Below, piece by piece: positions 1 through 64,000 of a stretch of DNA of 64,000 bases. The position numbers were made by a program, and so were the translations under genes. The notes under the pieces were generated by a model that did no database searches, was not told the DNA's origin, and saw only the letters and a program-made list of their open reading frames with translations. Location of the stretch: contig NZ_CP036403.1 of assembly GCF_004322775.1 (NCBI RefSeq), positions 1,612,001 through 1,676,000 on the forward strand, in the 5' to 3' direction. The number at the start of each line of letters is the position of its first letter. The stretch's first letter is position 1. This DNA comes from Ornithinimicrobium sufpigmenti (GTDB lineage Bacteria; Actinomycetota; Actinomycetes; Actinomycetales; Dermatophilaceae).

Positions 1-82
1 GGAGGGCAGGGCGGTCCAGGCCTGGTAGGCCCAGCGGCGTGGACCCTGCAGCGACGGCATCCTGCGAGGGTAGTCGCCGTCG

Positions 83-1912
83 GTGGGCGTGAGTGGGACC
101 TCCTCGCGGTTAGGCTGGGCCGCGATGCTCGCTCTGTGGCGCACCGTCCGCCAGCTCATGACGGTCCTGCCGGCCGGCACCCGACGGTTCATCGCCACCT
201 TCGCGGTGCTGCAGAGCCTGCTCGCGGTGCTCGACGTCGCTGCTATCGGGCTGCTCGCCATCGTGCTGGCCCCCATGCTCACGGGCCAGGAGCTGACCCT
301 GCCCGTGGTCGGCATCACGCTGGGCGAGCCGCAGGACTTCGGGATCGTCCTGCTCATCGTGGGCTCCCTCATCGTGCTGAAGTCGGTGCTGGCGATCGGC
401 CTGCAGTGGTGGGCCACCCGGCGCTTCGCCCGGTTCGAGCAGGTGCTCGGGGCCCGGCTGCTGGAGGCCACCTTCAAGGCACCCTGGACCGAGCGGCTGA
501 GCCGCAACTCCACCGACATCATCCGCTCCACCGACGTCGGGGTGGGTTCGACGGTCGCGGGGGTGCTCATCCCGTTCTGCCAGCTCAGCGGCGAGGTGTT
601 CACCTTCGTGGCGGTGCTCACCGTGCTGCTCGTGGCGCAGCCGGTCCTGGCCACGGCGACGATCATCTACTTCGGTTTCGTCGCCTTCCTGCTCTACCGC
701 GTCGTGCTGCGCCGGGCCGTGCGTGCCGGGCAGGACAACCGCAAGTTCTCCGCGCGGGCGATGCGGCTGGTCAGCGAGATGGTGCACTCGCTGAAGGAGG
801 TCACCCTGCGGGACAAGTCGCAGGAGGTGGCCGACACCGTGCTGAAGGTGCGGCGCCGCGCCTCGATGGCACGGGCGAACCAGAACTTCCTCGGCGTCAT
901 CCCGCGCTACGTGCTGGAGGCCGGTCTGGTCGGCGGGCTGGTCATCGGCGGCCTCATCGGCTACCTGCAGAACGGTGTCACCGGCGCGGTCACCGCGATC
1001 GCGCTCTTCGGGGTGGCGGGCTTCCGGCTGGTGCCGTCGCTGACCCGGTTCCAGACGATCATGGGGCAGACCGGGGCCAACATGCCGTTCGCCGAGCAGG
1101 TGCTCGAGGAGATCGAGCGGGGCAAGGAGTATGTGGACGCCGAGCTCACCGGGGGGAACGAGCCGCTGCCGGAGGGGGCACGCACTCTCCGCCTCGAGTC
1201 GGTCACCTTCACCTACCCCGGCGCGGCCACCCCTGCGGTGAGGGACGTCAGCCTCACCCTGCCGTTCGGCCAGACCCTGGCCCTGGTGGGGGCCTCCGGC
1301 TCCGGGAAGTCGACGCTGGTGGACCTGATCCTCGGGCTGCTCCACCCCGACTCCGGCCAGATCCTCGTCGAGGACCGTCCGTTGTCGGACGTGCTCAAGG
1401 CCTGGCGGGCTCGGGTCGGCTACGTCCCCCAGGAGGTCACGCTCTTCGACGCGTCGGTGGCCCGCAACGTGGCGCTGGCCTGGGACGACGCCAACATCGA
1501 CGAGGACCGCGTGCGGCGGGCCCTGGACCGGGCGCAGCTGCTCGACGTGGTCGAGGCCCGGCCGGACGGGATCCACGGCAAGGTCGGCGAGCGGGGGCTG
1601 CAGCTCTCCGGTGGCCAGCGGCAGCGCCTCGGCGTCGCGCGGGCCCTCTACACCGACCCCCTCGTGCTCGTGATGGACGAGGCCACGTCCGCGCTCGACA
1701 CCTCCACCGAGGCGGCCGTCACCTCCGCGATCCGGGAGCTGTCAGGAGAGGTCTCGGTCATCGTCGTCGCGCACCGGCTGGCCACGATCCGGCACAGCGA
1801 GCAGGTGTGCTTCATGCGCGACGGCGAGCTGGTCGCCAGCGGCAGCTTCGCCGAGGTCGTCGCCGCGCAGCCGGACTTCGCCGCGCAGGCGGCCCTGGCG
1901 GGGCTGACGTGA
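83..1912 (+). CDS. ABC transporter, fused permease and ATPase
   Basis: Half-size ABC exporter of 609 residues. The N-terminal ~330 residues hold about six membrane segments (exporter type I fold). The ATPase domain has Walker A GASGSGKS near residue 403, the LSGGQ signature, Walker B VLVMDEATSALD and a following AHR switch histidine. The GTG at 83 gives the longest reading; the ATG at 125 is an equally possible start. The stop overlaps the next glycosyltransferase start (GTGA), so the two are translationally coupled. From this context it probably flips or exports a lipid-linked or polysaccharide product made by the neighbouring transferases. The substrate cannot be read from the sequence; a lipid or peptide exporter is the alternative. 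Confidence 0.9.
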   Translation: MGVSGTSSRLGWAAMLALWRTVRQLMTVLPAGTRRFIATFAVLQSLLAVLDVAAIGLLAIVLAPMLTGQELTLPVVGITLGEPQDFGIVLLIVGSLIVLKSVLAIGLQWWATRRFARFEQVLGARLLEATFKAPWTERLSRNSTDIIRSTDVGVGSTVAGVLIPFCQLSGEVFTFVAVLTVLLVAQPVLATATIIYFGFVAFLLYRVVLRRAVRAGQDNRKFSARAMRLVSEMVHSLKEVTLRDKSQEVADTVLKVRRRASMARANQNFLGVIPRYVLEAGLVGGLVIGGLIGYLQNGVTGAVTAIALFGVAGFRLVPSLTRFQTIMGQTGANMPFAEQVLEEIERGKEYVDAELTGGNEPLPEGARTLRLESVTFTYPGAATPAVRDVSLTLPFGQTLALVGASGSGKSTLVDLILGLLHPDSGQILVEDRPLSDVLKAWRARVGYVPQEVTLFDASVARNVALAWDDANIDEDRVRRALDRAQLLDVVEARPDGIHGKVGERGLQLSGGQRQRLGVARALYTDPLVLVMDEATSALDTSTEAAVTSAIRELSGEVSVIVVAHRLATIRHSEQVCFMRDGELVASGSFAEVVAAQPDFAAQAALAGLT

Positions 1913-3378
1913 GCGCGCTACCCACGGTCGCCGGCCGGGCACCCCGTGTGGTGAGCCTTGTCTACAACGACGCCAGCCGGGACTCGCGCGTGCTCAAGAC
2001 GACCGCGACCCTGCGTGCAGCCGGCGCCGACGCCCGGATCGTGGCCTCGGCCCGTGAGCACGCCGGTCACCCGGCCGGCGTCGGGTGGGTCGGCGACCTG
2101 GAGGTGCACCGGGTCGCGGACCTGAGCCTGGTCCGCAGCTTCCCGCGGCTGGCCGCGGCGTGGCGCCGCTACCGGGGGAGGAACGCGGCACCGGTGACGG
2201 ACGCCGCGCCGGTGACCGACGCGTCCCAGATCGAGCCCCAAGCCGAGGTGGAGGCTCGCGAGGCAACGGGGCCGGACCCGGCACCCAGAACCGGGCTCGA
2301 GCCGATGTCGACGGCATCGACGTCCGCCACCCCCGTCACCCAGGCCTCCACCGAGAACCTCCCCACCAAGGCCCTGGCCTTCGCCGCCGACGTGTGGATG
2401 CGCACCTACGGCACGGTGCGGCTGGCCTACTGGTGGCGGGGCGCTGTGCAGGAGACCCGCGCACTGGCGCCGGACGTGGTGCACGCCAACGACGCCAACG
2501 CCCTGGTCCCCGCGCTGCTCAGCACCGTCGGGACCCCGGCTCGCGTGGTCTACGACTCCCACGAGCTCTGGCGGCACCGCAACATCCTGCGGCGCAACCG
2601 CTGGCTGGCGCCCTACGTCGAGGCGACGATCGAGTCGGTCGGGATCCGGCTGGTCGCCGGGGTGATCACGGTCTCGCCCTCGATCGCCGACTGGCTGCAG
2701 GGCACCTACTCCCTGCGCGAGCGCCCGACCCTGGTCCGCAACATCCCCACCGCCCGGAAGCTGCCCGACCCCGCGCAGGGACGGTTGCGTGAGCTCGCTG
2801 GGCTCGGACCGGACGACAGGGTCGTCTCCTACGTCGGCGGCATCACCACCGGCCGCGGACTGGAGGAGACCGTCGACGCGATGGCGCTGCTGCCCGAGGA
2901 CACGCACCTCGTCCTCCTCGGCTACGGCGAGCAGCGGTATGTCGACGCTCTGCTCGCGCGTGCCCGGTCAGCTGGGGTGGCGCACCGGGTGCACCTGGCC
3001 GGCAGCGTGCCCTCCCCGGAGGTGCCGCAGGCCTTGGCCGACGCCGACGTCGCCGTGGTCTTCGTCCGTCCGATCTGCCTGTCCTACCTCTACTCGTTAC
3101 CGAACAAGCTCTTCGAGTCCATCCACGCCGGGCTGCCCATCGTGGCGGCCGACCTGCCCGACACCGCGGAGGTGGTCCGCCGGTACGGCGTGGGTGAGGT
3201 CTTCGACGCGAACACACCCGAGGACCTCGCGGCGGCGATCCGGCAGGTGCTGGCCGACCCGACCGCATACCGGGACGCGACCCGGGCCGCCGCTGCCGAG
3301 CTGACCTGGGAGCACGAGGCCGACCAGCTGGTCGAGTTGTACACCAGGGTCCTGGAAGGACAAGGACGCCGTGGCTGA
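1909..3378 (+). CDS. Glycosyltransferase, GT4-like
   Basis: A 489-residue GT-B fold glycosyltransferase. The N-terminal half has the acceptor-side pattern VSLVYNDASRDSRVL, and the C-terminal half has the GT4 nucleotide-sugar signature FESIHAGLPIVAADLPDTAEV. Between the two, around residues 95-150, lies an Ala/Thr/Pro-rich linker with two tandem APVTDA copies, longer than usual for the family. The GTG start overlaps the stop of the ABC exporter gene, and the 3' end overlaps the next glycosyltransferase by 8 nt, so the three form one operon. It probably adds a hexose or amino sugar during surface glycan assembly; donor and acceptor are unknown. Confidence 0.85.
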   Translation: MSALPTVAGRAPRVVSLVYNDASRDSRVLKTTATLRAAGADARIVASAREHAGHPAGVGWVGDLEVHRVADLSLVRSFPRLAAAWRRYRGRNAAPVTDAAPVTDASQIEPQAEVEAREATGPDPAPRTGLEPMSTASTSATPVTQASTENLPTKALAFAADVWMRTYGTVRLAYWWRGAVQETRALAPDVVHANDANALVPALLSTVGTPARVVYDSHELWRHRNILRRNRWLAPYVEATIESVGIRLVAGVITVSPSIADWLQGTYSLRERPTLVRNIPTARKLPDPAQGRLRELAGLGPDDRVVSYVGGITTGRGLEETVDAMALLPEDTHLVLLGYGEQRYVDALLARARSAGVAHRVHLAGSVPSPEVPQALADADVAVVFVRPICLSYLYSLPNKLFESIHAGLPIVAADLPDTAEVVRRYGVGEVFDANTPEDLAAAIRQVLADPTAYRDATRAAAAELTWEHEADQLVELYTRVLEGQGRRG

Positions 3379-4516
3379 AGCCGGCGAGGTGCTGGTGATG
3401 TCGTTCAGCCTGCTGCGCTCCGACGCGCGGGTGCTGCGCCAGCTCCGGCTGCTCACCGCCGAGGGCCACCGCGTGAGCACGCTCGGCTACGGGGAGGCTC
3501 CCGACGGCGTCGTCGAGCACCTGCGGATCCCGGACGACGTGGTGAGCTGGCACAAGGACCGGGCGCGCCTGATGACGCGAAGGTTCCGCGCGGCATACCG
3601 GACCGCGCCCGTCGTGCGGGCGGCGACGCGGCTGCTGGCCGGTCGGGAGGCCAGGTATGACGTGGTGCTCGCCAACGACATCGACACGCTGCCGCTGGCG
3701 CTCGACGTGGCGCCGCGTGGCGGGGTGCACGCGGACCTGCACGAGTACCACTCCCGGCAGCGCGAGGAGCTGCTGCGGTGGCGGCTCTTCGTGGCGCCGT
3801 ACTACCGGTGGCTGGTGCGCACCTTCGGGCCGCGCGCGGACTCGGTGACGACGGTGGGGCAGCGGCTGGCCGAGCAGTACGAGCAGGAGTTCGGCCTGCG
3901 CTGCGGCGTGGTCTACAACGCGCCGGAGCGGTCCGACCTGCCCGTCGGCGAGGTCGGCGACCCGGTCCGGCTCGTGCACGCCGGCCATGCCACGCCTGGC
4001 CGGCTCGGGACGGTGCTGGAGGCGATGGAGCTGGTCACGTCGGGGGCCACCCTCGACCTCTACCTCGTGCAGGGCGGCGGGTATGCCGCAGAGCTGGCGG
4101 AGCGGTACGCCGACCACCCGCGGGTGCGGGTGCACGACGCGGTGCCCCCGGCCGACCTGGTGCGCACCCTGAACCGTTACGACGTGGGCATCCACATCCT
4201 GGCGCCGGTGTCCTTCAACCACCGCTACGCGATGCCCAACAAGCTCTTCGACTACGTCCAGGCCCGGCTCGGTGTGCTCATCGGGCCGAGCCCGGAGATG
4301 GCGGCGATGGTGCGCGAGCACGACGTCGGCTGGGTGACCGAGGATTTCACCGCTTCGGACGTGGCCCGCACGATCGACGGGTTGACCCGCGAGGACGTGG
4401 CCCGGGCGAAGGCGGCCAGCGACGTCGCGGCCGGCGTGCTGTGCGCCGAGGAGCAGGTCGCGGGGTGGGCGGAGCCGGTGGGTGAGCTGGTGAGGAAGGC
4501 TTACGGCAGTAGTTGA
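3371..4516 (+). CDS. Glycosyltransferase, GT4-like
   Basis: A 381-residue GT-B type transferase that begins with VLVMSFSLLRSDARVLRQL, a pattern close to the N-terminus of the preceding transferase, which suggests an old duplication. The C-terminal donor-binding region contains MPNKLFDYVQARLGVLIG. The GTG start lies 8 nt inside the upstream gene, and it is the last gene of this exporter-transferase operon. Expected to act in the cytoplasm on a lipid-linked or nucleotide-activated glycan; specificity cannot be read. Confidence 0.85.
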   Translation: MAEAGEVLVMSFSLLRSDARVLRQLRLLTAEGHRVSTLGYGEAPDGVVEHLRIPDDVVSWHKDRARLMTRRFRAAYRTAPVVRAATRLLAGREARYDVVLANDIDTLPLALDVAPRGGVHADLHEYHSRQREELLRWRLFVAPYYRWLVRTFGPRADSVTTVGQRLAEQYEQEFGLRCGVVYNAPERSDLPVGEVGDPVRLVHAGHATPGRLGTVLEAMELVTSGATLDLYLVQGGGYAAELAERYADHPRVRVHDAVPPADLVRTLNRYDVGIHILAPVSFNHRYAMPNKLFDYVQARLGVLIGPSPEMAAMVREHDVGWVTEDFTASDVARTIDGLTREDVARAKAASDVAAGVLCAEEQVAGWAEPVGELVRKAYGSS

Positions 4517-4562
4517 CGCAGAGTGGCGTCAGACTGATCGTCCCGGCGCAGGGCTCTTGACG

Positions 4563-4590
4563 CCATAGGTAACTTAATGGTTACCTATGG
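4563..4590. promoter_or_regulatory. Perfect 11-bp palindrome, likely ArsR-family operator
   Basis: CCATAGGTAAC (4563-4573) and GTTACCTATGG (4580-4590) are exact reverse complements around a 6-nt AT-rich spacer. ArsR-family repressors bind such inverted repeats. The ATG of the regulator at 4587 lies inside the right arm and no Shine-Dalgarno sequence precedes it, so a leaderless, self-repressed transcript is likely. Confidence 0.7.
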
Positions 4591-5006
4591 AGATGGACGT
4601 GTTCTCGGCGATCGCGGACCCGGTGCGGCGCGGGCTGCTCGACCAGCTGGGGAGGTCAGGGCCGGCCCGGGTCGTTGACCTGACGGCCGGGCGCGGCATC
4701 TCCCGCCCCGCCGTCAGCCGGCACCTACGGGTCCTCGGGGAGGCCGGGCTGGTGACGGCGACCGACCGTGGACGGGAGCGGCACTACGAGCTGGTGCCCG
4801 AGCCGCTCCAGGAGGTCGTCTCCTGGGTCGGCGCGCTGTCCGAGCCGGCTCGACCCCCGGTCGCCGAGCACCACCTCGACGCCCTCGACCTCGAGGTGCG
4901 CCGCACCGTCCGGGACCACGGCGGCGACCGTGCCGCCCGACCGGGCGGACCACATACCGGAGCAGACACCCGGACCGCTCCCCGCACGGCAGGAGAGAGC
5001 GCATGA
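4587..5006 (+). CDS. ArsR-family transcriptional regulator
   Basis: A 139-residue winged-helix repressor. Residues ~5-85 show the family pattern: FSAIADPVRRGLLDQL, then recognition helix SRPAVSRHLRVLGEAGLV and wing RGRERHYEL. No CxC metal site is visible, so it is probably of the metal-independent subtype usually paired with SRPBCC proteins. The stop overlaps the start of the SRPBCC gene by 4 nt (ATGA). A perfect palindrome covers the start codon and is the likely autoregulatory operator. The C-terminal ~40 residues are Arg/Gly/Thr-rich and probably disordered. Confidence 0.9.
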   Translation: MEMDVFSAIADPVRRGLLDQLGRSGPARVVDLTAGRGISRPAVSRHLRVLGEAGLVTATDRGRERHYELVPEPLQEVVSWVGALSEPARPPVAEHHLDALDLEVRRTVRDHGGDRAARPGGPHTGADTRTAPRTAGESA

Positions 5007-5515
5007 TCACCGGACGACCCGAGACCCGCGACGGGCAGGACCACCTCGTGCTGACCCGCACCTTCCAGGCCCCCGTGGAGGACGTGTGGGCCGCGATCAC
5101 CGAGCCGGAGCGGCTCGGCCGGTGGTTCGGCGTCTGGAGCGGAGATCCGGCAACCGGCCAGGTGCAGGTGCGGTGGGACTACGAGGACGACGTCGCGGAG
5201 GAGACCTACGTCATCGAGGTCTGCGAGGCGCCGCACCGGCTGCGCCTGCACAACCTGTCCGAGAAGCCGGCAGACGTCTGGACGCTCGACCTGCGGCTGA
5301 GTGAGGTCGAGGGCCGGACCGTGCTCGACTTCGCGCAGGTGATGAGCGACGGGCTGCCCGTCACCGAGGTCGGCCCCGGGTGGGAGTACTACCTGGACCG
5401 GCTGGCCGACAGCGTGCGCACCGGCGAGGTGAGCCAGGTCGGCTGGGACGGGTACCTCGACCTCGCGCCGGAGTATGCCGAGGCGTTCGGGAAGGCCGGC
5501 GGTCAGTCGTCCTGA
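5003..5515 (+). CDS. SRPBCC/AHSA1-domain protein
   Basis: A 170-residue START-like helix-grip protein. The opening LTRTFQAPVEDVWAAITEPERLGRWFG is typical of the AHSA1 (activator of Hsp90 ATPase C-terminal-like) family. In actinobacteria these proteins are commonly co-transcribed with an ArsR repressor, as here, where the genes overlap by 4 nt. The fold makes a hydrophobic cavity for a small ligand, but no ligand is known for this gene. A role in stress response or small-molecule handling is only an inference. Confidence 0.88.
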   Translation: MITGRPETRDGQDHLVLTRTFQAPVEDVWAAITEPERLGRWFGVWSGDPATGQVQVRWDYEDDVAEETYVIEVCEAPHRLRLHNLSEKPADVWTLDLRLSEVEGRTVLDFAQVMSDGLPVTEVGPGWEYYLDRLADSVRTGEVSQVGWDGYLDLAPEYAEAFGKAGGQSS

Positions 5516-5635
5516 CCCGCGGTGGAGCCTCCAGTCGGCAGTTGCAACGCGGGACGCAGGCGCCCACCAGCTGCACGACGTAGGTCACATGACGGCTCGC
5601 TGGAACCCGCCAGGGTCCTGGTCAGACGGTTGCCG

Positions 5636-6238
5636 TCAGACGGGTTGCAGCGGCCGGTGCTGTCCGTCCGGGAGGCGGACCGAGATGGGCTGGCCGGGAC
5701 GCACCTCGCCGCTGTGCTCGACCACCGCCATGACCCCGGCCTTGCGGACGACCCGGGCGCTCGCCGCCTCCGGGGAGGCGGTGGAGGGTGCGGGCTCCTC
5801 GCGTGGCGTCCCGTCCTGCGTGGTGAGGACCACCTTGATCAGACCCGGCCGGAAGTCGTTGATCTGCGCGCAGGGGTTGCGCAGCCCGGTGAGCCGGACC
5901 ACGGCGTCGCCGAGGTGCAGCAGGGTCCCCGTGGGTAGGCCGAGAAGATCGATGCCGGCGGTGAGGATGTTCTCGCCGAGGTCGCCGGGGGAGAGCACGT
6001 AGCCCATCGCCCTCGCCTCGTCGAAGAGCTCGGCGTGGAGGAGGTGCACCTGGCGGAGGTTGGGCTGGTTCGGGTCGCGTCGGACCCGTGAGCGGTGCTG
6101 GACGAGGGTGCCGGCGTGGGCGTCCCCGACGATGCCGAGACCGGCGATGAGCTGGATCTGGTCGACCGGCACCTTGCTGAAGCGGTGCGTCTGGTCACGG
6201 CTGACGGCCACGACGCGGGGTGTGGGGAGGTCGGTCAT
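5636..6238 (-). CDS. MOSC-domain protein
   Basis: A 200-residue MOSC-domain protein, the fold of the molybdenum-cofactor sulfurase C-terminal domain. The conserved cysteine lies in LRNPCAQINDF and the domain opens with VVAVSRDQTHRFSK. Standalone MOSC proteins of this kind are thought to move sulfur or handle molybdenum cofactor; the substrate is unknown. The ATG at 6238 is chosen because all upstream in-frame sequence belongs to the next gene's coding frame. It lies downstream of the nucleosidase gene on the same strand with a 46-nt gap, possibly co-transcribed. Confidence 0.85.
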   Translation of the reverse strand: MTDLPTPRVVAVSRDQTHRFSKVPVDQIQLIAGLGIVGDAHAGTLVQHRSRVRRDPNQPNLRQVHLLHAELFDEARAMGYVLSPGDLGENILTAGIDLLGLPTGTLLHLGDAVVRLTGLRNPCAQINDFRPGLIKVVLTTQDGTPREEPAPSTASPEAASARVVRKAGVMAVVEHSGEVRPGQPISVRLPDGQHRPLQPV

Positions 6239-6284
6239 GGTGGCTTCCTGGGGTCGGGCGGCCGGCTTCTGGCCGGCGTTGCTG

Positions 6285-6875
6285 CTACGGGCGTGAGGGC
6301 AGGTGCTCGTGCACCCAGTCGGCGAGCAGGCGGGCGCAGGCGTCGACGCCCTCGGACCAGGAGCGGCCAGCGTCCTCGTCGGCCTGGTCGGAGACGTGCT
6401 TGACCAGGCGCACCGGGACCCCTGCGGCCCGGGCCGCCGCGGCGACCGCATACCCCTCCATGTCCACGAAGTCGGCGACCTGGGCGACCCGGTCCCGCTC
6501 TGGGCCGCCGGCCACGAACCGGTCGCCGGTGGCCAGCACCAGGCCCTGGCCCGAGCTGACCGGCAGGGCCAGCGGTGGTCCGTCCGCGCGCCCGGTGACT
6601 GCCAGCACCGCCTCGCCGTCGTAGTCGTGCTGCACCACTCGGCATACCTCGTGGGTGCCGGCAACCCCGGGTCGAAGGCCGCCGGCTGTGCCGACGTTGA
6701 CGACCTGCGCCGGAAGGGTCCCGGACGCGAGCACCTGGGTGACCGCGATCGCGGCCCGCACCTTGCCGACACCGGTGACGAGGACGGGGTGGTCGACGAC
6801 GAAGTGACGGGCCTCCTGCTCCAGCGCCACGACGATCAGGGTCGAGGAGGGGGTGAGGCGTCCGGTGAGCTGCAT
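6285..6875 (-). CDS. MTA/SAH nucleosidase-like phosphorylase-fold protein
   Basis: A 196-residue protein of the nucleoside phosphorylase (PNP/UDP) fold. It has VNVGTAGGLRPGV in the phosphate or ribose loop, FVDMEGYAVAAAA with the ribose-binding Met-Glu pair, and the catalytic aspartate in VKHVSDQADED. These match methylthioadenosine/S-adenosylhomocysteine nucleosidases, although the protein is slightly shorter than usual. It probably cleaves the glycosidic bond of MTA, SAH or a related nucleoside. The start ATG at 6875 follows the end of wecB by 4 nt, which indicates one transcript with wecB although the functions differ. Confidence 0.8.
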   Translation of the reverse strand: MQLTGRLTPSSTLIVVALEQEARHFVVDHPVLVTGVGKVRAAIAVTQVLASGTLPAQVVNVGTAGGLRPGVAGTHEVCRVVQHDYDGEAVLAVTGRADGPPLALPVSSGQGLVLATGDRFVAGGPERDRVAQVADFVDMEGYAVAAAARAAGVPVRLVKHVSDQADEDAGRSWSEGVDACARLLADWVHEHLPSRP

Positions 6876-6879
6876 GGGT

Positions 6880-7983
6880 CTACCTCGCGGGGTCGGCGCT
6901 TGTGGCATCGACGGTGCCGTTGAGGAGGGCGTCGAGGACGGCGTCGGCGGCGTGGCCGTCGCCGTAGGGGGCGGCGTCGGTGGGGGAGGGCTGCGGACGG
7001 GATGCGGCGCGGGCGATGTCGTCGGCGGTGGCGGTGCGGGGGTCGATGAGGAGGTTCCAGCCCAGCTCGACGGTCTCGACCCACTCGGTCTCGCTGCGCA
7101 CGGTGGTGCACGGGGTCCGTAGGGCGAAGGCTTCCTTCTGCAGTCCGCCGGAGTCGGTGACCACGCCGCGGGCTGCACTGACGGCGCCGATGAGCGCGGG
7201 GTAGGGCAGGGGGTCGCGCACGGTCAGGGAGCCGCCCTGCAGGTCCAGGCCTTGGGCCTGGGCGCGGGCCCGCAGGCGTGGGTGGGCCAGCAGCACGACG
7301 GGGTGGTCGACCTGCTGCAGGCCGTGGATGATCCCGGCGAGCCGGGCCGGGTCGTCGGTGTTCTCGGCCCGGTGGATGGTGGCCACGGAGAAGGTGCCCG
7401 GTTCCAGGCGCAGGTCGGCCAGGACGCTGGTGGTGTCGGTGAGCTCGGAGCGGACCTTGAGCAGCACGTCGACCATGACGTCACCGACGAGGACCGAGCG
7501 GGTGGCCAGGCCCTCGGCGGCCAGGTGGTCCATCGCGACCTGGGTGGGGGCCAGGAGCAGGTCGGCGGCGTGGTCGGTGAGCACGCGGTTGTGCTCCTCG
7601 GGCATGGCCCGGTTGAACGAGCGCAGCCCGGCCTCCAGGTGCGCCACCGGCAGGTGCAGCTTCACCGCGGACAGGGCACCGGCCAGGGTGGAGTTGGTGT
7701 CGCCGTAGACGAGCACCCAGTCGGGCCGGTGCTGGGTCAGGACCTCGTCCATCCGAGCCAGGATCGCCCCGGTCTGGGCGCCGTGCCCGGCCGACCCGAC
7801 GTCCAGGTGGACGTCGGGGTCGGGGATGCCCAGGTCGGTGAAGAACACGTCGGAGAGCATCGGGTCGTAGTGCTGCCCGGTGTGCACGATCACGTGCTCC
7901 ACCCCGCGCTCACGACAGGCGTCGGCCACCGGGGCCAGCTTGACGAACTGCGGACGGGCACCGACCACGCTCAGGATCTTCAC
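6880..7983 (-). CDS. wecB: UDP-N-acetylglucosamine 2-epimerase (non-hydrolysing)
   Basis: A 367-residue epimerase that interconverts UDP-GlcNAc and UDP-ManNAc. Family hallmarks are the start MKILSVVGARPQFVKLAPV, HTGQHYDPMLSDVFF, and HLEAGLRSFNRAMPEEHNR with the catalytic acid residues. TDSGGLQKEAF holds the UDP-binding site. The start is GTG at 7983. With the UDP-ManNAc-type dehydrogenase at 14147 it would supply UDP-ManNAcA, a precursor for surface or teichuronic-type polysaccharide. The protein has the usual full length. Confidence 0.95.
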   Translation of the reverse strand: MKILSVVGARPQFVKLAPVADACRERGVEHVIVHTGQHYDPMLSDVFFTDLGIPDPDVHLDVGSAGHGAQTGAILARMDEVLTQHRPDWVLVYGDTNSTLAGALSAVKLHLPVAHLEAGLRSFNRAMPEEHNRVLTDHAADLLLAPTQVAMDHLAAEGLATRSVLVGDVMVDVLLKVRSELTDTTSVLADLRLEPGTFSVATIHRAENTDDPARLAGIIHGLQQVDHPVVLLAHPRLRARAQAQGLDLQGGSLTVRDPLPYPALIGAVSAARGVVTDSGGLQKEAFALRTPCTTVRSETEWVETVELGWNLLIDPRTATADDIARAASRPQPSPTDAAPYGDGHAADAVLDALLNGTVDATSADPAR

Positions 7984-8025
7984 GGGCCCCAGGGTATGCG
8001 TCGGCGCCAGCGACTCCTTCAGGGC

Positions 8026-10477
8026 TCACTCCGTCGCCCCCGGGTCGGCTTGGTCGTCGGTGGGGATGCCCAGGACGTCTTGGGGGGTGGGGGTGTCGGG
8101 GTGGGGTCCTGGGTGGGTGTAGCCGGTGTGGGGGTCGGTGTGGGTGAGGTGGACCCAGGCTTCGTCGCGCAGGGCGGTGCGGTCGCCGGCGAGGTAGAGG
8201 GTGCGTTGGTGTTGGGTCTCGTGGGCGTAGATGGCTCGGGAGGCGAGGTCGCGGCGTTCGGCGAGGTCGTCGGGGGCATGGGTGCGTAGGTATTGGGTGT
8301 AGTTGTGGACGCGGGTGGTGCGGTGCTGGTTGAGCAGGGTGGTGAAGGTCAGGTCGCGGCGGGTGCCGATGTGGATGCGCCAGTGGCCGAGGGTCTTCTC
8401 GTGGTGGGGGCGTTTGTGCAGGGCGGCGAGGTTGGTCTCGGTGGTGGTGCCGCCGGGGGTGCCCCAGGGGGTGACGTGGTCGAGCTCGAGGGCTTGGCCG
8501 GTGAGGCGGGAGCCGGGGGCTCGGGAGTAGAGGTCGGCGGCCAGGACCTGGCGGCGCATGTCGACATCGGGTCGGTAGGTGGTGATGGTGCGTTCGATGA
8601 GGCGCCCGTCGGCGGGGTCGGTGAGGAGGCGGTGCAGGGTGGTGCCGGGCAGCAGGACCAGCTCTTGGGCGTGTCCGGGGGTGAGGAACATCGGGTGGGA
8701 CCCGGTGAGCTCACCGACCATGCCCCGGCCCGGTGGTTCGCGGTCCAGGGAGGGCGAGCCGGAGCGCCCAGGCCTCGGCGCAGCTGCGGGTCCGGGTAGG
8801 CAGGCAGGATCTGATGCTGCTCGTGGGTCCGGACCTGGACCTGGGTCTGGACCTGGGTCGGGATTCGGGCCTGGACCTGGGTCTGGGTCTGGTGGGGTTT
8901 CGTCCGGCAGCTCCGGTTCCGGCGGCTCGTGAGCTTCGGGTGGGCTGGCCCAGGGTGGTGGCTTGGTGCTCGGGCCGGTCTGGCTCCACGGGGTAGCTGC
9001 GCTGGCATCGCCAGCGTCAAGGTCGGGGTCTAGCTTCAGTCCTTGGTCGGGGTTGTTGCTGTTCTGCAGGTCCGGCCCCGGTCCTGGTGGGTTGGATCTG
9101 TTCTGCGCAGGCGGGGCACAGGGGCAGTCCGGTTTTGAGGGCGTCGACGGGGATGATGATCTGGGCGTGGATCTTGGGTTGGGCGTGCAGGACGGCGAGC
9201 AGGTCGGTGAGGCGTTCGGGGGTGAGGACCTCATCCAGGGTGTCGGTGTCGGTGGTGGTGAGGTCGAGGATGCCGTGCAGGTGCAGGGCGGCGGCGAGGT
9301 CGAACCGCAGCTGGGTCAGGGTGCGTTCTTCGCCGGCGGCGCGTAGGGCGCGGGCGGCGACATCGAGGCGGTGCCGGATCCCGGCGATCATCACTGCTGG
9401 GCCGGTCATGGTGAGGGTGCCGGTGCCGTCGTCGTGCAGCCGGATCTCGACCCGCCGGTTCGTATAGGCCCGGCGGCGCCGCGCCGCGTCGGCGTCGGGG
9501 TCCTGGCCCAGGCAGGCGGTGATCTCCCGGGCCAGCGCGCCCTGGTAGGGGTGGTGGGCCCAGACCGTGTCGAGGTCGAGGTGGCCGTCGATGTCGAGGC
9601 GTTCCTCGCAGGCCAGGGCGGGGTCGGTCCCGAACAGGGCGTAGGCGACCAGGAGTTGTTGGTCGTGGGTGAGGTGGGCGCGGGTGGTGCGTTCCCAGAA
9701 CGTCTTGACCTGTCCCCACCGTGCCTGGCCGCGGCGTAGCGCGGCGAGCAGCATCGACCGTAGCTCGCCACCGCAGGTGGCGACCGCGGTCAGGGTGGTG
9801 GCTTCGGTCGTGCTGGTGCCGGTGGCCAGGTCCAGCTCCATCACCGCGGCCTGGCGGACGGCGGCGTCCACGCTGCGCGCGGCCGCGGGCGAGAGGGACA
9901 CGCCGGTGAGGCCGCGGCGGTTCAGGATCCGGGCCCGGCACTCATCCACCACCTCCGCGGCGGCCTCGAGCAGGTCCGCCTCCACGCCGCACCGGGCCCG
10001 GGCAGCAGCATCGACCGCGACCACCGACACGTGCGGGACCGGCACCGTACCGCCGGCGGCAGCCTGGCCCGCGGTGGAGGACTGGTCCTGGGTGGTCGCC
10101 TCGGTATCGACGGGCGGGGCAGCTGACTCGGTGAGATCGACAGGCTCGCTGTCAGCGGAGGGTTCTAAGCCACCGGACGGGGCGGTGTCCTCGCCGCTGC
10201 CGGGGCCAGCGTCAGCATCTGCGTCCTCAGGCTCTGGCCCGTCGCCGGCGGTAGGCAGCGGCGAGATCTCGACCTGGATCCTGACCAAGGCCGGCACAGG
10301 AGAGACCTGCAGAGCCCACCGCGCACGTCGCTCCGCCAACGCCGCCAGGTCGACCGCCGTGGCACCACGCAGGTCCCCGCGCAGCTCATCGAGCTGGGCG
10401 TACCCGATCAACCGCTGCTCAGCCGCTGACCACCCAGCCCCTGGCCCAGGCAGCGCTGCTGCAGGTGGTGCGTCCAT
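8026..10477 (-). pseudogene. DUF222-HNH endonuclease-like gene split by a frameshift
   Basis: The two halves of one actinobacterial DUF222-HNH protein lie in different frames. The 5' half (10477 to 9017, 486 residues) carries DUF222 and stops soon after CPACAEQIQPTRTG. The 3' half is open from upstream of 9100 down to 8026 and carries a Pro/Asp/Gly-rich linker, then the HNH core with LELDHVTPWG, NLAALHKRPHHEKT and GHWRIH. Moving from the first frame to the second needs one base skipped, consistent with a 1-nt insertion (or 2-nt deletion) around 9020-9100. These multicopy genes are usually intact single frames of unknown function. A sequencing error or an independently translated HNH half (for example from the ATG at 8721) cannot be excluded. 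Confidence 0.75.
8827..8893. repeat. Low-complexity GGACCTGGGTCT-type repeats
   Basis: Imperfect repeats of a GGACCTGGGTCTGGACC-like unit encode an alternating Pro-Asp/Pro-Gly linker between the DUF222 and HNH parts of the split gene. Such tracts vary easily in length by slippage. Confidence 0.7.
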
Positions 10478-10661
10478 CGTGTCCCCCTCCCCGGCGGCTC
10501 GACGTTCGATCCTTGCAAGAAGACTAGCACGTAGGTTCGAGGAGAGGAAGGGTTGTGGACAAGTGTCTACATGATTCTTCGTCGTCTGTCCGCCCCGAGC
10601 CTGCAGGGGACGGGAAGGTCGACCCGAGGACCACTCGGCTGCCTGAACGATCCCTGCCGCA

Positions 10662-10667
10662 TAGGTT
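10662..10667 (+). promoter_or_regulatory. -10 box of probable leaderless promoter
   Basis: TAGGTT lies 7 nt before the ATG at 10675, the spacing expected when transcription starts at the A of the start codon. No Shine-Dalgarno sequence or clear -35 box is visible. Confidence 0.4.
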
Positions 10668-10674
10668 GGGCCTC

Positions 10675-11955
10675 ATGCGCGTCCTCGCTGTCACCACCTG
10701 GCTGCCCACCCCCAGCCATCCATCGATGGGCAGCTTCGTGGTCAAGGACGCTCAGGCCATCGCCTCGCTGGGGCATCAGGTGCTGCTGATCCACCTGGTG
10801 CCGCCTCACCAAGGTCGGGTCGACAAGCGAGATCGGTCGACGGTGGGACAGCGGGATCAGGCAAGGACTGGTGGCCCGAGACGATCGGGAGAGCCGGTGC
10901 GGAGCGACCGCGCCGGGAACGACCGCGCCGGGAGCGAACGCGCCAGGAGCGACCCCGCCGGGAGTAACCCCCTGCCGCGCCGGGATGAGGTCGCGGGCCT
11001 CCCCGTCCTCCGCATCCCCATGTCCACGACCCGCCCCGACCACGTGCTCGCCGCGCGTCGGGCGCTGCGGCCGCTGGTGGAGAGTGCCGACCTTCTCCAC
11101 ACGATGGCCTTCTCCTCATTGCTGCCCCTCGCCGGCATGCGCGGCCGCATCCCGGTGCCCTGGGTGCACACCGACCACTGGTCCGGCCTGACCACTCCCG
11201 AATCGCTGCCTAAGGCCTGGCGCGTGGCCCTCCCCGGACTGCTACCTCTTCTGCGCGGCCCCGACGTCGCCACCGCGGTCGTCGAACGGCTGGCCGGGCC
11301 GATGCGTCACGCCCGAGGTGACCGGCCCACCCTGGTCGTCCCCTGCGTCGTCCCGGCACCGCCAAACGGCCCGCCCCCGAGGAAGGAGCCCGACGGCACC
11401 ATCGACCTCGTCGACGTCGGCGGGCTCGTGGAGGGTAAGGACCCACTCCTCGCGGTTGATGTGGTGGTTGAGCTCCAGCGCCGCGGCCATCCCACCCGGC
11501 TCCGTCTGGTCGGCGACGGACCCCTCGCCGACGCAGTCCGCACCAGGGCCGCCCAGCATGGCGTCGCAGAGCAGGTCACCCTCGTCGGCACCCTGGACCG
11601 GCCTGGCGTGCTCGCCGAGCTCGCCCGTGCCGACCTCTTCCTGGGCCCCACCCGCAGCGACAACTTCTACGTCTCCGCCGCCGAGGCCGTCGTCTCCGGT
11701 CGGCCCGTTGTCGCCGGCGCCAACGGCGGTCATGCGGAGTACCTCGACCCCACGGTCAGCCGGCTCGTCCCCGTCCAGGACGCCGCCACCTATGCCACCG
11801 ACATCCTCGATCTCCTCGCCGCCACGCAAGACCTCACCGCCGGTGACATCGCAACCACCCTGGGCGACCGCTTCGAGCCCGACCGCGTCGCCCAGGCCTA
11901 CCAGCAGGCCTACGACCTCGCCGCCCAGCTGCACGGAGAGCGACGGACACTGTGA
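10675..11955 (+). CDS. Glycosyltransferase, GT4-like
   Basis: A 426-residue GT-B glycosyltransferase. The N-terminus MRVLAVTTWLPTPSHPSMG with VKDAQAIASLGHQV is typical of GT4 acceptor domains. The donor half has VGGLVEGKDPLLA and LVGDGPLADAV, then the signature FYVSAAEAVVSGRPVVAG. The ATG at 10675 fits this conserved N-terminus better than the open frame upstream. Residues 77-96 are four imperfect (S/N)(D/E)RAG-type pentads encoded by a 15-bp tandem repeat, an insertion not expected in the family. The stop overlaps the GTG of the next transferase, so they are coupled. It should act in surface glycan synthesis. Confidence 0.85.
   Translation: MRVLAVTTWLPTPSHPSMGSFVVKDAQAIASLGHQVLLIHLVPPHQGRVDKRDRSTVGQRDQARTGGPRRSGEPVRSDRAGNDRAGSERARSDPAGSNPLPRRDEVAGLPVLRIPMSTTRPDHVLAARRALRPLVESADLLHTMAFSSLLPLAGMRGRIPVPWVHTDHWSGLTTPESLPKAWRVALPGLLPLLRGPDVATAVVERLAGPMRHARGDRPTLVVPCVVPAPPNGPPPRKEPDGTIDLVDVGGLVEGKDPLLAVDVVVELQRRGHPTRLRLVGDGPLADAVRTRAAQHGVAEQVTLVGTLDRPGVLAELARADLFLGPTRSDNFYVSAAEAVVSGRPVVAGANGGHAEYLDPTVSRLVPVQDAATYATDILDLLAATQDLTAGDIATTLGDRFEPDRVAQAYQQAYDLAAQLHGERRTL
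10903..10962 (+). repeat. 15-bp tandem repeat, four imperfect copies
   Basis: Four consecutive 15-nt units (consensus AGCGACCGCGCCGGG) start at 10903, 10918, 10933 and 10948, in frame with the glycosyltransferase. The unit length is a multiple of three, so copy-number change would not break the frame. Confidence 0.8.
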
Positions 11956-13082
11956 CGGACCCATATACCCGCCCGGGCGAGGGCCGCACCATGCTCTTCC
12001 ACGCGCCATACCCGCTCACGGGCGGGACCGGCTCGGCCGTCCGTCCCTTCCGCATGCGGCAGGCGTTCGAGGACCTCGGGTATGACGTGGTGGAGGTGAC
12101 CGGCCGCGGCACCGACCGCCGCCGCGCGACCAGGCGCCTGGCCGGCCAGCTCGCACACGGCCGGCGCATCGACTTCGCCTACGGCGAGAACCACACCATG
12201 CCCACCGTCCTCACCGAGCCCCACCACCTGCCCACCCACCCCCTCGTCGACCTGAGGCTCCTGCACCTGCTGCGGCGGCACGGCATACCGACCGGGCTCT
12301 TCTACCGTGACGTCTACTGGCGCTACCCGGAGTATGTCGAGCGCGTGGGCCGCCCCGTCGCGACCGGGATCCGCAACCTCTACCACGCCGAGCTCCTCGC
12401 TTACGGCCGCTGGCTGGACCGCGTGTACCTGCCTTCGGAGCAGATCGCCCGCGTGGTCCCGCACCTGCGCCCGGGTCAGACGCAGGCGCTGCCGCCCGGC
12501 GGGACGGTCGTCGACCAGCCGCGCGAGGAGGGGCCGTTCACGATCCTCTACGTCGGCAACCTCGGCGCGTACTACCGGATGGACGCACTGATCGAGGCCG
12601 TCGACGCCACCCCCGACATCCACCTGATCCTCTGCACGCCGCAGGACTCCTGGGAAGCCACGCGTCCCACCCTCGAGCGCTGGCTCGGCCCCCGCGTCGA
12701 GGTCGTCCACGAGCGCGGCGACGGTCTCCTGCCGCTCTTCGCGAGAGCTGACGTGTGCTCGCTGCTGGTCGAGCCGTCGGAGTACCGCGACTTCGCCTCC
12801 CCGGTGAAGCTCTACGAGTACCTCGGCCACGGCAAACCCGTCCTCGCCAGCGCCGGCACCCTCGCCGGCCAGGTCGTGCACGAGGACGGTCTGGGCTGGC
12901 AGGTCGGGTATGACGTGCCGCAGGTGAGCGCGCTTCTCACCCGCCTGCGGGAGCAGTGGGCACGTCCCGACGGGGGAGAGGTCGCGAGCGTCACCGAGCG
13001 AGTCCGTACGGCCCGGCACCAGCACACCTGGGCCGCCCGGGCGCAGCAGGTGGCGCAGGACCTGACGACCCTGGCCCGGTGA
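11952..13082 (+). CDS. Glycosyltransferase, GT4-like
   Basis: A 376-residue GT-B transferase. It contains LFHAPYPLTGGTGSAVRPFRM near the N-terminus, ILYVGNLGAYYRMDALIEA in the middle and the donor-site pattern KLYEYLGHGKPVLAS near the C-terminus. The GTG at 11952 overlaps the upstream stop; an internal ATG at 11991 is a weaker alternative. It is the second gene of a two-transferase operon and likely works on the same glycan as its neighbour. Sugar specificity is unknown. Confidence 0.85.
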   Translation: MTDPYTRPGEGRTMLFHAPYPLTGGTGSAVRPFRMRQAFEDLGYDVVEVTGRGTDRRRATRRLAGQLAHGRRIDFAYGENHTMPTVLTEPHHLPTHPLVDLRLLHLLRRHGIPTGLFYRDVYWRYPEYVERVGRPVATGIRNLYHAELLAYGRWLDRVYLPSEQIARVVPHLRPGQTQALPPGGTVVDQPREEGPFTILYVGNLGAYYRMDALIEAVDATPDIHLILCTPQDSWEATRPTLERWLGPRVEVVHERGDGLLPLFARADVCSLLVEPSEYRDFASPVKLYEYLGHGKPVLASAGTLAGQVVHEDGLGWQVGYDVPQVSALLTRLREQWARPDGGEVASVTERVRTARHQHTWAARAQQVAQDLTTLAR

Positions 13083-13110
13083 GCGGGTGAGAACCGTGCG
13101 CTCGGTCGGG

Positions 13111-14052
13111 TCAGCGGGTGAGAACCTCGTCGATCCAGCCCACCAGGTGGTCCTCGACCTCGTCGCGGTTGACCTCGTTGAAGACCTCGTGCCGCGCCCC
13201 CGGCCAGACCTTCGTGTCCACCCGGGTCAGCCCCGCGGTCCGGAAGAGCCCGGCGACCTCCTCGACGGCCTGGGCGCCACCCACCGGGTCGACCTCGCCG
13301 GACACGATGAGCACCGGCAGGTCGCGCGGCATCCTGGCCACGGTCGAGGGTTCGCTCACCCAGCGCGTGCCAGTCAGCAGGTCGCGGTAGAAGCCCGCTG
13401 TGGCGTGGCCCCCGGAGAGCTCGTCGGCGACGTAGGCGTCCACCTGTCCCTCGTCCCGGGAGAGCCAGTCGAAGGACGTCCGGGCGGGGCGGAAAGGCCG
13501 GTTGTAGGGCCCCAGCACCAGCGCCTGCAGCAGGCGGCTGCGCACCCGTGGCCCCCGCAGCCGGCACTCGAGCCGGGCCAGCCGCTCCCCGAGCAAGCCG
13601 GCCAGACCCGGGTCGCCAGCCGTCCCGGACAGCACCAGCGCACTCAGCCGGTCGCCGTAGCGCGCCGCGAACGCCCGGGCCAGCAAGCTGCCCATGCTGT
13701 GCCCGAGCAGCACCAGCGGCACTCCCGGGTGGCGGGCCTGCGCGTCCTCGACGACCACGAGCAGGTCGTCCACGGCCGCCGCGAACCCGTGCGCGTCACC
13801 GAGGTGCGCCAGTCCCCGTGGCCCGCCCCCCGCGAGCGCCGTCCGGCCGTGCCCGCGGTGGTCGGCGGCGGACACGGCATACCCCGCGTTGGCGAGCTGC
13901 TCACCCAGGTGCGCGTAGCGCGCCGCGTGCTCCACCATCCCGTGCGCCACCACGACCAACCCCCTGGTCGACCGTGCGCCCTGCGGCTCCCACCGGTGCA
14001 CGTGCAGGACCGTGTCATCGCTGGTGGTCAGGGTGGTGGTGCTCGCGTCCAT
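13111..14052 (-). CDS. Alpha/beta hydrolase, monoacylglycerol lipase-like
   Basis: A 313-residue serine hydrolase. It shows the oxyanion region VVVAHGMVEHAARY, the nucleophile elbow LLGHSMGSLLAR, the late acid VSGEVDPVGG and the catalytic histidine in PGARHEVFNE. The order and spacing match the monoglyceride lipase/lysophospholipase group (Hydrolase_4). The ATG at 14052 is chosen because sequence upstream overlaps the divergent dehydrogenase promoter. It probably hydrolyses monoacylglycerols or lysophospholipids in the cytoplasm. It is convergent with the transferase gene at 11952 and has no clear link to glycan synthesis. Confidence 0.88.
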   Translation of the reverse strand: MDASTTTLTTSDDTVLHVHRWEPQGARSTRGLVVVAHGMVEHAARYAHLGEQLANAGYAVSAADHRGHGRTALAGGGPRGLAHLGDAHGFAAAVDDLLVVVEDAQARHPGVPLVLLGHSMGSLLARAFAARYGDRLSALVLSGTAGDPGLAGLLGERLARLECRLRGPRVRSRLLQALVLGPYNRPFRPARTSFDWLSRDEGQVDAYVADELSGGHATAGFYRDLLTGTRWVSEPSTVARMPRDLPVLIVSGEVDPVGGAQAVEEVAGLFRTAGLTRVDTKVWPGARHEVFNEVNRDEVEDHLVGWIDEVLTR

Positions 14053-14146
14053 CTGGTCAGGGTATGTCGTGCCGCGGCACGTATCCTGGGCCGGACCCCG
14101 CCGACCGGAGGGGCCCTCCACCACCGACCAGGACGGACCTGACTGA

Positions 14147-15475
14147 ATGAGGATCGCGGTTGTCGCGCTGGGCAAGATCGGGCTGCCGTTGGCGGTGCAG
14201 TTCGCTGATGCCGACCCCTCGCACGAGGTGGTGGGGGTGGACGTGAACCAGCAGGTGGTGGACCTGGTCAACCAGGGGCGGGAGCCGTTCCCGGGGGAGG
14301 CCCACCTGGCCGAGAAGCTGGCGGAGCTGGTGCCGGCGGGCCGCCTGCGCGCGACGAGCGACTATGCCGAGGCGATCCCGGACGCGGACGTGGTCGTGCT
14401 GGTGGTGCCGCTGTTCGTGGACGAGGCCACCGGCCAGCCCGACTTCGGCTGGATGGACTCCGCGACCCGTTCCCTGGCCCAGCACCTGACCCCGGGCACC
14501 CTGGTCTCCTACGAGACCACCCTGCCGGTGGGCACGACGCGGGGTCGGTGGAAGCCGATGAGCGAGGAGATCTCCGGGCTCACCGAGGGCGAGGACTTCC
14601 ATGTCGTGTTCTCCCCCGAGCGGGTGCTGACCGGGCGGGTGTTCGCCGACCTGCGGGCCTACCCCAAGCTGGTCGGCGGCCTTACCGAGGCCGGCACCGC
14701 CCGTGCGGTCGAGTTCTACGAGGCTGTCCTGGGCTTCGACGAGCGCACCGACCTGCCCCGTCCCAACGGGGTGTGGGACATGGGCAGCGCGGAGGCCGCG
14801 GAGATGGCCAAGCTGGCCGAGACGACCTACCGCGACGTCAACATCGGCCTGGCCAATCAGTTCGCCCGGTTCGCCGACACCGCCGGCATCGACGTGCACA
14901 AGGTCATCGAAGCCTGCAACTCCCAGCCCTACTCCCACATCCACCAACCCGGTATCGCGGTCGGTGGGCACTGCATCCCGGTCTACCCGCGGCTCTACCT
15001 GTCCACCGACGCCGACGCGACCGTGGTCCGCACCGCCCGTGAGGCCAACGCCGCCATGCCGGAGTACGCCGTCTCCCGCGCCGAGTCCCTCCTGGGCTCG
15101 CTGGAGGGGCTGCGGGTCGTGGTGCTCGGTGCCTCCTACCGAGGCCGGGTCAAGGAGACCGCGTTCTCCGGCGTCTTCGCCACCGTCGACGCCCTGCGCG
15201 AGCGGGGTGCGGAGGTGCTGGTCCAGGACCCCATGTACACCGACGAGGAACTGGCCGCCTTCGGCTGGGAGCCCTACACGTGGACCCCCGGCACCGCCGG
15301 CGAACCCGTCGATGTGGCCATCGTCCAGGCCGACCACCCCGAGTACGCCGACCTGTCCGCCGCCGACCTGCCCGGCCTGCGCGTCCTGCTCGACGGCCGC
15401 CGCATCACCGACCCCACCCGCTTCACCGGCGTCCCCCGCCTCACCATCGGCGGGGGCGAGACACCCACCGCATGA
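14147..15475 (+). CDS. wecC: UDP-N-acetyl-D-mannosaminuronate/UDP-sugar dehydrogenase
   Basis: A 442-residue NAD-dependent UDP-sugar 6-dehydrogenase. The Rossmann N-terminus is MRIAVVALGKIGLPLAVQFA. The central domain has FSPERVLTGR and ETTYRDVNIGLANQFA, and the catalytic cysteine is in AVGGHCIPVYP. The PER and RDVNI motifs resemble the UDP-ManNAc dehydrogenase (WecC) subgroup more than UDP-glucose dehydrogenases. With WecB at 6880 it completes a route to UDP-ManNAcA. A TATCCT box at about 14079 could serve as its -10. The symbol is assigned by subgroup resemblance and gene context. Confidence 0.85.
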   Translation: MRIAVVALGKIGLPLAVQFADADPSHEVVGVDVNQQVVDLVNQGREPFPGEAHLAEKLAELVPAGRLRATSDYAEAIPDADVVVLVVPLFVDEATGQPDFGWMDSATRSLAQHLTPGTLVSYETTLPVGTTRGRWKPMSEEISGLTEGEDFHVVFSPERVLTGRVFADLRAYPKLVGGLTEAGTARAVEFYEAVLGFDERTDLPRPNGVWDMGSAEAAEMAKLAETTYRDVNIGLANQFARFADTAGIDVHKVIEACNSQPYSHIHQPGIAVGGHCIPVYPRLYLSTDADATVVRTAREANAAMPEYAVSRAESLLGSLEGLRVVVLGASYRGRVKETAFSGVFATVDALRERGAEVLVQDPMYTDEELAAFGWEPYTWTPGTAGEPVDVAIVQADHPEYADLSAADLPGLRVLLDGRRITDPTRFTGVPRLTIGGGETPTA

Positions 15476-15500
15476 GCGAAGAACTGGGGGGCGGCGCCCG

Positions 15501-17489
15501 ATGAGCTGGTGGCAGGTGCTGCCCGGTGTCCTCGGGACGGCCCTGCTGTGGATGCTGCCGGGGTATGCCGTGCTGCGCCTCCTCGGGGTGCGCGGCCTCC
15601 TCGCCTGGGGCGCCGGTCCGGCGGTGACGACCGGGCTGTCCGGCGTGCTGGCGATCGGCTACGACCTCCTCGGCGTGCCGTGGCGGCTGTGGACCCTGCT
15701 GCTGGGACTGCTGCTGGTCGTGGGCGTCGCCGCCGTGATCGGGCGGCTGCTCGGCAGCACGAGTGACCCCGCCGGGGTGACGGTGGCTGGCGAGCGGCGA
15801 CTGCGCCCGGCGGAGCGGCTCTGGCTGGGCCCCACCTGGGCCCTCGGCGGCGGGGTGCTGGCCGCCGCGATGATGACCGGGATGGGCCGCGCCGACCAGC
15901 CCGGGCAGGCGTGGGACGCCGTCTTCCACTACAACGCGGTGTGGTTCATCCGGGAGACGGGCAACGCCTCCTCGATGGGCGGGCTCTCGCCGATGTATGC
16001 CGACCTCGCCGCACCCTTCTACCCGGCCGTCTGGCACGGCATCGTGGCGGTCGCGCCGGGGTTCGCGGGGGTGACGGAGGCGGCCAACGCCTCGTCGGTG
16101 GTCATCGGTGCCGTGATCTGGATCGCGGGGCTGGTCGCGCTGGCCCGCGTCGTCTGGCCGGCGCGGGCCCTGCCGGCCGTCCTCGTCCCGGTCCTGGCGG
16201 CCAGCTACGTCACCTTCCCGGCGATCGCGGTCTCGATGCTCGCGGTCTGGCCGTTCGCGCTGTCGACCGCGCTCGTGCCCGGCACGATCGCCCTCCTCAT
16301 CGCCACCCTGCGCCGGGTGCTGTCCTGGCGGATGCACCTCTCGCTGGGGCTGGGGCTGGCGTGGGCGGTGACCGGGGTGGTGCTGGCGCACCCCTCGGGC
16401 CTGTTCAGCCTGCTGCTGCTCGGCCTGCCGCTGGTCACCGTGCTGCTCTTCCGGCAGCTGCGGCGCCAGGCCCGGGCCGGCCGTCAGGTGCGGGCGTGGG
16501 TGCTCGGCGTCGGGTGGGTGCTCGCGGTGGTCGCCGTGCTGACCTTCCTGGTGAACTTCGGGCCGGTGCGCTCGATCATGGACTACGAGCGCGGCGGTCA
16601 GGAGTCCTACCTGCCCGGGATGGGTTCGCTGGTCATCGACCACCCGCTCGTCTACGTCTACAAGACCACCTCGGTCAACCTCGTGGTGACCCTGCTGGTG
16701 TGGCTCGGGATCGCGCTGACCCTGCGCTGGCGGCACGCCCGCTGGCTCGTGGTCGCCCTCGCCGCCGCGGTCGTGCTCACCCTGCTCGCGGCCGGCCCGG
16801 AGGACAACCCGCTGCGGGTGCTGGCCGGCTTCTGGTACACCCAGGCCTCGCGGCTGAACCAGCTGGTGCTCGTCCCGGCGATCATGCTGGCCGCCGGCGC
16901 GGGGGCCTGGCTGGCCAGCCGCATCGCCCGCACGCTGGCGCTCCCGGTGCAGGTCGGTGCAGCCGTGCTCGTGGTGCTCGTCGTGGTGCTGACCTCCGGC
17001 CTGCGCTGGACTAGCCAGGTGCAGGTCATGGCCTCGACCTACACCACCTACCCCATCGCCTGGGGCACCATGCTGGAGCCGGAGGAGATCGAGATGATCG
17101 ACCGGGCCGCCGAGGCGCTCCCCGACGACGCGGTGGTGCTCGGGGAGCCGGTCGCCGGGTCTCCCTACCTGTTGCACCGCTCAGGTGTGCAGGTGGTGTT
17201 CCCCCAGCTCAGCCCCATACCGAACAGCCCGGAGCGGGAGATCCTCGAGCAGCGCTTCGACCAGTGGCGCACCGACCCGGCCGTGTGCGAGGCCGTTCGC
17301 GCGCTGGGGGTCACCCACGTCTACGCCGACTCGCTGAGCTTCTACGACGAGGCCAACGCCAAGTACGAGCCGACCACCCAGGGCCTGTACCTGCTCGAAC
17401 CGACCGAGGGGTCGGACTTCCGTCAGGTCGACGAGGGCGGCAGCGCCTCGCTGTGGGAGTTCCACGGCTGCGCCGGCGAGGACCGCTGA
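15501..17489 (+). CDS. DUF6541-type polytopic membrane protein
   Basis: A 662-residue protein with about 13 hydrophobic segments in its first ~500 residues and a C-terminal extracytoplasmic domain of ~150 residues. The overall plan, with DAVFHYNAVWFIRETGN in the first large loop, matches the DUF6541 proteins of actinobacterial surface-polysaccharide clusters, which resemble GT-C membrane glycosyltransferases. The DAVFHY acidic loop may play the catalytic or metal role seen in GT-C enzymes; that is inference. The ATG at 15501 follows the dehydrogenase stop by 25 nt, so the two are probably co-transcribed. Likely job: late transfer or polymerisation of the glycan at the membrane. Confidence 0.75.
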   Translation: MSWWQVLPGVLGTALLWMLPGYAVLRLLGVRGLLAWGAGPAVTTGLSGVLAIGYDLLGVPWRLWTLLLGLLLVVGVAAVIGRLLGSTSDPAGVTVAGERRLRPAERLWLGPTWALGGGVLAAAMMTGMGRADQPGQAWDAVFHYNAVWFIRETGNASSMGGLSPMYADLAAPFYPAVWHGIVAVAPGFAGVTEAANASSVVIGAVIWIAGLVALARVVWPARALPAVLVPVLAASYVTFPAIAVSMLAVWPFALSTALVPGTIALLIATLRRVLSWRMHLSLGLGLAWAVTGVVLAHPSGLFSLLLLGLPLVTVLLFRQLRRQARAGRQVRAWVLGVGWVLAVVAVLTFLVNFGPVRSIMDYERGGQESYLPGMGSLVIDHPLVYVYKTTSVNLVVTLLVWLGIALTLRWRHARWLVVALAAAVVLTLLAAGPEDNPLRVLAGFWYTQASRLNQLVLVPAIMLAAGAGAWLASRIARTLALPVQVGAAVLVVLVVVLTSGLRWTSQVQVMASTYTTYPIAWGTMLEPEEIEMIDRAAEALPDDAVVLGEPVAGSPYLLHRSGVQVVFPQLSPIPNSPEREILEQRFDQWRTDPAVCEAVRALGVTHVYADSLSFYDEANAKYEPTTQGLYLLEPTEGSDFRQVDEGGSASLWEFHGCAGEDR

Positions 17490-17558
17490 GGGTCCCCGCC
17501 GGCGCGTCACCGTGCGGCTCTCGCCGGCTCTCGCCGGGTGAGGCGCCCAGACGCAGAG

Positions 17559-17598
17559 GTCCCGTGGACATGGTCACGGATGGCCACGTCCACGGGAC
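17559..17598. terminator. Strong hairpin between convergent genes
   Basis: GTCCCGTGGAC (17559-17569) and GTCCACGGGAC (17588-17598) form a perfect 11-bp stem, extended by TGG/CCA inside the loop. It lies between the ends of the membrane-protein gene (+) and the DUF3618 gene (-) and could serve both. There is no T-tract. Confidence 0.55.
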
Positions 17599-17617
17599 AA
17601 CGTCGGCGTCCAGCGCC

Positions 17618-18340
17618 TCAGGACTGGCTGCCCTGGTCCTTGACCGTCTGTGCGGAGTCCTGCGCGGAGCCCTTCACCTGGTCCGCCTGGCTGGTGGCCT
17701 CGTCCTTGACGTGGGCCACGCCCTCCTGGGCGGTGCCCTTGAGGTCCTCGACCGCCTGCTCGGCCTGCGGGCGGACGTCCTCCACGATCTCCTTAGCCAC
17801 GGACTTGGCCTCGTCCATGACCGGCTGGCTCGCCTCCTGCGCCCGCTCCTTGGCGGTGACGGCGAGCTCGCGCTCCTTGTCGCTGGCCGGGAGCAGCGAG
17901 CCGATCAGCCAGCCGACGCCGAGGGCGACCAGGCCGGCCGCCAGCGGGTTGCCCTGGGTCTGGCGGCGGGCCATCGCCGGTGCGTCGGAGACCGCCTGGC
18001 GGGCCGAGCCCGCGGCGTCGGTCACCGTGTCGCGGGCGGAGCCAGCAGCGCCGGTGACGGCCTGCTGGGCGTCGGCTGCGGCACCCTGGGCCCGCTCCCC
18101 GAGGCCAGGGCTGTTGTCGTACGGGTCGTTGCTGCCCATGATCTTCTCCTTCAGCGAGCGGCCGGCGTCCTTGACGCCGTCGGTCACCTTCTCGGCCTGG
18201 CGCTTGGCCACGTTGGACGGGCTCACGGCTTCGCCGAGGGCGTTGACGTCCCGGCTGAGCTCGGCGCGGGTCTGTGCGATTTGCGCCCGCAGCACCTCGG
18301 GGTCGTCACTGCTCGGCGGCGTGTTGGGGGTGGTGGTCAT
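17618..18340 (-). CDS. DUF3618 domain protein
   Basis: A 240-residue protein. Residues ~15-60 match DUF3618 (DPEVLRAQIAQTRAELSRDV). A long Ala/Gln-rich amphipathic stretch follows, then one membrane segment (NPLAAGLVALGVGWLIGSLL) and a C-terminal charged helix rich in Ala, Glu and Lys, resembling LEA or apolipoprotein-like repeats. Its start overlaps the holin-like gene by 4 nt. Actinobacterial DUF3618 genes usually sit with such holin-like genes. The set is presumed to be an envelope or stress-related membrane complex, but no biochemical function is established. Confidence 0.85.
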   Translation of the reverse strand: MTTTPNTPPSSDDPEVLRAQIAQTRAELSRDVNALGEAVSPSNVAKRQAEKVTDGVKDAGRSLKEKIMGSNDPYDNSPGLGERAQGAAADAQQAVTGAAGSARDTVTDAAGSARQAVSDAPAMARRQTQGNPLAAGLVALGVGWLIGSLLPASDKERELAVTAKERAQEASQPVMDEAKSVAKEIVEDVRPQAEQAVEDLKGTAQEGVAHVKDEATSQADQVKGSAQDSAQTVKDQGSQS

Positions 18341-18807
18341 CGGTGGTCCTCATTTCCCTTCAGCGCGTCGGGCACCTTCTTGGCGGTCTCGACGGTGTTC
18401 GGCATACCTTCGACTTCCTTAAGCCGGTTGCGGCCGATGACGGCCAGCACCGCGGCGATGACGGCCCAGAGCAGGGCCACCACGACGGCGGACCAGCCCA
18501 GACCCATGAGGTCTCCGAGGGCCCACCACAGCGCGATGGACAGGAAGAGCAGGGTGAAGTGGCCGGCCACGCCTGCGCCGCCCAGCATCCCGGCTCCCAC
18601 CCCAGCCTTGGTCGCGCTCTGCTTGAGCTCGGCCTTGGCCAGGGCGACCTCCTGCTGCATGAGGGTCGACAGGTCCTGGCTGATGTCGGAGACCAACGCC
18701 CCGACGGAGTCGAAGTCGCCCTTGGTGTAGTCGTCGTGGGCGCCGTGGATCTGCTCCGGGCCGGGCTCGGGGGCACGGTGCGCGCCACCATCACCGGGGA
18801 GAGTCAC
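18337..18807 (-). CDS. Phage-holin-like (DUF1469/Phage_holin_3_6) membrane protein
   Basis: A 156-residue protein. A cytoplasmic N-terminus with SQDLSTLMQQEVALAKAEL leads to two close membrane segments (residues ~75-130), the pattern of the actinobacterial putative holin superfamily. The name comes from distant phage holins; the chromosomal copies are not lysis proteins as far as is known. The GTG start at 18807 overlaps the upstream gene by 4 nt and the stop overlaps the DUF3618 gene by 4 nt, so three genes are tightly coupled. Confidence 0.85.
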   Translation of the reverse strand: MTLPGDGGAHRAPEPGPEQIHGAHDDYTKGDFDSVGALVSDISQDLSTLMQQEVALAKAELKQSATKAGVGAGMLGGAGVAGHFTLLFLSIALWWALGDLMGLGWSAVVVALLWAVIAAVLAVIGRNRLKEVEGMPNTVETAKKVPDALKGNEDHR

Positions 18808-19655
18808 AGTCGGTCCTCCCGCGCGATCAGGTCATCGCCCACGGGCAGCTCGTCCACCGCGTCGACATCGCCGGGGTAGTCGCGGGTGGTGTAGGCCGTG
18901 GGGACACCGGTGGAGGCCGCGTAGACGCCGGCATCCGGTGCGTACTCATAGGTGGTGGGGCCCGGGCCTGTGGCGTAGCCGTAGCCGGTGCCGCCCTGCT
19001 GGTCCTGCTCGCGGCTGGACTCCTCGCGCAGGCTGCGGGTCAGCCGGCCGCCGACGAGCCCGACCAGGCCGCAGATGGCCAGGAAGGTGCCCGGGTTGCG
19101 GCGGGCGTAGCGCTTGACGTCCTCGAGCATGTCGGCCGGCTGGCGGTTCTCCAGCCATCCGGCGACACCGTCGATCCGCTGGGCGGCCTGGCTCACCAGG
19201 CCGGAGGCCATCGTGGAGCCCTCGCTGTTGCCCTGGGCGAGCTGGTCGAACTCCTGGGCCAGCCCGTGCAGGCCCTGGGCCGCGCGCTGCTGCTGGCCGT
19301 GGGCCTGGTCGGTGACGTCGCCGCGGACCTGCGACAGCAGGCTCTGGACCTGGCTCTTCGCCTCGCCGGCGACCTGCCGGGCCTCCTGGGCTGCGGTCTG
19401 GGCCACCTGGCCGGCGCTGTCCTTGACGTCCTGGCCGACGGAGGCGGCCTGTTCCTTGGCCACGTCGGCGGTCGAGGACTCGCCCTCGTCGTCGCCGACC
19501 TCGTCCCACGCGGCCGGCGGCGCCGCGGGCACGGGCGGCGGCGCTGGGGTGGTCGTCACCGGGGGTGGGGTGGTCGTCTGCGGGGTCGGCAGACCTGCGT
19601 CCAGCGGGTCTGCCGGGTCGCCGCCAAGGTTCTGGTCGAACGGTCGATCGCTCAT
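18804..19655 (-). CDS. Hypothetical membrane-anchored protein, operon leader
   Basis: A 283-residue protein of no firmly recognised family. Residues ~1-55 are Pro/Thr-rich and probably disordered. Residues ~60-180 form a long Ala/Gln-rich coiled or amphipathic region, and one membrane segment lies near YARRNPGTFLAICGLVGLVG. The tail is Tyr/Gly-rich. The ATG at 19655 is preceded by a GGGAG ribosome-binding site, while the open frame further upstream has none. It is first in a three-gene overlapping operon with holin-like and DUF3618 genes, and a shared membrane role is likely. Confidence 0.8.
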   Translation of the reverse strand: MSDRPFDQNLGGDPADPLDAGLPTPQTTTPPPVTTTPAPPPVPAAPPAAWDEVGDDEGESSTADVAKEQAASVGQDVKDSAGQVAQTAAQEARQVAGEAKSQVQSLLSQVRGDVTDQAHGQQQRAAQGLHGLAQEFDQLAQGNSEGSTMASGLVSQAAQRIDGVAGWLENRQPADMLEDVKRYARRNPGTFLAICGLVGLVGGRLTRSLREESSREQDQQGGTGYGYATGPGPTTYEYAPDAGVYAASTGVPTAYTTRDYPGDVDAVDELPVGDDLIAREDRL

Positions 19656-19821
19656 CTGTGATCTCCCTCGTGTCGGTGATGGAGCGCCATGAAGCAGTTG
19701 GCGCACACTGAAACTGCCACGCCCCCCAGAGCCGTACCGGGCGAACCGTCACCACCACCCTTTCGGGTGTAGCGGGTCGAGGAGGGGCCTCGCGAGCGCC
19801 CACCAGCAGCTCACAGGCGGT

Positions 19822-20616
19822 TCAGCACCACTGTCCCCGTGCGACGAGGAGCTCGCGCAGCAGGTCGGCCCGGTCGGTGACGATCCCGTCGACCCCCATG
19901 TCCAGCAACCGGGTCATCTCGACAGGGTCGTTGATCGTCCAGACGTGCACGAAGGCGCCCACCTCCTGCGCCGCGGCGATGGTGGTGGGGGTGACGACCT
20001 CGATGCCCAGGTGCTCGGCCGGGACCTGCAGCCCGTCCACCCCACGAAGGGTCCGGGCCACGACCGAGGCGCGCACCAGGGGCGGCAGCGCGGCCGCGGC
20101 GCGGAAGGCGGTCGTCGAGCCCTGCCCGGCCGAGGTCACCACCGGCCGCGTGAGTCGCATGACGGCCGCCCTGCGCCGCTGGTCGGAGAAGCTGGTCACG
20201 CACACCCGGTCGTGCGCCCGCATCCGCTCGATGACGCGCACCAGCGGCACCACCGCGCCCGGGGTCTTGATGTCGATGTTGACGCGGAGGTCGGGCCACT
20301 CCTCGAGAAGGTCCTCCAGCCGCGGCACCGACTCCCCGGCCCCCACCCCGGCGCCCACCCGTGCGCGGCTCACCTCCCGCCAGACCAGCTCGGGAATCCG
20401 TCCCCGGCGGTCCGTCACCCGGTCCAGCGTCTCGTCGTGGAAGGCGAGCACCACGCCGTCGCGGGTCGCGTGCACGTCGGTCTCCACGTAGCGGTACCCG
20501 AGGTCCACGGCAGCCCGGAACGCGGCCATGGTGTTCTCCAGGCCGGTGCCCTCGGCGTCGTAGCCGCGGTGGGCCATCGGGATCGGCCCCGGGTGGTCCA
20601 GGTATGCCGTGCGCAC
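19822..20616 (-). CDS. Glycerophosphodiester phosphodiesterase
   Basis: A 264-residue GDPD-family TIM-barrel enzyme. Catalytic patterns are clear: AHRGYDAEGTGLENT at the N-terminus, then ETDVHATRDGVVLAFHDETL with the metal ligands and catalytic histidine. It would hydrolyse glycerophosphodiesters from deacylated phospholipids to glycerol-3-phosphate and an alcohol. The GTG start at 20616 is 57 nt from the divergent CDP-alcohol transferase, so the two share a promoter region and a phospholipid theme. No signal peptide is visible, so it is probably cytoplasmic. Confidence 0.93.
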   Translation of the reverse strand: MRTAYLDHPGPIPMAHRGYDAEGTGLENTMAAFRAAVDLGYRYVETDVHATRDGVVLAFHDETLDRVTDRRGRIPELVWREVSRARVGAGVGAGESVPRLEDLLEEWPDLRVNIDIKTPGAVVPLVRVIERMRAHDRVCVTSFSDQRRRAAVMRLTRPVVTSAGQGSTTAFRAAAALPPLVRASVVARTLRGVDGLQVPAEHLGIEVVTPTTIAAAQEVGAFVHVWTINDPVEMTRLLDMGVDGIVTDRADLLRELLVARGQWC

Positions 20617-20659
20617 GCTCCGAGCCTAGTCGCCCGACCCGGCGCCACGGGCCCTCTGC

Positions 20660-20665
20660 CAGACT
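20660..20665 (+). promoter_or_regulatory. -10 box of probable leaderless promoter
   Basis: CAGACT lies 8 nt before the ATG at 20674 in the gap between divergent lipid genes. No ribosome-binding site is seen, consistent with leaderless initiation; no clear -35 is visible. Confidence 0.35.
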
Positions 20666-20673
20666 GCGTGCCC

Positions 20674-21276
20674 ATGCAGGGGCTCTACGCGCTCAAGCCG
20701 TGGTACACCCGCCGGCTGGGCGGTGCCGTCGGCGCCGCCACGACCCGCGGGCTCTCGCCCGACGTGTTCACGGCGGTCGGCGTCGTGGGCGCCGCCCTCG
20801 CCGGTGTCGCGCTGGCGCTCGGCTGGTGGTGGCTCGCGCTGCCGCTGCTCGCGTTGCGCCTGGCCGGCGCCAACCTGGATGGCGCGGTGGCGCGGGCACG
20901 AGGGGTCTCCCGTCCCTGGGGCTTCGTGCTCAACGAGATCGGGGACCGGCTCGGCGACCTGCTGATGTGGGCCGGGCTGGCCTGGTGGGCGGCCCAGCAC
21001 TCGACGACCGCGCTCGTCTGGGTGCTCGTCGCCACCGTGGCCGCCACGCTGCCCACCTTCGCCTCGCTGTCCGCCGCCGGTGCGGGAGCCACCCGCCGCA
21101 ACGGCGGCCCGCTGGGCAAGACGGAGCGGTGCCTGCTGGCCGTCGTGGGGTGCGCGGTCCCCTCCTGGCTGGTGGGGGTGTCCGCCGTCGTCGTCGCCGG
21201 TTCGGTCCTGACGACGGCCCTGCGGCTGCGGTCCGCGCACCGTGAGCTGGCGGCGCCGGCCGGGGCCGCGCAGTGA
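20674..21276 (+). CDS. CDP-alcohol phosphatidyltransferase-like membrane protein
   Basis: A 200-residue membrane protein with about five or six hydrophobic segments and a recognisable CDP-alcohol phosphotransferase motif near residues 65-95. The usual form is DxxDGxxAR(x8)GxxxDxxxD. Here it reads ANLDGAVAR, eight residues, then GFVLNEIGD. The first aspartate is Ala and the third is Asn, while the second and fourth are kept. Either the chemistry differs or the protein is inactive. Its stop overlaps cdsA by 4 nt and the acyltransferase gene follows, so a specialised phospholipid pathway is likely. The ATG at 20674 is favoured; a GTG at 20668 is also possible. Confidence 0.8.
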   Translation: MQGLYALKPWYTRRLGGAVGAATTRGLSPDVFTAVGVVGAALAGVALALGWWWLALPLLALRLAGANLDGAVARARGVSRPWGFVLNEIGDRLGDLLMWAGLAWWAAQHSTTALVWVLVATVAATLPTFASLSAAGAGATRRNGGPLGKTERCLLAVVGCAVPSWLVGVSAVVVAGSVLTTALRLRSAHRELAAPAGAAQ

Positions 21277-22181
21277 GTGGCCCGGCGCACTGGTGGGACC
21301 AGCTCCTGCACCACGACCGGGTGCTCACCCTGCCCGTCGAGCTGCCCTGGTTCGGCGAGGTCACCGGGCGCGGGGTCTTCAACCTCTACGTGACCCTGGT
21401 CGTGCTGGCGGTCGGCGGCCTGGCGGTGGCCGTGCTGCGCCAGCCCGAGCTGCGCACCCGCTGGACCACCTGGGTGCTCATCGCCCCGGTCGTCGGCATC
21501 CCCATCTGGCTGGGCCGCGGGTCGACCGCGCTGCTCGCCGTGGTGCTGGCGGTGCTGGCCGTGGTCGAGTTCGCCCGGCTGGTAGCTCTGCCGAAGCCGG
21601 AGACCTGGCTGTTGCTGGTCCTGGCGGTGCTCTACCCGGTGGCCGCCTGGCAGTGGCCTGACCTGCTGTTCCTGGCCCCCGCGATCGCGCTCGGCTGCGC
21701 GCTGCCCGCCATCCTGCGGGGCGACACCACCCTGGGCGTGGAACGCGCGGCGTTCACCGCCTTCGCCTCGATCTGGCTCTGCTGGTCCCTGGCTCACCTC
21801 GTGGTGCTGTGGGAGGACGCCTTCGTGGTGGTCTTCGCCGCGGCCGCGGCCGACGTCGCCGCCTACGTCGGCGGCAAGAGCCTGCGCCGCTTCCGCTGGG
21901 CCGCGCGCCCGTTGTCCCCGCTCTCGCCCAACAAGACGGTCGGTGGCCTCGTCGGGGCCGTGCTGGGCGCTGTGCTCATCCTGCTCGTGCTCGGGGAGCT
22001 CGGCGTCGGGATGGTGGTCGCGGTGGCCGTCGGCGGAGTGCTCGGCGACCTGCTGGAGTCGATGATGAAGCGGCGCGCCGGGGTCAAGGACGCCGGGGCC
22101 TGGCTGCCCGGCTTCGGCGGCCTGCTGGACCGCGTCGACTCCCTGCTCGTCGTGCTGCCGCTCGCGGCTGTGCTGGGATAG
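21273..22181 (+). CDS. cdsA: Phosphatidate cytidylyltransferase (CdsA family)
   Basis: A 302-residue membrane enzyme that makes CDP-diacylglycerol from phosphatidate and CTP. About eight membrane segments are visible. The CdsA signature is near the C-terminus: SMMKRRAGVKDAG, then LPGFGGLLDRVDS, with Phe where many family members have His. SPNKTVGGLVGAV is also typical. It overlaps the CDP-alcohol transferase gene by 4 nt and is followed 4 nt later by the acyltransferase. The set could be a second, dedicated lipid route in addition to housekeeping genes elsewhere. Confidence 0.9.
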   Translation: MSGPAHWWDQLLHHDRVLTLPVELPWFGEVTGRGVFNLYVTLVVLAVGGLAVAVLRQPELRTRWTTWVLIAPVVGIPIWLGRGSTALLAVVLAVLAVVEFARLVALPKPETWLLLVLAVLYPVAAWQWPDLLFLAPAIALGCALPAILRGDTTLGVERAAFTAFASIWLCWSLAHLVVLWEDAFVVVFAAAAADVAAYVGGKSLRRFRWAARPLSPLSPNKTVGGLVGAVLGAVLILLVLGELGVGMVVAVAVGGVLGDLLESMMKRRAGVKDAGAWLPGFGGLLDRVDSLLVVLPLAAVLG

Positions 22182-22185
22182 GCCC

Positions 22186-23382
22186 ATGACGAGGCCCATG
22201 ACAAGGGGGATCTGGGCGGCGCGGGCCAGGCACGTGCTGTGGCGGGCGCTGTCCACGCTGGTGGGCGGGGTGCGGATCGGCGGCAGCGTGGCTCCTGGTC
22301 CGAAGGTGCTGGTCGCCAACCACACCTCGCACGCGGACACCGCCGCACTGCTCGCCGCTCTCCCGCCGTCCTGCCGGCCGAGGTTCGTCGCAGCGCAGGA
22401 CTACTGGTTCGACCGACCCTGGCGACGTGCCGTGGTGACCACGCTCGTCGGGGCCCTGCCGGTCGCCCGCACCGGCTCGGGCTATGACGCGCTGCGCGAC
22501 GCCGCCCGCCCTGTCCTGGCCGACGGGGGGAGCGTGGTGATCTACCCCGAGGGCACGCGCAGCGCCCCCGGCACACCCGTGGGGGAGTTCCGCTCCGGGG
22601 CGCTGCGGCTGGCCGCGGACCTCGGCGTGCCCCTCGTCCCCGTCGGCATCAGCGGCACCGGACGGGTGCTGCCCAAGCACGGCCGGCTACGGCCAGAAGG
22701 AGTGGTCCTGCGCTTCGGCGAGCCCCTCCCGGCCACGCAGTGCCGGGACACGTCCCCGGAGGTCGTCCGGGCCGCCGTCCAGGCGCTGCGCGACGACAGC
22801 GAGGCGGTGCCGAGGCCCGACTCCCGGCTCTACACCTGGCTGGAGCGGCGCAGCGATGCCCAGCTCATGGGCGCCGGCTTCCTCTGGGGCGCGGCCGAGG
22901 CGCTGACCTGGCCGGTCATGGCCGAGGTGTATGTGGTGGCGGTCGGCGCGGCGCAGCCCGCACGGGCCGGGCGGGTCGCCGCCTCCGTGGCGGCCGGGTC
23001 GGTGGCGGGCGTCGTCGGCCACACGCTGCTGGCCCGGCGCGGGGTCCGCCTGCCCGCTCCGCTGACCCGGCCCCGCATGCACCGCAGGGCCCGCGCGGAC
23101 CTGCGCCGGTGCGGACCGGCCGGGATCTGGCGGCAGTTGTTCAACGGCGTCCCGGTCAAGGTCTACGCGGCCGCAGCGGGGGAGCTGGGTACACCCTTGG
23201 TGCCGTTCGCGCTGCATACCGCCGGCGCCCGGCCCGCACGGATGGCGATGGCGGCTGCCGTGGTCGTGGTGGCCGGGAGGTGGGCGCACCCGCTGATGCG
23301 GCGCCGCTACCCCGAGTTCCTCATCGTGGGCTCGGCGTTCTTCGCCGAGGGCCTGCACCAGGTCATCCGGCGCTGGCGGTAG
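22186..23382 (+). CDS. PlsC-type acyltransferase fused to a membrane VTT/YqaA-like domain
   Basis: A 398-residue protein. Residues ~30-200 are a 1-acylglycerol-3-phosphate acyltransferase domain with the HX4D catalytic motif in VANHTSHADTAAL and motif III in VIYPEGTRSAPG. The C-terminal ~180 residues start with FLWGAAEALTWPVMAEVYVV and are hydrophobic, resembling DedA/VTT (YqaA-like) membrane domains. The first domain should acylate lysophosphatidate to phosphatidate, which feeds CdsA just upstream. The second may help lipid transbilayer movement; that is inference. The ATG at 22186 is used; an ATG at 22198 is close by. Confidence 0.85.
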   Translation: MTRPMTRGIWAARARHVLWRALSTLVGGVRIGGSVAPGPKVLVANHTSHADTAALLAALPPSCRPRFVAAQDYWFDRPWRRAVVTTLVGALPVARTGSGYDALRDAARPVLADGGSVVIYPEGTRSAPGTPVGEFRSGALRLAADLGVPLVPVGISGTGRVLPKHGRLRPEGVVLRFGEPLPATQCRDTSPEVVRAAVQALRDDSEAVPRPDSRLYTWLERRSDAQLMGAGFLWGAAEALTWPVMAEVYVVAVGAAQPARAGRVAASVAAGSVAGVVGHTLLARRGVRLPAPLTRPRMHRRARADLRRCGPAGIWRQLFNGVPVKVYAAAAGELGTPLVPFALHTAGARPARMAMAAAVVVVAGRWAHPLMRRRYPEFLIVGSAFFAEGLHQVIRRWR

Positions 23383-23417
23383 GACGGTAGGGGCGGCAGG
23401 GGCGGCGAGGAGCATGC

Positions 23418-24212
23418 TCAGCGCAGGCGGAGCACGCCGCTGTCCGGCGGTGGTGGGGACGGCTGACCGTCCGGCCCGAACGGTTGCACCCCCGCTTCCG
23501 TGCGCGCGGTGTCGGCGCTGGTGCGCCAGGTCGTCGGGAAGGTGGCCCGGGCAGCGACCCGGGTGAGCGAGACGTCGTCGAGGGGACGATCGGAGGCGAC
23601 CACGACGACGTTGCCATAGCGGCGGCCCTTCGCCACCTCCCGCAGCACCAGCAGCCCCACGTGCGGCAGCGCCGTGCGCAGGGTCGCGGTGAACCGGGCC
23701 AGCCAGCGCAGGCCGGGCTCGTCGGCGGCGTTGACGACCAGCAGGCCGCCCGGGGCCAGGATTCGGGCCACCTGCCCGGCCCACCAGGTGCCGGTCAGCC
23801 GGGCCGGGACCTGCCCCTCGGCATACGCGTCCTGCACGACCACCTCCGCCGAGCCCTCGCGCAGCGTGGTGATCCCCTCCTCACCGCTGACCGGCCTTAC
23901 CCGGATCCGGTGGCCGCGCGGCAGCGGAAGCTCGCGGCGGACCAGCTCGGTCAGGGCGACGTCCGGCTCCAGCACGATCTGGGGGGAGCCCGGGTGGACG
24001 CGGTGGATCCAGCGGGCCAGGGTCAGCCCGCCGCCGCCCACGTGGGTGGTCGCCAGCGGTGCCGGGTCCGGGCGCAGGGCCTGCAGGACGAGGCCGATCT
24101 GCTCGACGTACTCGAAGACGAGCAGCAGCGGGTCGTCGGGATCGACGTAGGACTGGGCGTGGCCGTCCCGCATGACGGTCGCCCCGCCCCGCTCGTCCCA
24201 GACGATGGACAT
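23418..24212 (-). CDS. Spermidine synthase-like methyltransferase-fold protein
   Basis: A 264-residue Rossmann-fold protein of the spermidine/spermine synthase-like superfamily. It has the nucleotide-binding loop THVGGGGLTLARW, the acidic second strand QIVLEPDVALTEL and VVVQDAYAEGQVPARLTG, where an aspartate often contacts the polyamine. Actinobacterial members of this group are mostly uncharacterised and may not make spermidine. The start ATG at 24212 lies 20 nt after the end of murA on the same strand, so co-transcription is possible. Confidence 0.8.
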   Translation of the reverse strand: MSIVWDERGGATVMRDGHAQSYVDPDDPLLLVFEYVEQIGLVLQALRPDPAPLATTHVGGGGLTLARWIHRVHPGSPQIVLEPDVALTELVRRELPLPRGHRIRVRPVSGEEGITTLREGSAEVVVQDAYAEGQVPARLTGTWWAGQVARILAPGGLLVVNAADEPGLRWLARFTATLRTALPHVGLLVLREVAKGRRYGNVVVVASDRPLDDVSLTRVAARATFPTTWRTSADTARTEAGVQPFGPDGQPSPPPPDSGVLRLR

Positions 24213-24232
24213 CGGCAGGTCAGGAGTCGCGC

Positions 24233-25762
24233 TCAGATGTCGCGGAAGGTCTGGATCTGGGCGCCGAGGGCGTTGAGCCGCACGGCCAGGTCCTCGTAGC
24301 CGCGGTTGATCACGTAGACGTTGCGCAGCACCGAGACCCCGGGGGCGGCCAGCATCGCGAGCAGGATCACCACGCCGGGGCGCAGCGCCGGCGGGCACAT
24401 GATCTCCCCGGCGCGCCACCGGGTCGGGCCCTCGATCATCACCCGGTGCGGGTCCATCAGGTGGACCTTGGCGCCGAGCGTGGTCAGCTCGGTGAGGTAG
24501 ATCGCGCGGTTCTCGTAGACCCAGTCGTGGATGAGCGTCGAGCCCTGCGCGCAGGCGGCGATGATGGCGAAGAACGGCAGGTTGTCGATGTTCAGGCCGG
24601 GGAAGGGCAGCGGGTGGATCTTGTCCATCGGTGCCTTGAGCGGCCCGGGCCTGGTCGTCAGGTCGACCAGGCGGGTGTGGTCGTTGGCGGAGCGGTACTC
24701 CTCGGTGAGGTCGTACTCCATACCCATCGTGTCCAGCACCGCGAGCTCGATCTCCATGAACTCGATCGGCACCCGGCGGATGGTGATCTCGCTGCCGGTC
24801 ACGACGGCGGCGGCCAGCAGGCTCATCGCCTCGATGGGGTCCTCGGAGGGGGCGTACTCGATGTCCTGCTCGATGTGCTCCACGCCGGTGACGGTCAGGG
24901 TGGTGGTGCCCAGGCCCTCGATCTGCACCCCCAGCTCGCGCAGGAAGACGCACAGGTCCTGGACCATGTAGTTGCTGGAGGCGTTGCGGATCACCGTGGT
25001 GCCCCGGTAGCGCGCCGCGGCGAGCAGGACGTTCTCGGTGACGGTGTCGCCGCGCTCGGTGAGCACGATCGCGCGGGTCGGCCAGACCGTGGTGTCGACG
25101 GTGGCGTGGTAGGACCCGGTGGTGGCGGTGACCTCGAGGCCGAACTGCCGCAGGGCGGTCATGTGCGGCTCGACGGTGCGGGTGCCGAGATCGCAGCCGC
25201 CGGCGTAGGGCAGCTCGAAGGTGTCGAACTCGTGCAGCAGCGGGCCGAGGAACATGATGATGGTGCGGGTCCGGCGTGCGGCCGTCTCGTCCATGGCGGC
25301 CAGGTCGATCTTCTCCGGCGGCACGATCTCCAGGTCCGAGGAGTCCGGGAGCCAGCGGATCTTGAAGCCGATCGAGGTCAGCACCTCGGTGATCCGGTTG
25401 ACCTCCTCGATCCGGGCGAGGTTGCGCAGGGTGGTGCGGCCCTTGTTGATCATCGAGGCGCACAGGAGCGCGACCGCGGCGTTCTTGGAGGTGCGCACGT
25501 CGATCTCGCCGGAGAGCTTGACGCCGCCGGTGATCCGCAGGTTCTGGGGCACGCCGGAGGAGACCTGGACGATCTCGGAGTCCAGCTTCTCGCCGATGCG
25601 GGCGATCATCTCCAGCGAGAGGTTCTGCTTGCCCTGCTCGAAGCGCGCGACCGCGCTCTGGCTGGTCCCCAGCAGCTCGGCCAGCTCGGCCTGGGTGAGG
25701 TTCTTGTGGCGGCGGGCGTCACGGATGAGCGCGCCGATCCTGCTGAGGTAGCTTTCGGTCAT
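24233..25762 (-). CDS. murA: MurA-type UDP-GlcNAc enolpyruvyl transferase with N-terminal HTH
   Basis: A 509-residue fusion. Residues ~5-62 are an XRE/HTH_3 domain (RRHKNLTQAELAELLGTSQS, then VARFEQGKQNLS). Residues ~75-509 are a full MurA-like EPSP-synthase fold: the substrate-binding Lys-Asn pair is in RTSKNAAVALL, and the catalytic cysteine at about residue 190 is in YAGGCDLGTRTVEPH. It would transfer enolpyruvate to UDP-GlcNAc, the first step of peptidoglycan synthesis. The HTH suggests it also binds DNA and may regulate itself; a near-palindrome lies 15 nt upstream. The ATG at 25762 is chosen over a TTG at 25771. Similar fusions are known in actinobacteria. Confidence 0.9.
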   Translation of the reverse strand: MTESYLSRIGALIRDARRHKNLTQAELAELLGTSQSAVARFEQGKQNLSLEMIARIGEKLDSEIVQVSSGVPQNLRITGGVKLSGEIDVRTSKNAAVALLCASMINKGRTTLRNLARIEEVNRITEVLTSIGFKIRWLPDSSDLEIVPPEKIDLAAMDETAARRTRTIIMFLGPLLHEFDTFELPYAGGCDLGTRTVEPHMTALRQFGLEVTATTGSYHATVDTTVWPTRAIVLTERGDTVTENVLLAAARYRGTTVIRNASSNYMVQDLCVFLRELGVQIEGLGTTTLTVTGVEHIEQDIEYAPSEDPIEAMSLLAAAVVTGSEITIRRVPIEFMEIELAVLDTMGMEYDLTEEYRSANDHTRLVDLTTRPGPLKAPMDKIHPLPFPGLNIDNLPFFAIIAACAQGSTLIHDWVYENRAIYLTELTTLGAKVHLMDPHRVMIEGPTRWRAGEIMCPPALRPGVVILLAMLAAPGVSVLRNVYVINRGYEDLAVRLNALGAQIQTFRDI

Positions 25763-25777
25763 GGTCGACAACTCTAG

Positions 25778-25793
25778 ATCACATATATGAGAT
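25778..25793. promoter_or_regulatory. Near-palindrome upstream of HTH-MurA, candidate operator
   Basis: ATCACATATATGAGAT is symmetric at 7 of 8 positions per arm and sits just before the start codon at 25762 (minus strand). It is AT-rich in very GC-rich DNA. It may be bound by the HTH domain of the adjacent MurA fusion. Confidence 0.45.
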
Positions 25794-25831
25794 AACCATG
25801 TGAACGGGGCCGGGCCGCAGAGGCGTCCGGG

Positions 25832-27097
25832 CTAGGGGTGGCGCTCCACCGCGCTGACCAGCAGCGGGACCACCAGCTCGCGCTGCCAGGGCCGCGCGCC
25901 CTGCTCCGCCGCGGCGGCGTCCAGGCCCTCGGCGTCGCGCTGCGCGGGTGGGCGCCAGAGCAGCCGCCGCACGGTGTCGGGCTGCATGAGGTTCTCCACG
26001 GGAATGTCGACCTGTTCGGACAGCTCGACGAGCCCGGCCCTCACCTGGGTCAGTCGCGCGGCGGCCTCGGGGTCCCGGTCCGCCCAGGCCCGTGGCGGTG
26101 GTGGGCCTTCTCCGCGCTTCGTCGGCTCCGGCAGCTCCTCCTCCGTGAGTTCCTGGGCGGCGCGGATCGCGCCCAGCCACGCGCGCTGGTGCCGCAGCAG
26201 CCCCTGCTCGGCCCGCCGCTGCCGGCTGTGCGAGCGCTCGGCCCGCTCCGGCGCCAGGTCGGTGGCGTGCACCGGCTGGCGCAGCGCGAGGTCGACCAGC
26301 GTGCTGTCGGGCAGGACCCGCCCGGGGGAGACGTCGCGCTCGCGGGCGATGGCGTCCCGGACCTGCCAGAGCTCGCGCAACGCCGCCAGCGCGCGGGGCT
26401 TGCGCAGCCGGTGCATGCCGGAGGTGCGTCGCCAGGCGTCCGGGTCGTCGGGGCCGGGGGGACCGGTGAACCGGGTCAGCGCGTCGAACTCCTGCCGCGC
26501 CCACTCCAGCTTGCCCTGCTCGGCCAGGTCCCGCTCCATCCGGTCGCGCAGGTCGACGAGCAGCTCGACGTCGAGCGCGGCGTACCGCAGCCAGGGCTCG
26601 GGCAGCGGTCGGGTCGACCAGTCGACGGCGGAGTGCTCCTTGGCCAGGGTCACGCCGAGGTAGTACTCCAGGACCGCCGAGAGCCCTACGCGGGGCAGGC
26701 CGGCCAGCCGCCCGCCGAGCTCGGTGTCGAACAGCTGCGTCGGGCGCATGCCGACCTCGGCCAGGCAGGGGATGTCCTGGGTCGCGGCGTGCAGGACCCA
26801 CTCGGTGCCCTCGAGCGCGTCGCCGACGGCGGTGAGATCCTCGAAGGCGACCGGGTCGATGAGCAGGGTGCCGGCGCCCTCACGGCGCAGCTGGACGAGG
26901 TAGGCACGCTGCCCGTAGCGGTAGCCGGAGGCGCGCTCGGCGTCGACGGCGACCGATCCCGCGCCGGAGCGCAGGGCGCCCAGCGCCTCCTGCAGGGCCG
27001 CTTCGGTGTCGACGACGCGGGGGACACCCTCGGCGGGCACGTCCAACGGTTCGAAGTCGCTGCTGGGATCGGCGTCCAGCGCCGGATCGACCGCCAT
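25832..27097 (-). CDS. RNase D-like 3'-5' exonuclease with HRDC domain
   Basis: A 421-residue protein. Residues ~30-200 form a DEDD exonuclease domain: VAVDAERASGYRYGQ (DxE), QLFDTELGGRLAG, and YAALDVELLVDL (YxxxD), so all four acidic residues are present. An HRDC-type helical domain follows at about residues 235-315 (ALAALRELWQVRDAIARE). It probably trims stable RNAs such as tRNA precursors. The ATG at 27097 overlaps the last base of the DUF3000 gene. The neighbourhood DUF3000-RNase D-hemE is conserved in actinobacteria. Confidence 0.9.
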   Translation of the reverse strand: MAVDPALDADPSSDFEPLDVPAEGVPRVVDTEAALQEALGALRSGAGSVAVDAERASGYRYGQRAYLVQLRREGAGTLLIDPVAFEDLTAVGDALEGTEWVLHAATQDIPCLAEVGMRPTQLFDTELGGRLAGLPRVGLSAVLEYYLGVTLAKEHSAVDWSTRPLPEPWLRYAALDVELLVDLRDRMERDLAEQGKLEWARQEFDALTRFTGPPGPDDPDAWRRTSGMHRLRKPRALAALRELWQVRDAIARERDVSPGRVLPDSTLVDLALRQPVHATDLAPERAERSHSRQRRAEQGLLRHQRAWLGAIRAAQELTEEELPEPTKRGEGPPPPRAWADRDPEAAARLTQVRAGLVELSEQVDIPVENLMQPDTVRRLLWRPPAQRDAEGLDAAAAEQGARPWQRELVVPLLVSAVERHP

Positions 27098-27738
27098 CAG
27101 CGGCGCGTCCCGGAGAGCGCGACGACGCCCTCCGGCAACGGGGGCAGGCCGGCGAGCGTGCAGAGTAGGTCGCCCCAGGCCCCCAGGGTCGCAGCCAGCT
27201 CGGCGGGCTCGCGGTCGGGGGTCAGGACCGGGGTCCAGGACGCCCGGATCTCCAGCTCCACGCTGGGCTCCCGGTCGGCGAGCGCCCCGAAGCTCTCGGA
27301 CGTGACGCAGGTGACGGTGCCTGCCGGGGCGGTGTACGCCAGGCCGGCCTCGTCGAGGGCGTCGATCAGCCAGGACCAGCCGGCCTGCCCGGCGAGGGGG
27401 TCGTGCCCGACCTCGGGCTCCATCTGGGCCTTGGCGTAGGTCACCGCCCGCCAGGTGCCCTCCCACGGCTCGGGCCCCTCGGGGTCGTGCAGCAGGACGA
27501 ACCGCCCGGTGGCGGCCGCATCGTCGTCGTCGGTGAGGTGGGAGGGGATGACCTCGCCGGAGAGCGCGACCGCGTGCGGCGCCAGCCGCGAGGGCGCCGG
27601 CACCTCCTCCAGCACCAGCTCCGGGCGGACCTGCGCCTCGCGGATCCCGGCCAGGGCCCGGGTGAAGAGGGTGTCCTCCGGCGCGACAGGCGTGCCCGCC
27701 GACCGCTGTCGGGGGCGTGCGTCACTGATCCGGCTCAC
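27097..27738 (-). CDS. DUF3000 domain protein
   Basis: A ~213-residue protein of the actinobacterial DUF3000 family, recognised by its place between the RNase D-like and hemE genes and by DTLFTRALAGIREAQVRPEL and WSWLIDALDEAGLAY. No catalytic motif or membrane segment is visible. The start is uncertain: GTG codons at 27738 and 27741 are the likeliest, since upstream in-frame sequence is Arg/Pro-rich and unlike the family. Function unknown; coupled to the exonuclease gene by a one-base overlap. Confidence 0.78.
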   Translation of the reverse strand: MSRISDARPRQRSAGTPVAPEDTLFTRALAGIREAQVRPELVLEEVPAPSRLAPHAVALSGEVIPSHLTDDDDAAATGRFVLLHDPEGPEPWEGTWRAVTYAKAQMEPEVGHDPLAGQAGWSWLIDALDEAGLAYTAPAGTVTCVTSESFGALADREPSVELEIRASWTPVLTPDREPAELAATLGAWGDLLCTLAGLPPLPEGVVALSGTRR

Positions 27739-27855
27739 CACGCGTCCCACAGTAGGCCGGTTCGGCGCCCTCCGGCAGGATCGCAACGCCGACACGCGGG
27801 CCGGGCGCGAGTGACCCGGTCGGGCCGCCAGGGCCGGGCCGCACGACGCCGGGCT

Positions 27856-27950
27856 CCCTGCGCGCGACGTGGGATCAACGTTGTGCTGGGGACTCACCCC
27901 TGCGCGCGATGTCTCCGCGGCACAAGGTGGGACCCAGGTTGTGCGCGCCG
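27856..27950. repeat. Intergenic direct repeats with a small hairpin
   Basis: CCCTGCGCGCGA occurs at 27856-27867 and 27898-27909. GTGGGATCAACGTTGTGC (27869-27886) is echoed by GTGGGACCCAGGTTGTGC (27927-27944). The second copy also forms an inverted pair GCACAA/TTGTGC (27920-27925, 27939-27944). The stretch lies between the DUF3000 start and the end of the acetyltransferase gene. Confidence 0.6.
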
Positions 27951-27981
27951 GGGAAGACCCAGGTGATGGGGGGACGGAGGC

Positions 27982-28602
27982 TCACCCGTCGCTCTGGAGC
28001 AGGGACCAGCACTCGTCGTCCCACCAGGCCCCGCCCTCGGGTGCCAGCACCGCCGCGCGGTCCACCCCGTCCAGGTGGAACCCCAGGCGGCGCAGCAGCG
28101 CCGACGAGGGCCGGGCCGCCGCGAACACGCGGGCGGTGATCCGACGGACGCCGCCGGCGTCGAGGACCAGCTGCACGACCTCGCCCACCGCCTCCGTCGC
28201 CAGCCCCCGGCGCTGATGGTCGGGATGCAGGGCGTAGCCCAGACCGGCGTCGACCTCTTCCGTCACGGCGGGTGACATGGCCGAGGACCGCCGGAACCAC
28301 AGCCGCATGTCGCCGATCACCTCGCCGCCGAGCTCGAGCGCCACGCTCAGCGCGGCCGGGTCTCCGAGCCACCTGTGGACCAGGTCCCGCGTCCCGTCCG
28401 GGTCGAGCGGGGGATGACCGAGGTAGCGCGTCACCTCCGGCAGCGAGCGGTAGGCGTGCACAGCCTCGATGTCAGCCAGGGTCAGCTCGCGCAGGACGAG
28501 CCGGGAGGTATGCCGTGGCAGTGCACCCACGATCCGGGCGCGGGCCGCGGCCACCGGTACCGGCGCGGCAGACGAGTCGTCAGAGGCGGAGGAAGGAGAC
28601 AT
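27982..28602 (-). CDS. GNAT-family N-acetyltransferase
   Basis: A 206-residue GNAT enzyme of the RimJ/RimL-like group (Acetyltransf_3). It has RLVLRELTLADIEAVHAY near the N-terminus, the acetyl-CoA binding pattern LHPDHQRRGLATEAVGEV and LLRRLGFHLDG near the end. The likely substrate is an amine, possibly a protein N-terminus or small molecule; it cannot be specified. The ATG at 28602 gives a family-length protein and is 40 nt from the divergent hemE start, so the two share a promoter region. Confidence 0.88.
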   Translation of the reverse strand: MSPSSASDDSSAAPVPVAAARARIVGALPRHTSRLVLRELTLADIEAVHAYRSLPEVTRYLGHPPLDPDGTRDLVHRWLGDPAALSVALELGGEVIGDMRLWFRRSSAMSPAVTEEVDAGLGYALHPDHQRRGLATEAVGEVVQLVLDAGGVRRITARVFAAARPSSALLRRLGFHLDGVDRAAVLAPEGGAWWDDECWSLLQSDG

Positions 28603-28642
28603 CGTTCCCAGTGTCGCAAGCGCCCCATGGGAGACTCGAAGG

Positions 28643-29707
28643 GTGACCATTCCCGTGCAGCAGACCAGCCCGACCTCGCCCGCCGACAGCCCTCTGGTGC
28701 GGGCCGCCCGCCGGCAGGAGGTGCCGCATACCCCGGTGTGGTTCATGCGCCAGGCGGGCAGGTCGCTGCCCGAGTACCGCACACTGCGCGAGGGCGTGCC
28801 GATGCTCCAGTCCTGCCGCACGCCGGAGCTGGTCACCGAGATCACCCTGCAGCCCGTGCGGCGGCACGGGGTCGATGCGGCGATCTTCTTCTCCGACATC
28901 GTCGTGCCGCTGCAGGCGGTGGGTCTGGACCTGGACATCGTCCCCGGCACCGGCCCCGTCGTCGCCGAGCCGGTGCGCACCCGGGCCGACCTCGACCGCA
29001 TCCCCGAGCTGACGCCGGAGCACATCCCCGACATCGCCGAGTCGGTGCGCCTGCTCGTCGCCGAGCTGGGCGCCACCCCGCTCATCGGCTTCGCCGGGGC
29101 GCCGTTCACCCTGGCCTCCTACCTCGTCGAGGGTGGCCCGTCGAAGAACCACGAGCGCACCAAGGCGCTCATGCACGGCGACCCCGAGCTGTGGCACGAC
29201 CTGTGCGCCCGGCTGGCCCAGATCTCCCTCAGCTTCCTGCAGGTCCAGGCCGCGGCCGGGGCCAGCGCGGTCCAGCTGTTCGACTCCTGGGCGGGGTTCC
29301 TGTCCCGGTCCGACTACGAGCGGTACGTCCTGCCGCACTCCCAGCGCGTCCTGCAGGACTTCGCGCAGGCGCACCCGGACGTGCCGCGGATCCACTTCGG
29401 CGTGGGCACCGGGGAGCTGCTGCCGCTCATGGCCGACGCCGGCACCGAGGTGATCGGCGTCGACTACCGGGTCAGCCTCACCGACGCGCTGGAGCGCACC
29501 GGCAGCCGGTATGCGGTGCAGGGCAACCTTGACCCCGCCCTGCTGTTCGCCCCCTGGGAGGCGCTGGAGCGTCGGGTCCGCGAGATCGTCGCTGAGGGGC
29601 AGGCGGCTCCGGGGCACATCTTCAACCTCGGGCACGGCGTCCTGCCGCACACCGACCCCGACGCCCTGACCCGGGTCACGGCGCTGGTGCACGAGCTCAC
29701 CGGCTGA
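28643..29707 (+). CDS. hemE: Uroporphyrinogen decarboxylase
   Basis: A 354-residue enzyme that decarboxylates uroporphyrinogen III to coproporphyrinogen III in haem synthesis. The first signature is WFMRQAGRSLPEYR (Ser where many have Tyr), and FFSDIVVPLQAVG and GFAGAPFTLASYLVEGG are conserved. The GTG at 28643 begins just before the recognisable N-terminus. HemY and HemQ at 34.5-36.9 kb act later in the same pathway, so haem genes are clustered but not in one operon. Confidence 0.95.
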   Translation: MTIPVQQTSPTSPADSPLVRAARRQEVPHTPVWFMRQAGRSLPEYRTLREGVPMLQSCRTPELVTEITLQPVRRHGVDAAIFFSDIVVPLQAVGLDLDIVPGTGPVVAEPVRTRADLDRIPELTPEHIPDIAESVRLLVAELGATPLIGFAGAPFTLASYLVEGGPSKNHERTKALMHGDPELWHDLCARLAQISLSFLQVQAAAGASAVQLFDSWAGFLSRSDYERYVLPHSQRVLQDFAQAHPDVPRIHFGVGTGELLPLMADAGTEVIGVDYRVSLTDALERTGSRYAVQGNLDPALLFAPWEALERRVREIVAEGQAAPGHIFNLGHGVLPHTDPDALTRVTALVHELTG

Positions 29708-29775
29708 GGCGGGACTGCTGCGCGGAGGGTCCCGACCGCGCTACGTTGGCGCTCTGCCCAGGCCCGGGAGGCATC

Positions 29776-30453
29776 GTGAAGCTGCTGCTGACATCCGGTG
29801 GCGTGACGAACGCGAGCATCCACGCCGCGCTGGAGGCGCTGCTCGGCAAGGCAGTAGGGGAGGCGCACGCCCTCGTCGTGCCGACGGCCCAGTGGGGGCA
29901 CCCGCAGTGCGGGCCGGCGTCGGTGCGCGGACTGGTCGCCGCCGAGCCGTCCTGGCAGCACTTCACCGGGTTGGGGTGGGCCTCCCTCGGCGTGCTGGAG
30001 CTCACGGCGCTGCCGACCGTGGGCGCCGAGCGCTGGGAGCCCTGGGTCCGGGCGGCGGACGCGCTCCTCGTGGACGGCGGCGACGCGACATACCTGCACC
30101 ACTGGGTGCGGGAGTCCGGGCTGGCCGAGCTGCTGCCCAGCCTTCAGGACACGGTCTGGGTCGGGGTCAGCGCCGGCAGCATGGTGATGACGCCCCGGAT
30201 CGGTGACGACTTCGTGGAGTGGGCCGGTGCGCCCGACGACCAGACCCTGGGTGTCGTCGACTTCTCGATCTTCCCGCACCTGGACGCCTGGCCCAGCAAC
30301 AGCCTGGAGCACGCTCGCCGGTGGGCCGCCGACATCGGCGGGTCGGCCTACGCGATCGACGAGCAGACGGCGATCAGAGTCGTCGACGGCGTCGTCGAGG
30401 TCGTCTCGGAGGGCCACTGGGAGCGGTTCGAGGGCGGCCGGCCCGTCGAGTGA
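29776..30453 (+). CDS. Peptidase S51 (dipeptidase E-like)
   Basis: A 225-residue protein of the S51 family with a class I glutamine amidotransferase-like fold. The nucleophile serine is in VGVSAGSMVMTP, DGGDATYLHHW lines the pocket, and IFPHLDAWPSNS and AIDEQTAIRV supply the expected histidine and acid. It probably cleaves aspartyl dipeptides or a related isopeptide. The GTG at 29776 has a GGGAGG ribosome-binding site about 5 nt upstream. It stands alone after hemE. Confidence 0.85.
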   Translation: MKLLLTSGGVTNASIHAALEALLGKAVGEAHALVVPTAQWGHPQCGPASVRGLVAAEPSWQHFTGLGWASLGVLELTALPTVGAERWEPWVRAADALLVDGGDATYLHHWVRESGLAELLPSLQDTVWVGVSAGSMVMTPRIGDDFVEWAGAPDDQTLGVVDFSIFPHLDAWPSNSLEHARRWAADIGGSAYAIDEQTAIRVVDGVVEVVSEGHWERFEGGRPVE

Positions 30454-30583
30454 CGCGGCTGTGCCCACGATCGGACTGGAATCCGGGCACGGCCGCGGCA
30501 CTCGGTGACTTCGACCACGCACACGGACGTGATCTCCTGGGCCGGGGCCCCTACGCCCTCGTCCTGCTCATCACCGCGGCCGG

Positions 30584-32359
30584 TCAGCGGCGTCGCCGCA
30601 CCCGGGCCTCGTCCCAGACCGGTTCGTCCGCCTCGTAGACGGTCCCGTCCGCGCCGAAGACCAGGAAGCGGTCGAAGCCGCGGGCGAACCAGCGGTCGTG
30701 CGTCACCGCGAGCACGGTCCCCTCGAAGCCGGCCAGTCCCTCCTCCAGCGCCTCCGCCGAGTGCAGGTCGAGGTTGTCGGTCGGCTCGTCGAGCAGCAGC
30801 AGCGTGGCGCCGGAGAGCTCCAGCAGCAGGATCTGGAACCGGGCCTGCTGGCCGCCGGAGAGGCTCTCGAAGGTCTGCTCGGCCGCCCGTGCCAAGCCGT
30901 AGCGGTCGAGCACCCGGGCAGCCTCGTCGCGCGTGCGCCCGTGCCGGTGCTCGTCCCCGCGGTGCAGGATCTCGAGCAGGGTCCGGCCCGCCTCGACGGA
31001 CCGCAGCCCCTCGTGGGTCTGCGCGAACCAGCCCGGCCGCACCCGGGAGCCCAGCCTGGCCACCCCGGTATGCCGTACCGGCGCCGGCTTCCCCGCCTCA
31101 CCGCCGACCGGCTGGTGCTCGACGTCGGGGTCGGAGCCGCCGGCGGCCAGCAGCCGCAGGAAGTGCGACTTGCCGGAGCCGTTCGAGCCCAGGACGGCGA
31201 CCCGCTCGCCGTACCAGACCTCCAGGTCGAACGGCCGCATGAGCGCCGTGTCGGCCCTGCCCGCCTCGGCCGCCCTGCCTGTGCCGCGCGGCGCATCGGT
31301 CGTCCCCGCATCACCTTCCCCGGGGGCCAGCAGCTCCAGGCGCTCGCAGACGACCGCACGCTTGGCGGTGCGCCCACCGGTCAGCCGCATCCGCACGTTC
31401 TGCTCGTGGGCGACCTTCTCCGGCGGGCCGGCCTCCTCGAAGCGGTGCAGCCGGGTCCGGGCCGCCTGGTAGCGCGCGGCCATGTCGGCGTTGTAGGCCG
31501 CCTTCTGCTTATACATGAGCATGAGCTTGCGCAGCTTGGCGTGCTCCTCGTCCCAGCGGCGCAGCGCCTCCTCCAGCTTGGCGTTGCGCTCCTCACGCGC
31601 CTGGTGCCAGGTCGCGAAGCTGGCCGGGTGGGTCCAGGCGGTGGCGCCGGCCGCGCCGGGCTCGAGGGTGACGATGCGGGTCGCCGCGGTGCTCAGCAGC
31701 TCCCGGTCGTGGCTGACCAGCAGCACGGTCTTCGAGGTCTCCCGCAGCGCGGACTCCAGCCACTGCTTGCCGGGGACGTCAAGGAAGTTGTCCGGCTCGT
31801 CCAGGAGCAGCACCTCCTCGGGCCCCCGGAGCAGGGCCTCCAGGACGAGGCGCTTCTGCTCCCCGCCGGACAGGGTGGTGACCTTGCGCCACTGCGCCTG
31901 CTCGAACGGCATACCCAGGGCGGCGGTCGTCACCTCGTCCCAGCGCGTCTCCTGCTCGTAGCCGCCGACGTCGCCCCAGTCGGCCAGGGCCTGGGCGTAG
32001 GCCATCTGGGCCGGTTCGTCGTCGACCTCCATGATCGCGAGCTCGGCGTCGTCCAGCGCACGGGCGGCCTGCGCGATCCGCTCCGGGGCCACCGAGACCA
32101 ACAGGTCACGGGCGGTGGAGTCGTCGCGGACCGCACCGATGAACTGGCGCATCACCCCGAGCCCGCCGGTGCGGGTGATCGAGCCGCCGTGCGGCTGCAG
32201 GTCGCCGGCGATGATCCGCAGCAGCGTGGTCTTGCCGGTGCCGTTGGGTCCGACGAGCGCCACCACGGCGCCCTCCCCGACCCGGAAGCTCACCTCGTCC
32301 AGCAGCGGGCGCCCGTCGGGCAGGACGAAGGAGATCTGGCTGAGGTCGACGTGTCCCAC
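30584..32359 (-). CDS. ABC-F family ATPase (duplicated ATP-binding domains)
   Basis: A 591-residue soluble protein with two ABC ATPase domains and no membrane segments. The first has VGPNGTGKTTLL and LSGGEQKRLVLEALL. The second has LGSNGSGKSHFL and LSGGQQARFQILLLEL with Walker B LLLLDEPTDNLDLHS. The linker (~residues 250-320) is charged and helical (REERNAKLEEALRRWDEEHAK), as in ABC-F proteins that bind the ribosomal E site. It may act in translation or antibiotic protection; the subgroup cannot be fixed by eye. The start is GTG at 32359. Confidence 0.92.
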   Translation of the reverse strand: MGHVDLSQISFVLPDGRPLLDEVSFRVGEGAVVALVGPNGTGKTTLLRIIAGDLQPHGGSITRTGGLGVMRQFIGAVRDDSTARDLLVSVAPERIAQAARALDDAELAIMEVDDEPAQMAYAQALADWGDVGGYEQETRWDEVTTAALGMPFEQAQWRKVTTLSGGEQKRLVLEALLRGPEEVLLLDEPDNFLDVPGKQWLESALRETSKTVLLVSHDRELLSTAATRIVTLEPGAAGATAWTHPASFATWHQAREERNAKLEEALRRWDEEHAKLRKLMLMYKQKAAYNADMAARYQAARTRLHRFEEAGPPEKVAHEQNVRMRLTGGRTAKRAVVCERLELLAPGEGDAGTTDAPRGTGRAAEAGRADTALMRPFDLEVWYGERVAVLGSNGSGKSHFLRLLAAGGSDPDVEHQPVGGEAGKPAPVRHTGVARLGSRVRPGWFAQTHEGLRSVEAGRTLLEILHRGDEHRHGRTRDEAARVLDRYGLARAAEQTFESLSGGQQARFQILLLELSGATLLLLDEPTDNLDLHSAEALEEGLAGFEGTVLAVTHDRWFARGFDRFLVFGADGTVYEADEPVWDEARVRRRR

Positions 32360-32418
32360 GTGGTGCGAGCCTGCCAGTCCCGCAGGTCAGACGTCTACCG
32401 GTTTGCCGCCGGCTGGTC

Positions 32419-33330
32419 TTAGGCGGACGGCCCCTGGGCCTCGGGCTCGTCCTTGATGACCTGCTGCGACATGGCGTCCCGACCGCCGGAGCGACCCAGG
32501 AAACCGTCGGGGGTGATCGGCAGCGCCCGCTTGTGGGCGGTACGGCGGTACCAGCCGACGATCGTCGCCTCGTCCTCCTGCGAGACCTCCTTGCCCTCCA
32601 GGTAGTCGTCGATGGCGGCGTAGGTCACCCCGAGAGCCTCCTCGTCGGCCAGCATCGGGCGGTCGCTCTCCAGGTCCGCGGTCGGCACCTTGTTGACCAG
32701 GGAGTCCGGTGCCCCGAGCCAGCGGCAGATGTCCCGCACGCGGCGCTTGGGCAGGCCGAACAGCGGCACCAGGTCGGCGGCCCCGTCGCCGAACTTGGTG
32801 TAGAAGCCGACCATGGCCTCGGCGGCCTGGTCGGTCCCGAGCACGGCCATGCCCCGCACGCCGGCGACGGCGAACTGCGCCACCATCCGCTCGCGCGCCT
32901 TGACGTTGCCGCGGTGGTAGTGGGCGGTCTCCTGGTCGCCGCCGATGCCGGCCCGCTCCAGCTCCTCCCACAGGGCGTCGGTCGCGGGGCCGATGTCGAC
33001 GGTGAGGATCTCGTCGGCGCCGATCCACTCCACCGCGGCCTTCGCGTCGGCCTCGTCCTTCTGCTCGCGGTACGGCAGCCGGATCCCGACGAACCGCGCC
33101 TCGCCACCGGCCTCGCGCACCCGCTCCACCGCGAGCTGGGCCAGCCGCCCGGCGGCCGTGGAGTCCACCCCGCCACTGATGCCCAGGACGTAGCCGCGCA
33201 GCCCGGTCTCCTGCAGGTAGCGGGCCAGGAAGTCGACCCGGCGCTCGGCCTCGCGGGCGGCGTCGAAGGACTCAGGGTCAGTCACTTCCAGGGCGGTCCG
33301 GATCTCCTGCTGCAGCTGCTGGTCGGTCAT
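32419..33330 (-). CDS. nadE: NH3-dependent NAD+ synthetase
   Basis: A 303-residue enzyme that amidates deamido-NAD+ with ammonia and ATP. The PP-loop is LGISGGVDSTAAG. RLPYREQKDEADAKAA and VLGTDQAAEAMVGFYTKFGDG are hallmark NadE segments. Its length fits the ammonia-dependent form without a glutaminase domain. Its ATG at 33330 lies inside the 3' end of the DUF4349 gene (53-nt overlap), so the two probably share a transcript. Confidence 0.95.
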   Translation of the reverse strand: MTDQQLQQEIRTALEVTDPESFDAAREAERRVDFLARYLQETGLRGYVLGISGGVDSTAAGRLAQLAVERVREAGGEARFVGIRLPYREQKDEADAKAAVEWIGADEILTVDIGPATDALWEELERAGIGGDQETAHYHRGNVKARERMVAQFAVAGVRGMAVLGTDQAAEAMVGFYTKFGDGAADLVPLFGLPKRRVRDICRWLGAPDSLVNKVPTADLESDRPMLADEEALGVTYAAIDDYLEGKEVSQEDEATIVGWYRRTAHKRALPITPDGFLGRSGGRDAMSQQVIKDEPEAQGPSA

Positions 33331-34354
33331 CCTTGGATGCTAGCCCGGGCCTCGCGACGCCGGCCCGACGGGACGGTCCCTGCGTGGTGGTCGTGCGGGT
33401 CGCCGCACCGGACCTGGTCCGGCGGCGCCGCCACAGCAGCAGCGGTATGCCGACCAGCGCGGCGACCGCGAGGAAGGGCAGGAGCGCCCCGGCCGCGGTC
33501 AGCAGCACGGTCACCGAGGAGACGAAGGCCTCCCAGCCCGCGCGCAGGCCGGCCATGAAGCCGGTCTCGTCCTCTACCGCGAGCGCCTGCAGGTCATCGC
33601 TCTCCTCGGCCAGGTGCAGCGTGATCGTGGAGCGGCTGACGTCGGCCTCCAGCACCTTCATCCGCGCCTTCAGCGCGTCCAGCTCGGCCTCACGCGAGGT
33701 CAGCTCGCGCTCCAGGGAGGCGATCGACTCCACCGACGGCGCGTCGGCGATGAGCTCGCGCAGCCGCTCGGCCCCAGCCTCCAGGGTCTCGACCCTGGCC
33801 TCCACGTCGCGGTACTCCGCAGTGACGTCCTCGGCGGTGCTGCGGCTGAAGGTCACGTCGCCGAGCTCGCCGAGGGTGGTGATGATGCCGTCCAGGTCAG
33901 AGGTCGGCACGCGGAGCACCAGCGACCCGTGTCCCGGTCGGTCCTCGGTGCGGGGGACGACCTCCTCGGACTGCACCCAGCCACCGGCACCCGACACGGT
34001 GGCGCGGGCCTGGGTCGCCGCGGCGGCGACGTCCGCCACGAGAACCTTCAGCTCGACGCGGCGCACCATCATCGGCGCATCCTCGGCCGTCACCGCACCG
34101 GGCGCGGCGGCCGGGCCACCGGAGACGGTGCCCCCTTCGGCCGCGACCTCGTCCGCCGCGGCGGCGTCGGCTGCGGCGTCGTCGTCCATGTCCATCTCGC
34201 CGTCGGACTGCCCCTCGGCCGGCGCAGGGGCGTCCAGGGCGCTGTCGCTGTCCGCGCCGCCCCGGCTGGACACGCCGTCGTCGCCCGAGCTGGCCGAGCA
34301 CCCCGCCAGCACCAACAGCAGCGCCAACACTGCCGCGATCCACTTCGTCCTCAT
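33278..34354 (-). CDS. DUF4349 lipoprotein
   Basis: A 358-residue protein. It starts with a lipoprotein signal (MRTKWIAAVLALLLVLAGC, lipobox LAGC), followed by an Asp/Ala-rich linker. Residues ~100-280 form a DUF4349 domain with a central coiled coil (ERELTSREAELDALKARMKV). A membrane segment near residue 300 (LLPFLAVAALVGIPLLLW) leads to an Arg-rich cytoplasmic tail. It is thus anchored at both ends. The ATG at 34354 has a strong GAGGAG ribosome-binding site. Function unknown; such proteins are envelope-associated. Confidence 0.85.
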   Translation of the reverse strand: MRTKWIAAVLALLLVLAGCSASSGDDGVSSRGGADSDSALDAPAPAEGQSDGEMDMDDDAAADAAAADEVAAEGGTVSGGPAAAPGAVTAEDAPMMVRRVELKVLVADVAAAATQARATVSGAGGWVQSEEVVPRTEDRPGHGSLVLRVPTSDLDGIITTLGELGDVTFSRSTAEDVTAEYRDVEARVETLEAGAERLRELIADAPSVESIASLERELTSREAELDALKARMKVLEADVSRSTITLHLAEESDDLQALAVEDETGFMAGLRAGWEAFVSSVTVLLTAAGALLPFLAVAALVGIPLLLWRRRRTRSGAATRTTTTQGPSRRAGVARPGLASKDDRPAAAAGDPDRPGSD

Positions 34355-34476
34355 CGTGCACTCCTCGGTCGGGCGCCGACCGACCCGGCGCGTGTGGGTG
34401 CGACCATGTGGGCCGCTGTGGGGTTCCGGGCCGGAGGTCACGAAGTGGTGACGATGCGGCATGAGATTCTGGGGGT

Positions 34477-36174
34477 ATGCCCTCATACCTCGTCGTCGGC
34501 GGCGGGATCAGTGGTCTCGCCGCGGCCGTCGCACTTCTCGATGCCGACCCCGAGGCCCAGGTCACGGTGCTGGAGGGCAGCGACCGGGTCGGGGGCAAGC
34601 TGCGGGGGGAGGAGGTCGCCGGCCGGAGGGTCGACGTCGGGGCGGAGGCGGTCCTGGCGCGCAGGCCAGAGGCACTGGAGCTGATCGAGCGCGCCGGGCT
34701 CAGCGACGAGGTCGTGCACCCGACCGGGGCGTCGGCGCAGGTCTGGAGCCGAGGACGCCTGCACCCGATGCCGCGCCGCACCATGATGGGCGTGCCCGCG
34801 GACCCGGGATCGCTGCGCGGGCTGCTCACCGACGACGAGGTGGACCGCGCGCTGGCCGAGGTCGCGAGCCGCACGGATCTCGACGACATCTCGGTCGGCG
34901 ACCTGGTCGCCGACCGGCTGGGCCCGGCGGTGCTGGACCGCCTGGTCGAGCCGTTGCTGGGCGGGGTCTATGCCGGTCACGCCCGGCTGCTGTCCGCTCG
35001 CGCGGCCCTGCCGCAGCTGCTGGCCGTCGCGCGGCAGGGCGGCTCGCTGACCGCGGCCGTGGACCGGATGTTCCCGGCGCCGACCGACGGCACCCAGAGC
35101 CAGGGCGCCAAGCCCGTCTTCGCCACCGTCCGCGGGGGTCTGCACCGCCTGCCGGAGGCGCTGGCCGAGCTGCTGACCGAGCGGGGCGTCACCATCCGGA
35201 CCAGCACCCTGGCCCGGGAGCTGCGCGCGCTGCCCGAGGGTGGCTTCGAGGTGGTGACCGGCCCGCGGCCGGCGCCGACGGCATACCGGGCGGACCGGCT
35301 GGTGCTGGCCGTGCCCCCGGCACCCGCCGCGCGCCTGCTGGCCTCCCTCGCACCCGACGCCGCACAGCTGCTGCAGCAGGTGGAGACGGCGTCGATGGCG
35401 GTGATCACCCTGGCGCTGCCCAGCGCCGAGCTGGGGGACCTGACCGGACCGTCGCCCGAAGGGCAGTCCGGGGGGTTGTTGGGGGGCGGAGCCCCCCGAC
35501 CGTCGCCCGAAGGGCAGTCCGGGGGGTTGTTGGGGGGCGGAGCCCCCCGACCGTCGCCCGAAGGGCAGTCCGGGGGGTTGTTGGGGGGCGGAGCCCCCCG
35601 ACCGTCGCCCGAAGGGCAGTCCGGGGGGTTGTTGGGGGGCGGAGCCCCCCGACCGTCGGGCTTCCTGGTTCCGCCGGTCGAGGACCTGCGGATCAAGGCG
35701 GCGACGTTCTCGGCCAACAAGTGGGCCTGGGTCGCCGAGCTCGGCCGGGGTGCAGGGCCGGACGGGCAGGACCTCATCTTCCTGCGCGCCTCGATCGGCC
35801 GGCACCGCGAGGAGGCGACGCTCCAGCACCCGGACGACGAGCTCGTCGAGGTCGCGCGGGCAGACCTGGCCCGTGTCCTGGGTCGCGACCTCCCGGCCCA
35901 CGTCGACGCGCACGTGCAGCGCTGGGGCGGGGGGCTGCCGCAGTACGCCGTCGGTCACGTCGACCTCGTCGCGCAGGTGCGCGCAGCCGTCGACCAGGTG
36001 CCCGGCCTCGCCGTCTGCGGCGCCGCCTACGACGGCGTCGGCATCCCCGCCTGCATCGCCTCCGCACGCCGGGCCGCAGATCAGCTCGCCCAGCAGGCCG
36101 CGCAGCCCGAGCGCGCGGCATACCCCACAGACCCCGCATCATCACCCGCACACGCAAGGAGCAGCACCCGATGA
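34477..36174 (+). CDS. hemY: HemY/CgoX-type porphyrinogen oxidase with 68-residue repeat insert
   Basis: A 565-residue FAD enzyme. The N-terminal dinucleotide fold is YLVVGGGISGLAAAVALL, and the C-terminus has GLAVCGAAYDGVGIPACIASA, typical of protoporphyrinogen/coproporphyrinogen oxidases. In Gram-positive bacteria this enzyme oxidises coproporphyrinogen III to coproporphyrin III, and HemQ, next in line, fits that route. Residues 325-392 are four identical 17-residue repeats (PSPEGQSGGLLGGGAPR), placed just before the conserved GFLVPP strand and absent from the normal family plan. The frame stays open, so activity may be retained. The stop overlaps hemQ by 4 nt. Confidence 0.92.
   Translation: MPSYLVVGGGISGLAAAVALLDADPEAQVTVLEGSDRVGGKLRGEEVAGRRVDVGAEAVLARRPEALELIERAGLSDEVVHPTGASAQVWSRGRLHPMPRRTMMGVPADPGSLRGLLTDDEVDRALAEVASRTDLDDISVGDLVADRLGPAVLDRLVEPLLGGVYAGHARLLSARAALPQLLAVARQGGSLTAAVDRMFPAPTDGTQSQGAKPVFATVRGGLHRLPEALAELLTERGVTIRTSTLARELRALPEGGFEVVTGPRPAPTAYRADRLVLAVPPAPAARLLASLAPDAAQLLQQVETASMAVITLALPSAELGDLTGPSPEGQSGGLLGGGAPRPSPEGQSGGLLGGGAPRPSPEGQSGGLLGGGAPRPSPEGQSGGLLGGGAPRPSGFLVPPVEDLRIKAATFSANKWAWVAELGRGAGPDGQDLIFLRASIGRHREEATLQHPDDELVEVARADLARVLGRDLPAHVDAHVQRWGGGLPQYAVGHVDLVAQVRAAVDQVPGLAVCGAAYDGVGIPACIASARRAADQLAQQAAQPERAAYPTDPASSPAHARSSTR
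35449..35652 (+). repeat. Four perfect 51-bp tandem repeats inside hemY
   Basis: Copies start at 35449, 35500, 35551 and 35602 and are identical. Each contains GGGGGGCGGAGCCCCCC, able to form a very stable hairpin on either strand. A palindrome of this GGGC-loop-GCCC kind is common in actinobacterial dispersed REP-like repeats. Since 51 is a multiple of three, hemY stays in frame. Confidence 0.97.
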
Positions 36175-36878
36175 GCAACTACACCCACCCCACCCCTGAG
36201 CAGGTCGAGGAGATCAACACCGAGATCCGGTATGCCGCCTACTCGGTCTTCCGGGCGGCCGCTCCGCTGCCGCAGGACCGGGAGGGTCTGGCGCGGGAGG
36301 TGGACCAGCTCTTCGCCGAGCTGTCGGGCCAGGGGCTAGTCGTCCGGGGTGTGTACGACGTCGCCGGCCTGCGGGGGGACGCCGACCTGATGATCTGGTG
36401 GCACGCGAAGGAGGTGGAGCTGGTGCAGAAGGCCTACCAGCGCTTCCGCCAGACCCACCTCGGGCAGCACCTGGAGCCGGTGTGGTCCAACGTGGGCCTG
36501 CACCGCCCGGCGGAGTTCAACCGCGGGCACGTGCCAGCCTTCCTCTCCGGGCACGACCCGAAGAAGTTCCTGTGCGTCTACCCCTTCGTCCGGTCCTACG
36601 AGTGGTACCTCCTGGACCCGGCCGAGCGCGGCCAGATGCTGAGGGACCACGGCATGGCGGCGAAGGACTACAAGGACGTGCTGGCCAACACCATCTCCAG
36701 CTTCGCGCTCGGCGACTACGAGTGGCTGCTGGCCTTCGAGGCCGACGAGCTGCACCGGATCGTGGACCTCATGCGCGACCTGCGCAACACCCAGGCCCGG
36801 ATGCACGTCCGCGAAGAGGTGCCGTTCTTCACCGGTCCGCGCGTGGAGGTCGGCGAGCTGGTGACCCGGCTGCCCTGA
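36171..36878 (+). CDS. hemQ: Hydrogen peroxide-dependent haem synthase HemQ
   Basis: A 235-residue chlorite dismutase-fold protein. It contains the HemQ catalytic tyrosine region YPFVRSYEWYLL and WWHAKEVELVQ, with FALGDYEWLLAFEADEL at the dimer interface. It decarboxylates coprohaem to haem b in the coproporphyrin-dependent pathway. The ATG overlaps the hemY stop (ATGA), so oxidase and HemQ are coupled. The two together argue strongly for the Gram-positive haem route. Confidence 0.95.
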   Translation: MSNYTHPTPEQVEEINTEIRYAAYSVFRAAAPLPQDREGLAREVDQLFAELSGQGLVVRGVYDVAGLRGDADLMIWWHAKEVELVQKAYQRFRQTHLGQHLEPVWSNVGLHRPAEFNRGHVPAFLSGHDPKKFLCVYPFVRSYEWYLLDPAERGQMLRDHGMAAKDYKDVLANTISSFALGDYEWLLAFEADELHRIVDLMRDLRNTQARMHVREEVPFFTGPRVEVGELVTRLP

Positions 36879-36883
36879 GGGTC

Positions 36884-36913
36884 GAGCCCCGCTGCCCTGA
36901 GGGCAGCGGGCTC
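36884..36913. terminator. Bidirectional hairpin between hemQ and msrB
   Basis: GAGCCC(C)GCTGCCC pairs with GGGCAGCGGGCTC around a TGA loop, a 13-bp GC stem with one bulged C. It lies between convergent hemQ and msrB. No T-tract follows. Confidence 0.6.
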
Positions 36914-36927
36914 CGGTCCGCCCGGAG

Positions 36928-37389
36928 TCAGCCCTCCTGCGGGACCAGCGTCATCGAGATGCTGTTCATGCAGTAACGCAGGTCGGTCGGGGTGTCGAAG
37001 CCCTCACCCTCGAAGACGTGGCCCAGGTGGGATCCGCAGGAGGCGCAGCGCACCTCGGTGCGGGTGCGGCCCAGGGAGTCGTCCTGGATGTACTGGACAC
37101 GGTCCTCGGCGAGCGGGGCGTAGAAGCTCGGCCACCCGCAGTGCGCCTCGAACTTGGTCTCGCTGCGGAACAGCTCGGCGTTGCAGGCGCGGCAGGCGTA
37201 GACGCCCTCGGTCGTGGTCGAGTTGTACTCACCGGTGAACGGGCGCTCGGTGCCGGCCTCGCGCAGCACGTGGTACTCCTCGGGGCTGAGCTGCTCGCGC
37301 CACTCCTGCTCGCTCTTGGCCTGCGGGTATGCGGCGGCGGTGTCGGTGCGGGCGGAGTCGGTCGCGGGGGTGCTGTGCTGGGTGCTCAT
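36928..37389 (-). CDS. msrB: Peptide-methionine (R)-S-oxide reductase
   Basis: A 153-residue MsrB. Two CxxC zinc pairs (CRAC and CASC), the substrate segment HCGWPSFYAPL and the catalytic cysteine in RYCMNSISM are all present. It repairs oxidised methionine in the cytoplasm with thioredoxin. The ATG at 37389 lies before a ~30-residue Ala/Thr-rich, probably disordered N-terminus. It is divergent from the NHEJ polymerase gene and convergent with hemQ. Confidence 0.95.
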   Translation of the reverse strand: MSTQHSTPATDSARTDTAAAYPQAKSEQEWREQLSPEEYHVLREAGTERPFTGEYNSTTTEGVYACRACNAELFRSETKFEAHCGWPSFYAPLAEDRVQYIQDDSLGRTRTEVRCASCGSHLGHVFEGEGFDTPTDLRYCMNSISMTLVPQEG

Positions 37390-37484
37390 ACCGTGAGTCA
37401 ACCACGAGGTCGGCGCGATTGTTTCCGGCCCTCGCGGGGACGGAGCGCCCGACGGAGCGCCGGACGGGCCGGCCCCCACCGGGC

Positions 37485-37490
37485 TACATT
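37485..37490 (+). promoter_or_regulatory. -10 box of probable leaderless promoter
   Basis: TACATT is followed by six bases and then the ATG at 37497. This spacing suits a transcript that starts at the start codon. There is no ribosome-binding site. Confidence 0.45.
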
Positions 37491-37496
37491 GACGCC

Positions 37497-38561
37497 ATGG
37501 CCGACGCCACGATGCTGACCGCGCCCGGACCCGACGGCGAGGACCGGGAGGTGCGGCTGAGCAGCCCGGACAAGGTGGTGTGGCCGGCCACGGACGGGGG
37601 TGCGGCGATCACCAAGGCCGCCCTGGCCGCATACCTCACCGTCGTCGCCGAACCCATGCTGCGCGGGCTGGCCGACCGCCCGGTGACCCTGCAGCGGGTG
37701 CGCGGCGGGATCGAGGGGGAGGTGTTCTACTCCAAGAACCCGCCCAAGGGGGTGCCGGAGTGGTCGCGGACGACGATGGTGACCTACCCCAGCGGGCGCA
37801 GCCACCCGCAGCTGGTGGTCGACGACCTGGCGACTCTGCTGTGGACGGCGCAGATGGGCACGGTGACGTGGCACCCGTGGCCGGTGCTCACCGGGGACAA
37901 CGACCACCCGGACGAGGTGCGGATCGACCTGGACCCCCAGCCGGGCCGGGTCTTCGCCGACGTCGTCGAGGCGGCCCAGGGGCTGCGCGAGGTGATGCAG
38001 GAGGTGGGGCTGACGCCCTATGTGAAGACCACCGGCAACCGCGGCGTGCACGTCTTCGCCGCGATCGAGCCGCGGCTGGAGTTCCTCGACGTGCGGCATG
38101 CCGTGATCGGTCTCGCGCGCGAGCTGGAGCGGCGCCTGCCCGATTTGGTGACCACGGCGTGGTGGAAGGAGGAGCGGGGAGAGCGGATCTTCGTCGACTT
38201 CAACCAGGCCACCCGGGACCGGACGCTCGCGGCGGCCTGGAGCCCGCGCATCCAGCCGGGCGCGCCGGTGTCGGTGCCGGTCACCTGGGAGCAGCTGGGC
38301 GACGTGGTGCCCGGGGAGCTCACCGTGCACACCGTGCCGGAGTGGCTCGCCGAGCACGGTGACCCCTGGGCGGGACTGCACGAGGAGCCAGGCCGGATCG
38401 ACGGTGCCTACGCCCTGTGGGAGGCCGACCTGGAGCGCGGTCTGGGCGAGCTGAACTTCCCCCCCGACCACCCCAAGATGCCGGGGGAGCCGCCGCGCGT
38501 GCAGCCGAGCAAGAAGGTCGCCGAACATTGGGACGAGCACGGCAACCGCGTCGAGGGTTGA
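37497..38561 (+). CDS. Standalone LigD-type polymerase/primase domain protein
   Basis: A 354-residue archaeo-eukaryotic primase-like protein of the NHEJ polymerase (PolDom) family. The metal-binding aspartates are in DEVRIDLDPQPG, VYPSGRSHPQ-like phosphate contacts are present (TYPSGRSHPQLVV), and TTGNRGVHVFAAIEP is the nucleotide pocket. It would fill or add nucleotides at DNA ends. The separate ligase gene starts 60-odd nt downstream, so the two activities that LigD combines are encoded side by side. No Ku gene is in the window. Confidence 0.92.
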   Translation: MADATMLTAPGPDGEDREVRLSSPDKVVWPATDGGAAITKAALAAYLTVVAEPMLRGLADRPVTLQRVRGGIEGEVFYSKNPPKGVPEWSRTTMVTYPSGRSHPQLVVDDLATLLWTAQMGTVTWHPWPVLTGDNDHPDEVRIDLDPQPGRVFADVVEAAQGLREVMQEVGLTPYVKTTGNRGVHVFAAIEPRLEFLDVRHAVIGLARELERRLPDLVTTAWWKEERGERIFVDFNQATRDRTLAAAWSPRIQPGAPVSVPVTWEQLGDVVPGELTVHTVPEWLAEHGDPWAGLHEEPGRIDGAYALWEADLERGLGELNFPPDHPKMPGEPPRVQPSKKVAEHWDEHGNRVEG

Positions 38562-38624
38562 GCGGGTCGCCCGTCGTCGAGGCGTGACGGGTGCGACGGG
38601 CGTGGCTGTGGTTGAGTGGGTTCC

Positions 38625-39716
38625 GTGGACCTGCCCGTGATGCCCCCGGTGAGCCCGATGCTGGCCAAGCCGGCGACGAGCCTGCCGGAGGGGTGGCTCT
38701 ACGACCCCAAGTGGGACGGCTTCCGGTCGATCGTCTTCCGGGACGGCGACGATGTCGAGCTGGGCTCGCGCAACGAGAAGCCGATGACCCGCTACTTCCC
38801 CGAGCTCGTCGAGGCGGCCCGGGCCGAGCTGCCCGAGCGCTGCGTCGTGGACGGGGAGATCGTCGTCGCCGACGCGACGGGGGAGCGGCTGGACTTCGAG
38901 GCGCTCGGGCAGCGGATCCATCCCGCCGACTCGCGCGTGCAGATGCTGTCCCAGGCCACGCCCGCGGCGTTCGTCGCCTTCGACCTGCTCGCCCTGGGCG
39001 ACGAGGACCTGACCGGTATGCCGTTCCGCGAGCGCCGCGCGCGCCTCGAGCGGGCGCTCCCAGGGACGTCAGCGGGGTCCTTCCACCTGTCCCCGCTGAC
39101 CGACGACGCAGAGGTCGCCATGCGGTGGTTCACCGAGTTCGAGGGGGCCGGCCTCGACGGGGTCATCGGCAAGGACCCGGAGGCGACCTACCAGCCGAAC
39201 AAGCGGGTGCTGACCAAGCTCAAGCACGTCCGCACGACCGACTGCGTCGTCGCCGGTTACCGCACGCACAAGTCCAGCGACGAGGCGATCGGCTCGTTGC
39301 TGCTGGGGCTCTACCGGCCGGACGGGCAGCTGGCCCACGTCGGGGTCTCGTCCTCCTTCCCGATGGCCAGGCGCAAGGCGCTGTTCGAGGAGCTGCAGCC
39401 GTGGGTGACCGACCTCGAGGGGCACCCCTGGGACTGGGCCCGGCACCTGGAGGGGGAACGCACGCCCAGCAAGAGCTCCGGCTCGCGGTGGGCGGCGGGC
39501 AAGGACCTGTCGTTCACGCCCTTGCGGCCGGAACGGGTGGTCGAGGTCCGGTACGACTACCTCGAGGGTGACCGGTTCCGGCACACCGCGCAGTTCGTCC
39601 GCTGGCGGCCGGACCGGGAGCCGCAGAGCTGCACCTACGAGCAGCTGGATCTGCCGACGGGCTACCTGTTGAGCCAGGTGCTGGGGGCACCGCTGACCGG
39701 GGGAGCGGCCCGATGA
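38625..39716 (+). CDS. ligC: ATP-dependent DNA ligase (LigC-like)
   Basis: A 363-residue ligase. The adenylated lysine motif is LYDPKWDGFRSIV (KxDG), followed by CVVDGEIVV (motif III), EGAGLDGVIGKDP (motif IV) and LTKLKHVRTTDCVV (motif V). An OB-fold domain follows. The GTG at 38625 gives a start that matches LigC-type N-termini (VDLPVMPPVSPML); a GTG at 38616 and an ATG at 38640 are alternatives. It should seal nicks or breaks in a mycobacterial LigC-like role. The stop overlaps the next gene by 4 nt. Confidence 0.92.
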   Translation: MDLPVMPPVSPMLAKPATSLPEGWLYDPKWDGFRSIVFRDGDDVELGSRNEKPMTRYFPELVEAARAELPERCVVDGEIVVADATGERLDFEALGQRIHPADSRVQMLSQATPAAFVAFDLLALGDEDLTGMPFRERRARLERALPGTSAGSFHLSPLTDDAEVAMRWFTEFEGAGLDGVIGKDPEATYQPNKRVLTKLKHVRTTDCVVAGYRTHKSSDEAIGSLLLGLYRPDGQLAHVGVSSSFPMARRKALFEELQPWVTDLEGHPWDWARHLEGERTPSKSSGSRWAAGKDLSFTPLRPERVVEVRYDYLEGDRFRHTAQFVRWRPDREPQSCTYEQLDLPTGYLLSQVLGAPLTGGAAR

Positions 39717-40996
39717 GCCGGGTGGCGCAGGTGCTCGCCGGCGCGGGAGGCGGTGCGGCGGGAAAGCTCCCGCGGGGTCGTCAGGGCGGCAGGCAGGCGG
39801 CGAAGAAGAACTCCTCGTCCGAGCTGGGCTCCTCCCTGGGCCGGGCCGCGGTGGCCGGCATCAGCGCGGCGGCCGGGGCAGCGGTCGGGGGCGCGGTCTC
39901 GATGGGGACCGCGACCTACTTCGCGCACCGCATCATCACGCCGGAGCACGAGAAGAAGGACGACACCGCGATCTTGGACGTCGACGAGGACGCCGGCACG
40001 GTGACCTTCCGGGCGACCCCGTGGACGAGTGCGCCGGGACGCTACGGGCTGTGGCTCGACCGGGGAGCTGGGCACGCCCGGGTGGGGCAGGTGCTGGCGG
40101 AGGACCACGAGCTCAAGCCGCCGACGGTGACGCGCGAGCTGCTCGGGGTGGACCAGGGGGAGCTCGCGCCTGGTCCGGCCCGCTGGAACAAGTACTTCTT
40201 TTGCGGCACACCAGGATCGGCGCTGGGGCTCGACTACGAGGACGTCGTGGTGACCTCCGACATCGGCGACTTGGGCGCGTGGCGGGTGCCGCCGCAGGAG
40301 GGCACCGACAACGGCGACTGGGCCGTCCTGGTGCACGGCCGCAGCGCCATGCGGGAGGAGACCCTCCGTGCGGTCCCGGTGCTGCACCGACTCGGTTACA
40401 CCACCTTGATCCCGATGTACCGCAACGACATCGGCGCCCCCGCGTCCAGCGACGGTCGCTACAGCCTGGGGATGGCCGAGTGGCGGGACGTGGATGCCGC
40501 GCTGCGGTACGCCCTGGCCCACGGCGCCAGACGCCTGGTCCTCGTCGGCTGGTCGATGGGCGGCGCCATCGTGCTGCAGGCGCTCAACCGCTCCGACGTG
40601 GCACATCGGGTGCACCGGGTCATCCTCAACGGCCCCGTCATCGACTGGGGCAATGTGCTGGCCCACCAGGCCGACCTGCACTTCATCCCGCGCCCCATCG
40701 ACCACCTCGCCCGGAGCCTGCTGCGCAGCCGGCTGTCCCGGCACCTGCTGGGGATCGCCGAGCCGGTGGACGTCGCAGCGACGAACTGGGTGGACCGGGC
40801 CGACGAGGTGACCCACCGCATCTTCATCATCCACTCGGCGACCGACGAGACCGTCCCCTACGGGCCGTCCCAGGACCTGGCCCGCCGCCGGCCCGGCCTG
40901 GTGCACACCTTCGTCTGGCCGCGGTCGCGCCACTGCCAGGAGTGGAACACCAACCCCTCGCTCTGGGACGACCTGGTCGCCAGCTTCCTGCGCTGA
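39713..40996 (+). CDS. Membrane-anchored alpha/beta hydrolase
   Basis: A 427-residue serine hydrolase with one N-terminal membrane segment (residues ~45-70). The nucleophile elbow is LVLVGWSMGGAIVL, HGRSAMREE sits in the oxyanion region, and the late acid and histidine are in HSATDETVPYG and PRSRHCQEWN. The ATG overlaps the ligase stop (ATGA). A similar hydrolase next to ligC is seen in related genera to my knowledge, but no functional link is clear. Substrate unknown. Confidence 0.85.
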   Translation: MSRVAQVLAGAGGGAAGKLPRGRQGGRQAAKKNSSSELGSSLGRAAVAGISAAAGAAVGGAVSMGTATYFAHRIITPEHEKKDDTAILDVDEDAGTVTFRATPWTSAPGRYGLWLDRGAGHARVGQVLAEDHELKPPTVTRELLGVDQGELAPGPARWNKYFFCGTPGSALGLDYEDVVVTSDIGDLGAWRVPPQEGTDNGDWAVLVHGRSAMREETLRAVPVLHRLGYTTLIPMYRNDIGAPASSDGRYSLGMAEWRDVDAALRYALAHGARRLVLVGWSMGGAIVLQALNRSDVAHRVHRVILNGPVIDWGNVLAHQADLHFIPRPIDHLARSLLRSRLSRHLLGIAEPVDVAATNWVDRADEVTHRIFIIHSATDETVPYGPSQDLARRRPGLVHTFVWPRSRHCQEWNTNPSLWDDLVASFLR

Positions 40997-41067
40997 CCCG
41001 ACGCCACGCAGGCGGTGGGCACACGGCATACCCTGCGCCCGAACGGAACCGCTGGCAGGATGAGCGG

Positions 41068-41934
41068 ATGGCCGAGGACAGACGCACCGTCGACAGCGAC
41101 CGACCGTTCACCGAGGCGCTGCGCGTGCGCGAGGGCTTCGGGCTCTCTGACCTCGACCCACGGAGCACGCCCGCCTTCACGGGGAGGAAGGCGGACGGGA
41201 AGGCGGCGCTCCTGGAGCACGACGACGAGCTGTCAAGCCTGCAGGAGCAGCTGTATGCCGCCAGCGTGGGCGGCGACTCGCGGCGCCGGGTGCTGCTGAT
41301 CGTGCAGGGGATGGACACCTCGGGCAAGGGCGGCATCATGCGCCACGTCGTCGGCCGGGTCGACCCGCAGGGGGTGCAGATCACCGCCTTCAAGAAACCG
41401 ACCGAGGAAGAGCTGAGGCACCCGTTCCTGTGGCGCATCCGCAAGCGGCTGCCGGAGCCGGGCAAGATCGGCGTCTTCGACCGCTCGCACTACGAGGACG
41501 TGCTGGTGGTGCGGGTGCACGACCTGGTGCCACAGCAGGAGTGGTCCTCCCGCTACGCCACCATCAATGACTTCGAGCAGGAGCTGGTCGAGGACGGGAT
41601 CACGGTGATCAAGGTGATGCTGCACATCTCCGCCGCCGAGCAGAAGGAGCGGCTGGGGAAGCGGTTGGACCGTCCCGACAAGCACTGGAAGTTCAACCCC
41701 GGCGACATCGACGAGCGGGAAAACTGGTCGGACTACCAGGAGGCCTACCAGGCCGCCCTGGAGCGGTGCAACATCGATGCGGCGCCCTGGTTCGTGGTGC
41801 CGGCCGACCGCAAGTGGTATGCCCGGCTGGCGGTCCAGCAGCTGTTGCTGGAGCACCTGCGGGCCCTGGACCTGCGGTGGCCGGTCGCCACCTTCGACGT
41901 GGAGGAGCAGAAGGCGCGGCTCGCGCGCACCTGA
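41068..41934 (+). CDS. Polyphosphate kinase 2 family protein
   Basis: A 288-residue PPK2-like kinase. Walker A is VQGMDTSGKGG, the lid and substrate region is GVFDRSHYEDVLVVRVH, and RDKHWKFNPGDI-type residues (RPDKHWKFNPGDIDER) bind polyphosphate. It transfers phosphate between polyphosphate and a nucleotide; whether it favours AMP, ADP or GDP is not clear by eye. The ATG at 41068 lies about 70 nt after the hydrolase gene. Confidence 0.93.
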   Translation: MAEDRRTVDSDRPFTEALRVREGFGLSDLDPRSTPAFTGRKADGKAALLEHDDELSSLQEQLYAASVGGDSRRRVLLIVQGMDTSGKGGIMRHVVGRVDPQGVQITAFKKPTEEELRHPFLWRIRKRLPEPGKIGVFDRSHYEDVLVVRVHDLVPQQEWSSRYATINDFEQELVEDGITVIKVMLHISAAEQKERLGKRLDRPDKHWKFNPGDIDERENWSDYQEAYQAALERCNIDAAPWFVVPADRKWYARLAVQQLLLEHLRALDLRWPVATFDVEEQKARLART

Positions 41935-41988
41935 GCCGCGCCTGCGCCCACGTGCGGCGTCAGGCGCGGCGGCCGGACGGCATACCGC

Positions 41989-44112
41989 TCAGGCGAGTTC
42001 CTCGGCGGGGACGCCCTGCAGCACGACCACGGCCCGCGGCGGCATCTCGTAGGTCTTGCCGGTCTCCCACAGCACCCCGTTCTCGCGGGCGGCGCCGCTG
42101 GTGTCCACGACGGCGTCCCAGCTCGCGGCGTTGATCCCGATGGGCACGGTGAAGGGCACCGCCTCGTGGTGGCCGTTGAAGAGCAGCAGGAAGTGGTCGT
42201 CGATCAGCGGCTGGCCGCGCTCGTCCCGCTCGGTGATGGCCTCGCCGTTGAGGAAGACCGTCACCGCCTGCCTGCGCGAGTGCCAGCCCTCCTCGGTCAT
42301 CGGGGTGCCGTCGGGGGAGTACCAGAGGATGTCGCCGAGGTCGCTCTGACCACCGTGGTCCGCGTCACCGGCGAAGAACCGGCGACGACGGAAGACGGGA
42401 TGCTCGCGACGCAAGGTGATGAGGTCGGAGGTGAACTCGAGCAGCTGCTGCTGGTCGGTGGACAGGACCCAGTCCATCCAGGCCAGCTCGTTGTCCTGGG
42501 CGTAGACGTTGTTGTTGCCCATCTGGGTGCGGGCGATCTCGTCGCCGTGGGCCATCATCGGCACGCCCTGGCTGAGCATGAGCGTGGCCAGGAAGTTGCG
42601 GTGCTGGCGCTCGCGCAGGGCCAGCACCTCGGGGTCGTCCGTGGGGCCCTCGACGCCGCAGTTCCAGGAGCGGTTGTGCTCCTCGCCGTCCGCACCGCCC
42701 TCGCCGTTGGCCTCGTTGTGCTTGTGGTTGTAGGAGACGAGGTCGCGCATGGTGAAGCCGTCGTGCGCGGTGACGAAGTTGATCGAGGCGATCGGCCGAC
42801 GGCCGCTGTGCTCGTAGAGGTCGGAGGAGCCGGTCAGCCGGGAGGCGAACTCGCCCATCGACGCCGGCTCGCCGCGCCAGAAGTCGCGGACGGTGTCGCG
42901 GTACTTGCCGTTCCACTCCGTCCACAGCGGGGGGAAGTTGCCGACCTGGTAACCGCCCTCGCCCAGGTCCCAGGGCTCGGCGATGAGCTTGACCTGGGAG
43001 ATCACCGGGTCCTGCTGGATGATGTCGAAGAAGGCGGACAGCTTGTCCACCTCGTGGAACTGGCGGGCCAGGGTCGCGGCGAGGTCGAAGCGGAAGCCGT
43101 CGACGTGCATCTCGGTGACCCAGTAGCGCAGGCTGTCCATGATCAGCTGCAGCACGTGGGGGTGGCGCATCAGCAGGCTGTTGCCGGTGCCCGTGGTGTC
43201 GTAGTAGTGGGCCTTGTCGTTGTCGACCAGCCGGTAGTAGCTGGCGTTGTCCAGCCCGCGGAAGGACAGCGTGGGGCCCAGGTGGTTGCCCTCGGCGGTG
43301 TGGTTGTAGACGACGTCGAGGATGACCTCGATGCCCGCCTCGTGCAGCGCCTTGACCATCGACTTGAACTCGGTGACCTGCTGACCGCGCTGGCCCGACG
43401 CCGAGTAGGCGTTGTGGGGAGCCAGGAAACCGATGGTGTTGTAGCCCCAGTAGTTGGACAGTCCCTGATCCTGCAGGTGGGTGTCGTTGACGAACTGGTG
43501 GACCGGCAGCAGCTCGACCGCCGTGATCCCGAGGTCGACGAGGTGCTGCACCACGGCGGGGTGCGCCATCCCGGCATACGTGCCCCGGATGTTCTCCGGC
43601 ACCTCGGGGTGGGTCATCGTCATACCCTTGACGTGCGCCTCGTAGATGACGCTGTCGTGGTAGTCGTGGTTCGGCGGCCGGTCGTGGCCCCAGTCGAAGT
43701 ACGGGTTGGTGACGATGCCGAGCATCGTGTGGGGCGCGGAGTCCTCCTCGTTGTAGGAGGCCGGGTCGCCGAAGGTGTAGGAGAACAGCCCCTGGTGCCC
43801 CTGGATCTGGCCCTCGATGGCCTTGGCGTACGGGTCGAGCAGCAGCTTGTTCGGGTTGAACCGGTGCCCCTCGTCGGGTTCGTACGGGCCGTGCACCCGG
43901 TAGCCGTAGCGCTGGCTGGGCTGGCACGCCGGCAGGTAGGCGTGCCAGACGTAGGCGTCGACCTCGGTCAGCGGGATCCGGGTCTCCTGGCCGTCGTCGT
44001 CGATGAGGCACAGGTCCACTCCGGTGGCGTTCTCGGAGAAGACGGCGAAGTTCGTGCCGGTGCCGTCAAAGGTGGCGCCAAGGGGATAGGGGGAGCCGGG
44101 CCAAACATCCAT
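41989..44112 (-). CDS. glgX: Glycogen debranching enzyme
   Basis: A 707-residue GH13 enzyme with an N-terminal CBM48 domain ([20 protein letters not shown]). The catalytic nucleophile lies in [14 protein letters not shown], the acid in [12 protein letters not shown] and the transition-state aspartate in [12 protein letters not shown]. GlgX/isoamylase enzymes hydrolyse alpha-1,6 branches of glycogen limit dextrin. The ATG at 44112 opens the canonical [12 protein letters not shown]; the open frame continues upstream without coding character. Divergent from the BrkB-family gene. Confidence 0.95.
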
Positions 44113-44228
44113 GCGTGGGACTTTCAGGTGGGGGACAGGGGGTCGAATGACCCCGTCGTCGGCAACGGTCCATGATACGTCCCTTTCTCCGGTATGCCGC
44201 TCCGGTTCGCCTGCCCAGGCCCGCCCGC

Positions 44229-44234
44229 TACCGT
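44229..44234 (+). promoter_or_regulatory. -10 box of probable leaderless promoter
   Basis: TACCGT lies 7 nt before the GTG at 44242, with no ribosome-binding site. This supports the GTG as the start of the BrkB-family gene. Confidence 0.4.
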
Positions 44235-44241
44235 GATCCGG

Positions 44242-45333
44242 GTGGCGAGTGCACCGGGGGTGAAGGAGCGTCTGCGGCGGCTGCTCGCGCCGGTCCCGGG
44301 AGCGCTCCCCGCCGCGCGTCTGGTCGCCGAGACCGCGTCGGTGGCCTTCCGCTACCGGGCGACGGGGCTGGCCGCGGAGGCGGCGTTCTTCCTGCTGCTG
44401 TCGCTGCCGCCCCTGCTCCTGGGCCTGGTGGCCGGCGCCGGGTTCTCCTCCCGGTGGCTGGGGGAGGGGACGCTGACCCAGATGCAGGAGGCGGTGGAGA
44501 CCTGGTCGCTGCGGTTCCTCACGCCGGAGACGGTCGAGGAGGTCATCATGCCGACGCTGCAGCAGACGCTGAGCGCCGGACGGGTCGACGTCCTGTCGGT
44601 CAGCTTCGTCGTAGCGCTCTGGTCGGGCTCGCGCGCGTTGAACATCGTCATCGAGGCCATCGCGATCATGTACGGGCAGGGCGGTGACCGCGGCCCGGTG
44701 CGGGCCCGGCTGCTCTCCCTGTCCACATACCTGCTGGCGATCCTGGTGATGGGTCTGACGCTGCCCCTGCTGCTGATCGGGCCGGGATACCTGCGCAGCT
44801 GGCTGCCGACGCAGGTCGAGCCGCTGATCGGGCTCTACTGGCCGCTGGTGGCGGTGGTGGGCATCCTGAGCCTGACCGGGTTGTTCCACGTCGCCACACC
44901 GGACCGGTCCCCCTACTTCCGCGACCTGCCCGGCGCCTTGCTGACCGTGGTGATCTGGGTGGTCAGCTCGACCCTGATCCGGGTCTGGGCCGAGGTGGCC
45001 GTCGGGGGTGTCTCCGTCTTCGGCCCGCTGACCGCGCCGATCGTGCTGATGATCTACCTCTACTTCCTGGCCCTGGCCGTTCTCATCGGCGCCGCCCTGA
45101 ACGCCGCGATCCGCCGCCTGTGGCCGCCGCCGGAGTATCGCGGACCGCGGGCGCGGGTCAACGAGTGGCGGGACGGGCGCCGCGACCGCGACGGGTCCGA
45201 CCAGCGACGGGGTGGCGCGCACGTGTGGACCGGGGACGAGCAGGACGACGAGGGGCTGGAGCGGGCGGACGTGGACTGGAGGCGAGAGGACGAGGACCGG
45301 AGGCGAGAGGACGAACTGCCCGGTCCTCGCTGA
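44242..45333 (+). CDS. YihY/BrkB-family membrane protein
   Basis: A 363-residue polytopic protein of the YihY/virulence factor BrkB family, with about six membrane segments. [21 protein letters not shown] and [17 protein letters not shown] are typical of the fold. The last ~75 residues are highly charged, with tandem RREDEDR-like units. These proteins have been called RNase BN in error; they are membrane proteins of uncertain role. The GTG at 44242 fits a leaderless promoter; ATG 44194 or GTG 44233 would add 16 or 3 residues. Confidence 0.85.
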
Positions 45334-45346
45334 GGGACACGCGGAT

Positions 45347-45375
45347 TTGGCCCCGCCCGCACGGTCGGCTAATGT
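45347..45375 (+). promoter_or_regulatory. Promoter of the tRNA cluster
   Basis: TTGGCC (45347-45352), a 17-nt spacer and TAATGT (45370-45375) form a good sigma-70-type promoter 35 nt before tRNA-Gly. It likely drives all three tRNA genes. Confidence 0.6.
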
Positions 45376-45410
45376 GTCATCTCGCGCCGCTGGTGACAGC
45401 GGAGCGACTT

Positions 45411-45483
45411 GCGGATGTAGCTCAGTTGGTAGAGCGCAACCTTGCCAAGGTTGAGGTCGCCGGTTCGAGGCCGGTCATCCGCT
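45411..45483 (+). tRNA. tRNA-Gly (GCC)
   Basis: A 73-nt cloverleaf. Acceptor GCGGATG pairs with CATCCGC, the anticodon loop TTGCCAA gives GCC, and the T-arm GCCGGTTCGAGGCCGGT is complete. The discriminator is T. CCA is not encoded. Confidence 0.95.
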
Positions 45484-45511
45484 CGGAGGCACATCCACCT
45501 TGATGCCTCAT

Positions 45512-45582
45512 GGTGGCGTGGCCGAGAGGCGAGGCAACGGCCTGCAAAGCCGTCTACACGGGTTCAAATCCCGTCGCCACCT
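45512..45582 (+). tRNA. tRNA-Cys (GCA)
   Basis: A 71-nt cloverleaf. Acceptor GGTGGCG pairs with CGCCACC, the anticodon loop CTGCAAA gives GCA, and the T-loop TTCAAAT is normal. The discriminator is T, expected for tRNA-Cys. Confidence 0.95.
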
Positions 45583-45609
45583 CGCAACTCAGCAACGCAC
45601 AGTTGTTCC

Positions 45610-45684
45610 GGGCGATTGGCGCAGCGGTAGCGCGCTTCCTTGACACGGAAGAGGTCACTGGTTCGATCCCAGTATCGCCCACCA
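45610..45684 (+). tRNA. tRNA-Val (GAC), CCA encoded
   Basis: Acceptor GGGCGAT (45610-45616) pairs with ATCGCCC (45674-45680), followed by A and an encoded CCA. The anticodon loop TTGACAC gives GAC. The 3' half (from GTTCGATCCC) is the kind of sequence used as an attachment site by tyrosine integrases, and accessory DNA begins right after it. Confidence 0.95.
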
Positions 45685-45693
45685 GTTCGACAG

Positions 45694-45735
45694 GGCCTTG
45701 ACCAGCGGAAATGCCGGTCAAGGCCTCTTGTTTTC
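45694..45735 (+). terminator. Rho-independent terminator after tRNA-Val
   Basis: GGCCTTGACC and GGTCAAGGCC form a perfect 10-bp stem (45694-45703, 45716-45725) with a 12-nt loop, followed by TCTTGTTTT. It ends the tRNA transcript. Confidence 0.85.
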
Positions 45736-45887
45736 CCCTCCCGTGGGGAATACGTGGGGAATCAAGTTGGGCGAGCGGGTGCCGGCAACACTGCGCGGGA
45801 TAACCGGTCGCAGCCGGCGACCCCACCTCTCTGCCGCGTCCAGAATTTCGTGGACCCGGGGCGCGGTCGAGGTGCGCATGAGGGGGT

Positions 45888-46106
45888 ATGACTACCACCA
45901 CCCGAACCGAGACCAGTGCCCCCCGCCGGTACGAGACCTTGGCGGCAGCCGCTGACCGCACCGGCATCAGTACCAGGACCCTTCGACGACGAATCGCGGA
46001 TGGCAGCCTGCCGGCGTACCGCACGGGCAGGCGGATCATCCGCGTCTCGCCCCAGGAGGTGGATCAGCTCATGGAACAGATGCCCTCCGGCGCGGAGTGG
46101 TCGTAG
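45888..46106 (+). CDS. Excisionase-like HTH protein
   Basis: A 72-residue single-domain protein with a MerR/excisionase-type (HTH_17) helix-turn-helix: YETLAAAADRTGISTRTLRR, then RIADGSLPAYRTGRRIIRVS. Such proteins control excision or act as small regulators in integrated elements. The ATG at 45888 has a GAGGGGG ribosome-binding site. It lies about 200 nt from the tRNA-Val end, the usual place for xis-like genes in tRNA-integrated elements, but no integrase follows directly. Confidence 0.75.
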   Translation: MTTTTRTETSAPRRYETLAAAADRTGISTRTLRRRIADGSLPAYRTGRRIIRVSPQEVDQLMEQMPSGAEWS

Positions 46107-46235
46107 GGACGTTATCCACAGGCCGCCGCTAACGGGATCCATGAATTGGGGTCTGGCGCTACTGTGCCGAACGGGTGCAAGGTGAGACCCAGAGGACCCG
46201 CGACCTGCTTTTGGTCGGTGAGGGAAGGACGCGAT

Positions 46236-46859
46236 GTGACGAGAACGCGATCCACGACGGTGAGCCTGACGGTAGCCACGATGCTGGTCTTGGCTGGGTG
46301 CAGCGACAACCCGGAGGGCCAGACGGGCACGCCCGCGCCGACCATCGACCCCGTCACGACGGCAGAGCCCGCCCCCACGGAGCCGGCTGCCACCACGCAG
46401 CCACCGGACGACCACCAGATCACGACCGCACCGCCTGAGCTATCGGCCGAGGAGCAGGACCAGGCCGACATCGAAGAGACACTGGTGCGGTACACCCGCG
46501 CCCTCGATGACGCCTTCAATGGGGATGCATCGGTGGAGGGGATCTACCCGTTCTCGCGGGACACCGCTCGCGAACAGTGGGTGACTCAGGTGATGTACTC
46601 CGAGACTCAGGGCTTCACATCCACGGGCCTCACCGAGCTCGAGATTGTCGAGGTCACCATCGACGGGGACACTGCCGCGGCAACCGCCTGCGCGGATGTC
46701 TCAGCCGTCGACGTGTTCGACGAGGACGGACAGTCGATCAACACCGAGGCCCGGCTGGATCAGACGCTCAACGACTTCATCCTGGAGCGAGACGACTCCG
46801 CCCAGGTGGGCTGGTACATCGTCGAGGACACGAACCGAGACGAGCCATGCGAGGGCTAA
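46236..46859 (+). CDS. Hypothetical lipoprotein
   Basis: A 207-residue lipoprotein. The signal peptide ends in a lipobox (TMLVLAGC), followed by a Thr/Pro/Ala-rich stalk of ~45 residues. The folded domain (~residues 70-205) has a DUF4878/NTF2-like look (DIEETLVRYTRALDDAF, then acidic strands) but no certain family. The GTG at 46236 has a GGGAAGGA ribosome-binding site. It overlaps the next secreted protein gene by 13 nt, so the two are likely one envelope unit upstream of the pilus operon. Confidence 0.78.
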   Translation: MTRTRSTTVSLTVATMLVLAGCSDNPEGQTGTPAPTIDPVTTAEPAPTEPAATTQPPDDHQITTAPPELSAEEQDQADIEETLVRYTRALDDAFNGDASVEGIYPFSRDTAREQWVTQVMYSETQGFTSTGLTELEIVEVTIDGDTAAATACADVSAVDVFDEDGQSINTEARLDQTLNDFILERDDSAQVGWYIVEDTNRDEPCEG

Positions 46860-47770
46860 CCCTCCTGTGGTGCGCCCTAGCCATGATCATGGGCACAGCC
46901 CTGATAACCCTCGCCGGCGCCCCGGCTCAGGCTGAACCGGAGTGCAAGCAACGCGATAGACGTAGCGGTCAGTGCATCATCTACGTTCCGCCGCCGCCGC
47001 CTGACTATCCCTCTCTTCCGGGGGAGGGGCCCGGGGACCCAGGCGAACCGGGTGATCCAGTCTGCGCCGATTACCTGACGGGTGAGGAGGTTCCGTGCAT
47101 CGTCCATGACTGGTACTGGTCTTACGGGTGGGCTTGCTACACCAAGTACGCCGCGCCGCAGCCTGGCTGGACGGATCCGGTGTGGAACGGGCGTACGGAT
47201 GGGGCGATCTTCTGGTGCTCGCGTGGTGTCACGTTGAGTGACCCGTTCCCGCCAGACACGATCCCGCGGTGGTCACTAGTTCCGCCGTGGGGGGCGCCGC
47301 CGGACCCGGCGGAGTTGGCTGCAGAGGCGGTGGAGTCGATGGACCTGCAGGCGATCGAGATCGGGATCGTCCCTGAGCAGGGCCCAGGCCGGGTGGGGTT
47401 GATCGGATTGCCGACGTGGATGTGGGTCCAGGACCTGGACGGTTCCACGTGGGGTCCGATCACCCGGACGGCCAGCAGCGGGCCGTGGTCGGTGAGCGCG
47501 ACCGGGCAGGTGGACCGGATCGAGTGGGACATGGGGGATGGGACGGTCGTGGTCTGCACGACCCCAGGCACACCGTACGAGGACCGGTTCGAGGACCTGG
47601 ACAGCCCGGACTGCGGCCACCGGTACCAGGAACAGGGCTACTACCCGGTCACGGCGACCTCGTACTGGGTCATCACCTGGGCCGGGATGGGCCAGTCGGG
47701 AACGATCGAGCTGGACCTGGTCCGTGAGGGCCAGATCGTGATGGGGGAGGCACAGGTGCTGAGCCAGTAG
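46847..47770 (+). CDS. Secreted protein with PKD-like domain
   Basis: A 307-residue exported protein. A Sec signal peptide (residues ~1-28, ending APAQA) leads to a Cys-containing region, a Pro/Gly-rich stretch and a C-terminal PKD-like domain (IEWDMGDGTVVVC, then CGHRYQEQGYYPVTATSYW). Six or more cysteines suggest disulfides outside the cell. PKD domains commonly mediate binding. It sits just before the Tad-like genes and may be an adhesin or tip factor for the pilus; this is inferred from position. No sortase motif is visible. Confidence 0.78.
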   Translation: MRGLTLLWCALAMIMGTALITLAGAPAQAEPECKQRDRRSGQCIIYVPPPPPDYPSLPGEGPGDPGEPGDPVCADYLTGEEVPCIVHDWYWSYGWACYTKYAAPQPGWTDPVWNGRTDGAIFWCSRGVTLSDPFPPDTIPRWSLVPPWGAPPDPAELAAEAVESMDLQAIEIGIVPEQGPGRVGLIGLPTWMWVQDLDGSTWGPITRTASSGPWSVSATGQVDRIEWDMGDGTVVVCTTPGTPYEDRFEDLDSPDCGHRYQEQGYYPVTATSYWVITWAGMGQSGTIELDLVREGQIVMGEAQVLSQ

Positions 47771-47847
47771 AGCCCGACAAGGGGCGGCACGCCCCGCTCG
47801 GGAAGGTGAGACCTGGAGCCACCAACCACAGTGATGGGGAGCAGGAC

Positions 47848-48558
47848 ATGGCCAAGAAGCAGGACACGGCGGACAGTCAGGGCGGCACCAGCGGGTCATC
47901 CCCGCCCGCTCTAGGAGCCCCCGGGATGTCGGTCGCTGCAGTCCCGGCGCCTCCGAAGCTGCGGCGCCGGCCGGTGATGGCCCTGGCTGGTCTTGGCCTG
48001 GTGGTGATGGGTGCCCTGCTGGTGGTCTGGGTCTACCTGTCCAGCACCGACACCACCAGCGCGGTCGCGGTGCGCGACACGGTGATGCGGGGCGAGACCA
48101 TCACTGCCGCCGATCTGATGACGGTCCAGGTGACCGCAGATCCTGCGTTGCAGATCGTGCCGGCCGCCGACCTGGACGCTTTCATCGGTCAGCGCGCCGC
48201 CCGCGACCTGTCCGCCGGGACGTTGCTGACTCCTGCCGCGGCCGTGCAGGAGGTCCTGCCCGGTGCTGGGGAGTCTGTTGTAGGTCTGGCGTTGACGGCC
48301 GAGCTGATGCCGGGGGAACCGCTGGTGGTGGGGGACCGGGTACGGGTGGTCGCCACCCCCGGTCAGGCCGGTGACCCCGCGACCTTCGAGTCGGCCGACA
48401 CCGTGTTCCCGGCCAACGTGGTCGGGGTGAGCGCCTCTGTGGAGTCCGCGCGGACCGTGGTCTCGGTCCTGGTTGCGGAGCAGGACGCGGCCCAAATCGC
48501 GCGGTGGGCCTCGACGGGCCGGGCGGCGCTGGTGCTGGACAGCCGGGAGGGGGACTGA
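47848..48558 (+). CDS. SAF-domain protein, CpaB/RcpC-like
   Basis: A 236-residue protein with a Ser/Gly/Pro-rich cytoplasmic N-terminus, one membrane segment (VMALAGLGLVVMGALLVVW) and an extracellular SAF domain (VRDTVMRGETITAADLM). SAF/CpaB proteins belong to the Tad secretion machine, where they may contact the pilus outlet or peptidoglycan. The ATG at 47848 has a GGGGAG ribosome-binding site. It is the first gene of the Tad operon and is followed directly by the CpaE-like ATPase. Confidence 0.82.
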   Translation: MAKKQDTADSQGGTSGSSPPALGAPGMSVAAVPAPPKLRRRPVMALAGLGLVVMGALLVVWVYLSSTDTTSAVAVRDTVMRGETITAADLMTVQVTADPALQIVPAADLDAFIGQRAARDLSAGTLLTPAAAVQEVLPGAGESVVGLALTAELMPGEPLVVGDRVRVVATPGQAGDPATFESADTVFPANVVGVSASVESARTVVSVLVAEQDAAQIARWASTGRAALVLDSREGD

Positions 48559-48559
48559 G

Positions 48560-49354
48560 ATGGCGGTCATCGCGCTCGCGTCAGCCTCTGGTTCACCGGG
48601 GGTGACGACGACCGCGCTGGGGTGGGCACTGTCGCGGGGGCGCCCTACCGTGCTGGTCGATGCGGACCCGACCGGTGGCGCGGCCATGCTGGCGGGGTAC
48701 CTGCGTGGTCAGCTGGCGCCGCCGGATGCGCTGCTGGATTTGTGGACCGCTCACCAGCAGGACCAGTTGCGGTCCAGGCTGCCTGGTCTGCTCCTGTCCT
48801 TGCCCGGTTCTCAGGTGGGTCTGTTGCCGGGGACCCGGTCGCACGTCCAGGCCCGGAGCCTGGCCGGGCTGTGGGAGCCGCTGCTGGCGGCGTTGAAGGC
48901 GCTGGAAGGCACGGGCCAGGACGTCATCGTCGACGTGGGCCGTCTTGGCCTGGCCGGGTCACCGGCGCCGTTGCTGCACGGCGCTGACCTGGCCCTGGTG
49001 GTGTGCCGCTCGGACCTGGTGTCCCTGTCCGCGCTGCGTTCCTGGCTGACGAGCCTGCACACCGAGCTGGAGGACGTCGGCGGCGCGTCATCGCTCGGGG
49101 TCGTGATCGTGGGCCCGGGGCGGCCCTACAGCCAGGGCGAGGTGGGCAAGGTCCTGGCCCAGGTGTGCGGCGGCCGGTCCCCGGTCCTGGGGTCGGTGGC
49201 CTGGGACTCGAAAGCCGCTGCGGCGTTCTCTGCCGGCGCCCAGGTGCGGCGCCTGGAATCCAGCAAGCTCGTTCACAGCCTGGAGACCCTGGACGAGGCC
49301 GCCCGCCAACAGATTGTGAGCCATGCCCACGCCCTGACGGGAGCGTCATCGTGA
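48560..49354 (+). CDS. CpaE-like ParA-superfamily protein lacking Walker lysines
   Basis: A 264-residue MinD/ParA-fold protein. The nucleotide loop is ASASGSPGVTTTAL where a deviant Walker A (KGGxGK[ST]T) is expected, and both lysines are replaced. The second strand has VLVDADPTGGAAM, which keeps the aspartates of switch I. The architecture fits CpaE/TadZ, which places Tad pili at a cell site. Loss of the lysines suggests altered or absent ATP hydrolysis. Its ATG at 48560 follows the SAF gene stop almost directly, and its stop overlaps the ATPase gene's GTG. Confidence 0.8.
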   Translation: MAVIALASASGSPGVTTTALGWALSRGRPTVLVDADPTGGAAMLAGYLRGQLAPPDALLDLWTAHQQDQLRSRLPGLLLSLPGSQVGLLPGTRSHVQARSLAGLWEPLLAALKALEGTGQDVIVDVGRLGLAGSPAPLLHGADLALVVCRSDLVSLSALRSWLTSLHTELEDVGGASSLGVVIVGPGRPYSQGEVGKVLAQVCGGRSPVLGSVAWDSKAAAAFSAGAQVRRLESSKLVHSLETLDEAARQQIVSHAHALTGASS

Positions 49355-50994
49355 GTATCGAGGACTACGATCCGGAGCCGGGCGGAGCCATCAGTTCTGA
49401 TCCTGCTGGGCTGCCGCTATTCACCACACCATCCACCCCGGACGGCACGCCGGCGCAGGTGCACGGGCCGTCCCGGGGCCGCCGCCGCGGCGGGTTCACC
49501 TTCCCCCAGGCCACAGCCGTGGACGGTGCTCTCGGCGCGGGCGACGTCCTCACTCAGCCGCAGCCGGTCCCGTCGCAGTCGGAGCGGGTGGGCAATGTGG
49601 TGTCGTTGCCGGCCCGGGAGGTGCGCCGGTCGGGCGAGCACGGCTGGGGGCAGGACGGGGTGGACTGGGAGCTGGTGGCCAGCCTGCGGCAGCAGACCGC
49701 TGACCGGCTCAGCCAGGAAGGCACCCCGACGGGGGAGGATGACCGGCAGGCTCAGCAGGAGCGGGGACGGGCGATCATCACCGAGCTGCTGTCCCGGGAA
49801 GGCACTGAGCGGCTGCGGGCCGGCGAAGCCGCCTGGGATCCGCAGACGCAGGATGCCTTGGCCAGGGCCGTCTTCGATGCCGCGTTCGGGCTGGGACGGT
49901 TGCAGCCCCTGGTCGATGACCCGCAGGTGGAGAACATCATGATCTTCGGCCACGACCTGGTCACGGTCGAGCTGGTCGGTGGTCGGCAGGTGATGGCGCA
50001 GGCGGTGGCTGACTCCGACCAGGAGCTGGTCGACTTCCTGTCTTTCGTGGCCTCCCGCTCCGAGGTCAACGCTCGCCCGTTCTCCCCGTCCCATCCCGAG
50101 CTGCACCTGCGCCTGGACAGCGGTGCCCGGCTCGCGGCGCAGGCGTGGGTGACACCGCGCCCGCAGGTGGTGATCCGTCGGCACCGGCTCACCGAGGTGT
50201 CCCTGGAGGACCTGGTGGACCTGGGCACGTTGAGCCCCGTGGCGGCGTCGTTCCTGGCCGCGGCCGTCCGCTCCGGTCGCTCGATCGTGGTCTCCGGCGC
50301 CCAGGGCGCGGGGAAGACGACGATGGTGCGGGCGCTGTGCGGCGAGATCCCCAAGTACGAGGTGATCGGGACCTTCGAGACCGAGTACGAGCTGCACCTG
50401 CACCAGATGCCCGACCGGCACCCGTACGTGTTCGCCTGGGAGGCACGGCCCGGCTCCGGTGAGGTCGGCCCGGACGGCCGGCAGGCCGGTCAGTACAGCC
50501 TGGACCAGGCCTTGCACGGCAGCTTCCGGATGAACCTGAACCGGCAGATCGTCGGAGAGGTCCGCGGGCCCGAGGCAGCCGCGATGCTCAAGGCCGTCCA
50601 GTCCAGTTCGGGGTCGATCTCCACCACGCACGCCGCCCACGCCGTCGGTGCCCTGGAAAAGCTGGTGACCTGCGTGATGGAGTCCGGGCAGCACGCCACC
50701 CACGACTTCGCGCTGCGCGCCGTCGCCGCCGGTATCGATGTCGTGGTCCACGTCACCAAACAGACGCGACCCGCCGCGGACGGGACCGCTCAGGTGTCCC
50801 GGTTCGTCTCCGAGATCATCGCCGTCACATCCGGGGAGGAGCAGACCGGGTACGCCGTCACCCACGTGTTCAAGGCCGACGCCGGGGCCACCACGGCTCA
50901 CCCGCACGTGCTGCCCGATGACTACCGCGACCTGGCCCGGTTCGGGTTCGACCTGGCCGCGTTCACCCAGGAGCAAGACGGGACCGGGGCATGA
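49351..50994 (+). CDS. CpaF/TadA-type secretion ATPase
   Basis: A 547-residue type II/IV secretion ATPase. The N-terminal ~110 residues are variable and Gln/Pro-rich. The conserved core has LVDDPQVENIMIFG, Walker A VVSGAQGAGKTTMVRAL, an Asp/Glu box at ETEYELHLHQM, and GSISTTHAAHAVGALEKL with the family histidine. It powers assembly of a Flp-type pilus or pseudopilus. The GTG at 49351 overlaps the upstream stop; the gene then overlaps TadB by 4 nt. The catalytic motifs are intact, unlike the CpaE-like neighbour. Confidence 0.9.
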   Translation: MSIEDYDPEPGGAISSDPAGLPLFTTPSTPDGTPAQVHGPSRGRRRGGFTFPQATAVDGALGAGDVLTQPQPVPSQSERVGNVVSLPAREVRRSGEHGWGQDGVDWELVASLRQQTADRLSQEGTPTGEDDRQAQQERGRAIITELLSREGTERLRAGEAAWDPQTQDALARAVFDAAFGLGRLQPLVDDPQVENIMIFGHDLVTVELVGGRQVMAQAVADSDQELVDFLSFVASRSEVNARPFSPSHPELHLRLDSGARLAAQAWVTPRPQVVIRRHRLTEVSLEDLVDLGTLSPVAASFLAAAVRSGRSIVVSGAQGAGKTTMVRALCGEIPKYEVIGTFETEYELHLHQMPDRHPYVFAWEARPGSGEVGPDGRQAGQYSLDQALHGSFRMNLNRQIVGEVRGPEAAAMLKAVQSSSGSISTTHAAHAVGALEKLVTCVMESGQHATHDFALRAVAAGIDVVVHVTKQTRPAADGTAQVSRFVSEIIAVTSGEEQTGYAVTHVFKADAGATTAHPHVLPDDYRDLARFGFDLAAFTQEQDGTGA

Positions 50995-51848
50995 CCACCC
51001 TGCTCGTGGCCCTGGCCGGTGCCCTCATCGCCGGCGGAACTCTCACCCTGGTCCTGGGCCTGCTGGCCCGCCCGGCACCACCGGCCCGGCCCCGTCGATC
51101 CAGCACGCGGCGTACCCGGGTCAGCCCGCGCACCCGGATGCTGCTGGGCATCGGGCTAGCCGTCGGTGCTGTGGTGGCGGTGTCGACGGGGTGGGTGATC
51201 GCCGTGGCGATTGTCCCGTTGGCCCTGGCCGGGATCCCGGTGCTGCTGGCTGCGCCCCCGGCGCAGCGGGAGGTGGCGCGTCTGGAAGCGATGGAGGAGT
51301 GGGTGCGCACCGTGGCCGGGACCCTGGGCGCCGGGGTCGGGCTGGAGCAGGCGCTGCTGCGCTCACTGCGCTCCACCCCCGAGCCGATCAAACCGGAAGT
51401 CACCCGCCTGACGGCGCGGTTACGGGCCCGGTGGGCCACCGAGGACGCCCTGCGCGCGTTCGCCGACGACCTGGACGACCCCACCGGGGACCTGATCGCC
51501 GCGAACCTGGCCCTGGGAGCTCGCCGCCGCGGCGGCGGATTGACCACGGTCCTGGCTGCGCTGGCGGAGTCGGTGGGACAGGACGTGCGGGCCCGCCGCG
51601 AGATCGAGTCCGACCGGGCCAAACCACGAGCCAACGCGCGCCTGATCACCGGCATCACCCTGGCCGTGCTGGCCTTCCTCGCCCTGTCCGGGGACTACAT
51701 CGCCCCCTACGGCAGCCCCGTCGGACAGGTGCTGCTCGGCCTCTTCCTGGCCCTATACGCCGGGATGCTGATCTGGCTGCACACGATGGCCCAGGCCAAA
51801 GCCATGCCGCGCTTCATCGGCGCCACGGTCCGCGAAGGGGCGACATGA
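50991..51848 (+). CDS. TadB-like inner-membrane platform protein
   Basis: A 285-residue T2SSF-domain protein with two N-terminal membrane segments, a cytoplasmic helical domain (EEWVRTVAGTLGAGVGLEQAL, then LGARRRGGGLTTVLAALAES) and two C-terminal segments. This plan matches TadB, which forms the platform that couples the TadA ATPase to pilin. It overlaps the ATPase gene by 4 nt (ATGA) and the TadC gene by 4 nt. Confidence 0.85.
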   Translation: MTTLLVALAGALIAGGTLTLVLGLLARPAPPARPRRSSTRRTRVSPRTRMLLGIGLAVGAVVAVSTGWVIAVAIVPLALAGIPVLLAAPPAQREVARLEAMEEWVRTVAGTLGAGVGLEQALLRSLRSTPEPIKPEVTRLTARLRARWATEDALRAFADDLDDPTGDLIAANLALGARRRGGGLTTVLAALAESVGQDVRARREIESDRAKPRANARLITGITLAVLAFLALSGDYIAPYGSPVGQVLLGLFLALYAGMLIWLHTMAQAKAMPRFIGATVREGAT

Positions 51849-52762
51849 GCGTCCTGCACCTGTTGCTCACCGCTGGCGGCCTGGTCGGTGCTGGCCTCGC
51901 GCTGATCCTGCACCAGCTCACCCCCGCCCACCCGGACCTGGGACAGGCACTGACCCGGCTGTCACCCGCTGGCGCCCCGCAGGCCCAGGCAACGCAGGGC
52001 ACTACCGCGTCCCGGCAGGTAGGGAGTGGTGACGTCCGTGACGTGCTGGGTTCCTGGGGTGCCCGGCACCTGCCCACCGGTCTGTGGGGCAAGGTCGTCG
52101 GTACCGACCTGACCGTGCTGGGGACGACACCGACGCGGTTCTACGGCGAGAAGCTGCTGTACGCCGCCATCGGCATAGTGGCCGGCCCGATCCTGGCCTG
52201 GACGCTCATGTTCTCCTTCTCTATCCCGGTGTACGTCCCCGTCCTGGCCACCCTGGTGCTGGTCGTGGTGCTGTGGTTCATCCCGACCTACAACGTCCTC
52301 ACGGATGCTCGCGAGGCCAGGGTCGAGTTCGCCCGCGCGCTGGGGGCGTTCGTCGACCTGGTCGCCCTGGAGATGGTCTCCGGTTCCGGGCCGCGGCAGG
52401 CGATGGAGGCCGCGGCCGCGGCCGGCGACTCCTGGGTGTTTCGGCGGCTGCGGGAAGAGCTGGCCCGCACCCGCTGGTCCGGCATCACCCCCTGGGACGC
52501 GCTGCGCCACCTGGGCGATGAGATCGACCTGCCCGACCTGCACGAACTGGCCGACATCATGCGCTCCTCCGGTGAGGACGGAGGCCGGGTCTACCCCCAG
52601 CTGAAGGCCCGCGCAGTCAGCATGCGCGCCGCGATCCTGTCCGCGCAGAAGACCCGCGCCAACGAGGTCAGCGAACGGATGACGCTACCGATGACCCTGC
52701 TCGGGCTGATCTTCCTGCTCATCCTCATCACCCCACAGCTGCTGCGCATGGTGGGGAGCTGA
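51845..52762 (+). CDS. TadC-like inner-membrane platform protein
   Basis: A 305-residue T2SSF protein: N-terminal membrane segment, a two-segment hairpin near residues 100-150, a cytoplasmic domain with ALEMVSGSGPRQAMEAAAAAG and a C-terminal segment (LPMTLLGLIFLLILITPQLL). The sequence DIMRSSGEDGGRVYPQLKA matches TadC. It partners TadB in the pilus platform. The ATG at 51845 overlaps the tadB stop. The pilin gene follows after about 75 nt with its own ribosome-binding site. Confidence 0.85.
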   Translation: MSVLHLLLTAGGLVGAGLALILHQLTPAHPDLGQALTRLSPAGAPQAQATQGTTASRQVGSGDVRDVLGSWGARHLPTGLWGKVVGTDLTVLGTTPTRFYGEKLLYAAIGIVAGPILAWTLMFSFSIPVYVPVLATLVLVVVLWFIPTYNVLTDAREARVEFARALGAFVDLVALEMVSGSGPRQAMEAAAAAGDSWVFRRLREELARTRWSGITPWDALRHLGDEIDLPDLHELADIMRSSGEDGGRVYPQLKARAVSMRAAILSAQKTRANEVSERMTLPMTLLGLIFLLILITPQLLRMVGS

Positions 52763-52836
52763 TCGACACGACACCACCGCGCTCGGCCGACCCAGAGAGT
52801 CACAACCAACATCAACTCGCCAAGAAGGGGAACACC

Positions 52837-53037
52837 ATGAAGAAGTCCACACTCCAGCTCAGCGTCCAGGCCGCGACCTACCCGCAGCGCGTCCGGGCAC
52901 AGATCCTGGCCCGCGGGGAACGAGGGGCGATCTCGGTGGAGACCGTCGTCATCGCCCTCGGCCTGTTCGCGCTGGCCACCGTGATCATCGGTCTGCTGAC
53001 CACGTGGGCCACCGGCAAGCTGGCCGGCCTGAACTGA
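52837..53037 (+). CDS. Small Flp-type pilin
   Basis: A 66-residue class III-type prepilin candidate. A positively charged leader ends at ERG, where a prepilin peptidase would cut, followed by AISVETVVIALGLFALA with Glu at position 5 and a hydrophobic helix of about 20 residues. It has a strong AAGAAGGGG ribosome-binding site, the best in the operon, in keeping with high expression of a major subunit. The next gene's ATG shares its stop codon's last base. Confidence 0.8.
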   Translation: MKKSTLQLSVQAATYPQRVRAQILARGERGAISVETVVIALGLFALATVIIGLLTTWATGKLAGLN

Positions 53038-53459
53038 TGACCCACCGGCTCAGGTCGCGGCCCCGACCGGTGGCGCGTGTCCAACGTGCCACCGGCCGGG
53101 ACCGTGGCTCGAGCTCGGTCGAGGTCGTCGTCCTGCTGCCGCTGGTGCTCCTGCTGCTGTTCGCGATGGTGCAGGGCGGGCTGTGGTTCCACGCCCGCGC
53201 GGTCGCCCTCGGCGCGGCCCAGGAAGGAGCCCGCGTCGCCGCCGCCGAGAACTCAACAGCTGGTGCGGGGATCGCGGCAGCCACCTCGTTCGTCGCCGAC
53301 GCCGGCCCCGGCGTCGTGCTCGACCCGGCCGTGGCCGGGTCCCGGTCAACCACGACCGCGACCATCTCCGTCACCGGCCAGGCCCAGAGCCTCATCCCGT
53401 TCCTCAACCCTGCCGTCGTGCAGTCCGCCAGCTTCCCCGTGGAGCGGATCTCGCCATGA
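53037..53459 (+). CDS. TadE-like pseudopilin
   Basis: A 140-residue TadE-domain protein. The leader ends at RDRG, followed by SSSVEVVVLLPLVLLLL (Glu at position 5) and an exported domain with LGAAQEGARVAAAENS. Such minor pilins are thought to prime or tip Flp pili. The ATG overlaps the small pilin stop by one base and the stop overlaps the next gene by 4 nt. Confidence 0.82.
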   Translation: MTHRLRSRPRPVARVQRATGRDRGSSSVEVVVLLPLVLLLLFAMVQGGLWFHARAVALGAAQEGARVAAAENSTAGAGIAAATSFVADAGPGVVLDPAVAGSRSTTTATISVTGQAQSLIPFLNPAVVQSASFPVERISP

Positions 53460-53893
53460 GCACACGCAGCGGCAAGGGTGAACGGGGGGCGGTGTCGGTG
53501 GAACTGGTGATCCTCGGCCCGGTCCTGCTCCTGTTCGTGCTGGTTGTGTTCTTCGCCGGCCGGTACGCCTTGGCGCAGCAGGCGGTGCAGGCCGCCGCAG
53601 CCGAAGCGGCCCGGGCCGCGTCTATCGCCCGCTCCGCCGGCGACGCCTCCGGTGCCGCGACCGCGTCCGCGTCAGCATCGCTGGCCAACCAGGGCGTGCG
53701 CTGCGCGACGCAGTCGGTGACGGTGGACACCAGCGCCTTCGCGACCAGCCCCGGCACTCCTGGGCTGGTCACGGTGACCGTGTCCTGCCAGGTCGACATG
53801 ACGGATCTGGCCTTCCCCGGCATCCCGGGCAACCGCACCCTGCAAGCATCCATGGCCTCGCCGATCGACACCTACCGCTCCCGGCAAGGGTGA
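53456..53893 (+). CDS. TadE-like pseudopilin
   Basis: A 145-residue second TadE-type protein. The cleavage region is GERG|AVSVELVILGPVLLLF with Glu at position 5. The exported part has two cysteines (GVRCATQSV and VTVSCQV) that may form a disulfide. It resembles the preceding gene and is probably a paralogue. The start overlaps the upstream stop by 4 nt. Confidence 0.82.
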   Translation: MSTRSGKGERGAVSVELVILGPVLLLFVLVVFFAGRYALAQQAVQAAAAEAARAASIARSAGDASGAATASASASLANQGVRCATQSVTVDTSAFATSPGTPGLVTVTVSCQVDMTDLAFPGIPGNRTLQASMASPIDTYRSRQG

Positions 53894-53900
53894 GCCGTCC

Positions 53901-54347
53901 ATGACCAGGCACAGACCGAAAGCGACCCGCAGGGACGCCACGGAGCGAGGTTCGGTCAGTGTGTTCGTGATCGTTTTGGCGACCTCGTTCCTGCTCATGG
54001 TCGGCCTGGCCGTCGACGTCGCCGGACACCTGCACGCCATGCAGGAGGCCCGCGCCACCGCCCGCGAGGCCGCCCGGGTCGGCGGGCAAGAGGTCCAGAC
54101 ACCGACCGGGGTCCGCGGCCTGGGTGTGGTGGCCGACCCCGGCCGCGCCGCAGCCGCCGCCGAGGCCTACCTCTACCAGGCCGGGGTCGCCGGGTCGGCA
54201 TCCGTGACCGGCCCGACCAGCATCGCCGTCACCGTCACCTCCACCTACCCGACCAAGTTCTTGTCCATCATCGGCGTCACCAGCTTGAGTGCAACGGGCT
54301 CGGCGCAGGCACGGATCACCCGGTCCGTGGAAGGAGTAGAGCAATGA
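53901..54347 (+). CDS. TadG/TadE-like protein without Glu5
   Basis: A 148-residue protein with the same plan as the two genes before it: charged leader, TERG, then SVSVFVIVLATSFLLMVGLAVD, and an exported domain (AREAARVGGQEVQ). Position 5 is Phe, not Glu, so methylation and normal helix packing of pilins would be changed. It fits TadG-like proteins, which are often not processed. The stop overlaps the LysM-BTAD gene by 4 nt. Confidence 0.78.
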   Translation: MTRHRPKATRRDATERGSVSVFVIVLATSFLLMVGLAVDVAGHLHAMQEARATAREAARVGGQEVQTPTGVRGLGVVADPGRAAAAAEAYLYQAGVAGSASVTGPTSIAVTVTSTYPTKFLSIIGVTSLSATGSAQARITRSVEGVEQ

Positions 54348-57300
54348 GAACCCGCCAACGCCTCACCGGTCTGGGCGCACTGCTCCTCCTGGCCGGCATC
54401 CTGGCCGGGCTACCCGCCCTGCTGCTGACTGTCGGCGGTAACCCGCTACCGGCCAGCGTCCCCAGCATCGACCAGATCCGTGGTGCACTGCTCGCACCCG
54501 ACGACGGCACCCTGGCCCTGACCGGGGCCATCCTGCTCGGCTGGGTCGTCTGGGCCGCGCTCAGCGTCAGCATCGTCATCGAAGCGCTCTGCGCACTGCG
54601 TGGGGTGCGTGCGCCGGCCCTGCCCGTGCTGGCGCTGCCGCAGTTCGGGATGCGACCGGTAGTTATTGCGGCGCTGGCCCTGTTCATCGCCACCCCGACC
54701 GGCGTCAGTACAACGCCTGCCGCGGCCAGCATCGCTCGTGTGGCAGCGACCGCCCCCACTACGCCAGCTGCAGCACCGCTGGCCGCTGCCCCGACCCTCA
54801 CGGACGTGCCCAAGACGCCAGCTCTCACGACAACAACCGCCCCGACAGCAACCGCCCCCGAACAGGAGCGGACGAGCAGGTACGTGGTCTGCCCGGGGGA
54901 CACTCTCTGGTCGATCGCCGAGCGCCACCTAGGGTCGGGCCACGCCTACCCGCTCATCGTCGAGGCCAACCGGGAGCAGTTGACCCGTGGTGCGGACTGG
55001 GTTTTCCCGGGTCAGGTGCTGCAGCTACCGATCCTGTCCCAAGCCGCCGCCGACCAGGCCATGCAGCAACGCCAGCAGGTGGTCGTGCAACCCGGGGACA
55101 CCCTGAGCGCCTTGGCTGCTGAGCACTTGAGCGAAGCCGCCCGGTGGCCCGAGATCTACCACGCCTCCAGCTCCATCGTGCAACCAGACGGGCGCCGCTT
55201 GCAGGACCCTGACCTGATCTACCCCGGATGGCAGCTGAACCTCTCCGCCCCCACCACTGGGTTCAACTTCCCTGACCACGAGGACAAGCTGCGTACCGCC
55301 ACGGGCGATCAGGACAGGACCACCGGTCAAGACACCACGGGTGCCCCCGCCCGGGCCGGAACCACACCGCCGGCAGCCGCGCACACCGACACAGACCCGG
55401 GCGGGCCAGCAAAGGGCCCAGTTCTCACCGCCGCGCGAGCCTCGGCCGTGGCCGGGACGTCCCTTGGCCTGGTCGCACCTGCCGGACACGAAGCACCGTC
55501 TCCGTCCACGGATGGGGACGAAAGCGGGGACATGTCCGGGGAAGCGCAGGGGGTGCACCCCTCGTGGGTGCTGGACGGGATCGTGGGTTCCGGAGCGTTA
55601 CTGGGCGGCGGACTGTTCATGGCCCTGACTCGCGCCCGCCGGACCCAGGCCCGAAAGCGGCGCCCCGGGCGTGCGCTGCCGCCGGCACCAGCGGTGCTGG
55701 CCCCGGTGGACAAGACCCTCCAGACCCAGGGCGCGGCCGCCGCACCCACACTGGAGCACCTCGATGAGGTCCTGCGCCGTCTGGGCGCGTCCCGCGCCCA
55801 CGACGGAGCACCCGCTCTCGCCGCCGCCGAGCTCTCCGCGGCCGGCCTCCTGCTGCACCTGGCCTCCCCGACCAACCTGACCGCCCCGTGGCAGCCCAAC
55901 GCGCACACCGACGACGACACGGGACTGGGCACCGACCAAGACACAGGGGAGGGTCTGGGGTGGCTCCTGCCGGCCGGCACACCAGTGGCAGAGGTGGGCC
56001 CGTTGCCAGCCGACGCGCCAGCGCCCTACCCCCTGCTGGTGACCATCGGCACCGAAGATGACGGAACGACCTGGCTGCTGAACCTAGAGGACTCGGTGGT
56101 GACCCTGACCGGGGCGGGTGAGTACGTAGCCGACCTGGCCCGATACCTGGCCGCCGAGATCGCGGTCAACCCCTGGTCGGTCGGGGTACGCCTGGACTGT
56201 GTCGGCATCGCCGAGCAGGTCACCGGGATGAACCCGGCCCGTCTGCGGGTGGGCGGCCCAGACGCCGTGGACAAACTGCTGACCGAGGCACTAGGGGTGT
56301 TCGACCGTCTCGGGCCCGACTGGAACGTACCCACCGCCCGGGTCCGACAGGAGGCCGAGGACACCTGGCCCGCCCGCGCCGTCCTGATCGAGGCCGCCAC
56401 GGCTTTGGAACGTCCGGCGGGCCGGCACCTGGCGCAGTTGATCACCACTCACCCGGGACGCACCAGTACCAGCCTGCTGCTCACCGGTGCGACCCCGGTC
56501 GTGGCGGGCAGTGCCGGTGGCCTGAGTATCGAGGCGACCGCCACGGGCCGGGTCCTGGTGCCCTCCCTGGGCCTAGACCTCATCGGTGTCGGCCTGACCG
56601 ATGACGAAGCCGCCGGATGCGCGGCCATGCTGGCCCACGCCCGGGACGAGTCGGACATCCCCATACCCCCAGCCGCACCCGCAAGCGCCGCCCCAGATGC
56701 CACGCGCGAGCAAGGATGGCGCACCTGGGCCGACCAGGCTGGCGCGCTGCTGTCCGAGCACACCATCGACCGCCACCGCCCCGACCCCACCAACACGCTC
56801 GACGCGGCCATCCTCGCCAACAGTTTCACCAAGGTCGACGACGCCGCCCATCCTGAAGACGCCACCGCCAACGCCGAAACTCACGAGGTGATTGCCGCCG
56901 CGCCGGCAGATGAGACCACCCAGATTCAACAGACGGGGGAGCCGCGGTACGAACGGCACGACACAGGGGAGAAAGTGGCGGCCACGTTGCTCGAGGCGGA
57001 CGACGACACCTACCAGGACGAGGCGGCAACGACCGCCGCGGACCTGGCCGTGCTCTCCCCGGGGGTGCCGGACACGGTAGGTGAACAGCTGCTACAGGCC
57101 GACCCTGGGCTAGACGCGGACCTGGCCGCCTGGTGGGACGAAGAAGCACGGGTGCCGCGGCTGCGGCTGCTGGGGCCGGTGCGGGCACGGACGTGGGGCC
57201 GGCCGCTGGTTGAGCGCAAGGCCTACGTCACCGAGTTGCTGGCCTACCTGGCGCTGCACCCAGGCGGAGTCACCACCGCCGAGATCGCAGAGGATTTTGG

Positions 57301-57934
57301 CATCACGCAGGCCAAGACACGGGACTACATCAACCGCTGCCGCGAGTGGTTAGGCACCGACCCGGCTAACGGGACCCTTCACCTGCCGCACGCCCAAGAC
57401 AGCCCAGCGGCACGAGAACGCGGCGGCAACGTCTACCAGGTCCTGGGGGTACTCGTCGACGTCGACCTTTTCCGCCGGCTGCGAGTCCGGGCCGAAGCCC
57501 GCGGCGGTCCCGCAGGGATCGCCGACCTCAAGGAAGCGCTGCGTCTGGTCGAAGGGACCCCGTTCGGCCAGTTGCGCCGCGGCGGGTGGGCCTGGCTGTA
57601 CGAGGGTGATCGCATCGATCACCATATGGTCTGCGCGGTGGTCGACGTCGCCCATGTCGTTGCCACCCATGACCTCACCATCGGTGACCTGCCCGGTGCC
57701 CGAGCCGCAGCCCAGGTCGCGCACCTGGCAGCTCCGTATGAGGAGATCACTACCCTCGACCTGGCCGCCATCACCGCCCGAGAGGGCCACACACACCAGG
57801 CCGTCCAGCTTCTGAAGGAGCAGGTGTGCAACCGCACCGACGACCCCGACATGCCACCAGCAGACCTGCCAGAACGCACGCAGCAGATCATCGACCGACG
57901 CCGTTGGTTACAAGACCGCAGCCGAGCCGTCTGA
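54344..57934 (+). CDS. Large LysM and BTAD-domain membrane protein
   Basis: A 1,196-residue protein. About three membrane segments lie in residues 5-125, followed by a Thr/Pro/Ala linker. Two LysM domains start near residues 179 (VVCPGDTLWSIAERHLG) and 246 (VVVQPGDTLSALAAEHL). Another membrane segment is at ~410 (LDGIVGSGALLGGGLFMAL), then a long ~500-residue cytoplasmic region. The C-terminus from ~938 is a BTAD-type winged-helix/TPR unit (VTTAEIAEDFGITQAKTRDYINRCREWLG). LysM would bind peptidoglycan outside and BTAD is typical of SARP regulators inside, so it may link wall and cytoplasm. It is the last gene of the Tad operon. Function inferred. Confidence 0.85.
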   Translation: MRTRQRLTGLGALLLLAGILAGLPALLLTVGGNPLPASVPSIDQIRGALLAPDDGTLALTGAILLGWVVWAALSVSIVIEALCALRGVRAPALPVLALPQFGMRPVVIAALALFIATPTGVSTTPAAASIARVAATAPTTPAAAPLAAAPTLTDVPKTPALTTTTAPTATAPEQERTSRYVVCPGDTLWSIAERHLGSGHAYPLIVEANREQLTRGADWVFPGQVLQLPILSQAAADQAMQQRQQVVVQPGDTLSALAAEHLSEAARWPEIYHASSSIVQPDGRRLQDPDLIYPGWQLNLSAPTTGFNFPDHEDKLRTATGDQDRTTGQDTTGAPARAGTTPPAAAHTDTDPGGPAKGPVLTAARASAVAGTSLGLVAPAGHEAPSPSTDGDESGDMSGEAQGVHPSWVLDGIVGSGALLGGGLFMALTRARRTQARKRRPGRALPPAPAVLAPVDKTLQTQGAAAAPTLEHLDEVLRRLGASRAHDGAPALAAAELSAAGLLLHLASPTNLTAPWQPNAHTDDDTGLGTDQDTGEGLGWLLPAGTPVAEVGPLPADAPAPYPLLVTIGTEDDGTTWLLNLEDSVVTLTGAGEYVADLARYLAAEIAVNPWSVGVRLDCVGIAEQVTGMNPARLRVGGPDAVDKLLTEALGVFDRLGPDWNVPTARVRQEAEDTWPARAVLIEAATALERPAGRHLAQLITTHPGRTSTSLLLTGATPVVAGSAGGLSIEATATGRVLVPSLGLDLIGVGLTDDEAAGCAAMLAHARDESDIPIPPAAPASAAPDATREQGWRTWADQAGALLSEHTIDRHRPDPTNTLDAAILANSFTKVDDAAHPEDATANAETHEVIAAAPADETTQIQQTGEPRYERHDTGEKVAATLLEADDDTYQDEAATTAADLAVLSPGVPDTVGEQLLQADPGLDADLAAWWDEEARVPRLRLLGPVRARTWGRPLVERKAYVTELLAYLALHPGGVTTAEIAEDFGITQAKTRDYINRCREWLGTDPANGTLHLPHAQDSPAARERGGNVYQVLGVLVDVDLFRRLRVRAEARGGPAGIADLKEALRLVEGTPFGQLRRGGWAWLYEGDRIDHHMVCAVVDVAHVVATHDLTIGDLPGARAAAQVAHLAAPYEEITTLDLAAITAREGHTHQAVQLLKEQVCNRTDDPDMPPADLPERTQQIIDRRRWLQDRSRAV

Positions 57935-58308
57935 CGACGCCGACCAGCTCAACCGGCAAGCCGCGGAAGGGCGGTACATCACGACTCCGCCGAATAGAGG
58001 ATGTGTAGGGCTGCCCTTCGCTACCGCCGGCCTGACCCCTGCGTTGCGCCTTGTGTCGTGCCCGGCTGGCCCGAGGGAGCGGGAGGAACACCTAGGGTTG
58101 GAATGGCATCTCCGACCGGTCCTTGCTGCAGGTCGCCTTACCGCCGTACTTAGCCCGTCTGGGCGCTCCGGTCAGGAACTGTGGCGCAGGGTGGACGCGT
58201 CGAAGGTGCTGGCCGTTCTTCCGGACGAGACACGGTCCGACGCTGACCTCCTGGCTCTGCATGGCCGTTCGAGCCAGTGGGCGGCGCCCCTGCGTCTACC
58301 CTGAAGAC
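57935..58308. other. Intergenic gap, no confident gene
   Basis: This 374-nt stretch holds no reading frame with recognisable homology. A short open frame at 58044-58304 has no ribosome-binding site. The only feature seen is the -10 box for the PIN gene at its right end. Base composition begins to fall here. Confidence 0.6.
58297..58302 (+). promoter_or_regulatory. -10 box of probable leaderless promoter
   Basis: TACCCT is followed by GAAGAC and then the ATG at 58309. The six-base spacing fits a leaderless mRNA. No ribosome-binding site is present and no clear -35 is seen. Confidence 0.5.
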
Positions 58309-59073
58309 ATGTTCCTGCTGGATACCAACTTCTTGTCTCCAGAACGGATCCAAGAGCACATCAACGGGCGCTGGTTCACGTCCTCAGTGTCGGCGCAGGA
58401 GCTGCTGGGCATGCAGAAGTCTGCCCACGAGACGGGCTACAGATACGCACTTCCTCTACTTATTCACACTCCCGGCCGCAGTTGGATGGTCGATCACGCG
58501 AAGAAGTTCCCTGTCTCGAAGGGGGCCGATCGTCTGGTTGTGCCTCGTTCCCTTCTTCGCCCTGAGTCGCTCGAATTGGGTCATGCAGCTCTCGCGATCG
58601 CACACGAACGTGGGCACGACGGCCTGCTACGCGTTTATGCCTCGCAGGGGCTCCATCGACGGATGCTGAAACCAGTGCTCGACAAGTGGGAGTTCCTGCG
58701 CAATCAAATCGATGCAGTCCTTCCGCTTGACGAGGAAATAGCCGCCCACGGCGTGCTTCTTGCGGACCTATTCGTCAAAGCGCAAATCCACGTTAAAGGG
58801 ACGAGGCGAAACACCATGAACGATATGTTGGTGGCTGCCACCTCCCAAGTTACGGGGCTACCTCTGGTGACGGACGACAGCCAGCTAGGGAGGTTCTATC
58901 AGCAGCACGGCTGGTCGGTCGTCGTACGGAACTCAATCATGACAGCCACTCCGAGCGCGGCGGACATAGCAGGGAACGACTCTCAGGTGCGGCGCTCGGG
59001 ATCGCGGGGGTACATCAATCGTCCTGTGCACATGAGGAAGCACATCGACTACAATCGACCCCCCGTCCGTTAG
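58309..59073 (+). CDS. PIN-domain-like RNase
   Basis: A 254-residue protein. It opens MFLLDTNFL, the first acidic residue of PIN nucleases (Asp5). A glutamate in SAQELLG and aspartates in NTMNDMLVAATS and LPLVTDDSQLG fit the remaining active-site positions. It is longer than VapC toxins by ~110 residues, and no small antitoxin gene precedes it. It probably cleaves RNA. Its own leaderless promoter and the 514-nt gap before the ATPase genes leave open whether it works with them. The base composition is lower in GC than the pilus operon. Confidence 0.72.
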   Translation: MFLLDTNFLSPERIQEHINGRWFTSSVSAQELLGMQKSAHETGYRYALPLLIHTPGRSWMVDHAKKFPVSKGADRLVVPRSLLRPESLELGHAALAIAHERGHDGLLRVYASQGLHRRMLKPVLDKWEFLRNQIDAVLPLDEEIAAHGVLLADLFVKAQIHVKGTRRNTMNDMLVAATSQVTGLPLVTDDSQLGRFYQQHGWSVVVRNSIMTATPSAADIAGNDSQVRRSGSRGYINRPVHMRKHIDYNRPPVR

Positions 59074-59587
59074 GACAGATCTCGGAGCGTCGCTTCCAGT
59101 GGGTGATGCAGCGGTTCAGGGGCAGCGGTGCCGGCTATGTTGTCGTGCAACGGAGGACGGGTTGGTCGTGAGATAGCCGCTGCATCTGGACGGACCTCTC
59201 TCGCCATCGATACACCCGCGCGCATGACTCGGCCGAGTCGTGCGCGCTCCCAAGCGCATGCCTGTGACCCGCACGGTGCCGTGGGCAGTACGTCTCGCAT
59301 CCGCCGATGTCCGGAGGGTTGGCGGGCGCCCCAGTAGCGCCCGGCACGCCGAGTACAGGCCGACGGTCGCGTTCCGACGGAGCCCCGACACGGCGATGGG
59401 CGAAGGCTTAACGAACTGCTGCTCGCGGTCGGACATGCCAGTTGCAGACGGTGGGCGAGGTCGGTACGTCCCGACGGGTACCGGCGAGAAAGGGATCGAC
59501 GCGCACGGAAACACGCTTGCCAGCCGACGTTTGGACGGCTGCAGAGTGCTTCTCCCCCCACGTGGCATAGTACGTGTGCAGGCGCAC
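59074..59587. other. Gap or long leader before the ATPase gene
   Basis: 514 nt without a recognisable gene. The ATPase frame is open from 59240, but residues upstream of the ATG at 59588 are Arg/Pro-rich and look non-coding. A CATAGT sequence at 59566-59571 might be a -10 box. A remnant of another element cannot be excluded. Confidence 0.5.
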
Positions 59588-61840
59588 ATGGAGCATGCGA
59601 CCATTAGTGCCTTGCCTCTAAGGAACACACACCCGCCGCTCCACGCGCTTCGAGGGGGAAACTTGCAGAAACTGGAAGTGCCCGCGCCTGGGCAGGACGT
59701 CGTCCTACGGCTGCGCGGCAGCCAGCAGCAGTACACAGTCACTGGCCGTCTGAACTCCACATCGATCGATAAGGCATCCGTGACGCTGGAGGACGGGCGC
59801 GTGCTCCACATACCGTTCTCGGCGGTCCTCAGTATGCATGTGGCCAGTCGGCCCCCTGCGCCACCACTCCACACCGCTACAGCGAGCCGACCGGCGCTGA
59901 CCAACATCGCTGGCATTCTCGACCTCCTTGAGAAGCGCACTGGGCGACTCCAGCCGGACTTCTTGCGGAAGGTGAATGAAGCGCTACTGGCTCTGGAGCA
60001 CGAATCGGGCGGAGCCCTCTCTCCTCAAGTGAACAGCCTTCGCACCACAGTTGAGTTGATGCTTCGCCGTCGCCAAACACAGGGGGTCGAAAGGTCATGG
60101 CCGCTGCGCAGCGAGCTCGAACGGCACATAAGCAATTACCAGGGCCAGCGACCGAACCTGACTCCTGGATCCATAGAGGCACGCATTCATGCCATCATGC
60201 AGTCCTTAGCTGAAGCTGACGAGACAGCATGGACAAAATTTGCCATGCGATACGAACCTCAACCCCGAATCGTGGTCAAGCACACTGTACATGTGACCGT
60301 GGAAGCGGGGGGCGAGTTCGTCCTTCCTATTCGCGTGGCTCTAGACCGAGCGAGCGTTCCGGCACGACAGCTCGCCGTACGAATTGACCGCTGTCGCTCC
60401 CTTTCCGTCATCGGCACCTCGCCCGTTCTCGATGAACTACGCCCGGGCGACACCTCCGTGATCGAAATCCGCATGAAAGACAAACGGCGCCAGGGGGCGC
60501 GCGGCCAACTGAAAGTCACCGCCCATTTGATATATCAAGGCGTCGTGGCGGATGCGCTGGAAACACCGACCCAGGATCTCGCGATCCACATTCGCACACC
60601 TGAAGTGCACAAGCCTATTCATAACCCGTTCAGAGACTACGCGGGGGGCGTACCGGTCGACGACGCTCGCATGTTTTTCGGGCGCGACGGTCTTGTAGAC
60701 GAGATAACCGATCTACTGAGCGAGCCGACATCTGGCCGCTGCTTCGCGCTCTACGGACAGAAACGCACAGGAAAGACCAGCCTGATGGAGCAGGTCAAGC
60801 GCCAGTTGGTAGAGCGCGGAGTCATCGTCGCGGACGTCTCAATGGGGACCATCGACCGGCATGACTTAACTGCGAGCTTCATCGCGGAGGTGCTCGACGA
60901 ATACCGTCTGCAGGTCGGAGAAAAGCTTCGAGCCGATGTTTTTGAGAACCTGTTGACGCGCTGGCCCTCCCAAAGTGAGGTACAACGAGCACCATTACGG
61001 AGTTTCCGTCTAGCAGTCAGAGCGGCCAAGGGCCTGCTTATACAGTCGGGAATGGACTCACCCAAGTTCGCTATCGTTGCTGACGAATTCACGTACCTCT
61101 ATGAGATTCTGCGGCGGCCGAGAGTCCAAGTCAGCGAGAATAACCAGTTGCGGGACTTCATGCGACAATGGAAGGGCCTCCTCGAGGCTCGCCTTTTCTC
61201 AGCGCTTCTTGTGGGCCAGGATACGATGCCGAACTTCCTCAGAGCTTTCCCCAACGAATTCAGTGTCATGCGCACGAGTCGACTGGACTACCTAACGCAC
61301 GAAGAGACAATGAAACTCGCGGAACTTCCCACCCTCCACGAGGATGGTTCCTCGCGGTTTAACGGATATAGCCTTTCCTACGTTCCTTCCTATACAGATG
61401 GGCATCCGTTCTTCACACAGATACTCTGCGATCGGCTCATCGCAATCGCGAATGCCGAGAATCGTGTTGACTTCGCTGAGTCGGACATCGAGCGCGCCGT
61501 TGAATCACTGATTGAAGGGCCCCGCGCTTTGGACTATCACATCTTCGACTGTCTTCTATCCGCGGACAACACAGGAGTGCTCCTGGACGACCTCCGCGAC
61601 GAGTTTTCCAGTCCGGATGAAGATGAAGTGAGCGACACATCCTTCGAGGTGCTCCGACGCATTGCTGTCGTGTCCGGTGGCCAAAACACCCCCGTGCCAG
61701 TTGATGAGCTGGCACTGTCGCACGACCAGGAACGGGCCTATAAGGACCTCTGCGTCCGCCATGTCGTCAATGAGAAGGACGGGCGAGCGCAGATTCGCGT
61801 GCTGCTCTTCGCCGAATATTTGAGGAGAAACTGCTCATGA
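59588..61840 (+). CDS. P-loop ATPase (AAA/STAND-like), first gene of paired module
   Basis: A ~750-residue protein of no named family. Residues ~1-350 lack known motifs but contain beta-rich segments, the second like an Ig-type fold (HTVHVTVEAGGEFVLPIRVAL). NPFRDYAGGVPVDDARMFFGRD leads into the ATPase. Walker A is YGQKRTGKTSLMEQ near residue 390, Walker B FAIVADEFTYLYE, and ALLVGQDTMPNFLRAFPNEF is a likely sensor. A winged-helix-like C-terminus follows (IFDCLLSADNTGVLLDDLRDEF). The layout resembles STAND/AAA_22 sensors in defence systems. The start is uncertain; ATG 59588 is chosen, GTG 59576 is possible. The last 4 nt overlap the next gene. Confidence 0.75.
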   Translation: MEHATISALPLRNTHPPLHALRGGNLQKLEVPAPGQDVVLRLRGSQQQYTVTGRLNSTSIDKASVTLEDGRVLHIPFSAVLSMHVASRPPAPPLHTATASRPALTNIAGILDLLEKRTGRLQPDFLRKVNEALLALEHESGGALSPQVNSLRTTVELMLRRRQTQGVERSWPLRSELERHISNYQGQRPNLTPGSIEARIHAIMQSLAEADETAWTKFAMRYEPQPRIVVKHTVHVTVEAGGEFVLPIRVALDRASVPARQLAVRIDRCRSLSVIGTSPVLDELRPGDTSVIEIRMKDKRRQGARGQLKVTAHLIYQGVVADALETPTQDLAIHIRTPEVHKPIHNPFRDYAGGVPVDDARMFFGRDGLVDEITDLLSEPTSGRCFALYGQKRTGKTSLMEQVKRQLVERGVIVADVSMGTIDRHDLTASFIAEVLDEYRLQVGEKLRADVFENLLTRWPSQSEVQRAPLRSFRLAVRAAKGLLIQSGMDSPKFAIVADEFTYLYEILRRPRVQVSENNQLRDFMRQWKGLLEARLFSALLVGQDTMPNFLRAFPNEFSVMRTSRLDYLTHEETMKLAELPTLHEDGSSRFNGYSLSYVPSYTDGHPFFTQILCDRLIAIANAENRVDFAESDIERAVESLIEGPRALDYHIFDCLLSADNTGVLLDDLRDEFSSPDEDEVSDTSFEVLRRIAVVSGGQNTPVPVDELALSHDQERAYKDLCVRHVVNEKDGRAQIRVLLFAEYLRRNCS

Positions 61841-63183
61841 CTGGACGTCTGGACTCGGTAGAGCGGCTAGCTGGACTTCTACAAGGAGGCAACGTTGCGC
61901 TCCATGGTGGACCGGGGTACGGCAAGTCGCGGTTGGCCGACCTTGTCGAGGTGCGGCTGCAGAGCATGGAGCGCCAGGTGGCGCGGTTAGACATGTCTAC
62001 CTTGACCTCTGGGTGTGCCTTCTTGAGCGAGCTGGCTAGCCATCTGGGGATGACGGTCACCGAAGCAAACGAAGGGCGCAGCTTACACGAAGCCTGGCGA
62101 AGTGTGCGCGCGGAGTTGACCCACCGGGAAGCGCTCTGGACTCTCATTCTGGATCAGTTCGATGCGGTTGGGAGATGGCCAGATGCGGCTCAATTCCTGC
62201 CTATCATGCGGGAACTTATTCACCGCCCGAGGATTCTCCACTGCAACGCAATGATTGTATCGAGGAGATCGCTCGAATCTATTGAGGTCGGGGTCGTAGG
62301 TATATCGACTTTGGCCAGCGTCTGCTTCGTGGAGTACCTGGGCCTTGTGGAGTTTGAAGACCTGACCGCAGATTGGGAGCAGGCGGGTGAGTGCTCACAT
62401 GAGGATTTGCGAGCATGCCTCGAGTGGTCTGGCGGGCATCCCGTGCTTGTGAATTACTGGCTGGGAGCCCGCCCCGATAAGCATGGTGGACCTGCAGTTG
62501 ACAATCAAGTGGCGCACGTTATGGGGCGCCTGGTGGGGTATCTAGATGAACTGGAACTGTTGGCACCTGCGGCCCAGTTGATCTTGGGCCCCGTGGTCGA
62601 GGATCTATTTCGAGAGCGTTTACGCTTGGAGTCCATGGGGATCGTTGGTACGGGTGAGGGTGGTAGGCCGGCGCTGGCCGAACATGAGGTCTTTTGCGAT
62701 CTAGTCAGACTCAACACACGTGACATGAATCCGTGGGGCGTACTGGGGGCGGCAGAAGTTCGTGCGCGCTCAATAGTCGAATTCGTGTTCAGTTCTGCCC
62801 TGGGTTCAGATTGGGATGATGAGGTCAAAGCCAAGGACGGCATGGTCCGTCAGACCTTTGATCGCGCCGCAGTTCTTATGCAGGAGGACCAGAGGAAGTT
62901 TGGTCGGAGTGTGCATTGGTTGGCCTACACCTACCCACATGACTTGTGGGTGATAATCTCCCGGCACTGGGATTTGTTTGCCCCCGTTTTTACGGGAGGA
63001 GACAAGAAGTATTGGCAAACTCGGTTCGCCGCGCTGGCTAAATATCGTACCCCAGTGGCACACAATAGAAGCATTGTGTTGTCTTCAGACGAGCGTGTCC
63101 AGGGTCGCATTTACTCGAAGGAGATCGTGAGCCGAGTGGATGACTACCTTACTTCTAATTCAGTCAAGACGCTGGAGGTGTGA
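61837..63183 (+). CDS. P-loop ATPase with C-terminal HEPN (Swt1-like) domain
   Basis: A 448-residue protein. Walker A is LHGGPGYGKSRL (residues 24-31), and Walker B is LWTLILDQFDAVG near 100-107. A helical middle follows. The C-terminal ~80 residues match the Swt1-type HEPN pattern: DLWVIISRHWDLFAPVF, then RTPVAHNR at 404-411 with an Arg-x4-His motif (R404, H409). HEPN domains with this motif are usually RNases. The ATG overlaps the preceding ATPase gene by 4 nt, so the pair is translated together. I infer that nucleotide-state change in the ATPases releases RNA cleavage. No relative is characterised to my knowledge. Confidence 0.78.
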   Translation: MTGRLDSVERLAGLLQGGNVALHGGPGYGKSRLADLVEVRLQSMERQVARLDMSTLTSGCAFLSELASHLGMTVTEANEGRSLHEAWRSVRAELTHREALWTLILDQFDAVGRWPDAAQFLPIMRELIHRPRILHCNAMIVSRRSLESIEVGVVGISTLASVCFVEYLGLVEFEDLTADWEQAGECSHEDLRACLEWSGGHPVLVNYWLGARPDKHGGPAVDNQVAHVMGRLVGYLDELELLAPAAQLILGPVVEDLFRERLRLESMGIVGTGEGGRPALAEHEVFCDLVRLNTRDMNPWGVLGAAEVRARSIVEFVFSSALGSDWDDEVKAKDGMVRQTFDRAAVLMQEDQRKFGRSVHWLAYTYPHDLWVIISRHWDLFAPVFTGGDKKYWQTRFAALAKYRTPVAHNRSIVLSSDERVQGRIYSKEIVSRVDDYLTSNSVKTLEV

Positions 63184-63492
63184 ATTCGACCCACGCGCCA
63201 GCAGTCTAGGACGCGGCGTATGGCGAGTTGCCACTTGCAGAACCGTGCCACGGTTGCGGGTGTTCATGTCTACGCACCGGGCGCTCTTCGCAAACGCACG
63301 TCTGGCGAGGTGCCCCATCGAAGCGTCCCGGCCCCCTGGGGCCAAGCCTCAGATCAGAGCATCCGCAACTGCCGCGAGGGGTGAAGTGCCTAATTGGGGG
63401 GCTTGCCGGCGATGATGACGGCCTGAGGGCCTCCCTCACCTGCTAGAGGCTCGCGCTCCACCCGGGCCACGTGGGTCCGGAGTTCGGCCAAT
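63184..63492. other. Intergenic gap between HEPN gene and IS
   Basis: 309 nt with no confident gene. GGCCCC-CT-GGGGCC (63330-63343) and TGAGGG-CCT-CCCTCA (63424-63438) are short inverted repeats that might end transcription weakly. The left end of the IS should lie in the last ~50 nt, but its inverted repeat cannot be located without the other end. Confidence 0.5.
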
Positions 63493-64000
63493 TTAGTGCG
63501 CTTGTGAGCGGTCCTTGATGCGGTCGAGGGCCTCGGCGAGGTCGTCGGGGACTGGGTCGACGGCGGTGATGGTGTGCTCGCCAGCGGCGATGGTGAAGGT
63601 GCGGTAGCGGCGGGCGGTCTTGACGAAGCGCTTGATGGACCAGCTGGTGGCCTGCTCGACCCAGTGCGCGACGGCCATGGCCGCGAACACGATGGTCAGG
63701 TGGGCGTCGATGGAGTCCTGCTTGCGGTGGTAGATCGGTCGGGCGCGCAGGTCGGACTTGGCCATGCGGAAGGACCGCTCGATCTGGAACAGGCGTCGGT
63801 AGGAGCCGATGACCTGCTCGGCGTCGGGGTCGGGCAGGTTGGTGACGTAGGCCTTCCAGCCCGCCAGGGCCTTCGCCTTCTCCTCTAGCTCGCGGTTCAC
63901 CGAGCGGGTGCCACCAGCGAGCTGGACGAACCGGTTGCGCTTGACCGACGCCTTGCCGGCCACGGCTGCCTCAGCCTTGGCGACCTGGGCCTCGATGCCC
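63493..64000 (-). CDS. IS1634-like transposase, C-terminal part
   Basis: The last ~169 residues of an IS4-superfamily, IS1634-like transposase. The frame is open through the window edge, so the N-terminus lies beyond 64000. The C-terminal DDE signature appears as SYRRLFQIERSFRMAKSDL: Tyr, Glu and Lys at the Y-x2-R-x3-E-x6-K spacing, with Leu in place of Arg. HRKQDSIDAHLTIVFAAMAVAHWVE is typical of the group. Whether the element is intact is unknown. Its GC content matches the chromosome rather than the ATPase block beside it. Confidence 0.85.
   Translation of the reverse strand, partial: GIEAQVAKAEAAVAGKASVKRNRFVQLAGGTRSVNRELEEKAKALAGWKAYVTNLPDPDAEQVIGSYRRLFQIERSFRMAKSDLRARPIYHRKQDSIDAHLTIVFAAMAVAHWVEQATSWSIKRFVKTARRYRTFTIAAGEHTITAVDPVPDDLAEALDRIKDRSQAH

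Follow-up and report, generated by a model that had tools for sequence, protein, structure and literature searches.

A mobile pair of STAND/AAA+ ATPase genes with a predicted Swt1-like HEPN domain, a candidate counter-invader switch in Ornithinimicrobium sufpigmenti

The window, the whole 64,000-nucleotide stretch of Ornithinimicrobium sufpigmenti DNA that was analysed, contains two adjacent genes, A (protein P0001) and B (protein P0002), which we consider rather likely to form a two-protein switch against invaders, carried by an insert in a gene cluster that is probably conjugative; A would sense, and the HEPN domain of B would cut RNA. The pair is a compact form of a plan predicted in 2021 and is not new in kind. 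We observed the domain architectures, the conservation of motifs, the pairing of the two genes wherever a relative could be assessed, their co-divergence and horizontal spread, and the insert location.

The two genes are given below; residue numbers of A are counted from ATG 59588 throughout.

59663..61840, + strand: gene A, sensor-type STAND/AAA+ ATPase, 725 aa from TTG 59663 (750 aa if ATG 59588)
61837..63183, + strand: gene B, STAND/AAA+ ATPase with a C-terminal predicted HEPN domain, 448 aa

Both reading frames are open (B from 61837 to 63183, A to 61840) and join in an ATGA, bearing out the original prediction of two coupled ATPase genes that overlap by 4 nt. A GAGGAG lies upstream of the ATG of B. 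No clear ribosome site accompanies ATG 59588, the start given earlier for A, and this start was corrected. Because an SD-like GAGGGGG (59652-59658) is found 4 nt upstream of TTG 59663, relative P0020 starts at about the position of this TTG, and residues 1-27 have a pLDDT <50 in the structure model, A probably starts at TTG 59663 and is 725 aa long.

Protein A is divided as follows.

59696..59842, + strand: A residues 37-85, five-strand SH3/Sm-like barrel (AlphaFold model, 10-residue blocks with pLDDT 74-94)
59891..60247, + strand: A residues 102-220, five helices (model), where long relatives have their TPR-bearing region
60287..60595, + strand: A residues 234-336, putative Ig-like beta sandwich (model)
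60632..61507, + strand: A residues 349-640, AAA+ core with Walker A at 390-398 and Walker B at 493-500
61619..61795, + strand: A residues 678-736, winged-helix-like domain (secondary structure, and ORC2 and CED-4 alignments reaching residue 750)

A matches Pfam AAA_16 (4e-10). Its Walker A (G390, G395, K396) and Walker B (D499, E500) residues are identical in 62/62 aligned rows, so both motifs are intact as first described, and with the C-terminal winged helix they give A the features that define STAND/AAA+ proteins. The column of R565 holds R in only 46 of the 62 rows (K in 14, H in 2), and an arginine finger in A is therefore uncertain. The N-terminal region, formerly called uncharacterised, was modelled as a small beta barrel followed by helices and then a beta sandwich, the barrel taking its SH3/Sm-like name from strand order only. 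Judged by profile alignment with the N-termini of 18 long A proteins (hhalign, 95.2%, E 2.8e-8, with the helical region as negative control), this barrel is common to the N-termini of the long A proteins. TPR matches were found in the long relatives L058, L053, L064 and L055.

Protein B has the following parts.

61837..62706, + strand: B residues 1-290, ORC/TnsC-like AAA+ domain with an intact Walker A (GGPGYGKS), a Walker B reading LILDQF (E replaced by Q) and SRR at 142-144
62734..63177, + strand: B residues 300-447, predicted Swt1-like HEPN domain, all helical (profile matches, structure model)
63046..63063, + strand: B R404-x4-H409, predicted RNase active site (sequence and alignment conservation)

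The ATPase part of B matches AAA_22 (3.9e-6). Conservation was read from two alignments, A4 and A5. The latter holds 24 of the 31 B proteins (window plus 30 loci), namely P0002 and 23 divergent relatives, 4 of them without HEPN; left out were L043, L044, L046, L047 and L064 (near kept rows), L063 and L067. The Walker A lysine is kept in 23/24 rows of A5, with R only in the GT4-bearing protein, and in all 15 covering rows of A4. At Walker B position 107, A5 has E in 21 rows, Q in 2 (window and L042) and D in the GT4-bearing one, and A4 has 9 E and 7 Q. R143, a candidate arginine finger, is found in 16/16 rows of A4 and 23/24 of A5. Because Walker A is kept and Walker B reads DQ, not DE, we propose that B probably binds ATP and hydrolyses it poorly.

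B is predicted to end in a Swt1-like HEPN domain. The Rx4-6H motif of Swt1-like HEPN ribonucleases is present as R404-x4-H409, where it had been placed originally, and both residues are kept in 14/14 covering rows of A4 and in all 20 HEPN-bearing rows of A5, so the motif is more than a chance occurrence. HEPN_Swt1 (PF18731) matches P0002 weakly (E 0.023, 15.4 bits, below the cut-off of 27.5); 13 of the 24 A5 members, P0002 not among them, match at E<=0.01 (best 8.4e-10), and relative P0011 is annotated with PF18731. The PADLOC candidate-defence model PDC-M34B matches B 300-422 (2.3e-8). Helices were modelled over B 301-447, yet this part had no structure match, and its pLDDT falls below 50 over the catalytic loop (406-413). 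The structure matches listed for A and B are filled by the ATPase part, so that HEPN or Sm-like folds, of which none is listed, could still be present.

A lack of co-occurrence elsewhere had been named as grounds for refuting the prediction, and no such lack was seen. A alone was used to find 32 loci, and a B-like ORF (E<0.01) adjoins the A-like ORF in 30/30 of those that are assessable, where the contig continues. The A profile also matches B-like ORFs (L057, for example, at 5e-8). Distances in the A and B trees are correlated (mirror trees, r=0.843, reached in 0/2000 shuffles, 26 pairs) across the window and 25 of the 30 loci, and both trees mix phyla. The comparison omits L044 and L060, whose A is spread over several ORFs, L063, which lies at a contig end, and L065 and L067, which are short or broken. 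The sensor-like ATPase and the ATPase-HEPN protein thus move as a unit. The Actinomadura relative L068 has GT4-conflict (PF20706, 2.3e-136) in the HEPN position, which speaks for the counter-invader switch; against it, the B ORFs of the actinobacterial loci L045 and L049 end before any HEPN. Unbroken, uncut A proteins outside the group of the window are 732-1808 aa long, all but one at least 1153 aa.

A protein in which B is fused to the ATPase portion of A within a single reading frame (P0072) was not counted as proof of coupling, because genes that overlap by 4 nt would yield the same product after one frame error. P0085, which carries PF20702, was rejected as a member since its C-terminus differs by eye. 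In the alignment-based genome searches, the 9, 4 and 2 top-ranking candidates of each genome were scored and no others, so relatives may be missed. A scan of genome contigs with B gave no match, and neither did searches of plasmid sequences and viral contigs.

The surroundings of the pair were defined from two copies of a gene cluster in the same genome.

46399..57894, + strand: aligned backbone of the duplicated gene cluster, with T2SSE, T2SSF, TadE and LysM genes, hosting the insert
57895..64000, no strand assigned: left end of the ~35-kb insert with the A/B pair, which continues beyond the window to ~93066 (window coordinate)

The LysM gene of the backbone ends at 57934. The second cluster copy is without the ~35-kb insert, which confirms the accessory location, and the insert is also evident from 6/6 genus relatives with the 499-aa gene of the cluster within about 5 kb. 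The host cluster is probably conjugative, although the TrbL match is below its cut-off. The low-GC patch was recovered as well, with 0.57-0.59 at 60-63 kb vs 0.66-0.77 (mean 0.72) at 1-58 kb. Neither A nor B was found in the other 30 genus genomes beyond two short, weak, partial A-type ATPase matches. Given the insert, this absence and the mixed phyla in the trees, the pair is mobile.

Both neighbours noted at the outset, a PIN-domain gene (PF01850, 2e-5) and an IS (IS1634 transposase, 5.5e-37), are present. Comparison of the PIN protein by BLAST (E<=0.01) with the ORFs from the 32 relative loci gave no match, and its gene was therefore set outside the module; no flank gene family occurs in more than 3 loci, antisense ORFs over A excepted. 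The same insert carries a PDC-S11 candidate defence gene (4.1e-114) and a PemK/MazF-type toxin gene. Around 19 relatives, 148 PADLOC models were matched at 1e-10 in a scan of 137 flank ORFs, vs 14 models in a scan of 134 control ORFs, these being counts of redundant profile models and not of genes or loci. The ORFs, of 150-900 aa, were drawn at random, up to 50,000 residues, from 160 flank and 223 control ORFs; control stretches were contig starts, and 17 of the 19 genomes gave control ORFs. Among the matches listed (25 of the 148 flank models) are Gabija GajA/GajB, MzaC, a DRT and PDC types, and mad2, mad3 and AriA were matched in both flanks and control. Some relatives of the pair have known or candidate defence genes nearby.

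The toxin gene also bears on a different reading, in which the pair is a toxin-antitoxin style addiction or maintenance module: A would restrain the HEPN RNase of B and so keep the mobile DNA, with protection as a side effect. The tight overlap of the two genes, the HEPN effector and the position inside an insert of a cluster that is probably conjugative would all suit such a module. However, A is a large multi-domain ATPase and not a small labile antitoxin, long relatives have TPR regions, GT4 replaces HEPN in one relative, and defence genes flank some of the others. We regard this reading as unlikely.

The closest structural neighbours of the ATPase cores are ORC/Cdc6, TnsC and MuB, which favours a transposition or replication ATPase pair, with the ORC/TnsC-like cores serving DNA targeting or replication of the element and the HEPN domain an accessory; we hold this to be very improbable. 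Sm-like domains also serve RNA processing, a point of general knowledge in favour of a regulator of stress or RNA quality control in the host cell that takes no part in conflict. HEPN domains are likewise found there, as in eukaryotic Swt1 (PMC3710099), but such a regulator is hard to reconcile with the location in an insert, the lack of the pair in the other genus genomes (the two short A-type ATPase matches apart) and the mixing of phyla, and we give it very little credence.

Under the counter-invader switch that we favour, A, with its barrel, helices and sandwich ahead of an ORC/STAND-type ATPase, would sense a cue from phage or competing DNA. ATP-loaded A may then assemble with B through the AAA+ cores, as the ATP-driven assembly of these families suggests. 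B, binding ATP and hydrolysing it poorly, would be the assembling subunit that unites HEPN domains, which are expected to dimerise as in their family, and the paired HEPN domains could cut RNA, again by analogy with the family, leading to a growth stop or cell death. A bolder proposal, speculative and decidedly unlikely in full, is a resistosome-like machine in which a sensor ATPase that binds nucleic acid through an Sm-like barrel would drive assembly of a hydrolysis-poor DQ partner, so that the HEPN RNase would fire only in the mixed ring. Such a machine would have spread over many phyla with swappable effectors, and the slim actinobacterial form, minus the TPR receptor region, might read nucleic acid or conjugation directly.

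The two-STAND HEPN/GT4 operon has been a prediction on paper since 2021, as far as found in the literature searched, in which we recognised no test of such a pair. The compactness of this copy (725 + 448 aa, vs 732-1808 aa for A of the relatives) should make cloning and purification easy. The locus offers direct mutants for asking if two ATPases that divide sensor and effector between them act together as a bacterial resistosome does, and why the effector-side ATPase needs an intact Walker A.

The original prediction did not recognise this combination and took it as a candidate new defence system; its novelty is not supported. Mobile operons that encode two STAND NTPases, one of which bears a HEPN or GT4 effector, had been predicted by Kaur et al. 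(2021; PMC8195603), and a table of 2013 lists Swt1-like HEPN together with STAND-ATPase, TPR and S1 (Anantharaman et al., Table 1; PMC3710099). Like the nSTAND2 operon of the former, A and B are two adjacent genes (a 4-nt overlap here, adjacent in 30/30 relatives) with a STAND NTPase core in both proteins and HEPN (B) or GT4 (L068) on one, and the pair lies in a mobile insert. That operon is further marked by an arginine finger in both proteins, for which R143 of B (23/24 in A5) and the more variable R565 of A (46/62) are candidate positions here. Its STAND cores are described as nearer to CR-ATPases, DAP3 and RNA12 than to the classic STAND proteins. Unlike the effector-bearing STAND described there, whose NTP-binding motifs are eroded, B has an intact Walker A and is altered only in the DQ of Walker B, and the SH3/Sm-like barrel and beta sandwich of A do not figure in the section on nSTAND2. 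Pfam nSTAND2 (PF20702) matched neither P0001 nor P0002 at E<=1. Sub-cut-off matches were obtained for B of L067 and for B from the genome of L071; 0/29 relative genomes had a match over the cut-off and 1/29 at E<=0.01, and searches of 246 and 198 genomes gave none, the 14 controls being silent too.

The 2013 entry joins the same HEPN class, annotated 'mostly active', to a STAND ATPase; it is a domain architecture, and the passages on it name no second STAND partner such as A/B has (PMC3710099). A known PADLOC or NCBIfam system was rejected, as nothing matches over most of A or B, and weak DS8_antiphage and pepcterm_ATPase matches were taken as shared ATPase sequence. In L058, PDC-M34B covers the same stretch as HEPN_Swt1 and is therefore presumably a HEPN family; unlike B it is short (147-192 positions) and without an ATPase, and other PDC-M34 models did not match A or B. 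Avs/AVAST and NLR-type STAND proteins combine a sensor region, a STAND ATPase switch and a toxic effector, as A and B do together. There, however, all three are described as lying in one protein, whereas the A/B pair splits effector and sensor over two ATPases.

The positions of genes A and B were confirmed in the sequence. Gene A encodes a sensor-type STAND/AAA+ ATPase and ends at 61840; gene B (61837-63183), encoding an ATPase with a predicted C-terminal Swt1-like HEPN domain, starts within the stop codon of A (ATGA) and has GAGGAG ahead of it. For the start of A, TTG 59663 appears better placed than the originally proposed ATG 59588: it has a GAGGGGG site, the relative P0020 begins at about this point, and residues 1-27 of the structural model have pLDDT <50. 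The reported low-GC patch (0.57-0.59 at the pair vs 0.72 on average over 1-58 kb of the window) and the PIN and IS1634 neighbours proved real. The PIN-domain gene (window 58309-59073) lies upstream of the pair on the same strand and had no match among the ORFs of relatives' loci.

A and B are paired and have diverged together. With patterns from A alone and one genome per species (84,980 species), we found 32 A loci, assigned by record title to Actinomycetota, Gammaproteobacteria, Planctomycetes, Cyanobacteria, Chloroflexi, Bacteroidia, Firmicutes and others. The original prediction had set co-occurrence elsewhere as a check, and a B-like ORF (E<0.01) adjoins A in 30/32 loci; in the remaining two (L052, L072) the contig stops within or just past A. 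The HEPN motif (R404-x4-H409 in the window's B) is found near the C-terminus of 24 of the 30 B-like ORFs. In the others, GT4-conflict replaces HEPN (L068), B ends before any HEPN (L045, L049), the contig end cuts the ORF (L063), or the ORF is broken or split (L065, L067). Distances for A and B correlate (r=0.843, 0/2000 permutations, 26 pairs), and phyla are mixed in both trees. Flanking ORFs formed no BLAST cluster in >3/32 loci, except a single cluster made up of four antisense ORFs over A. The Actinomadura locus encodes the following variants:

L068:11524-13818, partner ATPase whose HEPN position is taken by a GT4-conflict glycosyltransferase and whose Walker A is degenerate (GHRGTGRT)
L068:7424-11527, A protein with an additional N-terminal NACHT domain (2.8e-10)

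In Blastococcus (L049:6815-13231), the HEPN-less B is overlapped by a small third ORF; judged by eye, this ORF has hydrophobic stretches and the A protein includes a segment resembling a cold-shock domain.

In the genus (31 genomes), the window genome alone carries A or B; short weak matches to the ATPase part of A (E 3e-4) came up in two further genomes. The window genome was the sole full-length match to B among 186 family genomes and to B and A among 396 phylum genomes, with few candidates scored in each case.

A gene cluster is present twice in the window genome. It comprises T2SSE, T2SSF, TadE and LysM genes and, at a greater distance, a TrbL-like gene (match under the Pfam cut-off); we infer that the cluster is probably conjugative. 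In copy 1, aligned blocks span 363289-374524 and 374829-386771. In the window copy, alignment of the first part runs to 57894 (the LysM gene extends to 57934) and that of the second part restarts at window-coordinate 93067, leaving ~35.2 kb between them vs ~0.3 kb in copy 1. Because the cluster's 499-aa gene (69-97% identical) is within ~5 kb in 6/6 genus relatives fetched and 39.7 kb away in the window copy, the window copy gained the insert. A and B lie at its left end, and it also carries IS1634, IS110, PemK/MazF and a PDC-S11 candidate. Listed are a feature beside the aligned part and one inside the insert:

45411-45684, three tRNA genes, just before the aligned part of the cluster
L075:13505-14656 (beyond the window, at window-coordinate ~76004-77155), PDC-S11 PADLOC defence candidate, near full-length match (4.1e-114), in the same 35-kb insert

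Between window 46399-57894 with its continuation beyond the window and genome 363289-386771, a right block (~10 kb) is 92% identical and the other blocks 67-79%; the two copies may therefore have undergone recombination or been gained separately.

Using PADLOC (threshold 1e-10), we scanned 137 flank ORFs around 19 relatives and, as controls, 134 ORFs taken from 17 of those genomes. The flank ORFs matched 148 models and the control ORFs 14 (including mad2, mad3, AriA, DndA and SspA), an indication rather than a rate, since the tally is of redundant models and not of loci. Both sets share mad2, mad3 and AriA. Among the 25 of 148 flank models listed are Gabija GajA/GajB, MzaC, a DRT and PDC types; most of them were matched by just one ORF.

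The ATPase motifs of A and the Walker A of B are intact as motifs. Judging from STAND/ORC relatives and from B's conserved SRR (residues 142-144), A and B would assemble through their AAA+ cores; by analogy with HEPN enzymes, the HEPN domains of B would pair and cut RNA.

Swt1-like HEPN with STAND-ATPase, TPR and S1 is tabulated in PMC3710099 (2013). A mobile operon of two STAND NTPases, one of them fused to a HEPN or GT4 effector and stated to be eroded as an NTPase, was predicted by Kaur et al. 2021 (PMC8195603). Among the papers listed, including PMC7159879, PMC12839542, PMC9122126 and PMC13092281, we recognised none testing such a pair; subscription papers were thinly covered and a test may exist. 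We call the A/B pair a new variant of a kind already predicted, apparently without experimental test. The pair would work like the predicted two-STAND operon. However, the eroded effector-side NTPase of that operon is absent from the A/B pair and the Pfam nSTAND2 model did not match it, so we withhold formal membership. The GT4 form (L068) does have an eroded Walker A. Either the definition in print extends further than its wording, or the HEPN branch represents a sister.
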